A stretch of DNA of 64,000 bases from Anaerotruncus massiliensis (ex Togo et al. 2026). Lineage in GTDB: Bacteria > Bacillota > Clostridia > Oscillospirales > Ruminococcaceae. The notes under the pieces are model-generated. The model was not told the DNA's origin, did not search any database, and saw nothing but the letters and a program-made list of their open reading frames with translations. Positions 1 to 64,000 of this stretch are shown piece after piece (position 1 is the first letter of the stretch; each line of letters begins with the position of its first letter). A program made the position numbers and the translations under genes. Location of the stretch: NCBI RefSeq assembly GCF_900199635.1, contig NZ_LT962687.1, positions 2,604,541 to 2,668,540 of the forward strand, written 5' to 3'.

Positions 1-1
1 G

Positions 2-583
2 GCGGGCATCCGGATCTTTGCGACCGGCGGGCTCGGCGGCGTCCACCGCGGCGCGCCGGAATCCTTCGATATCTCCGCCGACCTCGATGAAATCGCGCGC
101 ACGCCCGTGCTGACCGTCTGCGCGGGGCCCAAGGCCATCCTCGACATCCCGCTCACCCTCGAATACCTCGAGACGAAGGGCGTCCCGGTCGTCAGCTACC
201 GCTCCGACCGCCTGCCCGCCTTCTATTCCTCCCAAAGCCCCTACAGCCCGGATTACCGGCTGGACGACCCCGCCGACATCGCCCGGATCTTCCACCTCCA
301 GCAGGAGATGGGGCTCTCCAACGGCATGCTGGTCTGCAATCCCGTGCCCAGGCAGTATGAAATCCCGCAGGAGGAGATCAACCCGGTCATCGAACAGGCC
401 GTCCGGGAGGCCGAGGAGAAGGGCATCCACGGCAAGGATTCCACCCCCTTCCTGCTCGACCGGGTCAAGCAGATCACCGGGGGGCGCAGCCTCGACACCA
501 ACATCCAGCTGGTTTACAACAACGTCCGCCTTGCAAGCGAAATCGCCAAGGCGCTCGCCGCGCTTTCGGCGGGAGAACTCTGA
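2..583 (+). CDS. psuG: Pseudouridine-5'-phosphate glycosidase, C-terminal part
   Basis: PsuG reversibly cleaves pseudouridine 5'-phosphate to uracil and ribose 5-phosphate in the cytoplasm. The gene runs in from beyond the left edge, so only the last 193 residues are visible. They contain the family blocks FATGGLGGVHRGAPESFDIS, a TPVLTVCAGPKAILDIPLTL segment and the C-terminal NIQLVYNNVRLASEIA helix. The coding frame is open from the second base. A PfkB-type kinase starts 64 bases downstream on the same strand, as in psuK-psuG pairs that salvage pseudouridine. Identification rests on motifs; the missing N-terminus carries the rest of the active site. Confidence 0.9.
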   Translation, partial: AGIRIFATGGLGGVHRGAPESFDISADLDEIARTPVLTVCAGPKAILDIPLTLEYLETKGVPVVSYRSDRLPAFYSSQSPYSPDYRLDDPADIARIFHLQQEMGLSNGMLVCNPVPRQYEIPQEEINPVIEQAVREAEEKGIHGKDSTPFLLDRVKQITGGRSLDTNIQLVYNNVRLASEIAKALAALSAGEL

Positions 584-647
584 AAATACGTGTGGAAGAA
601 CGCGGGCGGGCGGACGCGGCTCCCCCGCCTGCGGATGAGGAGTCATC

Positions 648-1622
648 ATGGCAGGAAGGATCGAACTGGCGGTGTTCGGACACACCACCCGCGATTTTAT
701 CGTCACCTATGACGGCAGGCTCCAGCTCGGATATCTGGGCGGCGGCGGCATGAACGCCGCCGCCGGGGCGTCCTACTGGGCGAAGGACGGGGAAGTCGGG
801 CTCGTCACGCGGCGGGCCTCCGCCATGCCCCCCGTCCTGCTCGAACCGCTGGCCCGGCATCCCGGCCTCGACATCGAGGGGGTGCGGGTGATGGAGGGGG
901 AGGGCATCAAGCTGTGGCTGCTCTACGACCTCGACGGCTACCGCCACTGGGTCAAGCACCACGATTCCGCCAACCGCATGGAGGCGGCGCCCGCCCCCGG
1001 GGACATCCCGCCCCGCTACCTCGACGCCGGGGGCTTTCATATCGCCCCGCTTCCCCCCGGGGAGGTCCTCGCCCTGCTGAACGCCCTGCCGGAGGGGCGC
1101 GTCGTCCAGCTCGACCCGCATTACGAGTGGTTTTTCCAGCGGCATATCGGCCTGTGGGAGCAGATCCTCAAAAAGGTGACGGTCGTCACCCCGAGTGAGG
1201 ACGAGTTCACCAAGTTCTGGGAGATCCCCTACGGGCAGCCGGTCGAAAACTACATGCCCTATCTCCGCAGGCTCGCCGCCATGGGGCCGGAAGTCGTCGT
1301 CCTGAAGATGGGCGGGAAGGGCGCCGTCCTCCATGTCAGGGAGGAGGACGCCTTCTATCTGGTGCCGCCCTGCGCGCGGGACGATGAAATTATCGACGTC
1401 ACCGGCGCGGGCGACAGCTTCTGCGGGAGCTTCTGCATCAACCTGCTGCGCGGGAGGCCGCTTCTGGAAGCCGCCGTCTGCGGCATGGTGGGTTCCGCCG
1501 TCTCCATGGGCCTGCGCGGCGTGCCCGAATATCTCGGCGTTCCCTTCGGCCGCGCCGAAGCGCTCTACCAGCGGGTCCGCAAACAGATGGCAAACCGAAT
1601 CGTCCGACTGGACAATGGATAA
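648..1622 (+). CDS. PfkB-family carbohydrate/nucleoside kinase, probable pseudouridine kinase
   Basis: A 324-residue ribokinase-fold kinase. The N-terminal substrate part has YLGGGGMNAAAGASYWA, and the C-terminal signature DVTGAGDSFCGSF near residues 250-262 carries the catalytic Asp of the PfkB family. The start has a GAGGA ribosome site. Being next to psuG suggests it phosphorylates pseudouridine to feed the glycosidase, but this is inference from position: the N-terminal half is not close to E. coli PsuK, so another sugar or nucleoside substrate is possible. A large hairpin overlaps its stop codon, suggesting the psu unit ends here. Confidence 0.8.
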   Translation: MAGRIELAVFGHTTRDFIVTYDGRLQLGYLGGGGMNAAAGASYWAKDGEVGLVTRRASAMPPVLLEPLARHPGLDIEGVRVMEGEGIKLWLLYDLDGYRHWVKHHDSANRMEAAPAPGDIPPRYLDAGGFHIAPLPPGEVLALLNALPEGRVVQLDPHYEWFFQRHIGLWEQILKKVTVVTPSEDEFTKFWEIPYGQPVENYMPYLRRLAAMGPEVVVLKMGGKGAVLHVREEDAFYLVPPCARDDEIIDVTGAGDSFCGSFCINLLRGRPLLEAAVCGMVGSAVSMGLRGVPEYLGVPFGRAEALYQRVRKQMANRIVRLDNG

Positions 1623-1661
1623 CGGAACGGGGGTCCCGCATAGCGGGGCCCCCGTTCCGTT
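1621..1661 (+). terminator. Hairpin ending the psu operon
   Basis: A 19-bp stem with one G-T wobble and the loop ATA starts inside the stop codon of the kinase. No T-run follows, so it may act as an mRNA-end stabiliser rather than a classical intrinsic terminator. Confidence 0.55.
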
Positions 1662-1741
1662 GCCATGTGTGGGAAGAAGTCTTTCTATGCATATGATAGC
1701 ATGTATCCATTGTGCAATGCAATAGTCTTTATGCATACATA

Positions 1742-1774
1742 CCATATGTTTTAGCATCATATTAAAACATATGG
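1742..1774. promoter_or_regulatory. 12-bp inverted repeat, candidate operator of the XRE gene
   Basis: CCATATGTTTTA and TAAAACATATGG are exact inverted copies separated by 9 bases and end 15 bases before the start codon of the XRE-type regulator. The stretch 1675-1775 is strikingly AT-rich for this genome and also repeats the motif TATGCATA. It is probably an autoregulatory site, but the binding protein is inferred only from adjacency. Confidence 0.6.
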
Positions 1775-1789
1775 CATGGAGGCTTCAGT

Positions 1790-2011
1790 ATGTTACGCTT
1801 AGCCGCGTTGGAAAAGCTCCAGGAGATCGGCAAAACAAAATATTGGCTCAATAAGCAGTTGGGAATGAGCGGACAAAACCTGAATCGGATGCTCAACAAC
1901 GAGACGAAATCCATCCGTTACGAAGTTCTTGAGAGCCTGTGCGTCATTTTCGGCTGTACGCCCAACGACCTTCTCGTCTTTGACGAGGATCAGCCGGAGG
2001 GGAACCAATGA
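1790..2011 (+). CDS. Small Cro/CI-type (XRE) DNA-binding protein
   Basis: A 73-residue protein that is essentially one helix-turn-helix domain: a first helix ALEKLQEIGKTKYWLNKQLG, a turn MSGQNLNRML, and the C-terminal segment CVIFGCTPNDLLVFDED typical of short Cro/CI regulators (HTH_26-like). It has a GGAGG ribosome site 7 bases upstream. Its stop codon overlaps the start of the next gene (ATGA), so the two are translationally coupled. A perfect inverted repeat just upstream suggests autoregulation. The signal it senses cannot be read from the sequence; there is no sensor domain. Confidence 0.8.
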   Translation: MLRLAALEKLQEIGKTKYWLNKQLGMSGQNLNRMLNNETKSIRYEVLESLCVIFGCTPNDLLVFDEDQPEGNQ

Positions 2012-3000
2012 GCCGGACCCGCCGGAAAAAGCGCAGGCCGCTGCCCTTGAAACAGGTCCTGTTCAGCGCCCTTGCGGTGCTGGCTGCGCTCTTCGTCCTG
2101 ATTCTCCTCAACGAGGCGCTCGGAAGCGGCCTGCCGCTGCCCGGCACGGACGACGTGATGAACGGGCTTGGCGGCCTCTATGAAAAGGCCGGGCTTTCCC
2201 CCGCGGCGGTCACGCGGGCGGAGGGGGAGCTCGCCGTCCACTATGTCGACGTGGGGCAGGCCGACTGCGAGCTCATCCAGACGCCCGAACAAAATGTGCT
2301 GATCGACGCGGGCGACGTGGGCGGCGGGGATGCGGTCACCGCCTACCTCAAGGCGCAGGGCGTTGAGCGCATCGACCTGCTGATTGCCACCCATCCTCAC
2401 GCCGACCACATCGGCGGCATGGCGGACGTGGTAAACCAGTTCGAGATCGGCAAGGTCCTTTTCGCGGAGGTGCCGAGATCGCTGACCCCGACCTCCAAAA
2501 CCTACGAACGCCTGCTCGACGCGATCGCCGACAAGGATTTGAAGGTCGCCAAGGCGCAGCCGGGCATCAAATATGACCTTGGCGGCGGTGCGATGCTCAC
2601 CGTCCTCGGGCCGATGGACGAATACCGCGACGACCTCAATGAAAATTCCGTCGTCTGCCGTCTCGACTTCGGCGAGACCTCCTTCCTCTTCACCGGCGAC
2701 GCCAGCAGGCAGAGTGAAAACGATCTCGTCAAGGCCTATGGCGACGGCCTTTCCGCCGATGTGCTTAAGCTCGGGCATCATGGGAGCGACACCTCCTCGC
2801 AGGAGAAGTGGCTGAACGCCGTCGACCCGGAGGTCGCGGTCTGCTGCGTCGGCTGGGACAACACCTATGGGCATCCGAATCCGGAGGTGCTCGAACGGCT
2901 CGAAAAGCGCGGCGTCACCCTTTACCGCACCGACCGCAACGGCACCGTCGTCGTCACTTCGGACGGGGAACAGCTTGCCGTGCAAACTGAAAAGTCTTAG
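2008..3000 (+). CDS. Membrane-anchored ComEC/Rec2-like metallo-beta-lactamase-fold hydrolase
   Basis: A 330-residue protein with a basic N-terminus and one membrane segment (about residues 14-35, LFSALAVLAALFVLILL) acting as an uncleaved signal anchor or signal peptide, followed by a beta-lactamase-fold domain. Metal-site motifs are visible: VDVGQADCELI, THPHADHIGGM (the HxHxDH signature), TGDAS, LKLGHHGSD and a late YGHPNPEV. This matches the free-standing ComEC C-terminal-like hydrolases of Clostridia, which resemble the DNA-degrading domain of the competence channel. The outward-facing catalytic domain suggests action on extracellular nucleic acid or another phosphodiester; the substrate is not known. 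It is coupled to the XRE regulator by a 4-base overlap. Confidence 0.82.
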   Translation: MSRTRRKKRRPLPLKQVLFSALAVLAALFVLILLNEALGSGLPLPGTDDVMNGLGGLYEKAGLSPAAVTRAEGELAVHYVDVGQADCELIQTPEQNVLIDAGDVGGGDAVTAYLKAQGVERIDLLIATHPHADHIGGMADVVNQFEIGKVLFAEVPRSLTPTSKTYERLLDAIADKDLKVAKAQPGIKYDLGGGAMLTVLGPMDEYRDDLNENSVVCRLDFGETSFLFTGDASRQSENDLVKAYGDGLSADVLKLGHHGSDTSSQEKWLNAVDPEVAVCCVGWDNTYGHPNPEVLERLEKRGVTLYRTDRNGTVVVTSDGEQLAVQTEKS

Positions 3001-3556
3001 ATTTGCCGCTCGGCGAGCGGCGCAGTTTGTCGGTGGCCGGCCGACGGCGACCCCTTAGGCTTTTCCGCCCAGCGGGCGGGAGAGCTTTTGTTCGCGCCCC
3101 TTCGGGGCGCTTTATAGGTGCCGCCTTCGGCGGCGGGGATTGCCGGGTCCCCCCCGGGGCGGTTTTAGATAGGTGCCGCCTTCGGCGGCGGGGATTGCCG
3201 GGTCCCCCCCGGGGCGGTTTTAGATTTGCCGCTCATCGAGCGGCACAGTTTGTCGGTGGTCGACCGACGGCAATCCCTCAGGCTTTTCCGCCCAGCGGGC
3301 GGAGGGCTTTTGTTCGCGCTCCTTCGGGGTGCTTTACAGGTGCCGCCTTCGGCGGCGGGGATTGCCGGGTCCCCCCCGGGGCGGTTTTAGATTTGCCGCT
3401 CATCGAGCGGCACAGTTTGTCGGTGGTCGACCGACGGCAATCCCTCAGGCTTTTCCTCCCAGCGGGCGGAGGGCTTTTGTTCGCGTCCCTTCGGGGTGCT
3501 TTACAGGTGCCGCCTTCGGCGGCGAGGATTGTCGGGTCCCGCCCCGGCGGGCGGCC
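3001..3556. repeat. Three tandem copies of a structured 167-bp repeat
   Basis: Units begin at 3001 (168 bp), 3224 (167 bp) and 3391, each starting ATTTGCCGCTC and ending GGCGGTTTTAG. A 55-bp tail duplication (3114-3168 and 3169-3223) follows the first unit. Each unit can fold with an outer stem CGGCAATCCC/GGGATTGCCG around three hairpins, including CCGCCC-AGC-GGGCGG and GCCGCC-TTC-GGCGGC. Differences between units keep pairing: GCGCCCC/GGGGCGC becomes GCGCTCC/GGGGTGC. The reading frames across it are repeat artefacts, so I call it non-coding. The first unit starts at the stop codon of the preceding gene. Confidence 0.8.
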
Positions 3557-3584
3557 CCATTTCTTGTACGGACAAGAAATGGGG
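3555..3584. repeat. 13-bp stem-loop after the repeat array
   Basis: CCCCATTTCTTGT and ACAAGAAATGGGG pair perfectly around the loop ACGG. Similar long palindromes occur at 4128-4157 and 31248-31274, suggesting a recurrent intergenic hairpin family of this genome. Confidence 0.6.
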
Positions 3585-3589
3585 GAAAG

Positions 3590-4086
3590 AAGCCGCAGGG
3601 GGCTTAGGCGGCCTGCCCGGGCTGCGCCCGGAGCGCGCTACGCGCGACGGCCGCTCGCGGGCGCTCCGCCCCGCGACCCCGGCTTGAGTCCGCTTCGCGG
3701 ACCCGGCCCTGTGGGCCGGATTCTCTATAAGGATGGCCTGCGGCCAAATCCCCTGCGACCCCAGCGCCGCCTCCGGTTGGCCTGCGGCCAAAGTCGGCGG
3801 CGCCCCACCACGGATGAGCGAACGAGCCTATAGCATCCCACCAGCCGCCGCGCCACGGGCGCAATGCCTCTGCCCGAGAGTCTCCGGAACCGTACCCGAA
3901 ATGCTTTCGGGGAGATACGACGGCAAAAACGCAAAGGAGCGCCGCCCACCGGGCGGCGCTCCTTTGTGGCTGAGCCTTCTGTTCCTGTGTTGGGAGCGCC
4001 CGCAACCTGAATTGAGCCTTCAGCTGGTGTACCCATGGGGAGCGGCGGTAGTCTGCGGGTTATAGCAAGGTACTCCCGGGGGTTTC
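3590..4086. other. Gene-free interior between opposed repeat copies
   Basis: About 500 bases with no convincing gene. It is rich in short GC palindromes (for example GGCCTGCGGCC twice and CCCGAAATGCTTTCGGG) and includes the strong hairpin at 3932-3966. It is bounded on the left by direct repeats and on the right by an inverted copy of the same repeat, so it could be the remnant of a non-autonomous element or a structured RNA locus. I see no tRNA or known riboswitch. Confidence 0.4.
3932..3966. terminator. Perfect 16-bp hairpin
   Basis: CAAAGGAGCGCCGCCC pairs with GGGCGGCGCTCCTTTG around the 3-base loop ACC. It has the shape of a strong bidirectional terminator, although only TTTG follows on the plus strand and no gene ends nearby. 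Confidence 0.45.
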
Positions 4087-4310
4087 TCAAGGGGACTGGC
4101 GGAAGTCCCCTTGAGCGCCCTTCTTCCGCCGACTTCTTGGGCGCGCAAGAAGTCGGCCCGCCCGCCGGGGCGGGACCCGGCAATCTATGCCGCCGAAGGC
4201 GGCTCCCCTAAAGCGCCCCGGAGGGGCGCAAAAAAGGCCTTCCGTCCGCCGGGCGGAAAATCTAAAAAGAAGCCCCGCCGGGCGCAGCGCGGCAAATCCC
4301 CCGGCGGAGC
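4087..4310 (-). repeat. Inverted, diverged copy of the 167-bp repeat family
   Basis: Read on the minus strand this stretch has the same order of blocks as the units at 3001-3556: TTTTCCGCCC, a GCGCCCC-TCC-GGGGCGC hairpin, GCCGCCTTCGGCGGC, then GATTGCCGGGTCCC. It is followed by a 12-bp palindrome at 4128-4157 (GACTTCTTG/CAAGAAGTC core) and an 11-bp one at 4087-4114 (TCAAGGGGACT/AGTCCCCTTGA). The opposed orientation frames the gene-free interval. Confidence 0.65.
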
Positions 4311-4362
4311 GTCAGTTTTGTTGCGACTTTATGGAGGATTGTTGCGTGTTTTATCCAGCGCA

Positions 4363-4391
4363 TTGACAGCGATACCCGCTCCGACTATACT
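4363..4391 (+). promoter_or_regulatory. Sigma-A promoter of galE
   Basis: TTGACA, a 17-base spacer, then TATACT: near-consensus -35 and -10 boxes. The transcript would have a leader of about 45 bases ending in AAGGAG (4427-4432), nine bases before the galE ATG. Confidence 0.88.
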
Positions 4392-4441
4392 GAAATTACG
4401 GAAAATGACATCCATACAGTTATGATAAGGAGTGATCGCAC

Positions 4442-5455
4442 ATGTCAATTTTAGTCACCGGAGGCGCCGGCTACATCGGTTCCCACACCTGCGTGGAGCT
4501 GCTGAACGCGGGCAAGGAAATCGTTGTGCTGGACAATTTCGTCAACTCCAAGCCCGAGGCCCTCAAACGCATCCGCCAGATTACCGGCAAGGACTTCAAA
4601 TTCTACGAGGCCGACCTGCTCGACAAAGCCGGGGTGGAGCGGGTGTTCGAGCAGAACCAGATTGACGCGGTCATCCATTTCGCGGGGCTCAAGGCGGTCG
4701 GCGAATCCTGCCGCATTCCGCTGCGCTACTATCACAACAACCTCACCGGCACCCTCGTCCTCTGCGAAGTGATGGCGGCGCACGGCTGCAAAAAGATCGT
4801 CTTCTCCTCCTCCGCCACCGTCTACGGCATGGAGAATCCCGTCCCCTTCCGCGAGGATATGCCGCTGCCCCACGCGGCCACCAACCCCTACGGCACCACC
4901 AAGCTCTATATCGAGCAGATCCTCACCGATCTGTGGATGGCCGATCCCGCGTGGAGCGTCGCGCTGCTGCGCTACTTCAACCCCATCGGCGCGCACAAAA
5001 GCGGCCTGCTCGGTGAGGACCCCAACGGCATCCCCAACAACCTCCTGCCCTACATCGCGCAGGTGGCGACCGGCAAGCTCGAGGACCTGGCCATCTACGG
5101 CGACGACTACGAGACGCACGACGGCACCGGCGTGCGCGACTACATCCACGTGGTCGACCTCGCGGTGGGACATCTGAAGGCGCTCGACTACGTCCTCGAC
5201 CGCACCGGCGTGGAGGCGATCAACCTCGGCACCGGCCACGGCTACTCGGTGCTCGACGTGCTCCACGCCTTCGAGAAGGCCTGCGGCAAGCCGATCAAGC
5301 ACCACATCGCGCCCCGCCGCCCCGGCGACATCGCCAACTCCTACGCGGACGCTTCCAAGGCGAAGGAGCTGCTCGGATGGACGGCCGAACGGACGCTCGA
5401 CGACATGTGCGAGGACAACTGGAATTTCAGCAAAAAGAATCCCAACGGGCTTTGA
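4442..5455 (+). CDS. galE: UDP-glucose 4-epimerase
   Basis: GalE interconverts UDP-glucose and UDP-galactose with bound NAD, linking galactose catabolism and surface polysaccharide synthesis. The 337-residue length is typical. Visible motifs are the Rossmann GGAGYIGSH near residue 8, HFAGLKAVGES, the catalytic SSSATVYG Ser/Thr and the YxxxK motif in NPYGTTKLYIE, and the substrate-loop LRYFNPIGAH followed by HDGTGVRDYIHVVDLA. It has its own promoter and an AAGGAG ribosome site and is followed by a strong terminator, so it is a single-gene unit. Confidence 0.97.
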   Translation: MSILVTGGAGYIGSHTCVELLNAGKEIVVLDNFVNSKPEALKRIRQITGKDFKFYEADLLDKAGVERVFEQNQIDAVIHFAGLKAVGESCRIPLRYYHNNLTGTLVLCEVMAAHGCKKIVFSSSATVYGMENPVPFREDMPLPHAATNPYGTTKLYIEQILTDLWMADPAWSVALLRYFNPIGAHKSGLLGEDPNGIPNNLLPYIAQVATGKLEDLAIYGDDYETHDGTGVRDYIHVVDLAVGHLKALDYVLDRTGVEAINLGTGHGYSVLDVLHAFEKACGKPIKHHIAPRRPGDIANSYADASKAKELLGWTAERTLDDMCEDNWNFSKKNPNGL

Positions 5456-5463
5456 GTCCTTTC

Positions 5464-5496
5464 CGGGAGGCGGCGAAGGCCGCCTCCCGTTTTTTT
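5464..5496 (+). terminator. Intrinsic terminator after galE
   Basis: An 11-bp stem CGGGAGGCGGC/GCCGCCTCCCG with the loop GAAG, followed by seven T residues. Confidence 0.92.
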
Positions 5497-5514
5497 GCCC
5501 CTTCCGTCATCTTC

Positions 5515-5543
5515 TTGAACTTTATGGGGAAAACTGCTATGAT
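5515..5543 (+). promoter_or_regulatory. Sigma-A promoter of cardiolipin synthase
   Basis: TTGAAC, a 17-base spacer, then TATGAT, about 45 bases before the likely translation start. Confidence 0.8.
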
Positions 5544-5595
5544 GTGACTTGTTTGGAATGTGTTGGCCCTGCCGAAAAAAGATCGAGGGATGTTT

Positions 5596-7146
5596 ATGGC
5601 AAAGAAAAAACAACAGATGCATGCAAAATCCGTATTCAGCCTGCTTTTCGGCAAGCTGTCCATCGTCATCCTGCTGATGCTGGTCCAGCTGGCGATCCTG
5701 CTGGTGGCGATCATCCTGCTGGGCGACCACTTTGTGGCCGTCTACGGATTCCTCACCGCGCTGAGCGTCACGATCGCGGTCTGGCTGGTCAGCAAGGATG
5801 AAAACCCCGCCTACAAGCTGGCGTGGATCATTCCCATTTTGATCTTCCCCATCTTCGGCGGGCTTTTCTACCTCATGTTCGGCAACAAGAGCATGCCGAA
5901 AAAGCTCGCCCGGCGGATCACGCTGGCTGAGAAGAGCGCCCCCCGCGTGCTGGCGCAGGACGCCTCCTGCGTCGAGGAGCTGCGGGAGGCGGACCCCGGC
6001 ATGGCCACCCTCTCCGACTATATCCTGCGCACCACCGGATCCCCCCTCTGGAAAAACACCCAGTCGGAATACCTGCCCATCGGCGAAACGATGTGGGCGC
6101 GGATGCTCGAGGAGCTGCCCAAGGCCAAACGGTTCATCTTCATGGAGTACTTTATCCTCGAGGAGGGGGTCATGTGGGAGCCGATCTTTCAGATCCTCCG
6201 CGAAAAGGCCGCGGAGGGGGTGGACGTGCGCTTCATGTACGATGACCTCGGCTCGATCATGACGCTGCCCGCCAACTACGCCGCCAAGCTGCGCAAGGCG
6301 GGCATCAAGTGCGCGCTCTTCAACCCCTTCCAGCCCCACCTCAACTCGATGATGAACTACCGCGACCACCGCAAGATCACCGTGATCGACGGCAACGTGG
6401 GGTTCTGCGGCGGCATCAATATCGCCGACGAATACATCAACGACTACGAAAAGCACGGCCACTGGAAGGACACCGGCGTGCTGCTGCGCGGCGACGGCGT
6501 GTGGGGGCTGACGGCGATGTTCCTCTCTCTGTGGAATTTCACCGTCCCCACCGACCATGACTTCGCCCGGTACCGCCCCACCCAGCCCCAGCCGTGCGAC
6601 GGCTTCGTGCAGCCGTTCGGCGATTCTCCGCTCGACCAGATCAACGTCTCGGAGGAGACGTACATGCAGATCATCAACCGCGCCACCCGCTACGTCTACA
6701 TCACCACCCCCTATCTCATCCTCGACAGCGAGATGATCACCGCGCTGCAGATTGCGGCGCGCAGCGGAGTCGACGTGCGCATCATCACCCCCCACATCCC
6801 CGACAAATGGGTCGTGCACCAGACCACCCAGTCCTTCTATCAGCCGCTGCTCAACGCGGGGGTGCGCATCTATGAATACACCCCCGGCTTCGTCCACGCG
6901 AAGATGTATGTCTCGGACGACAAGGTCGCGATCGTCGGGACCGCCAACATGGACTACCGCAGCTTCTACCTGCACTTCGAGTGCGGGGTCTGCTTCTACC
7001 AGTCGGGCGTCGTGGCCGACGTCCGGGACGACATCGTAAAGACCTTCGGCAAATGCTTTGAAATCCCCCGCGACTACATCAAGCACGTCAAGCTGTGGAA
7101 GCGGATCGTGCGCGCCTTCCTGCGCCTCTTCTCGCCCATCATGTAG
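5596..7146 (+). CDS. cls: Cardiolipin synthase (phospholipase D family)
   Basis: Membrane enzyme that condenses two phosphatidylglycerols into cardiolipin and glycerol. About 516 residues: two N-terminal membrane helices (IVILLMLVQLAILLVAIILL; LAWIIPILIFPIFGGLFYLM) and a PLD-nuclease N-terminal region, then two HKD active-site motifs, HRKITVIDGNVGFCGGIN and HAKMYVSDDKVAIVGTANMD. The ATG at 5596 is chosen because GAGGG at 5585-5589 sits six bases ahead; the in-frame ATG at 5590 is also possible. It stands alone between its own promoter and a hairpin. Confidence 0.93.
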   Translation: MAKKKQQMHAKSVFSLLFGKLSIVILLMLVQLAILLVAIILLGDHFVAVYGFLTALSVTIAVWLVSKDENPAYKLAWIIPILIFPIFGGLFYLMFGNKSMPKKLARRITLAEKSAPRVLAQDASCVEELREADPGMATLSDYILRTTGSPLWKNTQSEYLPIGETMWARMLEELPKAKRFIFMEYFILEEGVMWEPIFQILREKAAEGVDVRFMYDDLGSIMTLPANYAAKLRKAGIKCALFNPFQPHLNSMMNYRDHRKITVIDGNVGFCGGINIADEYINDYEKHGHWKDTGVLLRGDGVWGLTAMFLSLWNFTVPTDHDFARYRPTQPQPCDGFVQPFGDSPLDQINVSEETYMQIINRATRYVYITTPYLILDSEMITALQIAARSGVDVRIITPHIPDKWVVHQTTQSFYQPLLNAGVRIYEYTPGFVHAKMYVSDDKVAIVGTANMDYRSFYLHFECGVCFYQSGVVADVRDDIVKTFGKCFEIPRDYIKHVKLWKRIVRAFLRLFSPIM

Positions 7147-7164
7147 GCCTTTTCCGGCTTATGC

Positions 7165-7199
7165 AGAAGCGGGCCGCCTTTACCAGGCGGCCCGCTTCT
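7165..7199. terminator. Bidirectional terminator between convergent genes
   Basis: A perfect 15-bp stem AGAAGCGGGCCGCCT/AGGCGGCCCGCTTCT around TTACC, between the cls stop and the minus-strand ABC permease stop. The T-tract is short on both sides. Confidence 0.7.
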
Positions 7200-7218
7200 A
7201 TTTGCAGGAGGAGACGGT

Positions 7219-9615
7219 TTATTCTCCGGGGACCCCATAGGGATATGCGATCCGCTGGCGGAGGTCCTCCGGCAGGCGGGAGAGGGGCAGGAGGACCGGC
7301 GTTCCGCCCGTCGCGCCCCTGAACCAGAAGTTCGCGCAGACGACCGGCTCGGTCGTGTCCCAGCTCGGCACGGCGGCCGCGGCCAGCACGGCGATATCCG
7401 CCGGGTCCTCGAAGAGGACTTCGCTCGCGCCCGCCATCTGGGCCTGCACGACGGCGTTCCCCCACTCGTCGAGCTCCACGTCCTCCCCCGGCGAGAAGTC
7501 CGCCGCCAGCACGTCTGGGTTCTCGGCGTAATACCGCCGGGAGGCTTCGACGTTCTCCTTCAGGTAGTCGTAGTCGTTGGCGGTGAACTCCCCACGCCCC
7601 GGGATCACCTGGAGCACCGCGCTGTCCGACGTGGTGAGATACCGTACGCCCGAGCCGGAGACCCCCACCGCGTAGCAGGCGTCCAAGTCAGGTGCGATCT
7701 CGTCGAGCACTCCCTTCTCCGCGAGGAAGGCGCGGGTATGCAAGGAGCTCTCCGTCACGAGGAAGCTGCCGCTCGTGGAGGCGCGCGGCGCACCCTCGGG
7801 CGGGAGGTCCGCCTCGAACGTCACCCACGCGACGGGCGCGTCCGACGGGTGCAGCAGGTCCTCGGCGGTCTGCGCGAGCAGGTCGGTCCGCATCGCGTCC
7901 AGAAGCGCCTGCGAATCGGCGGCCGGCCACGCCTTTTCCACCGTCCAGGCCCCGAAGGGGTCGGAGATCCGCCATTTTTTGACGTCCTGACCCCGGTCGA
8001 AGAACGCCGGGTGGGTCTGCGCGAGCAGGTCGGGGCTCGTCTCCAGCGGCGCGAGCAGACGGATCGAGCTGGTGCCCGCGCCCTCGTACCGGCGGGTGAG
8101 GGTGCGGCCGTTCTTGAGGGTGTAGGTGATCGTGCTGCCCAGGTGCATGTATTCCTCGCCCGGCTCGAGGGTGATCCCCTCGTAGGGGCGGTACCGCTTG
8201 GCGATCACGTCCCGGTGGAACGCCTCCACCGCCGACAGATCCTCCGGCGACGAAAGCAGCACCTCGTTCGTGTAGCCGACGGCCCGGCCGGCTTTGCCCC
8301 CGTTATCGGGGAGGCCGGGCTCCACACGGCAGATGCTGATGTCCGCGGCGTAGCGGCCGGTGTAGCCGATCTCCACCGCAGCGACCTCCTCCGGCACGGG
8401 CACGCGGCTTTCATAGCCGAACGCGCCGGTCATCGGGATGAGGGAGACGAGCACGACGCCGGCGACCGTCGCCGCGCCCAGCGGCAGGCTGCGCACGAGC
8501 GTCTTGAAGCCGCGGTTGAGGACGACCTCGGCCACCGCGTAGGCGAGCGCGCCGATGAGCGCCGTCCAGAGCAGGAAATCGGTCCGCCCGTGGCTGCCGG
8601 AGCAGGCGATCAGCCCGGCGGTCACGCCGCAGACGGCGGTGCCCGCCAGCTTGACCAGCGCCTGCAGGACGCCGCGCGAGGAGGTGGTCTCCGCGACCTC
8701 GGTCCTGCGGCGGCGGTAGACGCGCACGGCGGCCAGGAAGATGAGCAGTCCGAGCGCCAGCCAGACGAGCAGCGCGAGGTTCGCGCCCGGCAGGCGGTCC
8801 GGCCCGAACAGCCTGATCGGGGAGGAAGCGCCGAGCGTCCCGTCCGCGATGGCGAACCGTTCGATCATCAGCGTCACGGGGGAGAGCCTGGTTACGAAGG
8901 TGAGCGCGTCCACCCCCGCGCTCCAGCCAAAGAGAAAGAGCTCTGTGACGGTGAGCCCCAGCGCCGAAAGGACGGGGGCGGCGAGCAGCAGGGTCCCCGA
9001 CAGCACGAAGGTGTCGAAGACGGTGCCGACGCAGACCGAGACAAAGGTGGTGACCGCGTAGATCGCAAAGCCGCAGATCATCCAGCCGAGCGCGTCGAGC
9101 CAGAGGTAGGCGGTCACGTCGGGCAGAAAGCCGAATTTTGCGATCTGCACCGCCATGATGAAGAGGTTGGAGGCGGCCAGCGGAAGCCCGACGATCGTCA
9201 TGCCCACGGCGGCGTTTGCCGTCAGGAGCGTCCCGCGGGAGACGGGAATCGCGTGGTAGACGTCGGACGCCTTTTTGGAGTGCATGTAGCTGTTGAGCAC
9301 GAGGGCGAGAATCATGGGCGCGAGCAGCGCGATCATCAGGAAAAAGACGATCGACACGCCCGCGAAGTTGCAGCCGAGGCCCTCGAAGCTGTAGAAATAC
9401 ATCGGGTTTTGGGCGAGCGTTTCGGGCGCGTACGCCTGGATGCGGGCGGCCTCGGCCGGGTCCACCCGCTTGAACGCCTCGAGCGCGAAGAGCAGCGGGT
9501 AGCAGACCGCCACAAGCGCGGAATAGAGCCAGAGGTAGCCCCGGTTGCGGTGCAGGATGTCCCGGTAGAGCTCGCGGAACCGGCCGGGCTTAGAAGAGGA
9601 TGTTGTTGTAGTCAT
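7219..9615 (-). CDS. ABC transporter permease with large extracellular domain (YtrC-like)
   Basis: About 798 residues. The N-terminal half holds around seven to ten hydrophobic helices typical of ABC-2 permeases, including GVSIVFFLMIALLAPMILAL and SVCVGTVFDTFVLSGTLLLA, with the HSKKASDVYHAIPVSR loop usual in this family. A middle membrane pair leads into a soluble C-terminal domain of roughly 380 residues predicted to be outside the cell. The start at 9615 (MTTTTSSSK) has GGAGG nine bases upstream and overlaps the ATPase gene by 26 bases, implying coupled translation. With the upstream ATPase and GntR regulator it forms a YtrABC-like unit that probably responds to cell-envelope stress; the transported compound is unknown. 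Confidence 0.82.
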   Translation of the reverse strand: MTTTTSSSKPGRFRELYRDILHRNRGYLWLYSALVAVCYPLLFALEAFKRVDPAEAARIQAYAPETLAQNPMYFYSFEGLGCNFAGVSIVFFLMIALLAPMILALVLNSYMHSKKASDVYHAIPVSRGTLLTANAAVGMTIVGLPLAASNLFIMAVQIAKFGFLPDVTAYLWLDALGWMICGFAIYAVTTFVSVCVGTVFDTFVLSGTLLLAAPVLSALGLTVTELFLFGWSAGVDALTFVTRLSPVTLMIERFAIADGTLGASSPIRLFGPDRLPGANLALLVWLALGLLIFLAAVRVYRRRRTEVAETTSSRGVLQALVKLAGTAVCGVTAGLIACSGSHGRTDFLLWTALIGALAYAVAEVVLNRGFKTLVRSLPLGAATVAGVVLVSLIPMTGAFGYESRVPVPEEVAAVEIGYTGRYAADISICRVEPGLPDNGGKAGRAVGYTNEVLLSSPEDLSAVEAFHRDVIAKRYRPYEGITLEPGEEYMHLGSTITYTLKNGRTLTRRYEGAGTSSIRLLAPLETSPDLLAQTHPAFFDRGQDVKKWRISDPFGAWTVEKAWPAADSQALLDAMRTDLLAQTAEDLLHPSDAPVAWVTFEADLPPEGAPRASTSGSFLVTESSLHTRAFLAEKGVLDEIAPDLDACYAVGVSGSGVRYLTTSDSAVLQVIPGRGEFTANDYDYLKENVEASRRYYAENPDVLAADFSPGEDVELDEWGNAVVQAQMAGASEVLFEDPADIAVLAAAAVPSWDTTEPVVCANFWFRGATGGTPVLLPLSRLPEDLRQRIAYPYGVPGE

Positions 9616-10489
9616 ATCCGACCGCCTCCATTTCATGAATGAATACCTCCTCGAGGGTGAGCGGGACCCCTTCCGCAAAGACGGCGCCCTGCCGCAGCAG
9701 ATAGTCCGACGCCTCGGCGGAATTTCCCCGCACGACGAGGGTCACGAGGCTGCCCGTGCGGACCGCCTGCATGATGTTGAGCCCCGCAAGCGCCGCGTCG
9801 TCCATCCCCTGCGGGAAGGCCGCGTGCACCTTGCAGAAGCCGAGCTTGAGCTCGTCGAGCTCCCGCTCGAAGAGGATTTTCCCCTGGTGCAGAAGCCCCA
9901 CGTGGTCGCACAGGTCCTCAAGCTCCCGCAGGTTGTGGCTTGTGATCACGACGGTCATCTCCCGCGACGCGATGTCGTCCGACAGGAGCTTCTTCACCGC
10001 GCCGCGCATCACCGGATCGAGCCCGTCGAACGCCTCGTCGAGCAGCAGCAGGTCGGGTTCGCAGGAGAGGGCGAGCAGCAGCGCCGCCTGCCGTTTCATC
10101 CCCTTGGAAAAGGTGCCGAGTTTCTGGCGGGGATCCAGGGGGAAAATTGTGCAAAGTTTTTTGTATTTTGTGTCCGAAAACCGTCTATAAATTTGTTTAT
10201 AGAATGTGGCCATCTCTTCGAGGGTGCTCTGCGGCAGGAAGTACAGGTCGTCCGCGACGAAAAAGATCCGTTCCTTGACCGCGATGTTCTCGTAAACCGG
10301 CTCCCCGGCGACCGTGACCTGCCCGCCGTCGGGCATGTAGACCCCCGACGCCAGCCGCAGGAAGGTCGATTTGCCCGACCCGTTGGACCCCACAAGCCCG
10401 TAGATCGAGCCTGCGTGGATCTCGGTGTCGAGCGAGGAAAGCGCCGTGAAATCCCCGAAGCACTTCACGAGCGACTGCGCTTTAATCAT
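9590..10489 (-). CDS. ABC transporter ATP-binding protein (YtrB/EcsA-like)
   Basis: A 299-residue ATPase energising the adjacent permease. Walker A is VGSNGSGKST near residue 35, the signature loop is TFSKGMKRQ, Walker B is PDLLLLDEAFDGLDP, and the switch His lies in VVITSHNLREL. A C-terminal regulatory extension follows, as in ABC-2 exporters. The ATG at 10489 follows a GGAGGG site and overlaps the GntR gene by 8 bases. An AT-rich patch around 10142-10205 (residues FYKQIYRRFSDTKYKKLC) stands out from the GC-rich remainder. Confidence 0.92.
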   Translation of the reverse strand: MIKAQSLVKCFGDFTALSSLDTEIHAGSIYGLVGSNGSGKSTFLRLASGVYMPDGGQVTVAGEPVYENIAVKERIFFVADDLYFLPQSTLEEMATFYKQIYRRFSDTKYKKLCTIFPLDPRQKLGTFSKGMKRQAALLLALSCEPDLLLLDEAFDGLDPVMRGAVKKLLSDDIASREMTVVITSHNLRELEDLCDHVGLLHQGKILFERELDELKLGFCKVHAAFPQGMDDAALAGLNIMQAVRTGSLVTLVVRGNSAEASDYLLRQGAVFAEGVPLTLEEVFIHEMEAVGYDYNNILF

Positions 10490-10859
10490 GGTTCGTTCCC
10501 TCCTCATATACCGCTTCGACCGCCCCGAGCGCCTCTTCGCGCGGGATTCCCGCACGCCGGCCCTCCGCGGCGGCCTCCCGGAGCTTTTCCAGCCGCTGCC
10601 CGCGCAGCATCCGCGCCGCGGCCGGTCCGGGCGAAACGAAGCTGCCCTTGCCCGCGACGGAGTAGATGACGCCGCTGCGTTCAAGCTCCTGATAGGCCTT
10701 CTGCACGGTGTTCGGGTTGACGCCCAGGTCCCTCGCGAGGCTGCGCACGCTCGGCAGCTGCTCGTCGGGCGCGAGCGCCCCCAGAGATACCAGTTCGGAG
10801 AGCCCCCGGACCAGCTGTTCATAGATCGGCTGGCGGCTCTGCAAATCAAGCGACAGCAC
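10482..10859 (-). CDS. GntR-family regulator, YtrA subfamily
   Basis: A 125-residue repressor with a winged helix-turn-helix at residues 10-75 (QPIYEQLVRGLSELVSLGAL, then LPSVRSLARDLGVNPNTVQK) and only a short C-terminal dimerisation tail, the hallmark of YtrA-type GntR proteins that control ABC systems encoded with them. The start codon is GTG, preceded by AAAGGGG. It is first in the ABC operon; an inverted repeat 23 bases upstream is the likely operator. Confidence 0.88.
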   Translation of the reverse strand: MLSLDLQSRQPIYEQLVRGLSELVSLGALAPDEQLPSVRSLARDLGVNPNTVQKAYQELERSGVIYSVAGKGSFVSPGPAAARMLRGQRLEKLREAAAEGRRAGIPREEALGAVEAVYEEGTNHD

Positions 10860-10881
10860 GGTTCCACCCCTTTCGGTCGAT

Positions 10882-10910
10882 TAATCGTATCGTCTGTATT
10901 AAAACGATTA
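10882..10910. promoter_or_regulatory. Inverted repeat upstream of the ytrA-like gene
   Basis: TAATCGT and ACGATTA are exact inverted copies 15 bases apart in an AT-rich promoter region just before the GntR start, where a YtrA-type repressor would be expected to bind. Confidence 0.55.
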
Positions 10911-11015
10911 GTACAGTTACAGCTTACCACACCCGCCAGGAAAATGCAAGAGGAAATTGCGGCTTTTTCCGAAAGAGGGCGTTTTTAAAGGTTTTATGAA
11001 TTTTTCCCAATCCAT

Positions 11016-11043
11016 TTGACACCCGTAAAAATGATGGTATACT
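11016..11043 (+). promoter_or_regulatory. Sigma-A promoter of pyk
   Basis: TTGACA, a 16-base spacer, TATACT. The predicted transcript begins near 11050 and has a leader of about 120 bases before the TTG start. Confidence 0.85.
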
Positions 11044-11172
11044 TTAGGGAGATATGATCTGAAATTGCTTCCTGACGGCGGGTCCGCCGCGCCGGTTTTC
11101 CCGGCCGGAAGCCCGCGTGAGCGCTTTTTCGGGCCCCTGTCTTTTCACACTAAATCACGAGGTGGATTGCTT

Positions 11173-12924
11173 TTGAGGAAAACCAAGATCGTCTGCACCC
11201 TCGGCCCCGCGTCCGACAGTGAAGAACGGATTCACAGCCTGATCTGCGCCGGCATGGACGTCGCGCGCTTCAACTTTTCCCACGGCTCCCACGAGAGCCA
11301 CAAGGCCACCTTCGAGCGGGTCAGCCGCCTGCGCGAAGAGCTGCGCCTGCCCGTCGCCACCCTGCTCGACACCAAGGGCCCGGAGATCCGTCTCGGCGTC
11401 TTCAAGGGCGGGAAGGCCGAACTGCACGCGGGCAGCCATTTCACGCTGACCGCCGACGAGTGCGAGGGGGACGAGACGCGCGCCTCGATCACCTTCCCCG
11501 GCCTCGCCGAGGACGTGGGCAGGGGGGACACCATCCTGCTCAACGACGGCGCCATCGAATTGCGCGTCACCGGAACCCACGACGGCGCCATCGACACCGA
11601 AATCGTCAACGGCGGCGTCATCTCCGACCACAAGGGGGTCAACGTCCCCGGCGTGCGCCTCTCGATGCCCTACATCAGCGAGCGCGACCGTTCGGACATC
11701 CTCTTCGGCGCGGAGACCGGCTTCGACTTCATCGCCGCCTCCTTCGTCAGCCGGGCGGACGACATTCTGGAGATCCGCCAGCTGCTCGAGCGGCAGGGCA
11801 ACCAGACCATCCGCATCATCGCGAAGATCGAGAACGCGGAAGGGGTCAAAAACATCGACGAGATCCTGCGCGTCTCGGACGGCATCATGGTCGCGCGCGG
11901 CGATATGGGCGTGGAGGTCCCCCTTGAGGACGTGCCCGTCTTCCAGAAGCTGCTGATCAAAAAATGCTACAACACCGGCAAGATGGTCATCACCGCCACC
12001 CAGATGCTCGAAAGCATGATCCACAGCCCCCGCCCCACCCGCGCCGAGGCCGCCGACGTGGCCAACGCGATCTACGACGGGACGAGCGCGGTGATGCTTT
12101 CGGGCGAGACGGCCGCGGGCGACTACCCCGTCGAGGCGGTGCGCACGATGGCGCAGATCGCCGAGCGCGCCGAACGGGACATCGACTACCGCAAACGCTT
12201 CTACTCCCGCTCGAACGAGCGGCTCCCCGATATCACCAACGCGATCTCCCACGCCACCTGCACCACCGCCTACGATTTGGGCGCGGCCGCGATCATCACC
12301 GTCACCTGGTCGGGCACGACGGCGCGGATGCTCTCCAAGTACCGCCCCGACATCCCGGTCATCGCCTGCACCCATGAGAAGGCCACCTACTGGCAGCTCG
12401 CCCTCTCGTGGGGGGTCACGCCCCTGCTCTGCGACGTGAAGGAGAACACCGACGACCTCTTTACCCACGCCGTCGCGAAGTCGAAGGCCGCCGGGTATGT
12501 GCACGACGGCGACATCGTGGTCATCACCGCGGGGGTCCCGCTGGGGGTCAACGGCACCACCAACCTGCTCAAGGTCCATGTGGTCGGCGACATCCTCGTC
12601 ACCGGGCAGGGAGTCAACAAACGGTCGGCCTTCGGCAGGCTGTGCGTCGCCAGGACCGAGGAGGAGGCGCTCAAGAACTTTAACGACGGCGACATCCTCG
12701 TCATCCCCCAGACCTCCAACGCGCTGCTGCCCATCCTCAAGAAGGCGTCCGGCATCGTGACCGAGCGGGGGGGCCTCAATTCCCACGCCGCGATCGTCGG
12801 CATGGCGCTCGATATCCCCGTCATCGTCTTCGCGGAGAACGCGACCGCGATCCTCAAATCCTCCTCCGTCGTGGAGGTCGACGCCTCGGCCGGTACGGTC
12901 AGCAACCGCACCAGGACAGAATAA
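11173..12924 (+). CDS. pyk: Pyruvate kinase with C-terminal PEP-utiliser domain
   Basis: Catalyses phosphoenolpyruvate + ADP to pyruvate + ATP, the last step of glycolysis. The TTG at 11173 is chosen because GAGGTGG lies seven bases upstream and the protein then begins RKTKIVCTLGPAS, exactly as other pyruvate kinases do; the 583-residue length equals the Bacillus enzyme. Motifs: FNFSHGSHE, LLDTKGPEIR, IIAKIENAEGV with the catalytic Lys, MVARGDMGVE, and TATQMLESM. Residues about 500-583 form the extra PEP-utiliser-like domain (TERGGLNSHAAIVGMALDIP) typical of Firmicutes. Confidence 0.97.
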   Translation: MRKTKIVCTLGPASDSEERIHSLICAGMDVARFNFSHGSHESHKATFERVSRLREELRLPVATLLDTKGPEIRLGVFKGGKAELHAGSHFTLTADECEGDETRASITFPGLAEDVGRGDTILLNDGAIELRVTGTHDGAIDTEIVNGGVISDHKGVNVPGVRLSMPYISERDRSDILFGAETGFDFIAASFVSRADDILEIRQLLERQGNQTIRIIAKIENAEGVKNIDEILRVSDGIMVARGDMGVEVPLEDVPVFQKLLIKKCYNTGKMVITATQMLESMIHSPRPTRAEAADVANAIYDGTSAVMLSGETAAGDYPVEAVRTMAQIAERAERDIDYRKRFYSRSNERLPDITNAISHATCTTAYDLGAAAIITVTWSGTTARMLSKYRPDIPVIACTHEKATYWQLALSWGVTPLLCDVKENTDDLFTHAVAKSKAAGYVHDGDIVVITAGVPLGVNGTTNLLKVHVVGDILVTGQGVNKRSAFGRLCVARTEEEALKNFNDGDILVIPQTSNALLPILKKASGIVTERGGLNSHAAIVGMALDIPVIVFAENATAILKSSSVVEVDASAGTVSNRTRTE

Positions 12925-12987
12925 AACGCTGGCAATGCCCCCCGCGGGGCGTCACGATAAATGAGTCTACGATAAAGGAGTCTGTAT

Positions 12988-13902
12988 ATGAAACGCTTAC
13001 ACCTTTCCAACCGTTTGATCGCGCTGTTCCTGGCGATTGCCATGCTGCTCACGATGGCGGCCTGCGGCGAGCGCGCAAAGCCGGGCGAGGACGAGGGTCC
13101 CTCCTCCTCCGACGTCTCCTCTCAGCCGAAAGTCCCGGCGTTCATCAACCCCTTGGAGGATGTCGACCTCACCCCCGTCGCGGAACCCGTGGCTCCCGAG
13201 GGCGAACTGCTTGAAAAACTCAACAAGGCCTACAACGTCAACAACGACGTCGTCGGCTGGATCCGCGTCCCCGACACCCTGATCGACAACGAGGTGCTTC
13301 AGTACGTCTCCACCCCGCCCCAGGCGTCCGACAACCTCTATTACGAGCGTAAGGACATCAACAAGAACTACAGCTTCTACGGCTGCTACTGGGCGGACTA
13401 TGAGAACAAGATCGGCAACCGCAACGAGCTCTCCCAGAACACGATCATCTACGGGCACAGCATGTCCGACACGATCAGGGACGACCCGGAGCAGGATAAG
13501 TTCACCCAGCTGAAAAAATACCTCGACATCGAGTGGGCGAAAAAGCACCCCTACATCTACTTCTCCACCGCCGAGGACGACATGACCTGGAAGGTCTTCG
13601 CGGTCTCCTATGTGGACACCAAGCTCTCCTACAACCTGCCCGAGTATAAGGACCAGAACTTCAACGAGCTGATCGCGGAGCTCAAGGACCGCTCCCAGTT
13701 CGACATCGACGTCGACGTGACCCCCTCCGACAAGATCCTGATCCTCTCCACCTGTACATATCCGACCGGCTACACCAACAAGGCGATCGACGAGGCCACC
13801 AAGTTCCTCATCTGCGCCCGCCTGGTCCGTCCGGGCGAGGCCACTCCCGATACCCTCGAGATGACCGTCAACCCCGATCCCAAGAAGCCGCAGTACAGCT
13901 GA
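12988..13902 (+). CDS. Class B sortase, predicted lipoprotein
   Basis: A 304-residue protein with a signal sequence ending in a lipobox-like TMAAC (Cys near residue 26), then a Ser/Pro-rich linker and a class B sortase fold. Catalytic residues are visible as His in NTIIYGHSM, Cys in LILSTCTYPTG and Arg in LICARLV. Sortases cleave a sorting motif and attach proteins to peptidoglycan or polymerise them. No substrate with a canonical motif next to a membrane tail is encoded in this window. Lipid anchoring is unusual, because sortases normally use a transmembrane helix; the hydrophobic segment could also be an uncleaved anchor. Confidence 0.88.
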   Translation: MKRLHLSNRLIALFLAIAMLLTMAACGERAKPGEDEGPSSSDVSSQPKVPAFINPLEDVDLTPVAEPVAPEGELLEKLNKAYNVNNDVVGWIRVPDTLIDNEVLQYVSTPPQASDNLYYERKDINKNYSFYGCYWADYENKIGNRNELSQNTIIYGHSMSDTIRDDPEQDKFTQLKKYLDIEWAKKHPYIYFSTAEDDMTWKVFAVSYVDTKLSYNLPEYKDQNFNELIAELKDRSQFDIDVDVTPSDKILILSTCTYPTGYTNKAIDEATKFLICARLVRPGEATPDTLEMTVNPDPKKPQYS

Positions 13903-13913
13903 ACAGCATAATG

Positions 13914-13950
13914 AAAAAGGGCCCGCAGGCAAAGCCTGCGGGCCCTTTTT
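13914..13950. terminator. Bidirectional intrinsic terminator
   Basis: AAAAAGGGCCCGCAGGC pairs with GCCTGCGGGCCCTTTTT around AAA, giving a T-run on both strands between the convergent sortase and nanA genes. Confidence 0.9.
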
Positions 13951-13965
13951 GCGTCCCCGTCCGCC

Positions 13966-14850
13966 TCAGCGGGCGAGGTGGGTCTCGTAGACGCGGCGCA
14001 GCTCCGCCTCCCCTTCGGGGGAGAGCGGGGAAAACGGGCGCCTGCATCCGTGGGATTCGATGCCGGAATATTCGAGCAGCTTTTTGACCGATGCGAACAC
14101 CCCGTGGCGGCAGATGACTTCGATCGCCTCGTTCGCCCTGCGCTGGAAGGCGAGCGCCCGCGCGGGGTCGCCCGCGCGGAACCGGTCGTATACCCCGCGC
14201 ACAAGCGGGAGCAGGCAATTGTAGGTGCTGCCCACGCCCCCGTCCGCTCCCGCGGCAAGCCCGGACAGGAGCATCTCGTCAAAGCCGTTCCACACGGTGA
14301 GGCCGGGATTGCGGGCCTTGATCCGTTCGAGCTGGAACATGTCCGAGCTGGTGAATTTGATCCCGGCCAGCCGGGAGCTGGATTTGAGCCGTTCGAGGAA
14401 GGGGTCGGTCAGCGCGAACCCCGAGAGGTTCGGGAAGTTGTAGACGAACATCGGCAGTCCGCTCCCCGCCATGATCTCGAGGTAGTAGTCCTCGATCTCC
14501 CGCTGGGTGAACTTATAGTAGAAGGGGCTGATCGCGGAGACGGCGTCGGTGCCCGCGGCCTCGGCGTGCTGCGCAAAGTCGACCGCCTGCCGGGTGGAGA
14601 TCGCGCCCACGTGGGAAATGACCAGTTTTTCGCCGTTGTTCTCCTCGAGCACCGCCTCGAGGATCCCCTTGCGCTCCGATTCGGTCAGCAGGAAGGTCTC
14701 CGCCGTGCTGCCGCCCACGTAAAATCCGTCGATTCCTTCCGCGATCAGGCGGCGCACCAGCTTTTTGAGTTCCCGGTAATTCACCTCCCCGGTCTCCGTG
14801 TAGGGGGTCACCAGCGCCGCGTGCAGGCCCGCGTATTCCTTTTTCATCAT
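13966..14850 (-). CDS. nanA: N-acetylneuraminate lyase
   Basis: Cleaves sialic acid to N-acetylmannosamine and pyruvate in the cytoplasm. The 294-residue protein belongs to the DapA/NanA class I aldolases: GGSTAETFLLT binds pyruvate carboxylate, VYNFPNLSGFAL holds the catalytic Tyr, and AGIKFTSSDMFQLERI holds the Schiff-base Lys. The stretch WNGFDEMLLSGLAAGADGG and GSTYN is characteristic of NanA rather than DapA. It lies 52 bases downstream of the sialidase gene on the same strand, which supports the substrate. The start at the first of two adjacent ATGs has AAGGA six bases ahead. nanE, nanK and nag genes are not in the window. Confidence 0.92.
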   Translation of the reverse strand: MMKKEYAGLHAALVTPYTETGEVNYRELKKLVRRLIAEGIDGFYVGGSTAETFLLTESERKGILEAVLEENNGEKLVISHVGAISTRQAVDFAQHAEAAGTDAVSAISPFYYKFTQREIEDYYLEIMAGSGLPMFVYNFPNLSGFALTDPFLERLKSSSRLAGIKFTSSDMFQLERIKARNPGLTVWNGFDEMLLSGLAAGADGGVGSTYNCLLPLVRGVYDRFRAGDPARALAFQRRANEAIEVICRHGVFASVKKLLEYSGIESHGCRRPFSPLSPEGEAELRRVYETHLAR

Positions 14851-14865
14851 GTCGCATCCTTTTTG

Positions 14866-14891
14866 CCCGGGGCGGCTGTCGCCGCCCCGGG
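14866..14891. other. Intercistronic hairpin between sialidase and nanA
   Basis: CCCGGGGCGGC pairs with GCCGCCCCGGG around a four-base loop. On the transcribed strand it is followed by an A-rich tract, not T, so it is more likely an RNA-processing or stability element than a terminator. It may set nanA expression relative to the very long upstream message. Confidence 0.55.
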
Positions 14892-14902
14892 GGTGTGTTT
14901 TT

Positions 14903-17900
14903 TCAGGGCTGTTTCCGTTTCCATGCCAGTCCGGCGACCGCGGCGGCCGCGCAGGCCGCCAGCAGGAGCGCCAGCGCGGGCGCCGCAGGGGCCGCCGCAG
15001 GGGCGGCGGCATCCGTCGCGGGCCGCGCCTGCGGAACCGCCGCCTTGACCGCCGCGTCGGGCGCCGCCGTTTCGGGCTCCGCGGGAGGCGTGCCCCGCGC
15101 CGCGGCGGGCGCGTCGACCACGTGGACCGTACCGCCCGTGACGGGATTCACACGGCCTTGCGCGGACGCTTCCGGCAGGCTTTCGCCGCCCGTTTCCGCA
15201 TAGAGCTCCGCGAGATCGCTTAGCGGGTAGAAGACCCTCCCCTTCTCGCGGGGCAGAACGTCGCCGCCGTAGATCACGATGGGGCCGCCGGCGAAGTTTC
15301 CGCTGACGACCAGCGTCACGTCGCGTCCGCGCAGCGCGTCCAGCACCGAGCGGGGCATTTCGTCGAATTTGCCCGGGTTCGCTTTGACGACGTCGCCGTC
15401 CTTCGCACGGCGGATGGCGTCCGCAAGCCTGCTCCAGTAGGCGTCCGCCTCGCCGCGGGGGGAACCGCCGCCGCCCGACCCGCCGCGTCCCGGCTTTCCG
15501 CCGGGAGCCGGCGGCGTATCGGCGGACCTCTTCTGTGCGAAGAGCCAGCCCGGCAGCTCCGGCTCGTTATAGGCGTTGAACCAGCAGCTGTGGCCCACGC
15601 CGGGATATTCGGTGTAGCGCGCCTCTCCGCCCGCCGCCCGCAGGGCCTCCGTCATTTCGCGGGAACCGGCAACCGGCACGGTCGGGTCCGCGTCGCCGTG
15701 GAACGCCCAGACGGGCAGGTTTTTCAGGAGCGCCGCCTCCTCCGGGTCGCCCGCGCCGCAGATGGGGACCGCCGCGGCGAAGAGGTCCGGGCTGCGCATC
15801 GCCATGTCCCACACGCCGTAGCCGCCCATCGAAATCCCGACCAGGTAGAGCCGGTCCCTGTCGACGCGGTAGTCGCCGCAGAGTTTTTCGAGCAGCTCCT
15901 CAACCGCCTGCATCGAGGCGCTCTCCGGGGTCTCCGACAGGTCGTAGGAGCCGTCCGCCCACGGGGTGTTCACCCACTGGCTGTCCGTGCCGATCTGCGG
16001 GGCGACCATGATGCAGTCGTAGTCCGCATCCTGCCTGTCGAGGATCTTCTGGAAGACGCCCGCCTCGGCAAGCTGCTTTTCGTTGTCGGTTCCGCGCGCG
16101 CCCGCCCCGTGCAGGAAGAGGACGAGCGGGTAGGTCCTGTCCGCGCTGTAATCCTCGGGCAGGATGAGCCGGTAGGGCAGCGTCGTCCCCGCCGAGTCGG
16201 TAAAGCTCCCGCGCGAGGCGGCCTCATCGGCGCTGCGCGCGCCCTTAAGCGCCAGAATCTCCCCGGCGGACAGGGCGTAGTTATAGAGGCGCACCTCGTC
16301 CATCGCGCCCTTAAACTCCCGCGTTGCGCTGCCGTTATTTTTGCTCATGCCGATGCGCAGGATGTTCTCCCCGTTGACGTCGTACTGCCGGTCCTTCGGC
16401 TTGGAGGCGGAGAGCTTCCCATCGATGTAGATCTCCTGCGCCTGCGCGCGGTTGACGATCGCGAGATGGGTCCAGCGGCCGGCCCTGATCTTTTCCGCCG
16501 CGTTCAGCGTGGACTCCTCGGCGCCGTTCCCGATGTTGAACTGGAGGGTGCCGCTATTGAGGCGCACCCACCACTGTTTCGCACCCGCCGTATATCCGCC
16601 GTACCAGAAGAGCAGCTTCTGGTCGGTGAGGTCGCTCGGCTTGACCCAGAGGGAGGCGGTGAATTCGCCCTCCCCGAAGTCCCCGCCCAGCGGCTCGTTG
16701 ACGTCGAGGAAGCTCCCGCTGCCGCCGCAGGCGAGCCCGCTGCCGTACCGCCCGTCCGCGGTGATGGAGACGTTGCGCGCGGCGGCGCTGTTGCCCAGGC
16801 CCGAGAGGTCGGGGACCATGCCGCCCGAAAGCCGCTCCATGTCGTAGTGGAGGATCAGGGCGTCCTCCGGGACCTTCCCGTCCCGGAGAACGGTGAAGGT
16901 GTACCCGACGGTCCTGCCACCCGCGCGGACTTCAACGGAGACCGGCGTGCGCAGGCCGGTAAGCTCCGCGCGGAAGCTGTCCCCCGAAAGGACCTCCCCG
17001 TTGACGGCGATTTCCGCCGTCCCGTCAAAGGGGACGAACCGGATGTCGAGCGCCGCCGTCCCCTCCGCCACACGCACCTGATAGTCGTTGACAAGCGGAC
17101 TGAACGCCGGCTCGATCTCCGCCTGCGGCTCAAAGGAGACCGCCTTGAGGCTGGCCTTGTTGTCCGCCTCGAGCCAGTCGAGGGAAAAGCGCAGCAGCTT
17201 CAGGGTGAAATTTCCGCCCGGGGAGTTCTCCGCCAGCACGCAGACCGTGCCGTCCTCGTCCACCGTGATGTCGGAATACCCGCCGTCCTTTGCGAGGATG
17301 GTCCGCTTGGCAGACCAGGTCCTGCCGTCGTCATAGCTCGCCTTGACGGCGATGTTGGAGCGGGAGCTCGTGCTCTCGGCGTTGACAAAGAGGATGGTGC
17401 CGCTGTCGTAGCGCACGAGGCTGCCAAAGCAGGTGGGGTCGGGCAGCGCGTCGTCGAAGCGGGGCTCGCTCCAGCCGTCGTAGCCGTTGGGGCTTACAGT
17501 GATCGACCGCCGTTTGGCGGGAGAGACGTTGCGCATGTTGAGCATGACGCTGCCGTCGCTCAGCTCGACCGCCGTCGTCTCGTTGGGGTCGGACATCTCC
17601 CCGGTGGGATGGACCAGCTCGCCGAGCTGCCAGCTTCCGCCGGCGTCGGTGCTGTAAAGGGTGGTCACCACCGCCGGATGGTGGGACATGTCCGCCTCGC
17701 CCGACTCCTTGAGCACCAGCCAGACGGGCACGAGCAGCGTGCCGTCGCGCAGCTCGATGCCGTGGCCGGGGCCGGTGGCGATGACGTTGCGGATCTCCGG
17801 GCTCGTCATGTCGGAGATCTCCTCCGGCTCGCTCCAGCTCACCCCGTCGTCGTCACTGCGGCGGTAGAAGACGCCTCCGTTGGACGACTCCACGCCGTAC

Positions 17901-20152
17901 ATGACGCAGTAGAGCAGATGCACCGTGCCGTCCCGCGACGCGATCATGACGGGGTTATTCACCGTCTTGCCCGCCTGGGAACCCGCGGCGAGCATCTGCG
18001 ATTCGCTCCAGGTGTTGCCGCCGTCGGTGCTGCGCTTCATCAGCACGTCCATCGGCGCCCAGTCGCCCGCATTTTTACGCGCCTCGGTGTAGGCGAGCAG
18101 CGTCCCGGCGGCGGTGGTCACGATGCCGGGGATGCGGAAGTGGCCGTACCCCTCGGTGCCCGCCTGCCAGACGACGCTCTCCCCGAGCTTGTTGGAGGCC
18201 GGGTCGAAGGGGGTGGAGGCCGTCACCGACGGACCGTCGGAGCTGTAGCCGTTCGCATTGCCCGCCTCCACCTTGAAGAGGTAGGAGGTGCTCTCCTCGA
18301 GGCCGGTAAAGGTATAGGAGGCCGCCGCGCCGTCCACCTCCCCCGCCAGCTTCCCGTCGGCGTAAAGGCGGTAGCCGTCGACCGCCATCCGCGGGGCGTC
18401 CCACTCGACGGAAATCCGGTCGTCAAGCACCTCGGTTACCCGCAGTTTCTCCCGCTTGCTCCAGATCGGCACCGAGTCCGCCGGCACCTCGTAGGCGAGG
18501 GTCACATATTCGAGGAACGCCTCGGTCGGCTGTCCGGGCGTGCCCTGGCTCCAAAACTGGATCAGGTCGCCGTTCTTGTCCTTCTGCAGTGTGATGTCGC
18601 ACTTGTAGTCGTCGTCAATGTAGAGCTTGGCGGTGGGGTTGTCGCTCTTCTCGACCTCAAAGCGGTAGACATGCCAGTCGTTCCCCGCCTCAAAGGAATA
18701 ATGGCCGCCCCAGGTGCTCCCGCCGCTGCAGAAGCGCAGTTCCGTCTCCTCGATGCTGAACATGAGGCGGTAGGTGTCGTCGATTGCGATTTTGCTGGCG
18801 AGGGTGCTCTTGTTCGAGGTGACTTCGCCCGTGCCGAACCGCCCCACGCGCGCCTTGAATTCCAGCACATGCTTCTGCGGGACCGCGGTCTCGAGGCCGA
18901 TGATCGAGTTCGGCTGGTTCGTGCTGGCCAGCCGGAGCGCCGGCCCGTCGGTGACCTCGACCGTGCCGCTTGAAGACCACGCGTACTCCTTTCCGAAGTC
19001 GGCGAAATGCTCGTCCACATATTTGAAGAGCTCCCCGGATTCCTGCGGCGCGCCGCCGCCCGTCACCCGCAGGTACTCCACGCCCGCGACCGACGGGCTG
19101 TCCGCCGTCCCGTTCACCCAGAATTCGAGGACGGGTTCATTGCCGTCCTCCTGGAAGGCGATCTCCGTTATTTGGCGGTCGTCCACATAGAGCTTCGCCG
19201 AGGGGGTCTCCCCGGTCCGGTCCACCTTGAACCGGTAGGTATGCCAGTCGGTGCCCGCCGCAAAAGCGGAGGAACCGGCCCACGTCCCCTCCGGCGTGCA
19301 GTACCGGAGCTGATCCTCGTTGATCTTGAACATCAGCCGCCTTCCCCCCAGGGCCAGCTTGAAGGAAAGGTTGGCGCTGCCGGAGGTGTATTGCTCCACC
19401 CGGGCCCTGAATTCCACCGTGTAGCGGTCGGCGTCCAGGGTGCGGAACAGCTGCGCCTGAACGTTTACGCCCGTCGCGCCGGTCAGCAGGAGGCCTCCCT
19501 CCGGCCCCACCGCCGCGTTGCCGGCGAACGACCACTCCCCGGCCAGGCCGTCGGGGGAAAAGTTCTCGTCGAGCAGTGTCTCCCCGGAAACAGCCGCGTT
19601 CCGGGCGCGCACCGCCGAGGCGGCGACGAACCCTTCCGGCAGCGCGTCCGGATCGACGGGCGCGTCCGGGTCGGTGGGCGCGTCCGGGTCGGTTGGCGCG
19701 TCCGGGTCGACGGGCGCGTCCGGGTCGGTGGGCGCGTCCGGGTCGACGGGCGCGTCCGGGTCGGTTGGCGCGTCCGGGTCAACGGGCGCGTCCGGGTCAA
19801 CGGGCGCGTCCGGGTCGGTGGGCGCGTCCGGGTCGGTGGGCGCGTCCGGGTCGACGGGCGCGTCCGGGTCGGTGGGCGCGTCCGGGTCAACGGGCGCGTC
19901 CGGGTCGGTCGGCGCGTCCGGGTCGACAGGCGCGTCCGGGTCGACAGGCTCGTCCGGGTCGACAGGCTCGTCCGGGCCGACGGGCGCGTCCGGGCCGACG
20001 GGCGCGTCCGAAACCGCGGAATCCGCGGATTCGGACCGCGCGGGAGGCGCGGAGAGACCCTCCTGCGCCCACACCGGCCCGGCGCCCATGGTGCAGGCCA
20101 TGAGCACCGCAAGCAGCAGGGACAGTCCTCTTTTCATCCTTTTCTCTCTCAT
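14903..20152 (-). CDS. Giant multidomain secreted sialidase (GH33) fused to an alpha/beta-hydrolase esterase
   Basis: A 1749-residue exported enzyme. Domains, with rough residues: signal peptide 1-29; twenty hexapeptide DAP(V/T)DP repeats 49-168; two related concanavalin-like modules about 185-375 and 385-570; fibronectin III about 575-660; GH33 sialidase about 660-1000; cadherin-like sandwich to 1095; LamG 1105-1310; esterase 1330-1545; an uncharacterised region; Ala/Pro linker; membrane helix and KRK tail. Sialidase signs are GHFRIPGIV, four Asp boxes (e.g. STDGGNTWSE), ELSDGSVMLNMRN and GGYSDITVDEDG with the nucleophilic Tyr. The esterase has LHGAGARGTDN, GISMGGYG, GDADPTVP and GVGHSCW (Ser-Asp-His). 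It probably removes acyl groups and sialic acid from mucins. The start has AAGGAG; no LPXTG is seen. Confidence 0.92.
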   Translation of the reverse strand: MREKRMKRGLSLLLAVLMACTMGAGPVWAQEGLSAPPARSESADSAVSDAPVGPDAPVGPDEPVDPDEPVDPDAPVDPDAPTDPDAPVDPDAPTDPDAPVDPDAPTDPDAPTDPDAPVDPDAPVDPDAPTDPDAPVDPDAPTDPDAPVDPDAPTDPDAPTDPDAPVDPDALPEGFVAASAVRARNAAVSGETLLDENFSPDGLAGEWSFAGNAAVGPEGGLLLTGATGVNVQAQLFRTLDADRYTVEFRARVEQYTSGSANLSFKLALGGRRLMFKINEDQLRYCTPEGTWAGSSAFAAGTDWHTYRFKVDRTGETPSAKLYVDDRQITEIAFQEDGNEPVLEFWVNGTADSPSVAGVEYLRVTGGGAPQESGELFKYVDEHFADFGKEYAWSSSGTVEVTDGPALRLASTNQPNSIIGLETAVPQKHVLEFKARVGRFGTGEVTSNKSTLASKIAIDDTYRLMFSIEETELRFCSGGSTWGGHYSFEAGNDWHVYRFEVEKSDNPTAKLYIDDDYKCDITLQKDKNGDLIQFWSQGTPGQPTEAFLEYVTLAYEVPADSVPIWSKREKLRVTEVLDDRISVEWDAPRMAVDGYRLYADGKLAGEVDGAAASYTFTGLEESTSYLFKVEAGNANGYSSDGPSVTASTPFDPASNKLGESVVWQAGTEGYGHFRIPGIVTTAAGTLLAYTEARKNAGDWAPMDVLMKRSTDGGNTWSESQMLAAGSQAGKTVNNPVMIASRDGTVHLLYCVMYGVESSNGGVFYRRSDDDGVSWSEPEEISDMTSPEIRNVIATGPGHGIELRDGTLLVPVWLVLKESGEADMSHHPAVVTTLYSTDAGGSWQLGELVHPTGEMSDPNETTAVELSDGSVMLNMRNVSPAKRRSITVSPNGYDGWSEPRFDDALPDPTCFGSLVRYDSGTILFVNAESTSSRSNIAVKASYDDGRTWSAKRTILAKDGGYSDITVDEDGTVCVLAENSPGGNFTLKLLRFSLDWLEADNKASLKAVSFEPQAEIEPAFSPLVNDYQVRVAEGTAALDIRFVPFDGTAEIAVNGEVLSGDSFRAELTGLRTPVSVEVRAGGRTVGYTFTVLRDGKVPEDALILHYDMERLSGGMVPDLSGLGNSAAARNVSITADGRYGSGLACGGSGSFLDVNEPLGGDFGEGEFTASLWVKPSDLTDQKLLFWYGGYTAGAKQWWVRLNSGTLQFNIGNGAEESTLNAAEKIRAGRWTHLAIVNRAQAQEIYIDGKLSASKPKDRQYDVNGENILRIGMSKNNGSATREFKGAMDEVRLYNYALSAGEILALKGARSADEAASRGSFTDSAGTTLPYRLILPEDYSADRTYPLVLFLHGAGARGTDNEKQLAEAGVFQKILDRQDADYDCIMVAPQIGTDSQWVNTPWADGSYDLSETPESASMQAVEELLEKLCGDYRVDRDRLYLVGISMGGYGVWDMAMRSPDLFAAAVPICGAGDPEEAALLKNLPVWAFHGDADPTVPVAGSREMTEALRAAGGEARYTEYPGVGHSCWFNAYNEPELPGWLFAQKRSADTPPAPGGKPGRGGSGGGGSPRGEADAYWSRLADAIRRAKDGDVVKANPGKFDEMPRSVLDALRGRDVTLVVSGNFAGGPIVIYGGDVLPREKGRVFYPLSDLAELYAETGGESLPEASAQGRVNPVTGGTVHVVDAPAAARGTPPAEPETAAPDAAVKAAVPQARPATDAAAPAAAPAAPALALLLAACAAAAVAGLAWKRKQP
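19649..20008. repeat. 18-bp tandem satellite coding the DAP(V/T)DP repeats
   Basis: Twenty consecutive 18-bp units inside the sialidase gene encode DAPVGP, DEPVDP, DAPVDP or DAPTDP. The units are nearly identical at DNA level, differing mainly where Val (GTC/GTT-type codons) alternates with Thr. Such arrays change length by slippage; every unit is a multiple of three, so the frame is kept and only the spacer length of the enzyme would vary. Confidence 0.9.
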
Positions 20153-20188
20153 GCTCGGTTCTCCTTCTCTCCTCACGCGTTTACATGC

Positions 20189-21061
20189 TTACTCTTTCAC
20201 GCTTCCGACAAGGAAGCCCTTGGCAAAGTATTTCTGTACGAAGGGGTAGATGCAGAGGATGGGGACGACGCTGACAATGATGACCGCGCATTTGACCGTC
20301 TCTGCCGGGGGCATGTTGGCCAGCGGCAGGGCGAGGTCGGAACCGCTCGCGTTGAGGATGATGCCGCGCATGATGTTTTGCAGCGGCAGCTTGGCGTTGT
20401 CCACGATGAACAGCGAGGAATAGAACCACTCGTTCCAGTGCCAAACGGCGTACATCATCCCCACCGTCGCGATCGACGGCAGGCTCAGCGGCAGCACGAT
20501 CCGCCGGAAGAGCTGGAACTGGTTGCAGCCGTCAATCATGGCGGCCTCCTCCAGGCCGGGCGGGAGCTGCTGGTAGAACGCCTTCATGATGAAGATGTAC
20601 ACCGAATTGATCGCGAAGGGCAGGATCATCGACCAGAAGTTGTCGTAGAGCCCCACCCCCTTCACGAGCAGAAAGAGCGGCACGAGCGGCACCGGGAAGA
20701 CGATCGCCACATTGATCAGCGCGATGACCAGCCTGCGGCCGGGCAGGTCGTTTTTCGAGAGCGCGTAAGCCATCGTGCAGGTGAAAAACAGCTGGGTGGC
20801 AGTGCCCGCGACCACGCGCATAATGGTGACGCCATAGGCGTTGAAGATGCTCGATCCCTTGGAGAGGATCATCCGGTAGGCCGCCGCGTCGAACACCTCA
20901 GGGATCAGGATAAAGGTCCCCCGGCGGGAAATCTCGTCCTGTGACAGGAAGGACTGCATGAGGACGATGAACATCGGCAGCAAAAAGCAGACGCAGAGCA
21001 GGACCAGCAGGGTGATGTTGACCACTGTAAAGACTTTTTCGCCCGTGCTCTTGCAGGCCAT
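20189..21061 (-). CDS. Carbohydrate ABC transporter permease (LplC/YtcP type)
   Basis: A 290-residue inner-membrane permease of the CUT1 family with six predicted helices, starting with VVNITLLVLLCVCFLLPMFI. The cytoplasmic EAA loop that docks the ATPase reads EEAAMIDGCNQFQLFRRIVL. The ATG has AAGGAG seven bases upstream and lies 12 bases after the partner permease gene; the sialidase starts 36 bases downstream. The importer encoded here lacks its own ATPase, as usual for CUT1 systems that share a general one. The likely cargo is sialic acid or a sialylated or deglycosylated oligosaccharide, inferred from the neighbours. Confidence 0.9.
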   Translation of the reverse strand: MACKSTGEKVFTVVNITLLVLLCVCFLLPMFIVLMQSFLSQDEISRRGTFILIPEVFDAAAYRMILSKGSSIFNAYGVTIMRVVAGTATQLFFTCTMAYALSKNDLPGRRLVIALINVAIVFPVPLVPLFLLVKGVGLYDNFWSMILPFAINSVYIFIMKAFYQQLPPGLEEAAMIDGCNQFQLFRRIVLPLSLPSIATVGMMYAVWHWNEWFYSSLFIVDNAKLPLQNIMRGIILNASGSDLALPLANMPPAETVKCAVIIVSVVPILCIYPFVQKYFAKGFLVGSVKE

Positions 21062-21073
21062 ATGATCACTCCT

Positions 21074-22054
21074 TTACGAATACATATTCTGCTGGCCCAT
21101 CTTGTTGGCGATAAAGTTGGTGATCATGACCAGCATAAACCCGATCACCGATTTGAAGAGGTTGACGGCGGTGGCATAGGAATACCGGAACTCGGTGAGC
21201 CCCGCCCGGTAGACGTAGGTGTCGAGGATGTCGCTCACCTTGTAGACGCTGGGCGAATAGAGCAGCAGCGTCTCCTCCCAGCCCTCGTTCATGATGACGC
21301 CGATGCGCATGATGAACATGATCGTAATCGCAAAGCTGATGCAGGGCAGGGTGATCCTGGTGATCTGCTTGAGCTTTCCGGCGCCGTCGAGCGCGGCCGC
21401 CTCGTAGAGCTGCGGGTCGATGCCGGACATCGCGGCGATATACACGATCGAACTCCAGCCGATATTCTTCCACGCGATGGCCCCCAGCAGAATCTGCCGG
21501 AACCAGTGCACGTCGGTGACATAGTAGCTCGGGACGCCGCCGAAGTGCGCCACAATGGCGGGAACGATTCCCCCGTTGGTGGAAAAGAGGGTGAACACAA
21601 GCCCTGCCAGCACGACGTTGGAGACGAAATAGGGCATGTAGGACACCGTCTGCACAAAGGTCTTGAAAAATTTACTGCGCACCTCGTTGAGGAGCAGCGC
21701 CAGCAGGATGGGCAGGGTGAACTCGACGAGCAGGCGCAGGACCGCCAGAATCACCGTGTTGCCGAACACGTTCCAGAAGTAATAGGAATTCAAAAACTCC
21801 TGAAAGTGCCGAAACCCCACCCATTCGCCGGTGAACATCGCCGACAGCCCCTCGAAGGGGGCCAGGTCCTTAAAGGCGATCATATACCCCGCGAGCGGGA
21901 TATACCGGAAAACCAGAAAGTACAGGAGTCCGGGCAGCAGGAACAGGTATAACATCTTGTATTTCCACATCTTTGCGGGCAGCCCCCGCCTTGCGGGGAC
22001 GCCGCCCTTTTTCCCCGCGGCGGGGCGCGGCAGTACCGCCGGCTGATTTCGCAC
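21074..22054 (-). CDS. Carbohydrate ABC transporter permease (LplB/YteP type)
   Basis: A 326-residue CUT1 permease paired with the downstream one. It has a basic cytoplasmic N-terminus, then helices beginning MLYLFLLPGLLYFLVFRYIP, with the LplB-family stretch AGYMIAFKDLAPFEG and the EAA loop YEAAALDGAGKLKQITRITL. The start codon is GTG with GAGGG ahead. Together with the lipoprotein upstream it forms an LplABC-type importer. Confidence 0.9.
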   Translation of the reverse strand: MRNQPAVLPRPAAGKKGGVPARRGLPAKMWKYKMLYLFLLPGLLYFLVFRYIPLAGYMIAFKDLAPFEGLSAMFTGEWVGFRHFQEFLNSYYFWNVFGNTVILAVLRLLVEFTLPILLALLLNEVRSKFFKTFVQTVSYMPYFVSNVVLAGLVFTLFSTNGGIVPAIVAHFGGVPSYYVTDVHWFRQILLGAIAWKNIGWSSIVYIAAMSGIDPQLYEAAALDGAGKLKQITRITLPCISFAITIMFIMRIGVIMNEGWEETLLLYSPSVYKVSDILDTYVYRAGLTEFRYSYATAVNLFKSVIGFMLVMITNFIANKMGQQNMYS

Positions 22055-22132
22055 GCTGATCCCTCCTATAGCCGGGAAGGCGGCGGGGGCCCGCGCCCCC
22101 GTCCGTCTCCCGCGGGCCGGCTTTCCGGCCTT

Positions 22133-23704
22133 CTATTTTACCTGTTCAAAATACATCTCGGTGTAGGCGTCGATCCAGTCCTGCATGCCCGCGTCGTAGA
22201 GCTCCTGCACGAACTGGTCGTACTCGTCGATCGGGCGGGTGCCCATGATGAAGTTGATCGTCTCCTCCTCGAGCATCCTCGAGATGTCCGAGGCGCCGGG
22301 GACTCTGGCCTTGATGACCGCCGGGTCGTAGACGATGCCCGAATCAAACGGGATCTTGCCGCGCTTGAGGTCGGTGTGCTCGTTGGTCAGATATTCCTGG
22401 TGACGGGCCTGCTGGGGGTTGTCGCCCGAGACGGCGGTCTCCATCGGGAGCCCGATCGCAAAGGCGTATTCCGCGTAGTACCCGGTCTTTTCGCCGATCG
22501 TCTCGTAGATGTGGGCGTCCTTGTCCTTCCACTTCCAGAACATCCCCTCGGGGCCGTACCAGGTGACCATATGGTTGGCGGGATCGCTGTAGATGAAGTT
22601 GAGCATGTCGATGACCGCCTCGGGATGCTCGCACTTTGCGGAGATGAGCGCGCCGGTGGTGGAGGCGGGCATGGCGGTCTCCGCCTTGCCGGACGGTCCC
22701 TCGAGTCCGTCGTGCTGGTAGTCGTAATTCGCCTCGGGGAAGGTCTTCTGCAAGTCGTAGAGGGAGAGGGTGATGTTGGAGTACCACACCGCCGCGGAGC
22801 CGACCTTGCCCTGCTTGACGATCTCGCGGATCTTATCCTTGCTCAGAGAGGCGAATTCGGGATACATGTAGCCCTTCGTGTACCACTCGTTCATCTTGGC
22901 GAGGAAATCCTTGAAGCCGGGCTGCAGCTCGGCGGGTTTGATCTTGTTGTCGGTGGGGTCGAGCCAGTTGCTGTAGCCATACTCGGTGAACGCTCCGAGG
23001 AAGGAGTTGTGCAGCCCCTTGGAGGAGTGCTTGCCCGCGATGTCCGCCAGCAGCGGGATGGTGCCCTCGCCGCCCGTGCCGTTCTCCTTGAAGGTGCGCA
23101 GGACGTTGTCCAGTTCATCGATCGTCTTGGGCATCTCCAGGTTTTCCTTCTCCAGCCAGTCGGTCCGGATCCAGGTCGGGTTGCCGAGGTTGGGCGTGCT
23201 GCGCGGCACGCCGTAGATGTTCCCCTCCTTGTCGGTCATGGCCTTCCACGCCTCTTCCGGCCATGCCTTCACGATGTCCTGTCCCTTGCCGTCAAGGTAG
23301 CTGTTGATCGGGACGATGACCTTTTTGCTCGCGTATTCCGACCAGTCCCCCCAGAAGAGGTCGACCTGGTCGCCGCCGGCGAGCAGGAGGTTGAGCTTTT
23401 CCGTCTCGTTGCCCGCGGGCGGCACGATCACCTGAACGTCGTAGCCGGTGTTTTCCAGCATCCACTGGTGGATCTGCTCCATGATCGCGGGGTCGGCGCC
23501 CGCCTCGGAGCCCGCGCCCGCGATCGAGCCGCTGTTGTTGTAGACGACGATCTTGACGGGGGCCTGGGCGCCTTCTTCCGCCGGGGCGCCGGGAGCGGCG
23601 CTGCCCGCATCGGGCGCGGGAGCGGGGCTGTCGCCGCCGCAGCCGGTCAGGCTGCCCGCCAGCATCATCGCGGCGATGGCGGCTGCAAGAATCCTTCTCT
23701 TCAT
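22133..23704 (-). CDS. Extracellular solute-binding lipoprotein (LplA/YtcQ type)
   Basis: A 523-residue substrate-binding protein. The signal sequence ends in the lipobox LTGCGG (Cys near residue 22), so it is anchored in the outer leaflet, followed by a Pro/Ala-rich tether. The body has the large two-lobed binding fold of the LplA family, e.g. GNIYGVPRSTPNLGNPTWIR and NFIYSDPANHMVTWYGPEG. It is the first gene of the transport, sialidase and lyase run and has its own promoter. The ligand is unproven; sialoglycan breakdown products are the contextual guess. Confidence 0.9.
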   Translation of the reverse strand: MKRRILAAAIAAMMLAGSLTGCGGDSPAPAPDAGSAAPGAPAEEGAQAPVKIVVYNNSGSIAGAGSEAGADPAIMEQIHQWMLENTGYDVQVIVPPAGNETEKLNLLLAGGDQVDLFWGDWSEYASKKVIVPINSYLDGKGQDIVKAWPEEAWKAMTDKEGNIYGVPRSTPNLGNPTWIRTDWLEKENLEMPKTIDELDNVLRTFKENGTGGEGTIPLLADIAGKHSSKGLHNSFLGAFTEYGYSNWLDPTDNKIKPAELQPGFKDFLAKMNEWYTKGYMYPEFASLSKDKIREIVKQGKVGSAAVWYSNITLSLYDLQKTFPEANYDYQHDGLEGPSGKAETAMPASTTGALISAKCEHPEAVIDMLNFIYSDPANHMVTWYGPEGMFWKWKDKDAHIYETIGEKTGYYAEYAFAIGLPMETAVSGDNPQQARHQEYLTNEHTDLKRGKIPFDSGIVYDPAVIKARVPGASDISRMLEEETINFIMGTRPIDEYDQFVQELYDAGMQDWIDAYTEMYFEQVK

Positions 23705-23767
23705 TTCTCTTTTCCTCCCATTTCATTGAAGTCGGTTTTCGTGCGGCCGGGTCCCGGCCACACCCCG

Positions 23768-23796
23768 AGTATAAAAAGGAAGCCGCTGTTTTGAAA
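23768..23796 (-). promoter_or_regulatory. Probable activator-dependent promoter of the transport-sialidase operon
   Basis: On the minus strand TTTCAA, a 17-base spacer, then TATACT. The poor -35 box with a good -10 box suits an activated promoter. Upstream (23800-23850) lies an inverted pair TTTGACT/AGTCAAA in AT-rich DNA, where the neighbouring AraC-type protein could bind. Confidence 0.6.
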
Positions 23797-23902
23797 GGGC
23801 GGCATTTTGACTAATTCCATCAAAAAACCTACAAAGTCAAAAATGAATAGATAAAAATGCTATATTTATCGTTCTCGCCACGAAAATTTTGTCCAATATA
23901 TG

Positions 23903-23939
23903 TAAAACCGCCCCGCCGCTTACGCGGCGGGACGGTTTT
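23903..23939 (-). terminator. Intrinsic terminator after the araC-type gene
   Basis: AAAACCG-rich 16/17-bp stem with one bulge around TTAC; the minus strand ends in GGTTTT. It separates the regulator pair from the transport promoter. Confidence 0.8.
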
Positions 23940-23946
23940 CCGGCGC

Positions 23947-26271
23947 CTACCGGCCCTGGTTCATCCTGCGGTAATCGCCGGGGGTCACCCCCGTGGCGTC
24001 CTTGAAGACCTTGATGAAATAGTTGATGTTGGAGTAGCCGAGCCGTTCGCAGACCTCCTTGATTTTGAGGTTGCTCCCCGTGAGCAGCTCCTTCGCCTTT
24101 TCCACCCGCATCCCGGTCAGATAGTCCATGAACTTGACGCCCGTCTCCTTTTTGAAAATCCGGCTGACGTAGGCGGGGTTGAGGTTGAGCTGCTGCGCGA
24201 CCGATTCCAGCGTGGTGTTCTGGCTGCAGTCCGCGCGGATGATCGCCAGGACCTGTTCCACACGCGCGTCGCTTTTTTTGGTGGCGAGGGTGCCCAGGCA
24301 GTCGGCCGTGGCCGTGAGCACCCCGTCGAACCACTTGAGCGCCGCGCCGATCCCGTCGAGCCGGAGCAGCTCGTCGTAAAGGTTCCGGGTGTCCCCGTAC
24401 ACCCTGCCGGGCGGCACGCCCGCCGCGTTGACGAGCTTGACGACGCTGGTGAGCACGTCCATGTAAAGGCTTTGCACCTGCCGGTATTCGAGCGGGTCGT
24501 TCTCCTGCATGAGCTCCTTGAGCAGCTCCCGGAAGGCCCGGCAGGCCTTCTCCCCCTCCCCCGACTGGAGCGCGTCGAGGATCTTGTCGATGCGGTCCTG
24601 GCTGTAGCGGAGGACCCCCTTTTCTCCGGCGGGCGCGTCCGCGAAGAGCACGCCGTCCTCATCCGAGAGTTCCCGGCGCAGCAGGGCGCGTTCTGCCTCC
24701 AGATAGGCCCGGCGCAGCTCTCCCACCTCGCCGATCTGTCCGCTGAGCACGACGGTGCAGGGGATCTGCGCCGCGCGCGCCAGCTCCCGGCGCATCCCCT
24801 CGAGCTTGTCCATCAGCTGCGCGGTATCGCCCTCCGCCGCGTTGAGCAGCGCGACCACCTTTCCGTCCTCCATCTCCGCCAGTTCAAACGGGTAGGGGCG
24901 GAGATTGTCCAGCAGGTAGCTGAGCAGCAGGTCCTTTTTGATGCTCAGCGGGCCGAACCGGTCCCCCTCCTCCAGCGCGTCGTAGGAAAAGAGCACGATC
25001 CGCAGGCTGCGGTCGTCCAGCCCGATGTTCAGCAGCTTGAACTGCCGCCGCACCTCCTCCTCCGAGTAGTCGTTGCGGCGCAGCAGGGAGATCAAAAAAC
25101 GCCGCCGGTGCACCGGCAGACTGTTCTGCAGGCGTTCGACAAGGTCCATCTCATTCATCTTGAGTTCCTCAAAGACGCCGGCCAGCCCGTCGAATTCGTT
25201 TTTCCAACCCGATTTCCGGGGGCTTTCCCCCACGATCTCCATCAGCCTCTCGATGGGGGAATACAGCCTGCGGGAGGCGACCGCCGCCGCCAGGATCACG
25301 CAGGCCGTCACTCCCGCGAGGCTCAGCAGGAACACCATCTGCAGCGCCTCGACCCCCTGGTAGAGCTGCTGGACGTCCGAGACCATGACAAAGTTCCAGC
25401 CGAGCTTGTCCGACTCGAGATAGCTCAGCAGGTAGCGTTTCCTGCCCAGCTTTCCCGAATCCCAGTGGTACTGCCCGTCCCTGAACGCGTCGACGCGCTC
25501 CCTTTGGATCAGCTGCTGCAGTTCCGGATACCGGTAGTCCTTCAGCAGGAGCTCCCCCTCCCCCGAATAGGCGAAGAGGCTGTCGGTCCCCTTCCGCTCG
25601 ATCTTCAGCACGATCTGGTCGTAGAACTTGCGCGCGTCGATGTTGACCGCCATGAGGTTCATCTCGTTGTAGTAGGAGCGGAAAACGAGCGTGATCACCT
25701 GCTGGTTTCCCTTATAGGGAAAATCGACCGTCCGCGTGTCCATGACCGCCGGGGAGATGAAGGCCTGGTCCGCGTAGCCGAACCACTCCTTGTCGAAGAA
25801 ATCCGCCATGCCGTACTGCAGGCCCGCCGACGAGTAGACAAGCCCCTTGCCCGAATCGCAGAAGTAGATCGAGTCGATAAAGGCGTTCGTCAGTTCAAAG
25901 CTCCGGAGCTGTTCAAGCATCCGCGCCTTTGCCTCGAGGTAGCGGGCGGTCCCCCGGAGGTTTTCCCCGACCTCGAGGGAGGAGATCAGCTCCTCCATGC
26001 CCTTGCCGTCGGTAAACGTCTCAAAGGTTTTGAAGGAGGAGTCGAGGATCGTCTGCCTTCCGCTGTCCTCGATCTGGCTGAAGACCACCTCCATCGCGTT
26101 GAGGGTCTGGCCCAGATAGTTCTGGCTGAACAGCGCCATCTGCCGGGACATGTTCTGCCGGGCGTTCCCAAAGAGGATCGCCCCGAGCACCAGCGGCGGG
26201 ATGGTTGCGATCACGAGCAGGCAGCAGGTCAGCCGGACGAAATACCGGCCTCCCGCGCGCGGCAGTTTCAT
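23947..26271 (-). CDS. Membrane-bound AraC-family regulator with extracellular sensor (YtdP/YesS-like)
   Basis: A 774-residue one-component regulator: membrane helix about residues 10-30 (FVRLTCCLLVIATIPPLVLG), an extracellular Cache-like sensing region to about 295, a second helix about 300-320 (VFLLSLAGVTACVILAAAVA), a central cytoplasmic region, and two AraC helix-turn-helix motifs at the C-terminus (ESVAQQLNLNPAYVSRIFKK and VCERLGYSNINYFIKVFKDA). This family typically activates LplABC-type transport operons next to it, here the downstream importer and sialidase. The ATG at 26271 is preferred over GTG 26280 because AAGGGG lies at proper distance. It lies 28 bases after the GntR/LacI gene, so both are probably one transcript. 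Confidence 0.88.
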   Translation of the reverse strand: MKLPRAGGRYFVRLTCCLLVIATIPPLVLGAILFGNARQNMSRQMALFSQNYLGQTLNAMEVVFSQIEDSGRQTILDSSFKTFETFTDGKGMEELISSLEVGENLRGTARYLEAKARMLEQLRSFELTNAFIDSIYFCDSGKGLVYSSAGLQYGMADFFDKEWFGYADQAFISPAVMDTRTVDFPYKGNQQVITLVFRSYYNEMNLMAVNIDARKFYDQIVLKIERKGTDSLFAYSGEGELLLKDYRYPELQQLIQRERVDAFRDGQYHWDSGKLGRKRYLLSYLESDKLGWNFVMVSDVQQLYQGVEALQMVFLLSLAGVTACVILAAAVASRRLYSPIERLMEIVGESPRKSGWKNEFDGLAGVFEELKMNEMDLVERLQNSLPVHRRRFLISLLRRNDYSEEEVRRQFKLLNIGLDDRSLRIVLFSYDALEEGDRFGPLSIKKDLLLSYLLDNLRPYPFELAEMEDGKVVALLNAAEGDTAQLMDKLEGMRRELARAAQIPCTVVLSGQIGEVGELRRAYLEAERALLRRELSDEDGVLFADAPAGEKGVLRYSQDRIDKILDALQSGEGEKACRAFRELLKELMQENDPLEYRQVQSLYMDVLTSVVKLVNAAGVPPGRVYGDTRNLYDELLRLDGIGAALKWFDGVLTATADCLGTLATKKSDARVEQVLAIIRADCSQNTTLESVAQQLNLNPAYVSRIFKKETGVKFMDYLTGMRVEKAKELLTGSNLKIKEVCERLGYSNINYFIKVFKDATGVTPGDYRRMNQGR

Positions 26272-26299
26272 ACTCCACACACCCCTTCCGTTTTCCGTT

Positions 26300-27364
26300 T
26301 CACCCGGGCGTACTCTCCCGGACGATCAGGGAGGGCTCGACCACCACCGACCGCCGCCGGGCGGATTCGTCCCCCTCCGTCATGGCACAGATGAGCTCCG
26401 CCGCCCGCCGCCCGACCTCGTATGTCCGGAAGTCCACCGTCGTCAGCTTGGGGCGGAAGCTCTCGCAGAGGGGCGTGTTGTCGTATCCGACCACCGCGAG
26501 CTCCCGCCCGACCTTCCGGCCCAGCCGGGCGGCGGCGTCGTAGACGACGCAGGCGGCCGCATCGTTGAAGCAGAAAACCCCGTCCGCCCGGCGCTGCAGC
26601 AGGCGGGTCACCGCCCTTAACGCGTTCTCGGGTTCGCCGGGCGCGCAGGCGAAGCTCACCAGCGACGGGTCCTGCTCCAGCCCGTTCTCCGCGAGCGCCG
26701 CCAGATAGCCCTGGTACCGCTCGGCCGAGGTCTGGTAGATGGGCGGGGAGACATAGGCGATCCGCCGCCGCCCCGTGCGCACGAGGTGGCGCACCGCCAG
26801 CTTTCCTCCGAGGAAATTGTCCGACTTGACGACCGGCGCCTGGATGCCGGGGACCTCCCGGTTGCAGAGCACCAGCGGCACCCTCCGTTCGAGGATCCGC
26901 ATGAGCGGGCGCAGGTCCGTGCCCTCGTAGACCGCGGGGATCAGGATGATGCCGTCCGTCCCGCCCTCCAAAAACCGCTCGAGGCAGGCGGTCTGCCGCC
27001 GCACGCTGTTGTCGGTGTTGCTGAGGATCACGTCGATCCCCCGGTCGCCCGCCGCGTCCTGGATCCCGCGGATGATCCCCGGATAGGTGTCGTGCTGAAT
27101 GTCGGGGATGACCACCGCCCACCTGCGCCCGCCCTCCGCATGGTGCGCGGCGGGCAGCCGTCCCGTCGTATAGGTGCCGCTTTTGTCGCGGGCGTAGAGC
27201 AGGCCCTCGCCGATCAGCTCGGAGACCGCGCGCTCGATCGTGGTGCGGTTGACCCCGAAGCGCTCCGCCAGCGCCGCGCGGGAGGGCAGTCTCTGCCCGG
27301 GCGGAGAGCCGGCGAGCTCCTCTATGAGCAGTTCCTTGACATGGTCGTACAGCCGTCTCTCCAT
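26300..27364 (-). CDS. GntR-type DNA-binding domain fused to LacI-type sensor
   Basis: A 354-residue repressor of the AraR architecture: winged helix-turn-helix at residues 1-70 (LPSRAALAERFGVNRTTIER) and a periplasmic-binding-protein-like sensor from about residue 80 (WAVVIPDIQHDTYPGIIRGI; DGIILIPAVYEG; FCFNDAAACVVYDAA; LAVVGYDNTPLCESFRPKLT). The effector would be a sugar. It has a GAGGGGG ribosome site and a perfect palindrome 21 bases upstream of its start, suggesting autoregulation. It probably keeps the sialic-acid regulator pair off until the inducer is present. Confidence 0.9.
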   Translation of the reverse strand: MERRLYDHVKELLIEELAGSPPGQRLPSRAALAERFGVNRTTIERAVSELIGEGLLYARDKSGTYTTGRLPAAHHAEGGRRWAVVIPDIQHDTYPGIIRGIQDAAGDRGIDVILSNTDNSVRRQTACLERFLEGGTDGIILIPAVYEGTDLRPLMRILERRVPLVLCNREVPGIQAPVVKSDNFLGGKLAVRHLVRTGRRRIAYVSPPIYQTSAERYQGYLAALAENGLEQDPSLVSFACAPGEPENALRAVTRLLQRRADGVFCFNDAAACVVYDAAARLGRKVGRELAVVGYDNTPLCESFRPKLTTVDFRTYEVGRRAAELICAMTEGDESARRRSVVVEPSLIVRESTPG

Positions 27365-27384
27365 GATCTGTCCCCCTCAATAAC

Positions 27385-27401
27385 ATCTAGACGGTCTAGA
27401 T
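27385..27401. promoter_or_regulatory. Perfect 17-bp palindromic operator
   Basis: ATCTAGACGGTCTAGAT: two 8-base arms with one central base, just upstream of the GntR/LacI gene in a GC-rich genome where such AT-rich symmetry is unexpected. Most simply it is the binding site of that protein. Confidence 0.75.
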
Positions 27402-27501
27402 TTAAGAAAAGTCTACCATCCTTCCCGCGCGCCTGTCAATCCATCCGCGAACCGGTTTGTGGCATCTCACAATCCCGCGGGGCCGCTTTTGTGGGGAAAC
27501 G

Positions 27502-27534
27502 AAAAAAGGAGGCCGCCGGGCGGCCTCCTTTTTT
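27502..27534. terminator. Bidirectional terminator overlapping the DUF1638 stop
   Basis: AAAAAAGGAGGCCG pairs with CGGCCTCCTTTTTT; the T-run includes the stop codon of the minus-strand gene. Confidence 0.85.
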
Positions 27535-28267
27535 ATTCCGCTTTTACGATGTCCTCCCGCCAGCTCGGCGCGACCGCCCTCCCGGGCGGGCAGAGGAGGA
27601 ACCGCGTTTCGTCCCACGCCCCCGCGAGCAGCGCGTCGAGCAGCCCGGCTCCCCCGGGGACCGCCTCGAACCGCCACCCGTATTCTACGGCCGCCTCCCG
27701 CGCGCGGCGGGCGTGCGCCGGGCTCGGGCAGGCGGGCGGATCGATGTAGATGCAGGTGTCATAGGCCGAGATCCACGCGTTCTCCTGCTCGAGCAGCCAC
27801 GCGGCGTTGTCGGCGCCGTAGCGTTCGGCATACTCCCGCAGCTTCGCGTCGTACCAGGTGCGGGAGGGGGTCTTCGCAAAGTCGAGCCAGCCGGGCGTGT
27901 ACCAGTAGATGCCGCCCCGGCTGTGGAAGTAGTCGAGGTAGCGCCGCTGGGAGCCGAGCAGGACCCCGATGCAGTCGTCGGTGCGGGGCAGCACAAGGGG
28001 CAGCCTCCCGGCGCGCACCCCCGCAAGCCCGCCGCCGCACAGCCCGTAGCAGAGCACAATCGCGTCGAGCCGCCCATCGGGCGGAGCCTGCGCGTCGGCG
28101 CGCTCGATCTCCGCGAGGGTTTCCGTAAGGCGGCGGCGCAGCTCATCGGGCGTGTCGTGCAGCCCCTGGGGAAGCCAGTGCGTCTCCACGGCGCTGCGGC
28201 TCTTTTCGGAAGCGGCGGTGAGCTCTCGGCGGAACACCTCGCAGGCGACCGCCGCCAGCCGCATCAT
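27533..28267 (-). CDS. DUF1638 protein
   Basis: A 244-residue soluble protein recognised as DUF1638 from IVLCYGLCGGGLAGVRAGRL, PLVLPRTDDCIGVLLGSQ, YLDYFHSRGGIYWYTPGWLD and the late AYDTCIYIDPP. Conserved Cys in the first and second motifs suggest a metal or corrinoid-linked role; members often accompany corrinoid methyltransferase genes, but none are present here. Its ATG overlaps the stop of the upstream Na+ symporter gene (ATGA), so the two are coupled. Biochemical function is unknown. Confidence 0.85.
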   Translation of the reverse strand: MMRLAAVACEVFRRELTAASEKSRSAVETHWLPQGLHDTPDELRRRLTETLAEIERADAQAPPDGRLDAIVLCYGLCGGGLAGVRAGRLPLVLPRTDDCIGVLLGSQRRYLDYFHSRGGIYWYTPGWLDFAKTPSRTWYDAKLREYAERYGADNAAWLLEQENAWISAYDTCIYIDPPACPSPAHARRAREAAVEYGWRFEAVPGGAGLLDALLAGAWDETRFLLCPPGRAVAPSWREDIVKAE

Positions 28268-29589
28268 CCGATGCCACCGTAGGCGACGCCGAGCACCACC
28301 ACGGCGGCGGCGAGGAAGACGTAGACGTATTTGGCGAGGAAGTCGAAGCCGCGCACGAGCGGTTTTTTCCTGCCGGTGGTCAGCTCCTTTTTGATGGCGG
28401 GCAGGCCGAGCACCCAGTAGATCATCACCGCGCCGAGCACCGCGCCGACCGGCACGATATAGATCGTGATCACGTCCATCCAGCTACCGGTGTAGGGCTC
28501 GTACTCGATGAAGAGGCCGACCGCGAAGACAACCGCGCCGGTCAGCAGCACGGCCGGGGTGCGTCCGAGCCCAAACTGCCGCTGGACCGCCTCGGAGCAG
28601 ACCTCCAGCATGTTGATGAGGGAGGTGACCCCGGCAAAGAGCACCGACAGGAAGAAGAGCACCGCGAAAAGCCGCCCGGCGGGCATCTGCGCGAAGACCT
28701 TTGGCAGTGTGATGAAGATGAGGGGCGGGCCCGCCTGCGGGTCGAGGCCGAAGGCGAAGACCGCCGGGATGACCGCCATGCCCGCGACGAGCGCGGCGGC
28801 GGTGTCGAGCAGGGCGGTGAGCGCCGAGGCATGGGGGATATCCTCCGTTTTGGAGAGGTAGCTCCCGTAGATGATCATCCCCGAGCCGGTGATCGACAGG
28901 GAGAAGAACGCCTGTCCCATCGCCATGACCCAGGTGGTGGGATTGAGAAGCGCCTCCCACTGGGGGATGAAGAGGTATTTGTAGCCCTCCGACGCGCCGT
29001 CCAAAAAGCCGACGCGCACGGCGATCACGATGAAGAGGAGGAAGAAGGCGGGCATCATGACCTTGTTGACCTTTTCGATCCCCTTGATGATGCCGCTGAC
29101 GAGGAAGAGCACGGTCAGCAGCACGACCGCCAGATGCCACGGCACGCTGCCGAACCGTCCGGTCGCCTGCGAAAAATAGGCGTCCGACGCGGTGGAGAAG
29201 AGCTCTCCGGTGGCCGCGCCCGCCATCGAGCGCAGCACCCAGCCGACGATGACCGCGTAGCCGATGGCGATGCCGAGCGACCCGAGCAGCGGGAACGCGC
29301 CGAGCAGCCTGCCGCCCCGTTTGCCGCGCGAACGCATCGCGTAGTCGTAGGAGCCGACCGGGCCGGTCCCGGTGAGCCGTCCGAGCGCGAACTCGCCCGA
29401 CAGCCCCACAAGGCCGAAGAGCGCCACAAAGAGGAAATAGGGGATCAGAAACGCCGCGCCGCCGTATTTCCCCAACCGGTAGGGGAACATCCAGATGTTC
29501 CCCATGCCGATCGCCGAGCCGACCGACGCCAGGATGAACCCCAGACGGGTGCCAAAGGTGCCGTTCGGATTTTTGTTTGGTGCATCCAT
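28264..29589 (-). CDS. Sodium-dependent symporter of the SNF/NSS family
   Basis: A 441-residue, roughly 11-12-helix Na+-coupled importer of amino acids or amines. The signature helix TRLGFILASVGSAIGMGNIW with the unwound Gly-rich sodium site, then FPYRLGKYGGAAFLIPYFLF, and QAFFSLSITGSGMIIYGSYL in helix 6 are plain. The start at 29589 (MDAPNKNPNG) has GGAGGG six bases ahead. It is coupled to the DUF1638 gene, an unusual partner. Substrate unknown. Confidence 0.93.
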   Translation of the reverse strand: MDAPNKNPNGTFGTRLGFILASVGSAIGMGNIWMFPYRLGKYGGAAFLIPYFLFVALFGLVGLSGEFALGRLTGTGPVGSYDYAMRSRGKRGGRLLGAFPLLGSLGIAIGYAVIVGWVLRSMAGAATGELFSTASDAYFSQATGRFGSVPWHLAVVLLTVLFLVSGIIKGIEKVNKVMMPAFFLLFIVIAVRVGFLDGASEGYKYLFIPQWEALLNPTTWVMAMGQAFFSLSITGSGMIIYGSYLSKTEDIPHASALTALLDTAAALVAGMAVIPAVFAFGLDPQAGPPLIFITLPKVFAQMPAGRLFAVLFFLSVLFAGVTSLINMLEVCSEAVQRQFGLGRTPAVLLTGAVVFAVGLFIEYEPYTGSWMDVITIYIVPVGAVLGAVMIYWVLGLPAIKKELTTGRKKPLVRGFDFLAKYVYVFLAAAVVVLGVAYGGIG

Positions 29590-29633
29590 CTCATACCCTC
29601 CGATCATTCTGTTTTTCCCCGGGCGGGACAGAA

Positions 29634-29664
29634 AAAACCGCGGCAGGGGTCCTGCCGCGGTTTT
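29634..29664. terminator. Bidirectional terminator after pduL
   Basis: AAAACCGCGGCAGG pairs with CCTGCCGCGGTTTT around GGT. Confidence 0.88.
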
Positions 29665-29677
29665 CGGCTGCGAAATC

Positions 29678-30250
29678 TTACTTGACGACCTCGCCCCAGA
29701 CCTCGCCGGAGCAGCCGGCCGCGTTGGCCTCGTCGGTGTCGATGTGCATCGCCGGGCGGAAGCTCGGGCTGACGCGGATGACCACGTCGCCGAAGACGAG
29801 CGCGCGGCCGGGGTTGTCGATCTTGACCGAAACGATCTCCTTGTCCTTGACGCCGATCTTCTCGGCGGTCTCGGGATCGAGGTGGACGTGGCGCTTGGCC
29901 GCGATCACGCCCTGCTTGAGCTCCACCTCGCCGCACGGGCCCACCAGCTTGCAGGGGGCGCTGTTCTCCACGTCGCCCGACTCGCGGACGGGCGGGGTGA
30001 CGCCGAGCGTGCGCGCGTCGGTCAGCGCGATCTCCACCTGGGTGGAGGGGCGGCAGGGGCCGATGATCGACATGTTCAGCGTCTTCTTGGGGCCGACCAC
30101 GTCGACGCGCTCCTCGCAGGCGTACTGTCCCGGCTGGGAGAGCTCTTTCTTATAGTGCAGCTTGGCGCCTTTGCCGAACAGCGTCTCGAGGTCCTCCTCG
30201 GTGACGTGCAGATGGCGCGCCGAAGTCTCAACGATAAATCTTTCAGACAT
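29678..30250 (-). CDS. pduL: Phosphate acyltransferase PduL
   Basis: Converts acyl-CoA (acetyl- or propanoyl-CoA) and phosphate to acyl phosphate. The 190-residue protein has both PduL halves with their metal-binding His motifs: SARHLHVTEEDLETLFGKG and AAKRHVHLDPETAEKIG, plus RVSPSFRPAMHIDTDEANAA. No microcompartment shell genes are near, so it probably serves as a free phosphotransacetylase in fermentation, as in many Clostridia. The start at 30250 (MSERFIVETS) follows GGAGG. It is followed by its own terminator. Confidence 0.92.
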   Translation of the reverse strand: MSERFIVETSARHLHVTEEDLETLFGKGAKLHYKKELSQPGQYACEERVDVVGPKKTLNMSIIGPCRPSTQVEIALTDARTLGVTPPVRESGDVENSAPCKLVGPCGEVELKQGVIAAKRHVHLDPETAEKIGVKDKEIVSVKIDNPGRALVFGDVVIRVSPSFRPAMHIDTDEANAAGCSGEVWGEVVK

Positions 30251-30351
30251 TAACGGTTCCTCCATTTTGTGTAATTTTTTTACCGTATTCATTTTACGCC
30301 CTGCGGCGTTTTTTTTCAAGTAGCTTTGTTGCTGATTTCCGCTTCAATCTG

Positions 30352-30360
30352 TGCTATAAT
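30352..30360 (+). promoter_or_regulatory. Extended -10 promoter of the uracil-DNA glycosylase gene
   Basis: TGCTATAAT provides the TGn extension and a consensus -10 box; the -35 region is weak (TTGCTG with a 20-base spacer), which is acceptable with an extended -10. Confidence 0.65.
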
Positions 30361-30400
30361 AGATACACTTTGCATATTCTGCCGCATGGGAGGGTCCGGA

Positions 30401-30961
30401 ATGTATGAGAACTTCGACGAGCTGCGCGAGGCCGCGCTCGCCTGCCGCAACTGCAAACTCGCCGAGACGCGCCGCAACGTCGTCTTCGGCGCCGGCAACC
30501 CCGCCGCCAAGCTGATGTTTATCGGCGAGGGCCCCGGTGAAAACGAGGACCTCCAGGGGGAGCCGTTCGTCGGGCGGGGCGGGCAGCTGCTCGACCGGAT
30601 GCTTTCCCATGTGGGCCTTTCGCGCGAGCGGGACGTCTACATCGCCAACATGGTCAAATGCCGCCCGCCCAAAAACCGCGACCCCGAGCGCGACGAGCTG
30701 GACGCCTGCATGGGCTGGCTGCGCAGCCAGGTGCGCCTCATCCGCCCCAAAATCATCGTCTGCCTCGGGCGGGTCGCCGGCTGCGCGCTCATCGACCCGG
30801 GCTTTAAGGTCACCCGCCAGCACGGCGAGTTCTTCGAAAAGAACGGCACCGTCATGATGGGCACCTTCCACCCCGCCGCGCTGCTGCGCAATCCCGCCAA
30901 CACCCCCGGCGCTCTCGACGACTTCGTCCGCCTGCGCGAGAAGTACGACGAGCTCACTTAG
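30401..30961 (+). CDS. Family 4 (Fe-S) uracil-DNA glycosylase
   Basis: Removes uracil from DNA. 186 residues with motif FIGEGPGENEDLQGEPFVGR, GRVAGCALIDPG and the late MGTFHPAALLRNP. Four Cys expected for the [4Fe-4S] cluster are present: CRNC near residues 15-18, one in MVKCRPPKNRDP and one in IIVCLGRVAGC. The ATG at 30401 has GGGAGG ahead. It is divergent from pduL. Confidence 0.93.
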   Translation: MYENFDELREAALACRNCKLAETRRNVVFGAGNPAAKLMFIGEGPGENEDLQGEPFVGRGGQLLDRMLSHVGLSRERDVYIANMVKCRPPKNRDPERDELDACMGWLRSQVRLIRPKIIVCLGRVAGCALIDPGFKVTRQHGEFFEKNGTVMMGTFHPAALLRNPANTPGALDDFVRLREKYDELT

Positions 30962-31281
30962 GGAACGAGGGGACGAGGAACGGGGGGACGGGTGGTTTGT
31001 TGATTAAGGGAACTTTCGGGTAAGTTCCCCTGAAATCCCTCAAAGCTTTTGGTTCAGGCGGACCGCCGCCCCCTCCCTCCGCCGCGCCCCGTGGCGGAAA
31101 GAAAAAGGCGGCCGCCCGGAGGGGCGGCCGCGTCTGTATGCAGTTGCCGGGTGGGGGCCCATGGGGGAGGGTCGCTGACCATCCCCCATGAGGCGCGCCG
31201 GACGGGCGTCGACGCGCAGCGTCGAGCAGCCCCGCCCTTCCTGAAATGTACTTTTGGTCGGGAACCAAAAGTACGCGCGCC
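30962..31281. other. Intergenic region with stacked hairpins
   Basis: No gene seen in 320 bases. It holds GGGAACTT/AAGTTCCC at 31008-31029, a GGCGGCCGCCC/GGGGCGGCCGC pairing near 31108-31130, a GGGGGA/TCCCCC pair near 31164-31187, and the perfect 11-bp GTACTTTTGGT/ACCAAAAGTAC at 31248-31274, just after the minus-strand SARP stop. The layout resembles the right part of the 4087-4310 repeat. Confidence 0.5.
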
Positions 31282-32502
31282 TCACATGATGGGATCGAGG
31301 GGCAAAAGCTTGCTGTGGATCTTGACGAGCTTGGAGGGGTGCTCGGCGCGGAAGCGTTTGACGATGCGGTCGAGCACCATCGAGCCGTTCTCAAAGGTGA
31401 CGGTCGGCAGCATGAGCACATACTGGGTCGCGGAGAAGCGCGAGACGATGTCCCCCTTGCGCAGGCTGTTGCGGATCGTCTCGAGAAGCTGCTTCATCGT
31501 CTTGCCCAGCAGCTTGATCTCGGGCACGCCGTCGTGCATGTCGGTGACGGTGAGCAGGCCGATGAAGATCGACTGCCCGGTGCGCGCCGCGCTGCGCGCC
31601 TCGACGCGGTACATATTTTTGAACACCTCATATTCACAGTAATAGGCGCCCTTGACGAGGTTGGACTCGTTGAGATCCTCCTTGATGACCTGCAGGTCGG
31701 TCTCCACGCTGTTGACCGTCTTGCTGATCTCGCGGTAGAGGTTGCGCAGCGGCTCGCTCGGGCTGACCCCCAGCTCGCGGTAGAAGAGGTCGGTGACATA
31801 GTTGTAGTGGGAAAGGGCCTGCTGCTGCTTGCCCTGATGGATCATCGCGTCGATGAGGGTGATGTGCGCGCGCTCCTCGAACTGGTCGATGATAATCGCT
31901 TTCTGGGCGATCGTCTCGATCGACTGGTAATCGCCGCGCTTCTGGAGCAGCTGGCAGGACTCCTGCACGCACTTGAAATAGAGCGCGTGGAAATAGGTGC
32001 TCAGCGGCACCACCCACTCCTCGAAGTGAGAGCTGCTCAGGAAATCCCCCTTGTAAAGGTCGAGCGCCTCCAGGTAGATCCGCAGGCGTTCCTCCTCGGT
32101 CAGGTTCTTGTTGGACGCCTCGCCGTAGAGCCGTTCAAACTCCTCCGCGTCAACCGTGCAGTTGAGGCCCTCGTTCCACGAATAGCACCCGTGCTCGTAG
32201 ACGATGACGTTCTTCGCGAAGGGGACGTTGTTGTTGGCAAAGAGGGTGCGGATGCGGTAGACGAGGTTTTTTAAGGCGTTTGCGGGCTGCTCGCTGTCGT
32301 TTTCCGACCAGAGCACCCGGATGAGCTCCTCGTTGGAGATCGTCTTGTGCCGGTAGGCGATGAGGTATTCCAGAAGACTCCAAACCTGATGGGTCCGCGC
32401 GGAAGAATCGCTGATTGTGACCTCCCCCATCGTGATATTGAAGCCGCCCAGCATCTCAATCTGGATCGGGGAACCGTCGTAGTTCGGTACGCTTTCTGCC
32501 AT
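31282..32502 (-). CDS. SARP/BTAD-type transcriptional activator with degenerate GGDEF-like tail
   Basis: A 406-residue regulator: OmpR-like winged helix at about residues 10-105 (IQIEMLGGFNITMGEVTISD; LIRVLWSENDSEQPANALKN), a bacterial transcriptional activation (BTAD) TPR-like domain to about 255, and a C-terminal region resembling a GGDEF fold in which the signature is replaced by RFSATQYVLML, so cyclase activity is not expected. The start has AAGGAG nine bases ahead. It is divergent from the pseudopilus operon and may control it; that is inference. Confidence 0.85.
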   Translation of the reverse strand: MAESVPNYDGSPIQIEMLGGFNITMGEVTISDSSARTHQVWSLLEYLIAYRHKTISNEELIRVLWSENDSEQPANALKNLVYRIRTLFANNNVPFAKNVIVYEHGCYSWNEGLNCTVDAEEFERLYGEASNKNLTEEERLRIYLEALDLYKGDFLSSSHFEEWVVPLSTYFHALYFKCVQESCQLLQKRGDYQSIETIAQKAIIIDQFEERAHITLIDAMIHQGKQQQALSHYNYVTDLFYRELGVSPSEPLRNLYREISKTVNSVETDLQVIKEDLNESNLVKGAYYCEYEVFKNMYRVEARSAARTGQSIFIGLLTVTDMHDGVPEIKLLGKTMKQLLETIRNSLRKGDIVSRFSATQYVLMLPTVTFENGSMVLDRIVKRFRAEHPSKLVKIHSKLLPLDPIM

Positions 32503-32597
32503 GGATGCTCTCTCCTTATGTCGACATGGAAGGCATCTGCCCATCACGAGGAAATTTCCAGGGACTCCCGGGAATATCCAAGTTTCTCCTGTATTAA

Positions 32598-32626
32598 CTA
32601 TAACAATTTTCTTCAGAAATTACAAT
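32598..32626 (-). promoter_or_regulatory. Promoter of the SARP gene
   Basis: Minus-strand TTGTAA, a 17-base spacer, TATAGT in an AT-rich intergenic stretch. Confidence 0.65.
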
Positions 32627-32633
32627 TAAAACT

Positions 32634-32661
32634 TTTCTTTTGTTCCCCCGTGATGTATAAT
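32634..32661 (+). promoter_or_regulatory. Possible promoter of the pseudopilus operon
   Basis: A consensus TATAAT at 32656-32661 preceded by TG, with only a weak -35 (TTTTCT, 16-base spacer). The poor -35 would fit activation by the divergent SARP protein. Confidence 0.4.
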
Positions 32662-32772
32662 AAGTATCACAATAACTGGAAATTTGTAATATTTTGAAGA
32701 AATGTGACTGATTGCCTGTCATTGCCCGCTCAAAAGCCGTTTTCAAAGCGGGAAGAAAGGAGGCGGGCCGTC

Positions 32773-33699
32773 GTGCAACCGATCTTTTGCCGGCTCCGGC
32801 GGCGCGCCCTGCGGCTCGCGCTGCTGCCGGCGGTTTTCCTCCTGCTGGCCGCCCTGTGCGCCCTGCCGGCGGACGCCGCGGCGCCCGCCGGAACCTATGT
32901 GCGCACCCCCGCCGCGCCCGGCACCGTCGTCCACGGCAACGCCAAGGCCGGCTTCGATGCCTCCAACGCCTCGCAGGGCTACATTATGGCCTGGTACGGC
33001 GGGTCCGCGGACAAGGTGAAGGTCCAGATCACGGGCGGCGGGAGCACCTATACCTACAACCTCAACACGGCGGGACGCAAGGAGGTGTTCCCGCTCACCA
33101 TGGGGGACGGGTCCTACACCGTGGCGGTCTACGAACGCGTGACCGGCAACCAGTACGCGCTCGCCTACAGCAAACAGATCTCCGTCAAGCTGGAAAGCGC
33201 CTTCCTGCCCTTCCTCTATCCCAACCAGTATGTGAACTTCTCCGCGTCGAGCCGGACGGTGAGCGTCGCCGGCACCCTCGCCGCCGACGCGGCGGATCAG
33301 CTCGGGGTCGTCACAAATATTTACAACTATGTCATCAGCCACATCACTTATGACAGTTACAAGGCGGCGAACGTCCAGTCGGGCTATCTGCCGTCGGTCG
33401 ACAGCACGCTGGCAGCCGGGACCGGCATCTGCTTCGACTACGCGGCGGTGATGGCCGCCATGCTCCGGTCCCAGCAGATCCCCACCCGGCTGGAGGTGGG
33501 GTACGTGTCGGGCGGGACCTACCACGCGTGGATCAGCACCTACATCGCCGAGGTGGGCTGGGTGGACGGCATCATCCAGTTCGACGGCAAGAGCTGGAAG
33601 CTGATGGACCCCACCTTCGCCTCCAACGGGGGAAGCAGCCCGGAGATTATGCAGTTCATCGGCAACGGGGCCAACTACCAGATGAAATACCGGTATTGA
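32773..33699 (+). CDS. Secreted transglutaminase-like cysteine protease-fold protein
   Basis: A 308-residue exported protein: basic signal peptide (ALRLALLPAVFLLLAALCALPADA), a beta-rich region, and a C-terminal transglutaminase-like core with the triad Cys in GTGICFDYAAVMAAMLRSQQ, His in YHAWISTYI and Asp in LMDPTFAS. The GTG at 32773 is chosen because AAAGGAGG lies nine bases upstream and the product then begins with a normal signal sequence. It is the first gene of the pilus-like operon, 19 bases before the PilC homologue, and may trim or crosslink surface proteins or peptidoglycan peptides. The exact reaction is unknown. Confidence 0.85.
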   Translation: MQPIFCRLRRRALRLALLPAVFLLLAALCALPADAAAPAGTYVRTPAAPGTVVHGNAKAGFDASNASQGYIMAWYGGSADKVKVQITGGGSTYTYNLNTAGRKEVFPLTMGDGSYTVAVYERVTGNQYALAYSKQISVKLESAFLPFLYPNQYVNFSASSRTVSVAGTLAADAADQLGVVTNIYNYVISHITYDSYKAANVQSGYLPSVDSTLAAGTGICFDYAAVMAAMLRSQQIPTRLEVGYVSGGTYHAWISTYIAEVGWVDGIIQFDGKSWKLMDPTFASNGGSSPEIMQFIGNGANYQMKYRY

Positions 33700-33718
33700 C
33701 AATATAAGGGGTGACGTC

Positions 33719-34786
33719 ATGGGCAACCAGAAAAACAGGCGGGCCGTCGAAACGCCGCTTTCCCCGCGGGAGCTTTCCGCCTTCTGCGCGCAGCTCGCGA
33801 TGCTCGTCCGCTCGGGGATCCCCGCGGCGGAGGCCATTTCGATCATGCGGGGAGACGCGGGCGGCGGCCCGGGCGGGGAGCTGCTCGCCGCGATCGGCGA
33901 GCGGCTGGAGGACCGCGCCGCGCTTGGCACCGCGCTGGCGGAGGCGGGGGTGTTCCCGCGCTACTTCGTCAGCATGGTGGAGATCGGGGAGAGGTCCGGC
34001 CGCCTTGACGAGGTGCTCGACGCGCTGTGCGCCTACTATGAGCGGGAGGAGTCGGTGTCGGAGGGCATCCGCAGCGCCGTCGCCTATCCGCTCGTCATGA
34101 TCGTCATGATGGCGCTCGTCGTCGGCGTGCTCGTCATCAAGGTCCTGCCCGTGTTCAGCGAGGTCTTCGTGGAGCTGGGCGGCGGGGCGTCGAGCTTTGC
34201 CGGACAGGTCATGCGCCTGGGCGCCGCCTCGGGGCGGATCGCCATCGCGCTGACCGCCGTCGTGCTGCTGCTGCTCGCCGCCTACCTTCTCATGCGCGCC
34301 TTCCCGGCGGGACGCGCCGCCCTCTCCCGGTGGAGCGCGGTCTTTCCGCTCACCCGCGGGATCTCGGCGCGCGTCGCCTCGGGCCGGTTCGCCTCCGCCA
34401 TGGCGATGATGCTTTCGAGCGGGCTCGATTCCGACCAGTCGCTCGACATGGCCGTCCGCCTCCTCGACGAGGGGCCGATGCGCCGCAGGGCGGAGCGCTG
34501 CCGCGAACTCGTCTCGGGCGGGGCCTCCTTTGCCGACGCGGTCAGCCAGGCGGGCATCTTCCCCGGCGTCTACGCGCGGATGGTGTCGGTCGGCTTTTCG
34601 ACCGGCTCCGCCGACACGGTGCTGCGCAAGCTCGCCTCCCGCTACGAGGAGGAGGTCGACGCGCGGGTCGCGCGGATGCTCTCTGTGCTCGAGCCCACCC
34701 TCGTCGCCATCCTCGCCGTCGTGGTGGGGATCATCCTGCTGTCGGTCATGCTGCCCCTGATGGGCGTCATGTCCTCGATCGGCTGA
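33719..34786 (+). CDS. Type IV pilus/type II secretion inner-membrane platform protein (PilC/GspF family)
   Basis: A 355-residue polytopic protein with two repeated GspF domains: LSAFCAQLAMLVRSGIPAAE and FVSMVEIGERSGRLDEVLDA in the first, then FASAMAMMLSSGLDSDQSLD and YARMVSVGFSTGSADTVLRK in the second. Three membrane helices are visible, the last being VAILAVVVGIILLSVMLPLM. It anchors pilin polymerisation and couples it to the cytoplasmic ATPase. It has an AGGGG ribosome site eight bases before the ATG. Confidence 0.93.
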   Translation: MGNQKNRRAVETPLSPRELSAFCAQLAMLVRSGIPAAEAISIMRGDAGGGPGGELLAAIGERLEDRAALGTALAEAGVFPRYFVSMVEIGERSGRLDEVLDALCAYYEREESVSEGIRSAVAYPLVMIVMMALVVGVLVIKVLPVFSEVFVELGGGASSFAGQVMRLGAASGRIAIALTAVVLLLLAAYLLMRAFPAGRAALSRWSAVFPLTRGISARVASGRFASAMAMMLSSGLDSDQSLDMAVRLLDEGPMRRRAERCRELVSGGASFADAVSQAGIFPGVYARMVSVGFSTGSADTVLRKLASRYEEEVDARVARMLSVLEPTLVAILAVVVGIILLSVMLPLMGVMSSIG

Positions 34787-34799
34787 CGGGAGGCGCGTG

Positions 34800-35126
34800 A
34801 TGAGACGCTTTGTTTCCAAACGCCGCCGTCCGCTCGCCGGGCTCCTGCTCCCGGCCGCCGCCACCCTGGTAATCATCGCGTTCGCCGCGTGGGGGGCCGA
34901 CTCCGTCTCGGAGGCGGCGCGGGAGGAACAGCTCGGCGCCGTCCGCCGTTCGGTGACCCGCGCGGCGGTCCACTGCTACGCCATCGAAGGGTCCTATCCC
35001 CCCAGCCTCGACTATCTTGAGGAGCACTACGGGCTCACGGTCGACAGGGCCCGCTATTCCATCCACTACCACTGCTTCGCATCCAACCTGATGCCGGAGA
35101 TCGACGTGATTCCCCTGACGAAATAA
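34800..35126 (+). CDS. Small membrane-anchored pseudopilus-locus protein
   Basis: A 108-residue protein with one N-terminal membrane helix (PLAGLLLPAAATLVIIAFAA) and an extracytoplasmic part with YAIEGSYPPSLDYLEEHYG, a phrase like the loop of pseudopilin G, and a conserved-looking C-terminal HCFASNLMPEIDVIPL. The ATG at 34800 has GGGAGG six bases ahead; the overlapping GTG at 34797 is less likely. It lacks a classical prepilin cleavage site. It is probably a minor pilin-like subunit; I do not recognise a named family. Confidence 0.7.
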   Translation: MRRFVSKRRRPLAGLLLPAAATLVIIAFAAWGADSVSEAAREEQLGAVRRSVTRAAVHCYAIEGSYPPSLDYLEEHYGLTVDRARYSIHYHCFASNLMPEIDVIPLTK

Positions 35127-35155
35127 ACCGGGACTTCACGGGAAGGGAGGCCGCC

Positions 35156-35653
35156 ATGAACATCCGTTTTCAGCCGCGCAGGCATGTGATCGACCTGCTG
35201 TTCACCCTCGCGCTCTTCTGTGTCTTCGCCGCCTCCGCCCTGCTTGTCGTGCTCATCGGCGCGGACGTCTACGAGTCCTCCGCCCGCGGCATGGACCGCA
35301 ATTTCGATCTTCAGACCTCCCTGCACTATGTCGCCGCGAAGGTCCGCCAGTGCGACGCGGCGGGCGCGGTGCACGCGGGGGAGCTGGGCGGCGCGCCCGC
35401 GCTCATAATCGAACAGGAGTTCGGCGGCGAGGTCTACCGCACCTATCTCTACGCGTGGGAGGGCAGCCTCTGCGAGCTCTTCACCGGCATGGACGACCCC
35501 TCCCCCGTCGACGGGACCCCCATCACGAAGGTGCCCGCCTTTGAGGTGGAGCAGGTGAACCCGCGCCTGCTGCGCGTCTCCTGCCCCGATGCGGACGGGC
35601 GGGACGCGCAGCTCTATCTCTCGCTGCGCAGCGGCAAGGAGGGTTCGGCATGA
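35156..35653 (+). CDS. DUF4860 protein
   Basis: A 165-residue protein with one N-terminal membrane helix (VIDLLFTLALFCVFAASALLVV) followed by an extracytoplasmic domain with DLQTSLHYVAAKVRQCD and a repeated charged beta pattern. I recognise it as DUF4860, a family found beside pilin-like genes in Clostridia. The N-terminus resembles a minor pilin. Its stop codon overlaps the next start (ATGA). Confidence 0.78.
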   Translation: MNIRFQPRRHVIDLLFTLALFCVFAASALLVVLIGADVYESSARGMDRNFDLQTSLHYVAAKVRQCDAAGAVHAGELGGAPALIIEQEFGGEVYRTYLYAWEGSLCELFTGMDDPSPVDGTPITKVPAFEVEQVNPRLLRVSCPDADGRDAQLYLSLRSGKEGSA

Positions 35654-36120
35654 GACAGCCCCGCACCCATTCTGGATCGAGCCTCTTTTTGATGGAGCTG
35701 ATCCTCGCGATCCTCTTTTTCTCGGTCGCAAGCGCGGTCTGCGTGCAGCTTTTCGCACGGGCGCACACGGCGAGCGAGCAGAGCGCCGCGCTCAACCGCG
35801 CGGTGCTGGCCGCCGAATCGGCCGCCGAGTCCTTCAAGGGCGCGGACGACCTCGACGAGGCGGTGCGGCTCATGGGCGTGCGCGCCGGGGATACGCCGGG
35901 CGTCCTGACCGCCTGGTACGACCGGGCGTGGAACCCCTGCGCCGAGCGGGACGCCCGCTACCGCCTAGACATCCTGATCCACGGGCCGGAGGGCGGCGGG
36001 TCCCTGCCCGGCAGGCCGGGCGGCCTGTGGGAGGCGGAAATCACCGTCGGCAGGACGGCGGACGGCGTTTTCGAAGAGCTTTACCGCCTGAGCGCGCGGC
36101 GGTATCAACCCGCCGCGTGA
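35650..36120 (+). CDS. Minor pilin-like protein
   Basis: A 156-residue protein whose N-terminus, SGSSLFLMELILAILFFSVA, looks like a type IV prepilin helix (hydrophobic with a Glu at the expected position after a short leader), though the residue before the presumed cleavage point is not the standard Gly. The rest is an extracytoplasmic domain with no clear catalytic motif. Coupled to the DUF4860 gene by a 4-base overlap with GGAGG ahead. Confidence 0.7.
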   Translation: MRQPRTHSGSSLFLMELILAILFFSVASAVCVQLFARAHTASEQSAALNRAVLAAESAAESFKGADDLDEAVRLMGVRAGDTPGVLTAWYDRAWNPCAERDARYRLDILIHGPEGGGSLPGRPGGLWEAEITVGRTADGVFEELYRLSARRYQPAA

Positions 36121-36150
36121 CGGCGGAATAGAATGAAAGGAGGGCGGCAA

Positions 36151-36594
36151 ATGAGCGGACGGCGCAAGACGGGAAGCGTCTTCATCGGCGTCTCCTCCCT
36201 GTTGGTCATCTTCATCGTGCTCTGCCTGACGACCTTTGCGGCCCTCTCCCTCACGTCGGCCAACGCCGACCTCAAGATGGCGCGCCGCGCGGCGCAGACG
36301 GTGTCCGAATATTACGCCGCCGACAGCCGGGCGGTCGAGCTGCTCGTCCAGGCCGACGCGGCCGTGGAGGCGAATCCCGCGCGGCCGCAGGCCGCGGGGG
36401 TCTCCTTCGAGCGCCGGGGCCGGGCGCTCGTCGCCTCCTATACCGTCCCCATCTCCGACGCGCAGGAGCTGCGCGTCGAGGTGCGTTACCCCGGCCCCGG
36501 GGGGGCGCGCCACGAAATCCTGCGGTGGCAGGCCGCCTCCGCCCGGGAGTGGCAGGGCGACGAGACCATCGAGCTGTGGGACGGCACCCTCTGA
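36151..36594 (+). CDS. Pilus-locus membrane protein
   Basis: A 147-residue protein with a short basic leader, a helix GSVFIGVSSLLVIFIVLCLTT and then AALSLTSANADLKMARRAAQ, a coiled segment seen in clostridial pseudopilus proteins. The ATG at 36151 is preferred over 36133 because AAAGGAGG lies seven bases upstream of it. No enzymatic motif is visible; it is probably a structural subunit of the same assembly. Confidence 0.65.
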   Translation: MSGRRKTGSVFIGVSSLLVIFIVLCLTTFAALSLTSANADLKMARRAAQTVSEYYAADSRAVELLVQADAAVEANPARPQAAGVSFERRGRALVASYTVPISDAQELRVEVRYPGPGGARHEILRWQAASAREWQGDETIELWDGTL

Positions 36595-36618
36595 ACCATT
36601 ACACCGGAGGTAATCCAA

Positions 36619-37686
36619 ATGGATATCCTGCATTTCCTTCAGGACGCGGTGGACCGCCGCGCTTCCGACATCTTCATCATTGCCGGGCTGCCGGTGACCT
36701 TCAAGGTCAACGGCCAGCTCCTGCGCGCCGACGGCGGACGGCTCACCCCCGCCGACTCCCAGGCCCTCATCCAGGGGGCCTACGCGCTCGCGGGCCGGGA
36801 GATCGCCATCGTCGAAGGCGGAGGCGACGACGACTTCTCCTTCGCGCTCCAGGGGGTGTCGCGCTTCCGGATCAGCGCATACAAACAACGCGGTTCGCTC
36901 GCCGCGGTCATCCGCGTCATCACCTTTGAGCTGCCCAACCCGCACGACCTTGGCATTCCAGACGGGGTGCTCTCCCTCGCGGAGATGCAAAAGGGACTCG
37001 TGCTCGTCACCGGCCCGGCCGGGTGCGGCAAATCGACGACGCTCGCCTGCGTGATCGACGCGATCAACAACTCCCGCAGCGCCCACGTCATCACGCTGGA
37101 GGACCCCATCGAGTTCCTCCACCGGCACAAGCATTCCATCGTCAGCCAGCGGGAGGTCGCGACCGACACCCAGAGCTATGTGACGGCGCTGCGCGCCGCG
37201 CTCCGCCAGTCGCCCGACGTCATCCTGCTCGGCGAGATGCGCGATCACGAGACGATCAGCGTCGCCATGACCGCCGCCGAAACGGGGCACCTCGTCCTGT
37301 CGACGCTGCACACGGTCGGCGCGGCCAACACGATCGACCGGGTCATCGACGTCTTCCCGCCCAACCAGCAGCAGCAGGTGCGCGTCCAGCTTTCGATGGT
37401 GCTGCGCGCGGTCGTCTCCCAGCAGCTTATCCCCACGGTGGACGGAGGGCTCGTCCCCGCGTTCGAGATCCTGCTCGCCAACGACGCGGTGCGCAACATG
37501 ATCCGCGAATCCAAGGTGCACCAGATCGGCGGAGTGATCTACTCCTCCTCCTCGCAGGGGATGTGCGACATGGACAGCAGCATCCTGCGGCTCTTCAGCG
37601 ACGGCGTGATCTCGCGGGAGAACGCGCTGCTCTACAGCACCAACCCCGACGCCCTCGCGCGCAAGCTCGGCGGGACCGGGCGCTGA
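36619..37686 (+). CDS. pilT: PilT-type pilus ATPase
   Basis: A 355-residue hexameric motor. Motifs: Walker A VTGPAGCGKSTT near residue 132, Asp box ITLEDPIEFLHRH, Walker B DVILLGEMRDHETI and His box AAETGHLVLSTLHTVGAANT, followed by RVIDVFPP. The N-terminal RRASDIFIIAGLPVTFKVNG is the usual PilT start. It is the last gene of the operon and the only ATPase here; no PilB and no major pilin gene are visible, so either they lie elsewhere or this single motor drives a minimal system. Confidence 0.93.
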   Translation: MDILHFLQDAVDRRASDIFIIAGLPVTFKVNGQLLRADGGRLTPADSQALIQGAYALAGREIAIVEGGGDDDFSFALQGVSRFRISAYKQRGSLAAVIRVITFELPNPHDLGIPDGVLSLAEMQKGLVLVTGPAGCGKSTTLACVIDAINNSRSAHVITLEDPIEFLHRHKHSIVSQREVATDTQSYVTALRAALRQSPDVILLGEMRDHETISVAMTAAETGHLVLSTLHTVGAANTIDRVIDVFPPNQQQQVRVQLSMVLRAVVSQQLIPTVDGGLVPAFEILLANDAVRNMIRESKVHQIGGVIYSSSSQGMCDMDSSILRLFSDGVISRENALLYSTNPDALARKLGGTGR

Positions 37687-37717
37687 CGCGCCCCGCCGTC
37701 CGGCAGGCTTTTTCCCG

Positions 37718-37747
37718 GCGGCCGTCCCAAAAGGGACGGCCGCTTTT
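37718..37747 (+). terminator. Intrinsic terminator after pilT
   Basis: GCGGCCGTCCC, loop AAAA, GGGACGGCCGC, then TTTT. Confidence 0.88.
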
Positions 37748-37768
37748 CCGCGCGCGAAAAGCGCGGGA

Positions 37769-37859
37769 CCGGGGCGGAAAACGGCGCCCTGCGGGCGCCC
37801 GTGCGAAGGACGCGTCCTTCGCGCGCGGGCGGCTGCGCCGCCCGGTTTTCCGCCCCCGG
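37769..37859. other. Cruciform-like structured sequence: outer stem with three hairpins
   Basis: CCGGGGCGGAAAAC (37769-37782) pairs with GTTTTCCGCCCCCGG (37845-37859) with one bulge. Inside lie three perfect hairpins: GGCGCCC/GGGCGCC, the 20-base palindrome at 37803-37822, and CGGGCGGC/GCCGCCCG. The organisation matches the repeat units at 3001-3556, although the sequence differs. No gene overlaps it. Structured RNA or a chromosomal palindromic element are both possible. Confidence 0.6.
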
Positions 37860-37902
37860 CGCGCGCCGGCCGGCGGCCTCGCAAAAAAAGGATCGCGTCC
37901 TA

Positions 37903-37930
37903 TTGACATTTGGCGGCGATGGGATATAAT
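37903..37930 (+). promoter_or_regulatory. Promoter of the metal-efflux operon
   Basis: TTGACA, a 16-base spacer, TATAAT: full consensus boxes. Confidence 0.9.
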
Positions 37931-37933
37931 AAA

Positions 37934-37955
37934 CATATGAACAATAGCTCATATG
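37934..37955. promoter_or_regulatory. ArsR/SmtB-type operator
   Basis: CATATGA and TCATATG are exact inverted copies 8 bases apart, right at the predicted transcription start and before the ArsR gene. Position and AT-rich form suit ArsR/SmtB repressors, which release DNA on binding metal. Confidence 0.75.
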
Positions 37956-37968
37956 AAAGGTGATTCGA

Positions 37969-38331
37969 ATGATAGACAAGGACGGCATGGAACGCTGCGA
38001 CTACATCCACGCGCATGAGGACATCGTAAACGCCGTCAACGCGCAGATGCCCGACGAGGAGATCCTCTACGACCTCGCCGAGCTCTTCAAGGTGTTCGGC
38101 GACTCCACCCGCATCAAGATCCTCTACGTGCTCTTTGAGTCGGAGATGTGCGTGTGCGATATCGCACAGCTTCTCAATATGAACCAGTCGGCGATCTCCC
38201 ACCAGCTGCGGGTGCTCAAGCAGTCCAAGCTGGTCAAATACCGCCGCGACGGCAAAACCGTATTCTATTCCCTGGCAGACGGGCATGTCCGCACCATCCT
38301 GGGGCAGGGCATGGAGCACGTCGCCGAATAA
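37969..38331 (+). CDS. ArsR/SmtB-family metal-responsive repressor
   Basis: A 120-residue winged helix protein: FKVFGDSTRIKILYVLFESE, then CVCDIAQLLNMNQSAISHQL and VLKQSKLVKYRRDGKTVFYS. The CVCD motif in the recognition-helix region is the metal-site signature of CadC/ArsR-type sensors for Cd, Pb or Zn, and a His/Asp-containing C-terminal helix (DGHVRTILGQGMEH) could add an alpha5-type zinc site. The ATG at 37969 has AAAGG eight bases ahead. It leads the operon with the HMA protein and P-type ATPase it presumably represses. Confidence 0.9.
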   Translation: MIDKDGMERCDYIHAHEDIVNAVNAQMPDEEILYDLAELFKVFGDSTRIKILYVLFESEMCVCDIAQLLNMNQSAISHQLRVLKQSKLVKYRRDGKTVFYSLADGHVRTILGQGMEHVAE

Positions 38332-38355
38332 ATCGACTGAACGGAGGAACCACCC

Positions 38356-38574
38356 ATGAAAAAGACTTTTCGCCTGCGCGACCTCGACTGCGCCAACTGC
38401 GCCGCCAAAATGGAAAACGCGATCAACAAGCTCGACGGCGTCCAGAGCGCAACGGTAAGCTTCATGACCCAGCGCCTCACGCTCGAGGCGGACGACGCGC
38501 GTTTCGACGAGGTGCTCAAGGAAGCGGTGCGCGTCTGCAGGAAGGTCGAGCCCGACTGCACCGTGCTCGTCTGA
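38356..38574 (+). CDS. Stand-alone heavy-metal-associated (HMA) protein
   Basis: A 72-residue ferredoxin-like metal carrier: FRLRDLDCANCAAKMENAIN has the CxxC pair at about residues 12-15. The Asp before the first Cys (DCANC) is the pattern of Zn/Cd/Pb-specific domains in CadA/ZntA pumps rather than Cu domains. The next gene is a pump lacking an N-terminal HMA domain, so this looks like that domain encoded as a separate protein. Confidence 0.9.
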   Translation: MKKTFRLRDLDCANCAAKMENAINKLDGVQSATVSFMTQRLTLEADDARFDEVLKEAVRVCRKVEPDCTVLV

Positions 38575-38618
38575 GTCCCCTCTCCGCCTTCCCAAATCTT
38601 TTTTTGGAGGTCCGCGCC

Positions 38619-40469
38619 ATGTCCAAAAAACAAAGACGGACCCTGGTCCGTCTGATCATCGGCGCGGCGGCCTTTGCCGCCGCGCTCCTCATCCCCCTCG
38701 GGGGCGTCTTCCGGCTCGCCCTCTTCCTCGTGCCCTACTTCGTCATCGGCGGCGACGTGTTGCTGCGCGCCCTGCGCAACATCGCGCACGGGCAGGTGTT
38801 CGACGAGAACTTCCTGATGGCGGTCGCCACGGTGGGCGCCTTCTGCGTGGGCGAATACCCCGAAGGGGTCGCCGTCATGCTCTTCTACCAGGTGGGCGAG
38901 CTCTTCCAGAGCTACGCGGTCGGGCGTTCGCGCCAGTCGATCTCCGCCCTGATGGACATCCGCCCCGACTACGCCAACGTCCGCCGGGAGGGCGAGCTCG
39001 TCCGGGTCGACCCCGAGGAGGTCTCCGTCGACGACCTGATCGTCGTGAAGCCGGGCGAACGGGTGCCGCTCGACGGCGTGATCGCCGAGGGCAGCTCCAC
39101 GCTGGACACCGCCGCGCTCACCGGCGAATCCCTCCCCCGCGACGCAGCGCCCGGCGACGCGGTCATCAGCGGCTGCATCAACCTGAGCGGCCTGCTCACC
39201 GTCCGCGTCTCCCGCGTCTACGGGGAATCGACCGTGGCCAAAATCCTCGACCTCGTCGAAAACGCGAGCAGCAAAAAGGCGAAGGCGGAAAACTTCATCA
39301 CCCGCTTCGCCCGCTGGTATACCCCCGCCGTCGTCATCGGCGCGGCGCTGCTCGCGGTCGTCCCGCCGCTCGTCACGGGCGGTCCCTTCCCGATGTGGAT
39401 TCACCGCGCGCTCATCTTCCTGGTCATCTCCTGCCCCTGCGCGCTCGTCATCTCGGTGCCGCTCTCCTTTTTCGGCGGCATCGGCGGGGCGTCCAAATGC
39501 GGCATCCTTGTCAAGGGCAGCAACTACCTCGAGGCGCTCGCCGGGACCGAAACGGTCGTCTTCGACAAGACCGGCACCCTCACCAAGGGTTCCTTCCGGG
39601 TCACGGCGGTGCATCCCGACGAGATCTCCGAGGACCGGCTGCTCGAGCTGGCGGCGCTCGCCGAGAGCTATTCAAGCCACCCGATCGCCCTTTCGCTGCG
39701 GGCCGCCTACGGGAAGGAGCCCGACGAAACCCGCGTCTCCGGCGTGGAGGAGGTCTCCGGCCGGGGCGTGAAGGCCACGGTCGACGGACGAAAGGTGTGC
39801 GCCGGCAACGGGAAGCTGATGGACGAGGCGGGCGCCGTGTGGCACGACTGCCACCTGTCCGGCACGACCGTCCACGTCGCGGTGGACGGGGAGTATGCGG
39901 GGCACATCGTGATCTCCGACGAGGTCAAGGAGGACGCCCGCGAGGCGGTCTCCGCCCTGCGCGAGGCGGGCGTGCGCAAAACGGTGATGCTCACCGGGGA
40001 CGCCGAGCCGGTCGCCGCCCAGGTGGCGAAGGAGCTCGGACTCGACGAGTACCACGCGGGCCTGCTCCCGGCCGACAAGGTCGACCGGATGGAGCGGCTG
40101 CTCGCGGAAAAATCCCCGCGCGGGGTGCTCGCCTTCGTGGGCGACGGTATCAACGACGCGCCCGTCCTCTCCCGCGCCGACATCGGCATCGCGATGGGCG
40201 GACTCGGCTCCGACGCGGCCATCGAGGCCGCCGACGTGGTCATCATGGACGACCGCCCCTCCAAGCTCGCTGCGGCGATCAAAATCTCCCGCAGGACGCT
40301 TGCCATCGTGCGGCAGAACATCGTCTTCGCGCTCGCCGTCAAGGCGCTTGTGCTTCTGCTCGGCGCGCTCGGCGACGCCAATATGTGGGAGGCCGTCTTT
40401 GCCGACGTGGGCGTTTCGGTGATCGCCATCCTCAACGCCACCCGCGCGCTGAACGTCAAAAACCTCTGA
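38619..40469 (+). CDS. P1B-type heavy-metal exporting ATPase (Zn/Cd/Pb type)
   Basis: A 616-residue pump with membrane helices, the translocation motif FLVISCPCALVISVPLSFFG, phosphorylation site VVFDKTGTLTKGSF, TGES-type actuator loop AALTGESLPRDA, HP motif YSSHPIALSL and hinge GDGINDAPVLSRADIGIAMG. The SPC-type CPC plus the preceding DxANC protein and a late VSVIAILNATRAL point to Zn/Cd/Pb export. It starts directly with membrane helices, so the usual N-terminal metal-binding domain is absent. GGAGG precedes the ATG. Confidence 0.93.
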   Translation: MSKKQRRTLVRLIIGAAAFAAALLIPLGGVFRLALFLVPYFVIGGDVLLRALRNIAHGQVFDENFLMAVATVGAFCVGEYPEGVAVMLFYQVGELFQSYAVGRSRQSISALMDIRPDYANVRREGELVRVDPEEVSVDDLIVVKPGERVPLDGVIAEGSSTLDTAALTGESLPRDAAPGDAVISGCINLSGLLTVRVSRVYGESTVAKILDLVENASSKKAKAENFITRFARWYTPAVVIGAALLAVVPPLVTGGPFPMWIHRALIFLVISCPCALVISVPLSFFGGIGGASKCGILVKGSNYLEALAGTETVVFDKTGTLTKGSFRVTAVHPDEISEDRLLELAALAESYSSHPIALSLRAAYGKEPDETRVSGVEEVSGRGVKATVDGRKVCAGNGKLMDEAGAVWHDCHLSGTTVHVAVDGEYAGHIVISDEVKEDAREAVSALREAGVRKTVMLTGDAEPVAAQVAKELGLDEYHAGLLPADKVDRMERLLAEKSPRGVLAFVGDGINDAPVLSRADIGIAMGGLGSDAAIEAADVVIMDDRPSKLAAAIKISRRTLAIVRQNIVFALAVKALVLLLGALGDANMWEAVFADVGVSVIAILNATRALNVKNL

Positions 40470-40487
40470 GCTTCCCCCTCCTGATTC

Positions 40488-40530
40488 AAAAGGGTCCGGC
40501 GCGGTTTTAAAAAACCGCGCCGGACCCTTT
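40488..40530. terminator. Bidirectional terminator after the metal pump
   Basis: A 20-bp stem from AAAGGGTCCGGCGCGGTTTT to its complement, with loop AA. Confidence 0.88.
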
Positions 40531-40607
40531 CGCGCGCCGCATGGGAATGAACCAAATCCCCCAAAAACGAATACCATGAAGTAATCATCGTTTTAGGAGG
40601 ATTTTTT

Positions 40608-40894
40608 ATGAATCATACCGCGGAACCCTTACACTTTTTCCTCGGAGCGAACACGCCGCAGGGGTTCGTTTCGCGTTTTGACCAGCTCGCCGACCCTGCG
40701 GGCGGGTGGCGTGAATTCGTCATAAAGGGCGGCCCCGGGACGGGGAAATCCACGCTGATGAAACGCGTCGCCGCAGCCGCCGAGGGCCGCTGCGAACAGA
40801 TCGAGCTGATCCACTGCTCCTCCGATGCGGACTCGCTCGACGGGGTCATCCTGCACGACGTCAAGACTTCGATTGCTGATGGTACCTCCCCCCA
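40608..40894 (+). pseudogene. N-terminal piece of a PRK06851-like P-loop ATPase, interrupted
   Basis: The first 95 complete codons of an ATPase gene: HFFLGANTPQGFVSRFDQLA, Walker A FVIKGGPGTGKSTLMKRV and QIELIHCSSDADSLDGVILH, ending ADGTSPH. The frame then runs on into foreign DNA and stops at 41339, with nonsense sequence. The missing 273 residues are found intact at 47904-48723; 287 + 820 bases give exactly 369 codons. A GGAGG ribosome site precedes the ATG. The truncated product retains only the P-loop, so the gene is presumably inactive unless the insertion excises. Confidence 0.9.
40891..40894. other. attL core of the serine-recombinase element
   Basis: CCCA shared with 47900-47903. On the left the flanking codons are GGT ACC TCC CCC CA (gene); on the right comes CGCGGGCGTTC (element). 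The crossover lies within a conserved Asp-Gly-Thr-x-Pro-His codon run of the target gene. Confidence 0.8.
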
Positions 40895-40919
40895 CGCGGG
40901 CGTTCCCAATATAATCAAT

Positions 40920-40948
40920 TTGACATCGGCCGGCGGGCGCGGTAAACT
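40920..40948 (+). promoter_or_regulatory. Promoter at the left end of the element
   Basis: TTGACA, a 17-base spacer, TAAACT, 26 bases inside attL, firing into the DUF3795 gene. Confidence 0.8.
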
Positions 40949-40989
40949 GACATCGTACGCCCGACACCCGAAACTCGCGAGGTATCCGG

Positions 40990-41556
40990 ATGAAGGATTA
41001 TCAGCGGCAATATCCCTCTTTTTCCCTCTGCGGCCTCTTCTGCGGCCTCTGCCCCATCCACCATATGGAGAACGGCTGTCCCGGCTGCGGCGGCGGGGAC
41101 GGCCACCAGCCCTGCGCGGTCATCCGGTGCGGCCGGGAGCACGGCGGGCCCGAATTCTGCTGCGACTGTCCCGCCTACCCCTGCGAGCGCTACCTCGAGC
41201 CGCCCCTCTACGACCAGCTCCTGCCCTCCCGGAACGCCCGCCGGGACCTGGACAGGCTGAAGGCGGAGGGCCTGCCCGCCTTCCGCGCGGAGCTCGACGA
41301 AAAGACCGCCATCCTGCGGGAACTGCTGGCGCGCTATAACGACGGACGGCGTAAGACCCTCTTCTGCGTCGCCGTGAACCTCCTGCCGCTTTCCGAGGTC
41401 CGCCGCGTCATGGAGCGGCTCGCGGCGGAGGAGGCGTCCCCCGGCGGCCCGGGGGACCCGAAGGCCCGGGCCGAGCTGGCCGCGGGCCTCTTCCGGCAGG
41501 CCGCGTCGGAAGGCGGGATCGAACTGAAGCTGCACAAAAAGCCCCGGCGGAAATAG
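40990..41556 (+). CDS. DUF3795 Cys-rich protein, element cargo
   Basis: A 188-residue protein with a dense N-terminal Cys cluster, SLCGLFCGLCPIHHMENGCP, GCGGG, then CAVIRCGREHG and FCCDCPAYPCERY, the DUF3795 pattern, probably binding zinc or an Fe-S cluster. The C-terminal half is helical (LAARYND-like and ending LKLHKKPRRK). It is the first gene inside the element, with its own promoter and a strong terminator. Function unknown; presence next to feo genes hints at metal sensing or handling but does not prove it. Confidence 0.75.
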   Translation: MKDYQRQYPSFSLCGLFCGLCPIHHMENGCPGCGGGDGHQPCAVIRCGREHGGPEFCCDCPAYPCERYLEPPLYDQLLPSRNARRDLDRLKAEGLPAFRAELDEKTAILRELLARYNDGRRKTLFCVAVNLLPLSEVRRVMERLAAEEASPGGPGDPKARAELAAGLFRQAASEGGIELKLHKKPRRK

Positions 41557-41559
41557 CCC

Positions 41560-41603
41560 AAAGACAGCCGCCCGGACGCGAACGCGTCCGGGCGGCTGTC
41601 TTT
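41560..41603. terminator. Strong bidirectional terminator
   Basis: A 20-bp perfect stem starting AAAGACAGCCGCCCGGACGC with the loop GAAC and ending in CTGTCTTT, between the DUF3795 gene and the end of the feo operon. Confidence 0.9.
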
Positions 41604-41647
41604 GGAGGTGATGTGTATGATGTGAGAGGCGTTTTGTATTCACCGCT

Positions 41648-41815
41648 TCAGCGCCCGTCCGGGCCGGACGGCGCCGTGTGTCCGCAGCGGCAGCCGGAAC
41701 GGCCCTTGCAGCCGGAGCAGCCGACGCACTCGCCGTTTTTGGCCTTGCGCACCGCGTACCGCACCGCACAGAAGGCCGCCAGCAGGATCACGCCCAAAAT
41801 CACCCAGGTAACCAT
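41648..41815 (-). CDS. FeoB-associated Cys-rich membrane protein
   Basis: A 55-residue protein: one membrane helix (MVTWVILGVILLAAFCAVRY) followed by a Cys cluster GECVGCSGCKGRSGCRCG. Such proteins are encoded just after feoB in many Firmicutes and are thought to act like FeoC, perhaps sensing or passing Fe2+; the mechanism is not established. GAGG lies six bases before the ATG; feoB ends 80 bases upstream on the same strand. Confidence 0.85.
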   Translation of the reverse strand: MVTWVILGVILLAAFCAVRYAVRKAKNGECVGCSGCKGRSGCRCGHTAPSGPDGR

Positions 41816-41895
41816 AGAGGTCCTCGCTTTCCGCCGCGCCGGGGAGGTCCTCCGCCCTCCCGCGCGGCGGGAGAGGGCGGAGGCGTTTGCCGTCG

Positions 41896-44055
41896 TCAGG
41901 CGCCTGCGCCGACCGTCGCGGGCTTGCGCATCTTCCTATCGGGGTTGCAGCTGCGGAAGAGCAGGTAGAGCAGGGCGGCCACGCAGCAGAGCGCGAGCAC
42001 CTGCCCGGCCCCGAACGGCACGCCGTAGAAGAACGCTCCGCCGAGCTGGTTGATGATGAAGGCCATGATGTATGCCATACCGGTCATGTAACCGATCGCA
42101 AACCAGGTCCATTTCGCGCTCATCATTTCCCTGCGGATCGCGCCGATCGCCGCGAAGCAGGGGGCGCAGGTCAGGTTGAAGACCATGAAGGCCAGGGCGC
42201 TCGCGCTCGTCGCGAAGAGGGTTGGCAGGGACGCCAGCAGCGCCGGGTCGTCCTCGCCGACCTCTCCGAGCCCGAACAGCACGCCGAAGGTGCCGACGAC
42301 GTTCTCCTTCGCCACCAGTCCGGAGACGCTCGCCACGGCCGCCTGCCAGTTGCCGAAGCCCAGCGGGGCGAAGATCGGAGCGATCACGCCGCCAATCGCC
42401 GCGAGCATACTCATGTTCTCATCCTCCACCATGCCGAAGCCGCCGGCCGTAAAGCCGAAATTCTGGAGGAACCAGATCACGCCGCACGCCACGAAGATGA
42501 CGGTGCCGGCCTTGATGATGAACGCCTTGCCGCGCTCCCACATGTGGATCAGCACGCCCTTCGGCGCCGGGAAGTGGTACTGCGGAAGCTCCATGACGAA
42601 GGGGGCGGGGTCGCCCGCGAACATCCTCGTCTTCTTGAGGATGACGCCCGAGAGGATGACCATGAAGATGCCGAAGAAGTAGGTCGCCGGGGCCATCCAG
42701 GTAATCTCCGGGAAGACCGCGCCCGCAATCAGCGCGATGATCGGCAGCTTCGCGCCGCAGGGGATGAAGGTGGTCGTCATGATCGTCATGCGGCGGTCCT
42801 TCTCGTTTTCGATCGTGCGGGTCGCCATAATCCCCGGCACGCCGCAGCCGGAGGAGATCAGCATCGGGATGAACGACTTGCCCGAAAGACCGAATTTGCG
42901 GAAGATCCGGTCCATGATGAAGGCCACGCGCGCCATATAGCCGCAATCCTCGAGGATGGAGAGGAAGAAGAAGAGGATAAACATCTGCGGGACGAAGCCG
43001 AGCACCGCGCCCACGCCGCCGATGATGCCGTCGACCACGAGGCCGGTGAGCCATTCGGCGGCGCCGGCCGCCTCGAGCCAGCCGCCGGCGAGGGGCTGGA
43101 CCGTCTCCGCGAAGAGGGTGTCGTTGGTCCAGTCGGTTACGATCGTGCCGAGCCAGGAGACGGACACATAGTAGACGACGAACATGACCGCCGCGAAGAT
43201 CGGCAGGGCCAGCCAGCGGTTGGTGACCACCTTGTCGATTCTGTCCGAGGTGGTCATGCCGGCGTTCTTTTTCTGCACGCAGCTTTTCATCAGCCCGGAG
43301 ATGTACTGGTACCGCTCGTTGGTGATGATGCTCTCGCTGTCGTCGTCGAACTGCTTCTCGCAGTCGGAGACGATCGTCTCGAGCTCCGCCTTGACGTCCG
43401 CGGGGAGCCGGAGCCGTTCAAGCACCCTCGCGTCCCGCTCGAACAGCTTGATGCTGTACCACCGGGCGTTCTCCGCCGGGACGAGGTCCGCGGCCAACTC
43501 CCGGATCCGCGCCAGCGCGTCCTCCACGGGTCCCGAAAAGGTGTGCTGCGGGCGGGTCATGATCCCCGCCCTCGCCATCTGCACCGCGCGGTCGGCCACC
43601 TCTTTCGAGCCGGCGCCCTTGACCGCCGAAGTCTCGATCACCTCGCAGCCGAGCGCCGCCGCCAGCTTGTGGGTGTCGATCCGGTCGCCGTTCTTTTTGA
43701 CGATGTCGATCATGTTCAGCGCGATGATCACCGGGATGCCCATCTCGGTCACCTGGGTGGTCAGGTAGAGGTTGCGCTCGATGTTCGAGGCGTCCACGAG
43801 GTTGATGACCACGTCGGGATGCTCGTTCATGATGTAGTCCCGTGTGACGACCTCCTCGAGCGTATAGGGAGAAAGCGAGTAGATGCCGGGAAGGTCGGTC
43901 ACGATGACGTCCTGATGCCCCCGGAGCTTTCCCTCCTTCTTTTCGACCGTGACGCCCGGCCAGTTCCCCACGTACTGGCTCGAACCGGTCAGGTCGTTGA
44001 ACATCGTTGTCTTGCCGCAGTTCGGATTGCCTGCGAGCGCAAGCTTGATTGCCAT
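41896..44055 (-). CDS. feoB: Ferrous iron transporter FeoB
   Basis: A 719-residue GTP-dependent Fe2+ importer. The N-terminal G domain has LAGNPNCGKTTMFNDLTG (G1), VTDLPGIYSLSPYT (G3) and IIALNMIDIV (G4); a helical stalk follows; the membrane part carries two gate repeats, including PMLISSGCGVPGIMATRTIE and PCGAKLPIIALIAG, with FeoB-core Cys residues, and ends with the usual C-terminal helices (FRSCNPDRKMRKP). Third gene of the feo operon, preceded by an iron box and a possible attenuator. It is intact and typical in length for FeoB from Clostridia. Confidence 0.96.
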   Translation of the reverse strand: MAIKLALAGNPNCGKTTMFNDLTGSSQYVGNWPGVTVEKKEGKLRGHQDVIVTDLPGIYSLSPYTLEEVVTRDYIMNEHPDVVINLVDASNIERNLYLTTQVTEMGIPVIIALNMIDIVKKNGDRIDTHKLAAALGCEVIETSAVKGAGSKEVADRAVQMARAGIMTRPQHTFSGPVEDALARIRELAADLVPAENARWYSIKLFERDARVLERLRLPADVKAELETIVSDCEKQFDDDSESIITNERYQYISGLMKSCVQKKNAGMTTSDRIDKVVTNRWLALPIFAAVMFVVYYVSVSWLGTIVTDWTNDTLFAETVQPLAGGWLEAAGAAEWLTGLVVDGIIGGVGAVLGFVPQMFILFFFLSILEDCGYMARVAFIMDRIFRKFGLSGKSFIPMLISSGCGVPGIMATRTIENEKDRRMTIMTTTFIPCGAKLPIIALIAGAVFPEITWMAPATYFFGIFMVILSGVILKKTRMFAGDPAPFVMELPQYHFPAPKGVLIHMWERGKAFIIKAGTVIFVACGVIWFLQNFGFTAGGFGMVEDENMSMLAAIGGVIAPIFAPLGFGNWQAAVASVSGLVAKENVVGTFGVLFGLGEVGEDDPALLASLPTLFATSASALAFMVFNLTCAPCFAAIGAIRREMMSAKWTWFAIGYMTGMAYIMAFIINQLGGAFFYGVPFGAGQVLALCCVAALLYLLFRSCNPDRKMRKPATVGAGA

Positions 44056-44104
44056 TTCCGTTTACCCCCTCTGCGGGATTCCCCGCTGACTGACGTTGCA
44101 CATA

Positions 44105-44118
44105 TTAGCGGAAGCTAA
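44105..44118. promoter_or_regulatory. Iron box 1, upstream of feoB
   Basis: TTAGCGGAAGCTAA: TTAGC-N4-GCTAA, 50 bases before the feoB start and overlapping a possible minus-strand -10 (TAATAT). Same motif as at 44661, 44693 and 45328, all in the element. Resembles DtxR/IdeR-type half sites. Confidence 0.75.
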
Positions 44119-44129
44119 CCCATCCGCCG

Positions 44130-44149
44130 AAAAAACGCGGCTCCGCCGC
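44130..44149 (-). terminator. Small terminator or attenuator between feoA and feoB
   Basis: On the minus strand GCGGC-GGA-GCCGC followed by G and six T residues. The 5-bp stem is short, so read-through is likely; it may lower feoB expression relative to feoA. Confidence 0.5.
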
Positions 44150-44161
44150 CGGTCCCGCCGT

Positions 44162-44383
44162 CTATTCGACGAGGATGTTTTCCGCCTCGTTCCTGCGGAT
44201 GGAGAGCTCGTATCCGCGGATGGTGATCTCCACCGGGTCGCCCAGCGGGGCCACCTTGCGCACATAGACGGGCGTGCCCTTGGTGATGCCCATGTCCATG
44301 ATCCGCCGCTTGAGCGCGCCTTCGCCGCCCAGCTTGGCGACGGTCACCGTTTCGCCGCATTTGACCTCTTTGAGTGTCTTCAT
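44162..44383 (-). CDS. feoA: FeoA-type SH3-like protein (first copy before feoB)
   Basis: A 73-residue SH3-fold protein that supports FeoB. Signature: GEGALKRRIMDMGITKGTPV, followed by VRKVAPLGDPVEITIRGYEL and SIRRNEAENILVE, the canonical FeoA layout. The ATG at 44383 has GAGGAGG ahead and lies 11 bases after the other feoA gene. Confidence 0.93.
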   Translation of the reverse strand: MKTLKEVKCGETVTVAKLGGEGALKRRIMDMGITKGTPVYVRKVAPLGDPVEITIRGYELSIRRNEAENILVE

Positions 44384-44394
44384 ACCGATCCTCC

Positions 44395-44604
44395 TCAAAC
44401 CATGATTTTGCTTGCCATCGCCTTGCTCAGGGCGATCCGGGTGTCCTTCACATTGACGATCAGGTTTCCGCCCATCTCCGAAACGATCGTGACCTTCCCG
44501 CCCTCCACAAAGCCGAGACTCTCCAGAAAGCGCCGGGTCTCTTCCTTCCCGTGGATCCCCCTGACGGTCGTTTTTTCGCCTGTCCGCGCCATCGTTAACG
44601 GCAT
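44395..44604 (-). CDS. feoA: Second FeoA-type protein, operon leader
   Basis: A 69-residue FeoA paralogue: MARTGEKTTVRGIHGKEETR, RFLESLGFVEGGKVTIVSEM and NLIVNVKDTRIALSKAMASK. It differs from the other copy in lacking the basic L(K/R)RR turn, and two unlike FeoA proteins in tandem are common in Clostridia. The ATG at 44604 gives the usual MPLTM start; the ATG at 44592 is an alternative. It is the first gene after the iron-box-controlled promoter. Confidence 0.9.
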   Translation of the reverse strand: MPLTMARTGEKTTVRGIHGKEETRRFLESLGFVEGGKVTIVSEMGGNLIVNVKDTRIALSKAMASKIMV

Positions 44605-44660
44605 CTCCACTGTTCTCCCCTCTCTGGTATCGCTGTGCGGGCGGCGCCCGCCTGGCATAT

Positions 44661-44719
44661 GGTTAGACGTAACTAACCTTTTACGGGCATAGTTTACCAT
44701 TGCTAACCTATTTTGTCAA
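44661..44719 (-). promoter_or_regulatory. feo operon promoter with two iron boxes
   Basis: Minus-strand TTGACA (44714-44719), 17-base spacer, TAAACT (44691-44696). Box TTTACCATTGCTAA (44693-44706) covers the spacer and -10; a second box within GGTTAGACGTAACTAACC (44661-44678) lies just past the start of transcription. Binding of a DtxR-type repressor with iron would block RNA polymerase at both places. Confidence 0.82.
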
Positions 44720-44745
44720 TCCTTTGACGAAAAAATTTTCCCGCC

Positions 44746-44774
44746 TTGCGCGAAAAAAGGAACTGTGTTAGAAT
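44746..44774 (+). promoter_or_regulatory. Promoter of the first DtxR-like gene
   Basis: TTGCGC, 17-base spacer, TAGAAT. A degenerate half-box (GAGGCTAAC around 44827-44835) lies downstream, suggesting weak autoregulation. This promoter is back-to-back with the feo promoter. Confidence 0.6.
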
Positions 44775-44854
44775 AAGCGCAGATGAGCGGAAACGAATTT
44801 GTGGAGTTCCCACGAATTTGTTTTCTGAGGCTAACAACAGCGAGGGAGATTACC

Positions 44855-45229
44855 ATGCGTATTCAAGAGTCCGCGGAAAATTATCTGGAAGCGATCCTGG
44901 TGCTGAAAAAGGAGGCGGGCGCGGTCCGTTCGATCGACGTGGCGCGCCACATGAACTTCACCAAGCCGAGCGTGAGCCGCGCCATGAGCCTCTTCCGCGA
45001 GAACGGCTATATCACGATGGATAAAGAGGGCTGGATCGAGCTGACCGACGCGGGCCGCGAAATCGCCGAGCGCATCTACGAGCGCCACAGCTGCCTGACC
45101 GACTGGCTGACCGCGCTGGGCGTCTCCCCCGAAACCGCCGCGGCGGACGCCTGCCGGATGGAGCACGACATCAGCGAGGAAACCTTCGATAAGCTCCGGG
45201 AGCATATCCGGCGGTACGCGGGGAAATGA
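44855..45229 (+). CDS. DtxR/MntR-family metalloregulator
   Basis: A 124-residue iron- or manganese-dependent repressor. Winged helix at residues 5-62 (ENYLEAILVLKKEAGAVRSI; HMNFTKPSVSRAMSLFRENG) and a helical dimer domain with the metal ligands in CRMEHDISEETFDKL; Cys at the first ligand position, as in DtxR, points to Fe2+ rather than Mn2+. The C-terminal SH3-like domain of long DtxR proteins is absent, as in MntR. ATG at 44855 after GAGGGAG. It is divergent from feo and is the likely repressor at the iron boxes. Confidence 0.9.
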   Translation: MRIQESAENYLEAILVLKKEAGAVRSIDVARHMNFTKPSVSRAMSLFRENGYITMDKEGWIELTDAGREIAERIYERHSCLTDWLTALGVSPETAAADACRMEHDISEETFDKLREHIRRYAGK

Positions 45230-45288
45230 CCCGCCTTCCTCCGGCCGGGGACGGCGGGCGCCGCCTCCAGGTTTTTCATTTCAGGCCC

Positions 45289-45341
45289 TTGACAAACCGT
45301 CTTGCGGCGTGATAAGATAAGCGCAGGTTAGCGGTAGCTAA
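45289..45341 (+). promoter_or_regulatory. Promoter and iron box of the second DtxR-like gene
   Basis: TTGACA (45289-45294), 18-base spacer, TAAGAT (45313-45318), then TTAGCGGTAGCTAA (45328-45341) at the predicted start of transcription. Same palindrome as in the feo promoters. Confidence 0.8.
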
Positions 45342-45548
45342 TCGTCGGAACGCGGACGTTTCCGCCTTTTCTTTTCCCCTTCGGTTAGCTTTTGCAAACC
45401 GAAGCCGGGCGGCGCGTCCGGCCCGTGCGGCCTCCCGCTTTTTTGTCCGGGAAGCCGGTGTTCCCCATCCACAGCGCACAGCCGCGGCAGACCGCGGCTG
45501 TGCGCTTCCTCCTTTCCGGCCAAAGCATCTGCAAAGGAGTGGTATGCC
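45342..45548 (+). other. Structured 200-base leader of the second regulator
   Basis: No gene seen. It contains CTTCGGTT/AACCGAAG at 45378-45405 and the perfect 15-bp hairpin AGCGCACAGCCGCGG/CCGCGGCTGTGCGCT at 45473-45506 with the loop CAGA. The latter is followed by TTCCTCCTTTCC, not a clean T-run. I could not match it to a known riboswitch; RNA-level control is possible. Confidence 0.45.
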
Positions 45549-45932
45549 ATGCTCTCCCCCGCGTCTATCCGTTACCTGCTCGCGGTCTACGAGCTCTCCG
45601 ACGGCGGCGCCGCCGTGCGGTCGGTCGATATCGCGAACGCCCTCAAGGTCAGCCGGGCCAGCGTCGTCAAGTGCCTCAAGCGGCTGGCCGGGGAGGGGAT
45701 GATCCGCAAGGAGCACTACGGCGCCGTGCAGCTCACTCCCGAGGGCGTGCGGGAGTCCAACCGCATCTTCACCGAGTACACCCTGCTCTATGCGTTCTTT
45801 TTGCAGCGTCTGGGCGTGCCGCCCGGCTGCGCGCGGCGGGACGCCGTCTCGGCGCTCTGCGCCTTCACCGCGGAAAGCCGGGAGCAGCTGATCCGCCGTG
45901 TGCTCGAACCGTCCTTCGCGGAGGAGTCATAG
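45549..45932 (+). CDS. Second DtxR-like regulator with altered metal site
   Basis: A 127-residue winged helix protein: IRYLLAVYELSDGGAAVRSV, IANALKVSRASVVKCLKRLA, EGMIRKEHYGAVQLTPEGVR. The layout is DtxR-like, but where the first regulator has CRMEH this one reads ALCAFTAES, so the Glu-His ligands are missing. It may sense something else, or dimerise without metal. AAAGGAG lies nine bases before the ATG. An iron box controls its promoter, so it belongs to the same regulon. Confidence 0.82.
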   Translation: MLSPASIRYLLAVYELSDGGAAVRSVDIANALKVSRASVVKCLKRLAGEGMIRKEHYGAVQLTPEGVRESNRIFTEYTLLYAFFLQRLGVPPGCARRDAVSALCAFTAESREQLIRRVLEPSFAEES

Positions 45933-45955
45933 CCGCATCGTATCATTCGGGACGG

Positions 45956-45987
45956 CGGGGCCGGCGCGGACGCGCCGGCCCCGTTTT
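45956..45987 (+). terminator. Intrinsic terminator after the second regulator
   Basis: CGGGGCCGGCGCG pairs with CGCGCCGGCCCCG, then TTTT. Confidence 0.85.
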
Positions 45988-46048
45988 CGCATCCGCCGGC
46001 GGCATAGGGAGCGTTGTCCGCCTCATAGGCTGTGATGAGGTGAAGCCT

Positions 46049-46219
46049 ATGAAACCCGCCGTGTTTTTCGTCACCGAGACCTTCCGCTCCGCGTCCGAAA
46101 AGGCCCGGACGGACGCCCTCCAAGAAGCGGTCGACCAGTATCTTGCCCGCGCCCTGCGCCGCGGGGAATCGCCCGCGCCGCCCGCCGGGCGGGAGGACGC
46201 GGGAGGCGCGGAGACATGA
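46049..46219 (+). CDS. 56-residue protein coupled to the serine recombinase
   Basis: Reads MKPAVFFVTETFRSASEKAR then TDALQEAVDQYLARALRRGE and an acidic-Pro tail. It has GAGGTG ahead, and its stop overlaps the recombinase start (ATGA). The core is a beta-strand followed by an amphipathic helix. I do not recognise the family. Coupling in a mobile element suggests a recombination helper or directionality factor, which is inference. Confidence 0.7.
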   Translation: MKPAVFFVTETFRSASEKARTDALQEAVDQYLARALRRGESPAPPAGREDAGGAET

Positions 46220-47757
46220 CCTGCGCGATCTACTGCCGGCTCAGCCGGGAGGACGCGGAAAAGATCCGGGAGAGCGAGAGCATCCAGAACCAGAAGGCGA
46301 TGCTGGCCGACTACGCCGCCAGCCAGGGCTGGGAGGTCGGCGCGGTCTACTGCGACGAGGACTATTCGGGCGCCGACCGGGACCGCCCCGGCTGGAACGC
46401 CATGCTCGCCGCAGCAGAGCGCCGGGAGTTCCAGATCGTCCTCTGCAAGACGCAGTCCCGTTTCACGCGCGACATGGAGCTCGTGGAAAAATACCTCCAC
46501 GGGCTGTTCCCGCTGTGGGGCATCCGGTTCGTGGCGGTGGTGGACCACGTCGACACCGACCTCAAGGGCAACAAAAAGGCCCGCCAGATTAACGGCCTTA
46601 TCAACGAGTGGTATCTCGAGGACCTGTCGGAGAACATCCGCGCGGTGTTCGCGCAAAAGCGCAGCGCGGGCAAATACATCGGCAGCATCCCCGCCTACGG
46701 CTACCGGAAGGACCCCGCCGACCACAACCATCTCTTGGTCGAACCGGAGGCGGCGGAGGTGGTCCGGAGCATCTTCTCCCTCTGCCTGGAGGGGTTCGGC
46801 AAGCAGAAGATCGCCGCCCTGCTCAACGAACGGGGGATTCCCAGCCCCTCCGCCTATAAGCGCGCCCGCGGCTGGACCCGCGGCGAGGCCGGCGCCGACG
46901 GCTGGAACCGCACAACGGTGGGGCGGATTCTGCGCAGCGAGCTCTACACCGGTACGATGGTGCAGGGAACCAAGCGCCGGGTGAGCTACAAATCCAAGGC
47001 GTGCGCCGGGGTCCCGAAGGAGGCGTGGTGCCGCGTGGAGGGGACCCACGAGGCCATTGTCGACCGGGCGTCCTTCGACGCGGCGCAGGCGCTGCTTGAC
47101 CGCCGCACCCGTTCCGGCGGGACGGGCGAGCCCCACCCGCTTGCCGGCATCGCGCGGTGCGCCGATTGCGGCGGGCCGCTCGTCAAGGTGTCGCAGCTCT
47201 ACAAGGGGGTGCGGCGCTCCTACCTGCAATGCGGGCGCTACGCCTCCTCGCGGCCGCATCCGAACTGCACCCGCCATTCCGTCCGCCTCGACGCGCTGAC
47301 CGGCGTCGTGGAGGAACGCGTCCGCGCGCTGGTGCGCACCCGCTACCGGCTTCCCAGCCCCGAACGGCTGCTGCCCCCCGGCGAAGCGGAAGCCCGCCTC
47401 CGCCGGGAGCGGGCGGAGGCGCTGGAATTGCAAAACCAGATCGCCCGGCGTTCGAGGGCGCTCGAAACCCTCTGCCTCGACCGGGCGGACGGCCTCATCG
47501 GGCGGGAGGAGTTCGCCGGGATGAGCGCGCGCTTCCGGGAGGAGCGGCAGGCGCTCCAGGCCCGGCTGGACGCGCTGGAGGCCCGGATGCGGGAGGCTCC
47601 CCCGGAGCCGCCCGGCCTTCTGGCAAAGCGCGCGGAAGCGCTGCTGAGGCTCGATCCCATGCCGCGCGAGCTGCTCGTCCTGCTGGTCGACACCGTCACG
47701 GTCGGCGAACGGCGGCCGGACGGCACGCAGGAGGTTTCGATCCGCTGGCTGCTCTGA
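46216..47757 (+). CDS. Large serine recombinase (TnpX/integrase type)
   Basis: A 513-residue site-specific recombinase. Resolvase catalytic domain at residues 1-150 with the nucleophile Ser10 in AIYCRLSREDAE and the active-site region KTQSRFTRDMELVEKYLHG; recombinase domain about 160-300 (SIPAYGYRKDPADHNHLLVE; TTVGRILRSELYTGTMVQG); zinc ribbon about 314-355 (CADCGGPL, YLQCGRY, NCTRH); coiled-coil about 395-460; C-terminal VTVGERRPDGTQEVSIRWLL. It would catalyse integration and excision between attP and attB. It ends 143 bases before attR. The sequence is intact, so the element could still move. Confidence 0.95.
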   Translation: MTCAIYCRLSREDAEKIRESESIQNQKAMLADYAASQGWEVGAVYCDEDYSGADRDRPGWNAMLAAAERREFQIVLCKTQSRFTRDMELVEKYLHGLFPLWGIRFVAVVDHVDTDLKGNKKARQINGLINEWYLEDLSENIRAVFAQKRSAGKYIGSIPAYGYRKDPADHNHLLVEPEAAEVVRSIFSLCLEGFGKQKIAALLNERGIPSPSAYKRARGWTRGEAGADGWNRTTVGRILRSELYTGTMVQGTKRRVSYKSKACAGVPKEAWCRVEGTHEAIVDRASFDAAQALLDRRTRSGGTGEPHPLAGIARCADCGGPLVKVSQLYKGVRRSYLQCGRYASSRPHPNCTRHSVRLDALTGVVEERVRALVRTRYRLPSPERLLPPGEAEARLRRERAEALELQNQIARRSRALETLCLDRADGLIGREEFAGMSARFREERQALQARLDALEARMREAPPEPPGLLAKRAEALLRLDPMPRELLVLLVDTVTVGERRPDGTQEVSIRWLL

Positions 47758-47899
47758 GCATTCCGCCAGACCCGTTGGAGCGTTGGATCTGGCTCCACGG
47801 CTTTTTCCGTCAACTCCCGGCCGCTGTTCTCCCATGCGCGTGCGGCTTCCAGCCCCACCCGAAACGAAAGGCGCGCGGTATTCGATTCCGCGACACCCG
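47758..47899. other. Right-end arm of the element before attR
   Basis: No gene. It contains a 9-base dyad around TGGAGC...GCTCCA near 47776-47800 and ends in ACACCCGC next to the core. Together with the left end (GCGGGCGTT) this forms the imperfect dyad expected for attP. Confidence 0.6.
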
Positions 47900-47903
47900 C
47901 CCA
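47900..47903. other. attR core of the element
   Basis: CCCA, identical to the attL core; the following bases TGTGATCGAACC resume the ATPase codons His-Val-Ile-Glu-Pro. Confidence 0.8.
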
Positions 47904-48723
47904 TGTGATCGAACCCAAATATCCGGGCGCGTTCGAGCAGGTCGTCGACCTGTCCTCCTGCTGGGACGAGCACGCGCTCTTCGAGTCGCGCGAGGCGATC
48001 ATGGCGCTGGCGGCAAAGATCAGCCGCTGCCACGAGCACTGCTGCCGCTTCCTCGGCGCGGCGGGAAGCCTGCTCTCCGACACCTACCGCATCGCGCTCG
48101 AGGGCACCTCGGTCAGCAAGGTGGTCAAGGCGGCCCGGCGCATCGCGCTCAGCGAGTTCAAAGGCGGACCCGGGGGCCAGGGCCGCGAATCGGTACGCTT
48201 CCTCTCCTGCGTCACCAACAAGGGCCCCGTCCTCTTCGACGGCACCGCCAAGGCGCTCTGCGACCGCATCTACCTCGTCGACGACGTCTATGGCGCCGCC
48301 TCCCGCCTCTTCCTCTCCGCCCTGCGCAGCCAGGCGCTCGAGGCCGGCTGGGATGTCATCACCTGTTACTGCCCCCTCTCCCCGTTTGAGAAGATCGAGC
48401 ACCTCTTCATCCCCGCCCTCCGGCTCGGCTTCATGACCGCCAACGACAACCACCTGCCCGACGTCGAACCCTATAAGATCGTGCGGTCCAGGCGGTTCAC
48501 CGACGCCGAACAGATCCGCGCCCACAGAAAACGCATCACCTTCAACAGAAAGGCCTCCGCGCAGATGCTCGAGCAGGCCGCCCGCCTGCTGGCCGAGGCC
48601 AAGGCCCTGCACGACCAGCTCGAGGGCTACTATACGGGCGCCATGAATTTCGCGGCGGTCGACGCCGTGGGCGAACGCACGCTGCAAAAATACGAGCATA
48701 TCTTCCAGAGCTACGGACTCTGA
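47904..48723 (+). pseudogene. C-terminal piece of the interrupted PRK06851-like ATPase
   Basis: The remaining 273 codons, starting mid-codon: VIEPKYPGAFEQVVDLSSCW, SEFKGGPGGQGRESVRFLSC, YLVDDVYGAASRLFLSALRS, VITCYCPLSPFEKIEHLFIP, and NDNHLPDVEPYKIVRSRRFT. The sequence shows no decay, so the insertion seems recent or the gene is restored by excision. A GTG at 47905 could start an independent fragment, but there is no ribosome site. The function of the family is not established; it has a second ATPase-like half. Confidence 0.88.
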
Positions 48724-48749
48724 CGCAGGTCGTCTCCTGTCGCGGATGA

Positions 48750-48779
48750 GGGCCGCCGGCAAGCTGCCGGCGGCCCTTT
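48750..48779 (+). terminator. Terminator after the split ATPase gene
   Basis: GGGCCGCCGGC/GCCGGCGGCCC around AAGCT, then TTT. Confidence 0.75.
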
Positions 48780-48792
48780 GATCATGCTGATA

Positions 48793-48826
48793 AAAAACCG
48801 GACCGGCGGCAGCCGGTCCGGTTTTT
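48793..48826 (-). terminator. Terminator of the GGDEF receptor gene
   Basis: AAAAACCGGACCGGC pairs with GCCGGTCCGGTTTTT around GGCA; it works on both strands. Confidence 0.85.
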
Positions 48827-48844
48827 CTTGCAGTTCTATCGGGA

Positions 48845-51383
48845 TCACGCGCGCTCCTTCCGCTCCGCGATGGCAAACTGGTCGCGCCCCGCTTTCTTCG
48901 CGTCGTAGAGCGCCTCGTCCGCCGCCTGGTAGAGCGCGGCGTAGTTGTCCCCCGCGCGGGAAAGCGCCGCGCCCACGCTGATCGTGATCCGGCCGCCCTC
49001 CGCCAGCGGCAGGTCGCGCGCCCGGGAGCAGAGCGCGGCGCATTTGTTGAAGAGGAATTCGCGGTTTTTAATCCGCGGCAGATAGACGAGGAATTCGTCC
49101 CCGCCCGGGCGCCCGACGATGTCGTCCGCACGGAAGCTCGAGCGCAGCAGCCCGGCTATCTGCCCGAGCGCCTCATCCCCCTGCATGTGCCCGTAGGTAT
49201 CGTTGATCTGCTTGAAGTAGTCGATGTCGATGAGCAGCAGCGCCCCCCTCTCCCCCTCCCGCATACGGGAAAGGCTCGCACGCACGTGGGTCTGGCACGC
49301 CTCGGAATTGAAGACGTGGGTCAGGCTGTCGAGCTGGGCCCGCTCCATCAACTGGTCCTTCTCCTGCCGCTCCTCGTCGATCACATTGATCCTTCCGAGG
49401 GCGTAGGCGGGCTCGTCGCCGTCGTAGACCGTCTCCAGCGCGATGCGCAGCCAGTGGGACATGCCGTCGATGCACTCGGTGTAGAGCTCGTGGACGCCGT
49501 CCTCCCGCGAGCGGACCACCTTGAGGAAGGCCTCCCGCCGCTGTGCCTCCCGCTCGGTTTCGGGGCGCACGGAGTAATCGTAACGGAGGAGATCGGGCTC
49601 GCTGCCGCCCTTGGAGGGGTCGGAGACAAACATCGTGTTGTTGCGGTAGCTGTATTCAAAGAAGTATTCGTTCACCAGCGCGTAGACGCGGAAATGCTTT
49701 TTCAGCTCCAGAGCCGCCTCCCGGCTGGCCCGGACACGCCGCCGCAGGGAGAGCAGTAGAACCGCGATGACCGCCAGCGAGACGACGACGATGGCCGCCA
49801 CCGATTCCACCGGGTTGGCCATCAGGACCGCCCGGAAGGAAAAGGGTTGCTTTTGGAGGGTGTTCTGGTTGATGACCCCCTGGATCTCCGCAGTGGACAG
49901 CGTCATGATCGCCTTGTTGAGGATCGAAAGCAGCTCCTGCGGCGCGGGTTTGACCACCCCGTAGCAGAGCCGGCGCGGCTCGTAGGTCTGGGGGATCAGC
50001 TTGAGGTCGCGGAACTGCGGCTGGTTGATGAAATACTGCGCCATATAGGCGTCCACATAGGTGTAGTCCGCCTCTCCGGATTCCACCGCGCGGATGCAGT
50101 CGGCCACCTTGGCGTAGCGCGCGACCTGACCGACCGTCTCCCCGCGGTAGGGGCTCGTGGTCGTCAGGGCCAGCCGCTTGCCCTTGATCGTCTCCTCGCT
50201 GCTCCCCTCCTTCATCATCAGCAGGTATTGGGAGGAGATGTAGGGCCGCGTCATCGAAAGGTGCCGCTCCCGCGCGAGGTCGTAGTCGTAGGGGATGCCA
50301 GCCGCGAGGTCGATCCCGCCCTGCTCGGCAAGGCTGTAGAGCTCCTCGGGGGAATCGACGGGCACCAGTTCGAACGCAAGGCCCGTTTTATCCGAGATCA
50401 GCCTCAGCAGGTCGGCCGAGATGCCGTCGAGCTCCCCCGTCCGTTCATCCAGGTACTGCAGAGGCGGCTGCTCGGTCAGCACCCCCACCCGCAGGGCCCC
50501 CGCCCCGTCGATGTACGCCGCCTCCGCGTCGGTCCACCCGCAGGGCCCCCGCCCCGTCGATGTACGCCGCCTCCGCGTCGGTCAGCCGGAGGTCCTCGCC
50601 TGTGGTGGTAAAGTACTTCTCATAAAGCCGGTTGGAGAAGGTGGGGTCGGTCTGCTCAATGCTCATGATGGCGGAGTTGAGCTCCTCCATCATCTCCGCG
50701 TTTTTCCCCTTGGTGGTGATGAAATAGAACGGCTTGGGGGCAAACCGCGCGACGGCGCGCGACCCTTCGACATAATTCAGGCTCGTGTTGAGCAGCGCGT
50801 CCGCGCTGCCCTCCCGGACTGCCTCGAGCTGCTCCTCGATGGTGTCGCGGTAGACGTACACGGGCGTGATCAGGTTCATCGCGCAGTAGTCCTCAAGCTC
50901 CCGCTGCATCCGGCCGCCCTGGGACGCCTCCGCCACCGCTACCCGGATGGTCTGCTGCACCTGGGAGTTGATGACGACTTCCTGCACGTCGTCATAGGGC
51001 ACCTGGAGCACCGTTTCGACCACGCCGTAGTTGTGGCTGGCGTAGTCGAACATCTCTCCCATCTGCTCGGTGTAGAGCATCGCGCCCATCAGGTCGATCT
51101 CGCCCTCCTGCAGCATCCCCATCAGGGCGGACAGGCTGTCGTCCATCGTGCCCGGCACCTGCACGAACTCATAGTCCCAGCCGGTATACTGCGCGATTTC
51201 CTCCAGATATTCATAAGTGTAGCCGCTGTAATTCCCAAACTCGTCAAAGTCGGTCAGCCCGGCCTGGACGGGATAGGCGACCCGCACGACGCGGTCTTCC
51301 TGCCCGGCGGCCGCGGCAGGAAGCGACCAGCCGCCGGCGAGCAGCGCCGCAGCCAGCAGGAGGCCGATCCATTTTTTCAGCAT
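48845..51383 (-). pseudogene. GGDEF diguanylate cyclase receptor with two solute-binding domains, frameshifted by a 49-bp duplication
   Basis: Two frames join to one gene. N-terminal: signal sequence (LKKWIGLLLAAALLAGGWSL) and a first SBP_bac_3 domain (VVRVAYPVQAGLTDFDEFGN; YSGYTYEYLEEIAQYTGWDY). Then TDAEAAYIDGAGALRV, where a perfect 49-bp tandem duplication changes the frame. C-terminal: second SBP_bac_3 domain (GVLTEQPPLQYLDERTGELD), membrane helix (VVVSLAVIAVLLLSLRRRVR), PAS-like region and GGDEF cyclase with RADDIVGRPGGDEFLVYLP (active site and an RxxD inhibitory site). Deleting one 49-bp copy leaves 829 codons. As written the first part stops soon after the duplication, giving a truncated binding protein. 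The start at 51383 has a weak ribosome site. Confidence 0.88.
50486..50583. repeat. Perfect 49-bp tandem duplication
   Basis: Units 50486-50534 and 50535-50583 are identical, each starting CACCCGCAGG and ending GCGTCGGTC. The 49-base length is 3 x 16 + 1, so the extra copy shifts the frame. Identity without any substitution suggests a recent or reversible event. Confidence 0.93.
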
Positions 51384-51752
51384 ACGATCACTCGATTCCG
51401 TTTTTCGGGGTCGCTCCCCGGTCGCAGAACAAGCCGCTTTTTGGGCGGCAAAGACTATATATGACTTATTATACCGGATTTCCGGCACCGGGGCAAGGAA
51501 TCCTGAAGAATAAACGGTTTTTTGCCTATTTTGCCAGAAAAAGACCTCTAAAATTTCCTCTTTTGACGGGAGCGTGCAGGCCTGAAAAATTCCGGAGAAC
51601 TTTGCGGGAAGTTTTTCATCATTCACACCGTATTCACAGATTTTTGCCCTGTCCAACACATTCCCGACATATGATGAGGCGGTAAAAGCCGGAAAGAACG
51701 GCTGACTCTGTCAAATCAGCGCCGGCCCCGGCCGGAGATAGGAGTGGGAAGC
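51384..51752. other. Divergent intergenic region between receptor and efflux genes
   Basis: About 370 bases, AT-rich around 51440-51700. Contains the receptor promoter at 51468-51496, a GCCGC/GCGGC hairpin near 51434-51450 and a TATGAT box at 51670-51675 that may serve the efflux operon. No gene seen. Confidence 0.5.
51468..51496 (-). promoter_or_regulatory. Promoter of the GGDEF receptor gene
   Basis: Minus-strand TTGCCC, 17-base spacer, TATAAT. Confidence 0.7.
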
Positions 51753-53303
51753 ATGAAACATTTCCTGAACAAAAAGAATGTCGCGTCGGCCGCCATCGTC
51801 ATTGCGCTGGGCGCGGTCGCGGTCTCCACCGTCGTGCTGGCCGCGGGCGGGGGCCCCGGCGGCGGGGGCGGCCCGGGCGGCATGGGAGGCAACCTCGGCG
51901 AAATCGAGATGAGCGAGAGCGTCATCAGCGTCAAGCTCGCCGCCCCCGCCATCGGGAGCCTCACCCGCAGCACCGAATTCATCGGCAGGATCGAGCCGGG
52001 CGAGAGCGTCAACGTCTACCCCGAGGTCGCCGGCAAGGTGACGGCGGTCCACTTTACGGCGGGCGACACCGTCAAGGCGGGCGACCTGCTCTTCGAGATG
52101 GACGACAGCGACGCGCAGCTCGACTATGAGATCGCGCAGGCGAGCTACGACTCCAAGGTCATCTCCGCCGACACCACCCTCGGCAGCAGCTACGAATCCA
52201 ACCTGCTCTCGCTGGAATCCAGCCTCAAGAGCGCCCAGCAGTCGCTGAACAACGCGCGCATCGAGCTGCGCGACTACAACGACGACAGCGAGGACTCCCT
52301 CATCTCCGCGCAGAAGGCGATGGACAAGGCGGAGACCACGATGCGCGCGGCCGAGGCGGAGCTCGACGCCTACGCGGAGGCGAACCCCGGCGACAAGTCG
52401 AGCGAAACCTATAAGGACCTCGTGTCGGCGGTCTCCAAGGCGGAAAGCGCCTACAGCGTGGCGCGCAGCACCGTCAACGACCTGGAAAACGACGACGACA
52501 GCACCCTGCGCAGCCTGCGCAACAGCTACAAGAACGCGCAGACCAACTACGAGACCGCGCTCGAAAAATACAACCTCGCGAAGGGCTCCTCCCTCGAGGA
52601 CACCAAGGCGAGCGTCGACAACTCCCTCAAATCCGCCCAGCTCTCCCTCGAGCAGAGCGCCAAGAAGCTGGAGAAGTACAAGGTCTATTCCCCCATCGAC
52701 GGGGTGATCGAGGCGAGCTCGGTGAACGAGCATGAGAATGCGTCGACCCAGACCGCGGCCTTCACGATCTCCAACAAGAACCAGATGTCGGTCACCTTCA
52801 ACGCCACGGCGGACGCGGCGACCGCGCTTTCGATCGGCGACGAGGTTACCGTCCAGAAGAGCGGGAACGACTATACCGCCATCATCACCTCGATCGACTC
52901 CAAGGCGGACGAAGGCACCGGCCTCTTCCCCGTCGAAGCCCAGATCCAGGACGACGGCGGCGCGCTGCTCTCGGGCGTGACCGTCAAGGTCTCCGCCGCC
53001 ACCCAGAGGGCGGAGAACGCCCTGCTCGTCCCGATCGACAGCGTCTACTACGAGGATGGGCAGGCATACGTCTTTACATACGCGGACGGCGAGGCCCACC
53101 GCACCGACTTTGAAACGGGCATGTCCAACAGCGAGACGGTCGTCGCCCTCTCCGGCCTCGACGAAAACAGCCGGATCATCACCACCTGGCACCCCGACCT
53201 CAAGGACGGCGCCAAGGTGCAGCTTGCCGAGGGGCAGGCCGACCCCGAAGCGGACGCCGCCGAACAGGAATCCGCCGCAGGGACGGCCGTACAGGAGGAT
53301 TAA
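51753..53303 (+). CDS. RND-type efflux membrane fusion (adaptor) protein
   Basis: A 516-residue adaptor with an N-terminal anchor helix (SAAIVIALGAVAVSTVVLAA) and a Gly-rich linker. Next comes a lipoyl-like half (FIGRIEPGESVNVYPEVAGK; GDTVKAGDLLFEMDDSDAQ), a long coiled-coil hairpin about residues 105-290, the second lipoyl half (YKVYSPIDGVIEASSVNEHE) and a beta-barrel. The coiled coil is long for a Gram-positive, which has no outer membrane tunnel to reach. ATG at 51753 after GGAG. Its stop is six bases before the transporter start. Confidence 0.9.
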   Translation: MKHFLNKKNVASAAIVIALGAVAVSTVVLAAGGGPGGGGGPGGMGGNLGEIEMSESVISVKLAAPAIGSLTRSTEFIGRIEPGESVNVYPEVAGKVTAVHFTAGDTVKAGDLLFEMDDSDAQLDYEIAQASYDSKVISADTTLGSSYESNLLSLESSLKSAQQSLNNARIELRDYNDDSEDSLISAQKAMDKAETTMRAAEAELDAYAEANPGDKSSETYKDLVSAVSKAESAYSVARSTVNDLENDDDSTLRSLRNSYKNAQTNYETALEKYNLAKGSSLEDTKASVDNSLKSAQLSLEQSAKKLEKYKVYSPIDGVIEASSVNEHENASTQTAAFTISNKNQMSVTFNATADAATALSIGDEVTVQKSGNDYTAIITSIDSKADEGTGLFPVEAQIQDDGGALLSGVTVKVSAATQRAENALLVPIDSVYYEDGQAYVFTYADGEAHRTDFETGMSNSETVVALSGLDENSRIITTWHPDLKDGAKVQLAEGQADPEADAAEQESAAGTAVQED

Positions 53304-53309
53304 CCGCTG

Positions 53310-56300
53310 ATGACACTTCCAAAATTAGCCGTCAAACGGCCGGTATCGGTGCTCATGTGCGTGCTCTGCCTGTTGGTCTTCGGCGTCTCCTCGATCTTCG
53401 GCATGGAGATGGAATCCACGCCCGAGATGTCGATGCCCATCTTCATGGTCCGCACCGGCTATTCGGGCGCGTCGCCGGAGGAGGTCGACGAATTGATTAC
53501 CGATGTGATCGAATCGGCGCTCTCCACCGTCAGCGACGTGGAGAGCATGACCTCGCGCTCGTCGGAGGGCTCCTCCATGACCACGCTGGAGTTCGACTAC
53601 AACACCGACATGGACGAAAAGTACGACGAGATCAACGAGGCGCTCCAGCGGGTGCGCCTGCCCGACTCAGCGGACGACCCGACCATCATGGAGATGAGCA
53701 TGGACTCCTCCTCCGTCATGGACCTGTCGATCACCACCCCCGCGACCGGGGACAACATCTACTCCTACATCGAGGACACCGTCGTGCCCGAAATCGAGCG
53801 GATCTCCGGCGTCTCGGAGGTGAGCATGCGCGGCGGCACCCGCGAATACATCCAAGTGGAGCTCCGGGAGGAGGAGATGGAGCAGTACGGCCTTTCGATG
53901 ACCGACATCTCCAGCGCCATCTCTTCCGCCGATTTCACCACCACCGTGGGCGAGATCAACCGCGGCGAGGTCAGCCTGACGCTCCAGGGCGGCATGAACT
54001 ACGACACCTATGAGAGCCTCGAAACGATCCCCATCTCCCTGGCCTCGGGGGACATCATCCACGTCTCCGACGTGGCCAACGTCACGATGGCCGAGCAGAG
54101 CATGTCCTCCATCAGCCGCTACAACGGCATGGACAACATCTCCCTCTCCGTCTCCAAAAACCAGTCCGCCAACACGATCGACGTGTGCAACCAGGTCGTG
54201 AGCGTGGTGGACGACCTCAACCGGCAGGGGCTGGGGCTGGCCATCACCATCACCAGCAACTCGGGCGAAACGATCTATGAGAACATCATGAACGTCGTCC
54301 AGTCCCTCGTCCTCGGCCTCGCGCTGGCCATGCTCGTGCTGGTGGCCTTCCTCGGCGACTGGCGCGCCGCCTTCATCGTGGCGATCTCGATGCCGCTCTC
54401 CGTCTTCGCGGCGCTCGTGCTCATGGCGGCCTTCGGCATGACCATCAACATCATGTCGCTCGGCGGCCTCGTCGTGGGCATCGGCATGATGGTCGACAAC
54501 TCGATCGTCGTGCTCGACTCCTGCTTCAAGGAGCAGGACGGCATCAAGAGCTACGACCAGGTGGCGGTCGAGGGCGCGAACCTCGTGAACTCCGCGATCA
54601 TCGCCTCCACCGTCACGACGATCGTCGTCTTCCTGCCCATCTCCCTGATGAACGGCATGTCCGGCCAGCTCTTCAAGGAGGTCGGCTTCACGATCGTCTT
54701 CTCCCTGACCGCCTCGCTGATCTCGGCGCTGACGATGGTGCCGCTCCTCTTCGCGCGGATGCGGCCGCGGGAGAAGAAGGACTCCTGGGTCAACCGGCGG
54801 CTGCACAGCCTGGAAAGAGCCTACAAGCGGCTGCTGACCACCGCCCTGAACCACAAGCTCACCGTCATCATCATCGCGGTCGTGCTGCTGGCGGGCACCT
54901 TCGTCATGTTCACCCAGATCGACATGGAGCTGATGCCGTCGAGCGACGAGGGCTCGATCAGCATCTCCGTCACCACCAAGACCGGCCTCGACATCGACGC
55001 CACCGACGCCATCATGACCCGGGTGGAGGAGATCGTGGCGGCCCAGGAGGACGTGGAAAGCTATTCGATGCGGGGCAACGGCGGATCCGCCAGCCTCACC
55101 GTCTATCTGAAGGACGACCGCAGCCTCTCCACCGACGACTTCATCACTCTCATGCGCGAGCAGACCTCCGGCATCGACAACGCGTCGGTCGAGGTCGAGC
55201 AGCGCAGCTCGATGTCCTTCGGCAGCCGGGGCGTGCAGATCAACCTGACCGGCTCCAACCTGGATACGCTGCGGGAGGTCGCGGATGAGATCAAGACGGT
55301 CGTCGCCGGGTTCGACGGCATCGACTCGGCCTCCACCAGCCTCAGCGACGGCAGCCCGCGCGCCGAGATCATCGTCGACCCGGTCCAGGCCGCCGCCATC
55401 GGCACGACCCCCGCCTCCATCCTCTCCACCGCGAAAAACATGATCTCCGGCATCGACGCCGCCGACCTGCAGACCAGCGACCAGGAATACACCGTCAAGG
55501 TCATGTACCCCGAGGGCCGGTTCAAGGACGTCAGCGACCTCTCCGGCCTCATGATCCCCACCCGCAGCGGCGGGCAGGTGCCCATCACCGACGTGGCCGA
55601 GGTGGTCTTTAACAACGCCCCCTCGCAGATCCAGCGGCAGGACGGCGAATACCAGGTGTCCGTCACCGGGCAGACCGCGGCGGGCGTCTCCGCCACCCAG
55701 CTCTCCAACCAGATCATGGCCCGCGTCGGGCAGATGGACCTGCCCGACGGCGTGAGCATCGCGGCGGGCGGCAACATGCAGACGATGAACGAGGAGTTCG
55801 GCAAAATCTACAACGCGCTGGCGATCGCGGTCTTCCTCGTCTTCGTGGTCATGGCCATGCAGTTTGAATCGATGCGCTTCTCCCTCGTGGTCATGCTCTC
55901 GGTGCCCTTCTCGATGACCGGCGCGTTCCTGGCGCTGCTGCTCACCGGCATGACCATCTCGATGACCAGCCTCATCGGCCTCATCATGCTCGTCGGCATC
56001 GTCGTCAACAACGCGATCGTGCTGATCGACTACACCAACATCCTGCGGCGCGAGCAGGGGCTGGGCGCGCGGGACGCCCTGATCTTCGCGGCCCCCACCC
56101 GCCTGCGCCCCATCCTGATGACCACCCTGACCACCGTGCTCGGCCTCGTGCCGACCGCGGTCGGCATCGGCGGCAACGTCGAGATGATGCAGTCGATGTC
56201 GGTCGTCGTCATCGGCGGGCTCACCTTCTCGACCCTGATCACCCTCGTCCTGATCCCGACCGTCTACCTGCTGGCGGACGGCGAGGACCGCCGCAAAAAG

Positions 56301-56393
56301 GGCCGCCGGACGGGCAGGAAATCCCTCTTCCGCCGGAACCTCCGGGAGCAGCCCCAGGTCTCCGGCGACCCGGTCCCCGAAGAATTTCTCTGA
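53310..56393 (+). CDS. RND-family efflux transporter (AcrB/SwrC-like)
   Basis: A 1027-residue proton-driven exporter with twelve predicted helices and two large extracytoplasmic loops. Motifs: N-terminal LAVKRPVSVLMCVLCLLVFG, helix-4 GIGMMVDNSIVVLDSCFKEQ, and helix-10 GIVVNNAIVLIDYTNILRRE. Where AcrB has the Asp-Asp proton pair this protein has Asp-Asn, which may change coupling. Together with the adaptor it resembles the Gram-positive SwrC-type pumps, which export lipopeptides or lipids. The C-terminus is charged and lacks further domains. Confidence 0.94.
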   Translation: MTLPKLAVKRPVSVLMCVLCLLVFGVSSIFGMEMESTPEMSMPIFMVRTGYSGASPEEVDELITDVIESALSTVSDVESMTSRSSEGSSMTTLEFDYNTDMDEKYDEINEALQRVRLPDSADDPTIMEMSMDSSSVMDLSITTPATGDNIYSYIEDTVVPEIERISGVSEVSMRGGTREYIQVELREEEMEQYGLSMTDISSAISSADFTTTVGEINRGEVSLTLQGGMNYDTYESLETIPISLASGDIIHVSDVANVTMAEQSMSSISRYNGMDNISLSVSKNQSANTIDVCNQVVSVVDDLNRQGLGLAITITSNSGETIYENIMNVVQSLVLGLALAMLVLVAFLGDWRAAFIVAISMPLSVFAALVLMAAFGMTINIMSLGGLVVGIGMMVDNSIVVLDSCFKEQDGIKSYDQVAVEGANLVNSAIIASTVTTIVVFLPISLMNGMSGQLFKEVGFTIVFSLTASLISALTMVPLLFARMRPREKKDSWVNRRLHSLERAYKRLLTTALNHKLTVIIIAVVLLAGTFVMFTQIDMELMPSSDEGSISISVTTKTGLDIDATDAIMTRVEEIVAAQEDVESYSMRGNGGSASLTVYLKDDRSLSTDDFITLMREQTSGIDNASVEVEQRSSMSFGSRGVQINLTGSNLDTLREVADEIKTVVAGFDGIDSASTSLSDGSPRAEIIVDPVQAAAIGTTPASILSTAKNMISGIDAADLQTSDQEYTVKVMYPEGRFKDVSDLSGLMIPTRSGGQVPITDVAEVVFNNAPSQIQRQDGEYQVSVTGQTAAGVSATQLSNQIMARVGQMDLPDGVSIAAGGNMQTMNEEFGKIYNALAIAVFLVFVVMAMQFESMRFSLVVMLSVPFSMTGAFLALLLTGMTISMTSLIGLIMLVGIVVNNAIVLIDYTNILRREQGLGARDALIFAAPTRLRPILMTTLTTVLGLVPTAVGIGGNVEMMQSMSVVVIGGLTFSTLITLVLIPTVYLLADGEDRRKKGRRTGRKSLFRRNLREQPQVSGDPVPEEFL

Positions 56394-56412
56394 CCGGCAA
56401 TCCCCTCCTATA

Positions 56413-56448
56413 AAAGGGGCCGCCCGGCGTCTGCCGGGCGGCCCCTTT
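56413..56448. terminator. Bidirectional terminator
   Basis: AAAGGGGCCGCCCGGC and its complement around GTCT, ending CCCCTTT, between the convergent pump and cyclase genes. Confidence 0.85.
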
Positions 56449-56469
56449 GCGTATTCCTCCGCTTTTGGA

Positions 56470-58410
56470 TCAGTCCCTCCCGCGCGCGCCGTCCGAGATC
56501 GTGTAGCCGTTCTTGCCCCGCTCCTTGGATTCGTAGAGAGCGGCGTCCGCGGCCCGGTAGAGGCCGTCGAAGCCGTCCCCCTGCCGGGGGGCGAAGGAGA
56601 CGCCGATGCTGGCGGAGAGGTGCCAGTTCTTCTCCTCCGCGCCGTAGGCCCGGTCGAGCGCGGCGGAGAGCTCCGCCGCCTTTTCGGCCGCCCACGTCTC
56701 GTCCGGCGCGGCCACGAAGGCCGCGAACTCGTCGCCGCCGATGCGCCCGAGCAGGTCGTCCGCGCGGAAATGCCCGCGCAGGATGCGCGTGAATTCCCGG
56801 ATGACCCCGTCCCCGAAGGCGTGGCCGTAGCTGTCGTTGGCCTGCTTGAAGTTGTCGATGTCGAAGATGAAGAAGGCGTACAGGCGACCCGGGTTCTCCC
56901 GCAGGCAGTCCTCGATCCGCCGCTGGGTCGCCGCCTTGGTAAACAGCCCGGTCATCTCGTCGGTCTGGGCGAGCAGGCGCATCCGTTCCTCCTGCTTCTT
57001 TTCCGCGTCGATGTTCTGCCGGTATACCAGCATGCGCAGGCTGCCGTCCCCCTCCAGCGGGACGAGCCGCGCGGTGATCCGCATCCAGTAGTACTCCCCG
57101 CCGTCCCTGCTGATCATGAGCTCATACCGCAGGGTCTCGCGGCCCTGCCGGAAGGCCCGCAGCACGTTTTCGGGCAGGAAGGTGTCAAGATACCCCTGCC
57201 GGAACTCCTCCTTGACCTGCTTTTCCGCGACGATCTGCAGCGCCTTGTCGTAGGGGATCCCGTGCGGGGCGCCGAGGCTTTCAAAATACTGCTCGGTGGC
57301 GTGGTTGGCGGGCCGGTTGGCGGTGATGTCCAGCTCGTAAATGTCTTCAAAGAGCTGACCGGTGGCCTTTTCAAACACCGTGCGCCGCTCCTGCTCGACC
57401 GACTGGGTCAGCTCGACGATCTGGCGGTTGAAGGCGCGGATCACGTGGGTGATGACCCAGAGGATCACGGCGATGATCACGCAGATCACCAGCATGGTCA
57501 AAACGAGCTGGCGGTTGAGGGACTCCACCAGCGCGGCGGTGTCCTGGTTCACCACCAGGTGCCACTCCAGTTCGGGCAGGTAGCGCGCGACCACGTAGTC
57601 GGTCTTCTGGAACCCCGAGCCGCCGGTGATCCAGAAGCTGCGCGCCATGCCCTCCTCCTTCCAGGTGAGGATCTCCCGCCGGACCCGGTCGCTGTAGTGG
57701 GTGACGTCGAAGAGGTTGACCGTCTCGTAGCCGGTGTATTGGGGGGAGATCTCGATCGTGCCGTTCCCGTCGACCAGGAAGGCGCCGACGCCGAATTTGT
57801 CCTCGTAGCCCTGCAGCACCGCCTGCAGGCTGGTGATCCGCATCCCCACGCCCACGACGCCGATCACCTCTCCGCTCTCGTCGTGGATCTTGCAGTTGAC
57901 GAACACGGTGATCCGGTTTTCCGCGCCCTCCACCTCGTCGTTGTCCACGTTCATGGCGTAGTCCTCGGGGCTTTGCAGCAGCTCGTAATACCAGACGTTC
58001 TCCGGGTCGCCGGGGTCCAGTACCCGATCGAGGCCGTTGAAATTGTAGTAGCGGCCGGTGCGCGTGGAGATCAGGAAGACCGCGTCGTAGTCGTATTTCC
58101 GCTGGTAGGCGCCGAGGTATTTGCTCAGGGTGCCGATGTAGGAGGGGTCGTCCAGATGCTCCCCCTCGCCGGAGAGGTATTCCCGGAGCAGGCTGTCGTT
58201 GGCCATCGTCAGCGACACGTTGACCGGCTTGGTGAAGGTGGTGGCCATCTGGTAGTAGATGCCCTCCGAGGTCAGCGAGGAGACCTCCTCGATATTCTGC
58301 AGCGACGCGCTGTAGTTCGCGCGGTAGCTGAGCACCGCCGTCAGCAGGAACCCCACGATGATGATCAGGCAGACCAGCAGGTTGGTCCGCATGAGGATGT
58401 TCTTTTTCAT
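56470..58410 (-). CDS. Cache-domain diguanylate cyclase
   Basis: A 646-residue membrane sensor making cyclic di-GMP. Two membrane helices (LLVCLIIIVGFLLTAVLSYR; VLTMLVICVIIAVILWVITH) enclose an extracellular Cache domain (YDYDAVFLISTRTGRYYNFN; GEVIGVVGVGMRITSLQAVL; GVGAFLVDGNGTIEIS). A PAS-type region (YELMISRDGGEYYWMRITAR) leads to a GGDEF domain with RADDLLGRIGGDEFAAFVA near residue 558, which contains both active site and RxxD feedback site. The start at 58410 has GAGAGG nine bases ahead. Confidence 0.93.
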   Translation of the reverse strand: MKKNILMRTNLLVCLIIIVGFLLTAVLSYRANYSASLQNIEEVSSLTSEGIYYQMATTFTKPVNVSLTMANDSLLREYLSGEGEHLDDPSYIGTLSKYLGAYQRKYDYDAVFLISTRTGRYYNFNGLDRVLDPGDPENVWYYELLQSPEDYAMNVDNDEVEGAENRITVFVNCKIHDESGEVIGVVGVGMRITSLQAVLQGYEDKFGVGAFLVDGNGTIEISPQYTGYETVNLFDVTHYSDRVRREILTWKEEGMARSFWITGGSGFQKTDYVVARYLPELEWHLVVNQDTAALVESLNRQLVLTMLVICVIIAVILWVITHVIRAFNRQIVELTQSVEQERRTVFEKATGQLFEDIYELDITANRPANHATEQYFESLGAPHGIPYDKALQIVAEKQVKEEFRQGYLDTFLPENVLRAFRQGRETLRYELMISRDGGEYYWMRITARLVPLEGDGSLRMLVYRQNIDAEKKQEERMRLLAQTDEMTGLFTKAATQRRIEDCLRENPGRLYAFFIFDIDNFKQANDSYGHAFGDGVIREFTRILRGHFRADDLLGRIGGDEFAAFVAAPDETWAAEKAAELSAALDRAYGAEEKNWHLSASIGVSFAPRQGDGFDGLYRAADAALYESKERGKNGYTISDGARGRD

Positions 58411-58527
58411 TGGCGGGCGCCTCTCTTTCCAAGCGTCCGCGCCGGAAGGCGCATCCGCTATAGACATTGTATTCCCTTTGCGGTCACAAATCAATGCTTC
58501 CCGCATCCCGCGCGCCCGTAAACATGC

Positions 58528-58565
58528 AAAAAAAACGGCGGGCGGATACCCGCCGCGCCGTTTTT
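58528..58565 (-). terminator. Terminator of the two-component operon
   Basis: An A-rich/CGGCGGGCGG arm pairs with CCGCCGCGCCGTTTTT with one bulge; on the minus strand it ends the histidine-kinase message. Confidence 0.75.
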
Positions 58566-58614
58566 CCTGTCTTTCCCTGTCTTTTGCGGTCACAGCCCAT
58601 CATTTTCCAGAGTC

Positions 58615-60177
58615 TCAGAGGCCGTCGTCCCCGCCGTCCTCCTCCGGGTCCGCCTCCTCGCCGATCTCCGCGAGCGGCAGGCAAAACCAGAACCGGACCC
58701 CGCCCTCGATGTTTTCGACCCCGTAGTCCATCCCGTGGGCCTCCATGACGACCTTGACGATCGCGAGCCCGAGGCCGTAGCCCTGCACCTCGCGGGAGCG
58801 GGACTTGTCGGCGCGGTAGAAGCTGTCGAAGAGGCTGCCGAGGTCGTCCTCTGCGATGGGCGGGCTCTGGTTCTCCACCGACACGCGGCAGAGGCCCGCC
58901 CCGCCATCCTGTACGCACAGCCGGATGACGCCCTCCTCCGGGGAATATTTGACCGCGTTTTCAAAGAGGTTGTTCACCGCCTGCCCGATCATCGAATAGT
59001 CGGCGGAGACGATAAACTCCTCCTCGAGCTCCTTCTTCACCGTGAGGCGTTTGCGCTCGGTGAGGATGCGGTGGCTGCGCACGGCGCTGTCGAGCACCTC
59101 GCTCAGGCAGAAGATCGAGAGCTGCGCCTTTTCCACGCCGCTCTCCAGCCGGGAAAGCTCGAGCAGCTTTCCCACCATCAGCGAGAGCCGGTTGCTCTCC
59201 GCGATGATGATCTCGCACGACTCCTTCCGCCGCGGGTCGGTCTCCTCCTCCGCGAGCGCCTCGGCGTAGCTGATCATGAGGGTGAGCGGCGTCTTGAAAT
59301 CGTGCGAGACGTTCGCCACGAACTGCTGGCGCAGGCGGTCGGTCTGCTGCTGGCGCACGAGGTCGTTCTGGAGCACCTCATTGGCCTCCACCAGCCGGCT
59401 CACCGCCGCCTGCAGGTCGTCCGACATCTGGTTGACGCTCCCGGCGAGCATCGCGATCTCGTCGTGGCCCTTCGCCTCGCACCGCTCGGAGAAGTCGAGC
59501 CGCGAGATCTTGTCCGCCGCCCGCTGGATTCCCTGGATCGGCCGCGTGATCCGCCCGACCACGAAATAGATGATCACCGCGCCCACCAGCAGGATCGCGA
59601 TTGACATCAGCGCGGTGTACTTGACCGCGAGGTCGGCGAAGGATTTGAGGTACCCGCGCGGGGTCTGGATATAGAGGTAGAGGTTGTCGTCCAGCCGGGT
59701 GGAGAGGGTGAGCATCCCGTCGTCTTCCCACGGGTTGAAGGACTCCTCCAGCCGCACGTCAAAGCTCTCGTCCGAGTCCCGCAGCCGCGCGAGCATCTTC
59801 TCCTGGAACCGGTCGACGTCCTCCCCCCGCGGCTTGGGGGCGTTTTCCCGGTCGCCCCACGGGCGCATCTCCTCCCGTCCGGTGCGGGAGTGGTAGCGCA
59901 TCTGAACGCGCCCGTCCCCGCCGATCTCAAAGAGGCTCACGATCGCGTTGCCGTTTTCCAGTTTCCCGATCGCGTCGTAGATTTCCCCGCTGTTCTCCTG
60001 GTAGGCGGCGCGGATCGCCCGCGCGCTCTGCTCCAGCTCGCTGACCTTGTTGCTCTGGTAGAACCGCTCGAACAGGGTGGAGCCCATGAAAAGCAGGACC
60101 ACCACATTCACCACGAGGATGAAGAAGATGACCCCGAAAAGCTCCTTGCGGATGCCGCTTTTAATCCGTCCACTCAA
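58615..60177 (-). CDS. Sensor histidine kinase
   Basis: A 520-residue membrane kinase: helix 1 FGVIFFILVVNVVVLLFMGS, extracellular sensor to about residue 175, helix 2 ALMSIAILLVGAVIIYFVVG, HAMP domain (RITRPIQGIQRAADKISRLD), H box FVANVSHDFKTPLTLMISYA, N box AVNNLFENAVKYSP and G boxes SRSREVQGYGLGLAIVKVVM. The start is a TTG that overlaps the response-regulator gene by 17 bases, with GTGGG seven bases ahead. It partners the next gene upstream; the stimulus is unknown. Confidence 0.93.
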   Translation of the reverse strand: MSGRIKSGIRKELFGVIFFILVVNVVVLLFMGSTLFERFYQSNKVSELEQSARAIRAAYQENSGEIYDAIGKLENGNAIVSLFEIGGDGRVQMRYHSRTGREEMRPWGDRENAPKPRGEDVDRFQEKMLARLRDSDESFDVRLEESFNPWEDDGMLTLSTRLDDNLYLYIQTPRGYLKSFADLAVKYTALMSIAILLVGAVIIYFVVGRITRPIQGIQRAADKISRLDFSERCEAKGHDEIAMLAGSVNQMSDDLQAAVSRLVEANEVLQNDLVRQQQTDRLRQQFVANVSHDFKTPLTLMISYAEALAEEETDPRRKESCEIIIAESNRLSLMVGKLLELSRLESGVEKAQLSIFCLSEVLDSAVRSHRILTERKRLTVKKELEEEFIVSADYSMIGQAVNNLFENAVKYSPEEGVIRLCVQDGGAGLCRVSVENQSPPIAEDDLGSLFDSFYRADKSRSREVQGYGLGLAIVKVVMEAHGMDYGVENIEGGVRFWFCLPLAEIGEEADPEEDGGDDGL

Positions 60178-60835
60178 ATTTGTATCCCACTTTCCTTACG
60201 GTGGTGATGTAGGAGGCGTATTTCCCCAGCTTGGCGCGCAGGCATTTGATGTGGGTGTCGACCGTGCGGTCGTCCCCGTTGTAGTCCATGTCCCACACCG
60301 TGCAGATGATCTGGTCGCGGGTGAGCACGATCCCCTGGTTTTTCACGAGGTAGTAGAGTAGGTCGAACTCCTTGGGGGTGGTGATGATCTTTTGCCCGTC
60401 CACCAGCACCGTGCGCTCGCGGTAGAGGATTTTGAGCCCGCCCACCTCCGCGTCGCTCATGTCGTTGGCGTTCGTGCGCTTTAAAAGGTTCTTCACCCGC
60501 GTCACAAGGATGGTGGGCGAAAAGGGCTTGGCGATGTATTCGTCCGCCCCCATGTGGAACCCCGTCACCTCGTCCCGCTCGCTGTCGCGCGCGGTCAGCA
60601 TCAAAATCGGCACGTCCGACTTGCTGCGGATCTCCCGGCAGGCGTCGTACCCGTCCTTGCGGGGCATCATCACGTCGAGCATGACCAGCACGACGTCGTC
60701 GTTGTCCTCGAACTTCTCCACCGCCTGCTGGCCGTCGGCGGCCTCCACCACCTTGAAGCCCTCCCGCACGAGGTAGCTCGCCACGAGCTGTCGGATCTTC
60801 GCTTCGTCCTCCGCGATCAATATTTTACTATCCAT
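60161..60835 (-). CDS. OmpR/PhoB-family response regulator
   Basis: A 224-residue regulator. Receiver domain: acidic pocket in KILIAEDEAKIRQ, phospho-acceptor Asp in VLVMLDVMMPRKDG (near residue 53), Thr in PILMLTARDS and Lys in YIAKPFSP. C-terminal winged helix: ILTTPKEF-like (IITTPKEFDLLYYLVKNQGI) and RTVDTHIKCLRAKLGKY. First gene of the two-component operon. Confidence 0.95.
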   Translation of the reverse strand: MDSKILIAEDEAKIRQLVASYLVREGFKVVEAADGQQAVEKFEDNDDVVLVMLDVMMPRKDGYDACREIRSKSDVPILMLTARDSERDEVTGFHMGADEYIAKPFSPTILVTRVKNLLKRTNANDMSDAEVGGLKILYRERTVLVDGQKIITTPKEFDLLYYLVKNQGIVLTRDQIICTVWDMDYNGDDRTVDTHIKCLRAKLGKYASYITTVRKVGYKFEWTD

Positions 60836-60952
60836 TCCGGCACCGTCCCAACGTTCATTTTGAAAGGCCCGCGCCTTTCCACCCTTCCAGTATGCGGCGC
60901 TATTGTGAAGTTCCTGTGTGTAAAGTTTGACGAATCGGAAAATTGCGGCGGG

Positions 60953-62113
60953 CTAACCGGCCGTCCCTTCCGTCAATCGCCGCCACAGGGTGTAAAGCAA
61001 AAGGCCCGTCAGGCAGAATCCCGCGCCCGCCGCCATCGCCCGCCCGACGCCCTCCTCGGCGAGCCTGCCGAAGATCAGGCCGGTGCCCACCGCGACCAGG
61101 TTCATCACGCTCGAGTAGACCGACAGCATCGTGGCCCGCCCGCAGGAACGCACCTGCCGGTTCTGGACCTCCATGCCGATGGGCGCGAAGACCGACGCGG
61201 ACAGCCGCAGCGCAAGGATGCCCGCCACCGAAAGCACGGGGCTTCCGGTTACCGCGAGCAGCCCGCAGGAGAGAGCGCCGAGCAGGAAGAGCCCCGAAAG
61301 GGCCCGCCCCTCCCCCAGCCGGGCGGTCAGCCGGTGGGAACGCGCGGCGAAGAGCCCCATGAGGGTCAGCGGGATGAACAGGTATCCCATCGCGCGGGCG
61401 GGAATGCCCGCGCGGACATACTGGAGCTGGCTGAGGAAGACGGTGATCGTCTGGTTCGATTCCGTGAGCAGGGCGGCCGCCGCGAGGAAGAGCAGGAACC
61501 GCCGGTTGTCCCACACCTCCCGCGCGGCCTCCCCGGCGCGGGCCCCAAAGCCCGCGCTCCGCCGCGCGGGCGGCGGCACCTCGGGCAAAAAGAAGGTCAA
61601 AACCATCGCCGCCCCGTAGGAGAGGACGGTGAGAAAGCCGGCCGCGTCAAAGTCGCCGCCGACCGCGGTGGAAAAGAGAAGCGACGCGGCGACCAGGCCG
61701 GCCGTCGCCGACGCCTCGTAGGCGCCGAAGGCCTTCTGGCTCTCCCCCTCCCCCGCGAGGGAAAAGAGATAGGCGGAGTCGCAGCCGGAGAAGCCCGAGA
61801 GCACCACCGACAGCATCAGCCGTTCGAGCAGGAATCCTCCAAAGCCCTCCGCCCGCCAGAAGACGATCTTGGAGAGGAAGTAGAGGACGTTGCAGGCGGC
61901 CAGCGTGCGCCGGTAGCCGATCCGGTCGGCCACGTAGCCCCACGGAATCTCCAAAGCGATCAGGCAGGCGAGGGAGATGCTCTCGATCAGTGTGATCTGG
62001 AAGACCGAGACGCCGCGCGCCTGCCGGTAAAGGGTCGCGATCGGGCCATAGAATACCATGCCCTGTAAAAACGCCGTCGCGCAGAACAGGGGAATCCCGA
62101 TTTTTCGATTCAA
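60953..62113 (-). CDS. Major facilitator superfamily transporter
   Basis: A 386-residue protein with twelve predicted helices and the MFS A-motif GYVADRIGYRRTL between helices 2 and 3. A TTG start is supported by GGAGGG seven bases upstream. The first half resembles drug or sugar efflux MFS proteins (GPIATLYRQARGVSVFQITL). Cargo unknown. It forms a single-gene unit with a terminator upstream of its start marking the end of the neighbouring gene. Confidence 0.9.
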   Translation of the reverse strand: MNRKIGIPLFCATAFLQGMVFYGPIATLYRQARGVSVFQITLIESISLACLIALEIPWGYVADRIGYRRTLAACNVLYFLSKIVFWRAEGFGGFLLERLMLSVVLSGFSGCDSAYLFSLAGEGESQKAFGAYEASATAGLVAASLLFSTAVGGDFDAAGFLTVLSYGAAMVLTFFLPEVPPPARRSAGFGARAGEAAREVWDNRRFLLFLAAAALLTESNQTITVFLSQLQYVRAGIPARAMGYLFIPLTLMGLFAARSHRLTARLGEGRALSGLFLLGALSCGLLAVTGSPVLSVAGILALRLSASVFAPIGMEVQNRQVRSCGRATMLSVYSSVMNLVAVGTGLIFGRLAEEGVGRAMAAGAGFCLTGLLLYTLWRRLTEGTAG

Positions 62114-62240
62114 TTGTGTTCCCTCCGAATTTCATTTTGCCGGTGAAATTCCGAAGATCAAATCGGACTGCCCATGGCGACGCCTCGTTCTGTTTCGTTC
62201 TTGTTCCAGTATCGCACAGCGTCCCTGGAAATGCAATCAA

Positions 62241-62271
62241 AAAAAGAACCGCGCTAGGCGCGGTTCTTTTT
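62241..62271. terminator. Intrinsic terminator of the small membrane protein gene
   Basis: AAAAAGAACCGCGC/GCGCGGTTCTTTTT around TAG; the minus-strand gene ends 14 bases before it. T-runs on both strands. Confidence 0.88.
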
Positions 62272-62284
62272 ATCCGGGATATTC

Positions 62285-62752
62285 TTACAGCTCGGGGCCG
62301 TTCCGGTTCGCGTCGTCCGACGGAGCCTGGGGCGCCGCCGGGGCGGCGGCCGACTGCTTGTTCCAGTAGGCGCCCAGCGTGTACAGGACCGGCAGCACGA
62401 GGCCGATCAGGCCGGAGAAGACGTTGCCGTCGCTTCCGAAGGAGCTGATCAGGCTGAACGCGGCGAGCACGATCAGGATGATGCCGAGCACGAAGCAGAC
62501 CTGCGCCTTCTCGGGCTTCGCGCAGTTTTTGACGCCGATGATGCCGACGATCAGGCTGAAAACGCTGGAAAGGATGACGACCACGCCCATGATCGCCGCG
62601 ACCGCGCCGACCCCGGCGCCCATCATGTCGCCGCCGGCCGCGATCATGCCGCCGCCCACCAGCGCGAGCAGCCCGAACAGGATGCTGATGCCGGAAAAGA
62701 TGATGTACAGAATGCTGACCACTTTCAACATGGTTTTGCCCTTTGGTGCCAT
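62285..62752 (-). CDS. Small integral membrane protein
   Basis: A 155-residue protein with four predicted helices: VVSILYIIFSGISILFGLLA, VGAVAAIMGVVVILSSVFSL, KAQVCFVLGIILIVLAAFSL and SGLIGLVLPVLYTLGAYW, a cytoplasmic Lys/Pro loop and a Pro/Ala tail. It resembles DUF4064-type membrane proteins, but I do not recognise a function. ATG at 62752 after GAGGAC. No partner genes nearby. Confidence 0.75.
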   Translation of the reverse strand: MAPKGKTMLKVVSILYIIFSGISILFGLLALVGGGMIAAGGDMMGAGVGAVAAIMGVVVILSSVFSLIVGIIGVKNCAKPEKAQVCFVLGIILIVLAAFSLISSFGSDGNVFSGLIGLVLPVLYTLGAYWNKQSAAAPAAPQAPSDDANRNGPEL

Positions 62753-62894
62753 AAAATTGTCCTCCTCACGATGTAGCGTACGCTTTTCCCCGCTGACGCG
62801 GTGATGCACACTTTATCCTCATTATAAGGGAATTTCCGTTTCCTGTCAATCAAAGCGCCGCCCCCACGGCTGGTATTTCTTTCCGGGGCACGCC

Positions 62895-63677
62895 TCAGGA
62901 AATCTCCGCCAGAAGCGCCGTCAGCGCCTCCTCCACGCACGCGCAGCGGCTGGGGAACCGTTCGAGCAGCGCCGGGTCGGCGGTCTCCATCAGGCAGGGG
63001 CGGCCGACCGCCTCGAGCATCTCCACGTCGTTGAAGTTGTCCCCAAAGGCCATCATCTCGTCCTTCCCGATGCCCAGCCGCCGGGCGACCGCCTCGATCG
63101 CCATCCCCTTGTCGGCGACCGTGAAGTCGATCCACGCCGCGCCCGACACGGCGGCCGTCACGACATTCCCCCACTTTTCGATGAAAGCCGGGGCCACGCG
63201 CGCCGCGCCGTCCCCGTGGACGTAGGCGGAAACCTTCAAAAATTCCTCGTCCACCGAGAAGAGGTCGTCCACGATCGTGACGGTGTTTTTCATCGTGTAG
63301 ACGACAAAGTCGGAGTAGCTCCTCCGGCGCGGGCAGAGGTAGGAGGTCTCCCGCCCCGAGAGCATGACCTCGCAGTCGTCGCGCGCGAGGATGTCCCGCA
63401 TGAGCGCCTCCCCCGTCTCCCGCTCGAGCGGGATGGTGGAGAGCGCCGCGCCGTGGTGCATCGTGAGCGCGCCGTTTTCACAGATAAAGAGCATCTCGTG
63501 CCAGTGGGGCGAAAACATCCGCCGCAGGTTGGGATACTGCCGCCCGCTCGCGGGCGCGAAGAGGATCCCCCGCTCCAGCAGCTTCCCGATCAGCCGCAGG
63601 GCCTCGGGCGTCAGGGCCTGGGCCCCGTTTTGCAGGAGCGTCCCGTCCAGATCGCTCGCAACCAGCTTGATCACCAT
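62895..63677 (-). CDS. HAD-superfamily phosphatase of the Cof type
   Basis: A 260-residue cytoplasmic phosphatase. Motif I is KLVASDLDGTLLQNG, motif II FAPASGRQYPNL, motif III a Lys in IEKWGN-like region, and motif IV DEMMAFGDNFNDVEMLEAVG. The inserted cap (IIB type, middle third) decides the sugar phosphate or cofactor substrate, which cannot be read here. Start at 63677 (MVIKLVAS) after GGGGGAG. Confidence 0.92.
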   Translation of the reverse strand: MVIKLVASDLDGTLLQNGAQALTPEALRLIGKLLERGILFAPASGRQYPNLRRMFSPHWHEMLFICENGALTMHHGAALSTIPLERETGEALMRDILARDDCEVMLSGRETSYLCPRRRSYSDFVVYTMKNTVTIVDDLFSVDEEFLKVSAYVHGDGAARVAPAFIEKWGNVVTAAVSGAAWIDFTVADKGMAIEAVARRLGIGKDEMMAFGDNFNDVEMLEAVGRPCLMETADPALLERFPSRCACVEEALTALLAEIS

Positions 63678-63725
63678 AACTCCCCCGTTTCCGGCCGCCG
63701 TGCGGCCGGGTCCAGTGTAACACGG

Positions 63726-63753
63726 CGGAAGCCCCTTTGCCAAGGGGCTTCCG
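63726..63753. other. Hairpin in the divergent region
   Basis: CGGAAGCCCCTT/AAGGGGCTTCCG around TGCC, lying upstream of both the HAD gene (-) and the partial gene (+); no T-run. A regulatory or palindromic element is possible. Confidence 0.45.
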
Positions 63754-63814
63754 TCATTTCCCCGCGCCCGCCGCCGCTTTCTCCGTCCCAGACGGTTTTT
63801 TTGGACCGCCCCGG

Positions 63815-63843
63815 TTGTATTTTGTTGAAAATAGCCCTATAAT
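63815..63843 (+). promoter_or_regulatory. Promoter of the gene at the right edge
   Basis: TTGTAT, 17-base spacer, TATAAT. Confidence 0.72.
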
Positions 63844-63874
63844 GAATGGAAGAAACCGGAAGGGAGCGGGCAGG

Positions 63875-64000
63875 ATGATCGAACAGGCTGCGGGCGTGAT
63901 CGCCTCATTCGTGCAGAGCGCCGTGCAGGAAGCATTCAAGGGGTTTGCGCAGGACAGGCTCGACGAGCGGGCGCTGGAGCGGCTGTACGGCGAGCTGGAC
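63875..64000 (+). CDS. Unknown protein, N-terminal part
   Basis: The first 42 codons run off the right edge: MIEQAAGVIASFVQSAVQEA then FKGFAQDRLDERALERLYGE. AAGGGA lies nine bases before the ATG, and a promoter is just upstream. The visible part is an amphipathic helix pair without a signal peptide. I do not recognise a family from this fragment. Confidence 0.6.
   Translation, partial: MIEQAAGVIASFVQSAVQEAFKGFAQDRLDERALERLYGELD

Follow-up and report, generated by a model that had tools for sequence, protein, structure and literature searches.

The seven genes at positions 32773-37686 of the window (the whole stretch of 64,000 nucleotides of Anaerotruncus massiliensis DNA that was analysed), all on the + strand, form a real, conserved unit that is found across many Clostridia. 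We consider it fairly probable (roughly 0.6) that this operon encodes an autonomous machine of type IV filament descent, powered by a PilT ATPase, from which the extension motor and leader cleavage have both been lost. The operon keeps a platform and pilin-like subunits, in at least seven lineages in genomes with no detectable peptidase or extension ATPase. It suggests that an uncharacterised envelope machine is widespread in Clostridia. These are natural minimal systems in cultured anaerobes, in which it can be asked if PilC can be driven by PilT without another motor and if pilin-like proteins function without cleavage. In the open-access literature, searched mostly by listings, we found no publication on the seven-gene unit.

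Gene content of the operon

The first gene (32773..33699, +) encodes an exported transglutaminase-like (TGase-like) enzyme, a putative cysteine protease or transglutaminase, with an N-terminal signal segment and a Pfam Transglut_core match (1.9e-18); it has a GTG start with AGGAGG upstream at 32758-32763, and its open frame reaches back to 32704. It is followed by the PilC/GspF platform gene (33719..34786, +; T2SSF, 1.1e-48) and by the genes of four small proteins, namely S1 (34800, or 34797, to 35126, +; 108/109 aa), the DUF4860 protein (35156..35653, +; PF16152, 8.6e-22), S3 (35650..36120, +; 156 aa) and S4 (36151..36594, +; 147 aa), the open frame of which begins at 36133, upstream of the called start. 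The last gene (36619..37686, +; T2SSE, 8.5e-44) encodes a PilT-class ATPase, the sole motor of the operon. Pfam searches with S1, S3 and S4 gave no match even with E values as high as 1, and no operon protein matched PilM, PilN or PilO. The Pfam and TIGR01420 matches bear out the original prediction of seven tightly ordered genes for a TGase-like protein, PilC, four small proteins including DUF4860, and PilT. The absence of PilB and of a prepilin peptidase from the operon, which had also been claimed, agrees with the searches with Pfam and curated family models, in which no PilB, PilD or N_methyl prepilin was found among the operon proteins.

Conservation of the seven-gene unit

A chance grouping of these genes was rejected because all seven families are present in 65 of the 80 loci that were fetched by PilT alone; the gene order, conservation of which had been proposed as a check, is identical in 63 of the 80. 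Exactly one PilT/PilB-family ATPase is found in each of the 80 PilT-selected loci, where the absence of PilB is defined by best-hit assignment and PF00437. We rejected the flanks as a source of extra partner genes, given that the clusters common to at least 8 loci consist of housekeeping synteny of Lachnospiraceae (18 loci), of further common genes and of SARP, which this clustering placed at 12 loci.

The SARP/BTAD-type regulator gene of the window (31282..32547, -; Pfam BTAD 4.4e-20, Trans_reg_C 6e-7) is divergent from the operon, and the C-terminal part of its product is degenerate GGDEF-like (DgcR-type match 1e-6, residues 350-397). Control of the operon by this regulator is plausible from gene neighbourhoods, a SARP relative being found near 14 of the 80 loci. 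No convincing shared regulatory repeats were found upstream of the TGase gene, and a promoter search of the + strand in front of the operon gave no match.

Predicted pilin-like character of the small proteins and absence of the strict cleavage motif

The AlphaFold2 model of S1 (pLDDT 93.5) comprises a helix (13-63) and two strands; its best structural match is T. thermophilus PilA4 (Z 7.3, a moderate value, given that according to the tool Z below 8, or below 13 for long helices, may reflect merely a common arrangement), and type IV pilins make up 9 of the first 10 rows (37 chains aligned). The predicted fold is suggestive of a small type IV pilin-like protein. For the DUF4860 model (pLDDT 93.8; helix 7-66 and 8 strands), the top ten structural rows are TTHA1219 (Z 9.1) and EpsJ/XcpW/GspJ entries (Z 8.1-8.7), scores of 8-9 being likewise moderate, and the next row is at 5.0; in rows from complexes, the J-type chain was inferred from chain name and length. 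The model thus resembles GspJ/XcpW minor pseudopilins, which is the likely structural identity of DUF4860; the original prediction had singled out this protein, and it is indeed a component of the operon, but with a pseudopilin-like model it is no separate oddity. Foldseek searches with the S1 and DUF4860 models returned no E below 0.001, and PDB sequence searches with DUF4860, S1 and S4 returned nothing of note, the best match for S1 being TcpA (E 0.44).

In S3, Glu16 is invariant (55/55 aligned rows), and its profile alignment places this residue on pilin Glu5. Named type IV pilins account for 8 of the 12 PDB profile matches of S3, the best of which is weak (E 0.0092). By profile and register, with these weak E-values, S3 appears to be GspI/PilV-like, with the pilin Glu+5 kept and Gly-1 mostly not. 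S4 is a single-helix protein with a G13 that is invariant across 58 aligned rows, and its profile matches that of S3 with a probability of 70%; we putatively class it as GspK/PilX-like by position and N-terminal pattern, the weakest of the four assignments.

We searched for prepilin cleavage motifs in alignments of rows under 75% identity (53 of 54 rows for S1, 58 of 58 for DUF4860, 55 of 59 for S3, with four left out by hand, and 58 of 59 for S4). The strict class III motif (G/A|xxxxE) was found in 0/53 rows of S1, 0/58 of DUF4860, 0/55 of S3 and 0/58 of S4, whereas 3 of 3 prepilins of the main pilus locus of the same genome, the positive control, carry it. The loose motif G/A-x4-E/D was found in 0 rows of S1, 1 of DUF4860, 15 of S3 and 0 of S4. 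Because residue -1 of S3 is G or A, together with Glu+5, in 15 of the 55 rows, and because divergent S3 orthologues (f130 family) match N_methyl, some S3 orthologues may still be cleaved where PilD exists. N_methyl was matched in the divergent relatives L154, L158 and L162.

Motor, platform and TGase-like enzyme

With TIGR01420, whose cut-off is 319.1 bits, the operon PilT reaches 412.9 bits; with the ComGA model it reaches 136.9 bits, far short of the cut-off of 300. In the ATPase tree, it is nested among PilTs of the main-locus type, apart from PilB, and the CpaF-like ATPases of these genomes form a different branch. K138, E161, E206, H231 and R296 (Walker A, Asp box, Walker B, His box and AIRNLIRE-like motif) are kept in 38 of 38 sequences, and continued ATP-driven work is therefore favoured. 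The operon PilC is shorter than that of the main locus (355 vs. 395 aa), the difference lying at the N-terminus, and the GspF model aligned from position 51.

In the TGase-like enzyme, C220, H251 and D279 are invariant in all 32 aligned relatives (32 of 47 rows, under 75% identity), many of which have a lipobox-like N-terminus; the nearest solved structure is 3isr (E 3.7e-12). The gene is present in 66 of the 80 loci, and most of the remaining loci are cut by contig ends. The intact triad and wide occurrence of this one extracellular enzyme of the operon would fit a static signalling or surface-processing complex, in which the pilin-like proteins present or hold a TGase-like lipoprotein and PilT and PilC only assemble or recycle the complex. 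We regard this as quite improbable in view of the conserved catalytic residues of PilT and of two f130 loci (L158 and L162), which have intact PilC, small proteins and PilT with no TGase near the operon. That the operon is the decayed remainder of a former pilus locus, as the missing PilB, PilD and cleavage sites might suggest, is hardly credible, given the presence of the seven families together across many bacterial families and the invariance of catalytic and structural residues.

The operon persists in genomes without detectable PilB and prepilin peptidase

The same genome contains a complete type IV pilus locus at about 1025845-1040811, 1.6 Mb from the operon, with PilC, PilM, a PilN-like protein, PilD, PilB, PilT and several prepilins; the PilB (433.5 bits in the T2SSE-family search) and the PilD of this locus are the only ones of the genome. 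Searches of the 80 loci for relatives of the main-locus PilM or PilN, a weak test with single-sequence seeds, found none. It had been foreseen that the operon could be the ordinary second part of a full pilus locus that lacks only these genes. A full locus does exist, with PilB, PilD and prepilins, but the operon is not its missing half, because a PilC and a PilT of its own are encoded there as well.

We surveyed 59 handles, corresponding to 58 genomes (G532 and G684 are one genome with the same coordinates). The sample consisted of 32 of the 46 other DUF4860-positive genomes, selected mainly by completeness (G391, at 99%, is not among them), together with 27 loci from the set of 80, mostly isolates; with G705 (L119) holding a lone PilT only, 57 of the 58 genomes were shown to hold DUF4860 or the operon. 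With 27 first-look candidates scored per genome, a PilB-class match (best E below 1e-100) was found in 23 of the 58 genomes. The operon PilT was the only T2SSE-family ATPase (E up to 1e-10) in 9 of the 59 handles, and 8 of these 9 single-ATPase genomes had no A24 peptidase (PF01478).

From these data, we defined a strict set of seven genomes (G437, G533, G639, G220, G680, G683 and G696), one of which is a single-contig assembly, leaving out G365 (a draft with a Tad-like ATPase), G503 (a contig-split PilD), G232 (which has a peptidase) and G647 (a draft in which S3 is an N_methyl protein and Tad-like platform fragments occur without their ATPase). Among all first-look candidates of the seven strict genomes (E up to 1e-3) we found no PilB, but one PilT each and other matches of at most 27.7 bits; the latter score belongs to a second weak T2SSE match in G683, a 371-aa frame just over the family cut-off. 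None of the seven has a PF01478 peptidase, and a 23-sequence PilD profile matched nothing in them even with E allowed to reach 10 (positive controls, 2.9e-95 and 2.2e-64). Each of the seven has one PilC; six have no N_methyl prepilin, and G437 has three N_methyl proteins without a detected PilD.

In a PilC+PilT tree of 38 operons, from those of the 58 genomes of known status for which both PilC and PilT were available (L044, the nearest PilT, is not included), the operons of the seven genomes without detectable PilB and PilD fall in seven separate lineages, one of which is the sister of the window's operon (support 98/96). PilB-positive status is distributed nearly at random on this tree (10 changes; 57 of 500 shuffles were as low). 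The original prediction left a choice between assembly driven by PilT and partners encoded elsewhere. Partners are present in the window's genome, but the PilT-driven option is favoured because the operon persists in seven genomes without detectable PilB or PilD.

These results also bear on whether the operon is an accessory module of the classic pilus, the small proteins being minor pilins and the second PilC and PilT spare platform and retraction parts that work together with the main locus's major pilin, PilB and PilD. The complete locus in the window's genome, with its only PilB and PilD, and the PilB-class matches in the survey speak for such a module, but we judge it unlikely in the face of the scattered PilB status, the seven lineages lacking PilB and PilD, the main locus's own PilC and PilT, and the missing strict motif in all four small families.

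Comparison with known systems

Pilins, a prepilin peptidase, an extension ATPase and a platform are listed for every system of the type IV filament superfamily (PMC10191384), and the assembly function of PilB is described by Denise et al. as essential in all families (PMC6668835). Of these core features, the operon has the platform and, according to the predicted models of S1 and DUF4860 and the weaker profile evidence for S3, the pilin fold; a strict class III signal, a prepilin peptidase and a PilB-type extension ATPase are lacking.

In comG, a PilC-type platform gene is followed by that of a small pilin and then by those of minor pilins, an order that the operon resembles. The Com pilus of monoderm bacteria is likewise a small machine, with one ATPase, one platform, a small pilin and minor pilins and no PilMNO. 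However, its ATPase is of the ComGA extension type whereas that of the operon is PilT-class, several operon-bearing genomes have no detectable peptidase (ComC in the Com system), and the operon usually includes a TGase-like enzyme. The likeness in gene order could indicate a short extending filament, Com-like or T2SS-like, with uncleaved pilins and PilT as a two-way motor, serving DNA uptake or secretion. CpaF of the Tad pilus is reported to drive both extension and retraction (PMC11300603), and extension of MSHA pili to need PilT (PMC9815625). Nonetheless, we give this interpretation only a small chance, considering that prepilin peptidase is counted among the core components of every known system (PMC10191384) and that the flanks of the compared loci revealed neither a conserved secreted substrate nor a conserved DNA-uptake gene. 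ComEC, which we considered as a marker of DNA uptake, is nearly universal (377 of 391 genomes of the class, with or without the operon), so that its co-occurrence shows no association and is uninformative.

The foursome of small proteins, with a GspJ/XcpW-like DUF4860 model and a GspI/PilV-like S3, resembles the tip or priming complex of T2SS (GspH-I-J-K) and type IVa pili (FimU-PilV-W-X); unlike these systems, the operon has no GspE/PilB, GspO/PilD or secretin, and its subunits have no strict cleavage motif. Its PilT and PilC belong to the same families as the PilT/PilC pair of type IVa pili, in which, however, PilT is an accessory retraction motor rather than the only motor. The operon recalls the Tad pilus in having one ATPase that may perform every step. 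The Tad pilus differs in keeping the prepilin peptidase TadV, and the CpaF-like ATPases of the genomes compared here lie on a separate branch. Reuse of such parts in a non-pilus envelope machine is known from SpoIIIA-SpoIIQ, with the T2SS/T4SS-like ATPase SpoIIIAA and the GspF-like SpoIIIAB (PMC2703783). Other SpoIIIA parts are likened there to YscJ/FliF, FlhB and permeases, Pfam families that no operon protein matches, and the SpoIIIA parts as described in that paper include no pilin-like subunits, which the operon has.

In the self-contained, PilT-powered machine that we favour, PilT would hydrolyse ATP beneath the PilC platform and move a short assembly, anchored in the membrane and made of the four pilin-like proteins, akin to a GspIJK/PilVWX tip complex with a small pilin added. 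Its subunits would retain short N-terminal tails, uncleaved, which makes a short stub or piston likelier than a long pilus. The TGase-like enzyme would act extracellularly, its targets being the head domains or else proteins of the wall or surface that the stub presents. In the window's genome, the machine may yet take parts from the classic pilus or affect it, but the relatives show that this is not obligatory. Tentatively, and with somewhat less than even confidence, we suggest that PilT, PilC and four uncleaved, permanently anchored pilin-like proteins constitute a distinct class of envelope machine, descended from type IV filaments and present in Clostridia and in certain other bacteria, in which a reciprocating stub is coupled to an extracellular TGase-like enzyme. 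If this is true, the superfamily can do without two of the four proteins regarded as universal to it.

Matches in plasmid and phage collections and divergent relatives

In a plasmid collection, PilT matches were found only below 60% identity (44 records). The single match in a phage collection (36%, to DUF4860) is an unannotated 'Bacteriophage sp.' faecal record that is probably bacterial DNA, and PHROGs gave only two weak matches, both to S3, one of them a pilin (0.069). In five g5 loci, no PilT gene lies closer to S4 than about 500 bp; in G142, the one of them followed further, a PilT from another PilT branch lies 40 kb away. A divergent relative (G207) has the gene order PilT-PilC-S1-DUF4860-S3-S4-PilD-TGase, with cleavable versions of the small proteins (motifs G|YTLVE and G|FTLVE) and its own PilD adjoining.

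A conserved seven-gene operon

Gene reading of the window bore out the positions given in the original prediction for seven plus-strand genes at 32773-37686, encoding, in order, a transglutaminase-like (TGase-like) protein, PilC, the small single-helix protein S1 (108 aa), DUF4860, the small proteins S3 (156 aa) and S4 (147 aa), and PilT. The TGase-like protein, PilC, DUF4860 and PilT were identified with Pfam and NCBIfam, neither of which assigned a family to S1, S3 or S4. The genes likely form one operon because the intergenic gaps are only 19, 13, 29, −4, 30 and 24 bp (assuming starts at 34800 for S1 and 36151 for S4). An AGGAGG box precedes the TGase start at 32773, and a SARP/BTAD regulator gene lies upstream in divergent orientation.

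DUF4860 was found in 7 of 299 genomes sampled across the phylum and in 42 of 391 genomes of the class (24 of 223 genera). We then used PilT alone to fetch loci from named genomes and compared the best 80 of the 522 relatives that were confirmed; by record title, these come from Lachnospiraceae, Oscillospiraceae, Christensenella, Butyricicoccus, Blautia, Hungatella and Flexilinea, among others. All seven genes are present in 65 of these loci, 63 of which have exactly the gene order of the window, the exceptions being L059 (PilT first) and L107 (TGase downstream on the opposite strand). Nine of the 15 incomplete loci end at a contig border (L048, L050, L079, L081, L097, L105, L109, L110 and L114); the remainder are L046, L047 and L119, with PilT alone in the DNA examined, and L057, L104 and L118. 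Each of the 80 loci contains exactly one PilT/PilB-family ATPase, no relatives of PilM, PilN or PilD of the classic pilus locus were found in them, and a SARP gene is close to the operon in 14. The flanks hold no additional conserved partner gene beyond lineage synteny.

Several individual loci deviate or stand apart. The lone PilTs of L046, L047 and L119 belong to the operon branch; they come from two Gracilibacteraceae MAGs and from one Anaerovorax that has two SARP genes close by. About 1.8 kb separates S3 and S4 at L080:6530-8346 in an otherwise intact operon, and the two f130-family loci that were read (L158, L162) have no TGase near the operon. A complete operon is present in Flexilinea flocculi (L087), a species of Chloroflexota, whose PilC and PilT fall with the Clostridia versions, which suggests acquisition by transfer. 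A faecal record titled 'Bacteriophage sp.' encodes a DUF4860 relative (MT836211.1:4710-5162, 36%) and is probably a bacterial fragment.

Independence from PilB and PilD

At the genome level the operon is independent of PilB and PilD, neither being detectable in seven genomes that carry it. INDEPENDENCE from PilB and PilD was examined by PF00437 and PF01478 searches of 59 genome handles (58 genomes). A PilB-class match (E below 1e-100) was present in 23 of the 58 genomes, and in 9 the operon PilT was the sole T2SSE-family ATPase at E up to 1e-10. The A24 peptidase was absent from ten genomes, among them 8 of these 9. A profile built from 23 peptidase sequences of these bacteria, run at E up to 10 on twelve genomes, gave no match at all in 8, compared to 2.9e-95 and 2.2e-64 in the controls (the window's own genome and G232, respectively); the peptidase of G503 is split by contig ends, and the best E in G365 was only 0.2. 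After G647, a draft with Tad fragments, was dropped, seven genomes were left: G437 (a single contig, 100% complete), G639 (99% complete in five contigs), G533, G220, Yanshouia hominis (G680), Merdimmobilis hominis (G683) and Butyricicoccus pullicaecorum (G696). Taken together, loci L155, L156 (TGase divergent), L157, L159, L045, L055 and L091 contain their operons.

When every PF00437 candidate in the seven genomes was scored, the operon PilT appeared once in each (135-169 bits), and the other matches were all weak, the best at 27.7 bits and the rest below the cut-off. Each genome encodes one PilC, and six of the seven have no N_methyl prepilins. In a PilC and PilT tree of 38 operons, the seven genomes form seven separate lineages, as forced by the starred branches; within this set, the sister of the window's operon is that of Yanshouia hominis (support 98/96). 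The 27.7-bit match, just above the cut-off, lies in a 371-aa frame of Merdimmobilis hominis (G683:C3:114998-115405). The single contig of G437 encodes three N_methyl prepilin-like proteins (C1:2887536, 279408 and 2152060), and neither a prepilin peptidase nor PilB nor a second PilC is detectable in this genome.

The original prediction had also raised the possibility that the partners lie elsewhere. In the window's own genome (3.15 Mb, 7 contigs, 98.75% complete), three ATPases exceed the T2SSE cut-off, namely PilB (433.5 bits), an adjoining PilT and the operon PilT, and there is one A24 peptidase. Since PilB and the peptidase (PilD) belong, with the second PilT, to a complete type IV pilus locus (C7, about 1025845-1040811; about 1.6 Mb from the operon), partners do exist elsewhere in this genome, but that locus does not lack the operon's components: it also encodes PilC, PilM and a PilN-like protein (PilM and PilN named by eye), and several prepilins with GFTLIE or GFTLVE. 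Within this locus, a pilin-like frame of about 1985 aa (L007/L008 joined 14855-20812, C7 about 1034854-1040811) carries GFTLVE at its N-terminus and may encode a giant pilin-fused surface protein.

The small proteins are probably pilin-like and mostly lack a cleavage motif

The predicted DUF4860 model (pLDDT 93.8) has a 60-residue helix and an eight-strand head. Its best listed VIA-align match was TTHA1219 (Z 9.1, 3.4 Å, 112 residues; Foldseek E 0.078), alongside EpsI:EpsJ (2ret_D; Z 8.7, 4.2 Å, 120 residues), XcpV:XcpW (5bw0_C; Z 8.6, 3.9 Å, 123 residues) and GspJ (3ci0_J; Z 8.1, 4.5 Å, 112 residues); the ten top rows were all pilin or GspJ-type entries, the next reaching only Z 5.0. For the S1 model (pLDDT 93.5), type IV pilins made up 9 of the 10 top structural rows, with PilA4 the best (Z 7.3, 3.6 Å, 95 residues) and residue 9 of the model falling on residue 1 of the mature protein; S1 may resemble a type IV pilin, a Z of 7.3 being not conclusive on its own. 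The S3 profile gave 12 PDB matches at E up to 5, 8 of them named type IV pilins, with a best E of 0.0092; Glu16, unchanged in 55 of 55 rows, falls on pilin Glu5, and the FLME of S3 on the TLIE of the pilins. In S4 the Gly before the helix is invariant and Glu+5 is absent, a pattern shared by GspK/PilX.

In alignments of 53-58 sequences each, the strict prepilin cleavage motif occurred in no row (0/53 for S1, 0/58 for DUF4860, 0/55 for S3 and 0/58 for S4) vs. 3/3 main-locus pilins of the own genome; the loose motif occurred in 0, 1, 15 and 0 rows, respectively. A divergent operon (L154, G207:C123:8000-24699, at 7258-13236) has the order PilT-PilC-S1-DUF4860-S3-S4-PilD-TGase. Its DUF4860 reads KG|YTLVE and its S3 KG|FTLVE, with an N_methyl match of S3 at 3.7e-6; judged by sequence, this form has its own prepilin peptidase and a putatively cleavable DUF4860 and S3. 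The f130-family S3 is likewise an N_methyl protein (canonical in L158 and L162). We infer a possible stepwise loss, tentative in direction because the ATPase tree does not resolve the deep root, from cleavable subunits with a resident peptidase, through a form with only S3 cleavable, to one with none.

Motor, enzyme and possible mechanism

In a tree of 75 ATPases, 37 of 38 operon PilTs and two of the three lone PilTs (not L047) fall into a single group (SH-aLRT 99) that lies within PilT and is separate from PilB, with G207 as the exception. All 38 sequences retain the Lys of Walker A, the Glu of the Asp box and of Walker B, the His of the His box and the Arg of the AIRNLIRE-like motif. Given this grouping and these residues, the operon's only motor belongs to the retraction class and is apparently active. 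In genus g5, PilT does not adjoin the operon: G142 has none beside it (L160), and a PilT of the main-locus branch 40 kb away (G142:C18:176618-177088, L161) suggests motor replacement. Cys220, His251 and Asp279 of the TGase-like protein are kept in 32 of 32 aligned relatives, many with a lipobox-like N-terminus; the closest solved structure is annotated as a putative cysteine protease.

The analysis shows the gene unit, its content and conservation, its genome-level independence and two predicted folds. In the proposed mechanism, PilT may turn or tilt PilC, and the four pilin-like proteins may make a short membrane-anchored complex, like a GspIJK or PilVWX tip, that, being uncleaved, probably does not elongate into a long pilus; the outer TGase-like enzyme would work on whatever this complex presents. 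Precedents are a PilT able to support extension in MSHA (PMC9815625) and the single two-way motor CpaF (PMC11300603). Compared to the four-core definition of the type IV filament superfamily (PMC10191384), the operon has no peptidase and no extension ATPase (two tested criteria), and its subunits also lack the class III signal; we therefore call it derived from type IV filaments and not a standard member. No publications on DUF4860 or the seven-gene set were found in the open-access literature.

Downstream of the operon, the window contains genes for an ArsR-like regulator, a heavy-metal-domain peptide and a P-type metal ATPase (37903-40469, named by eye), which look like ordinary metal genes and are preceded by a perfect sigma-70-type promoter match (TTGACA-16-TATAAT).
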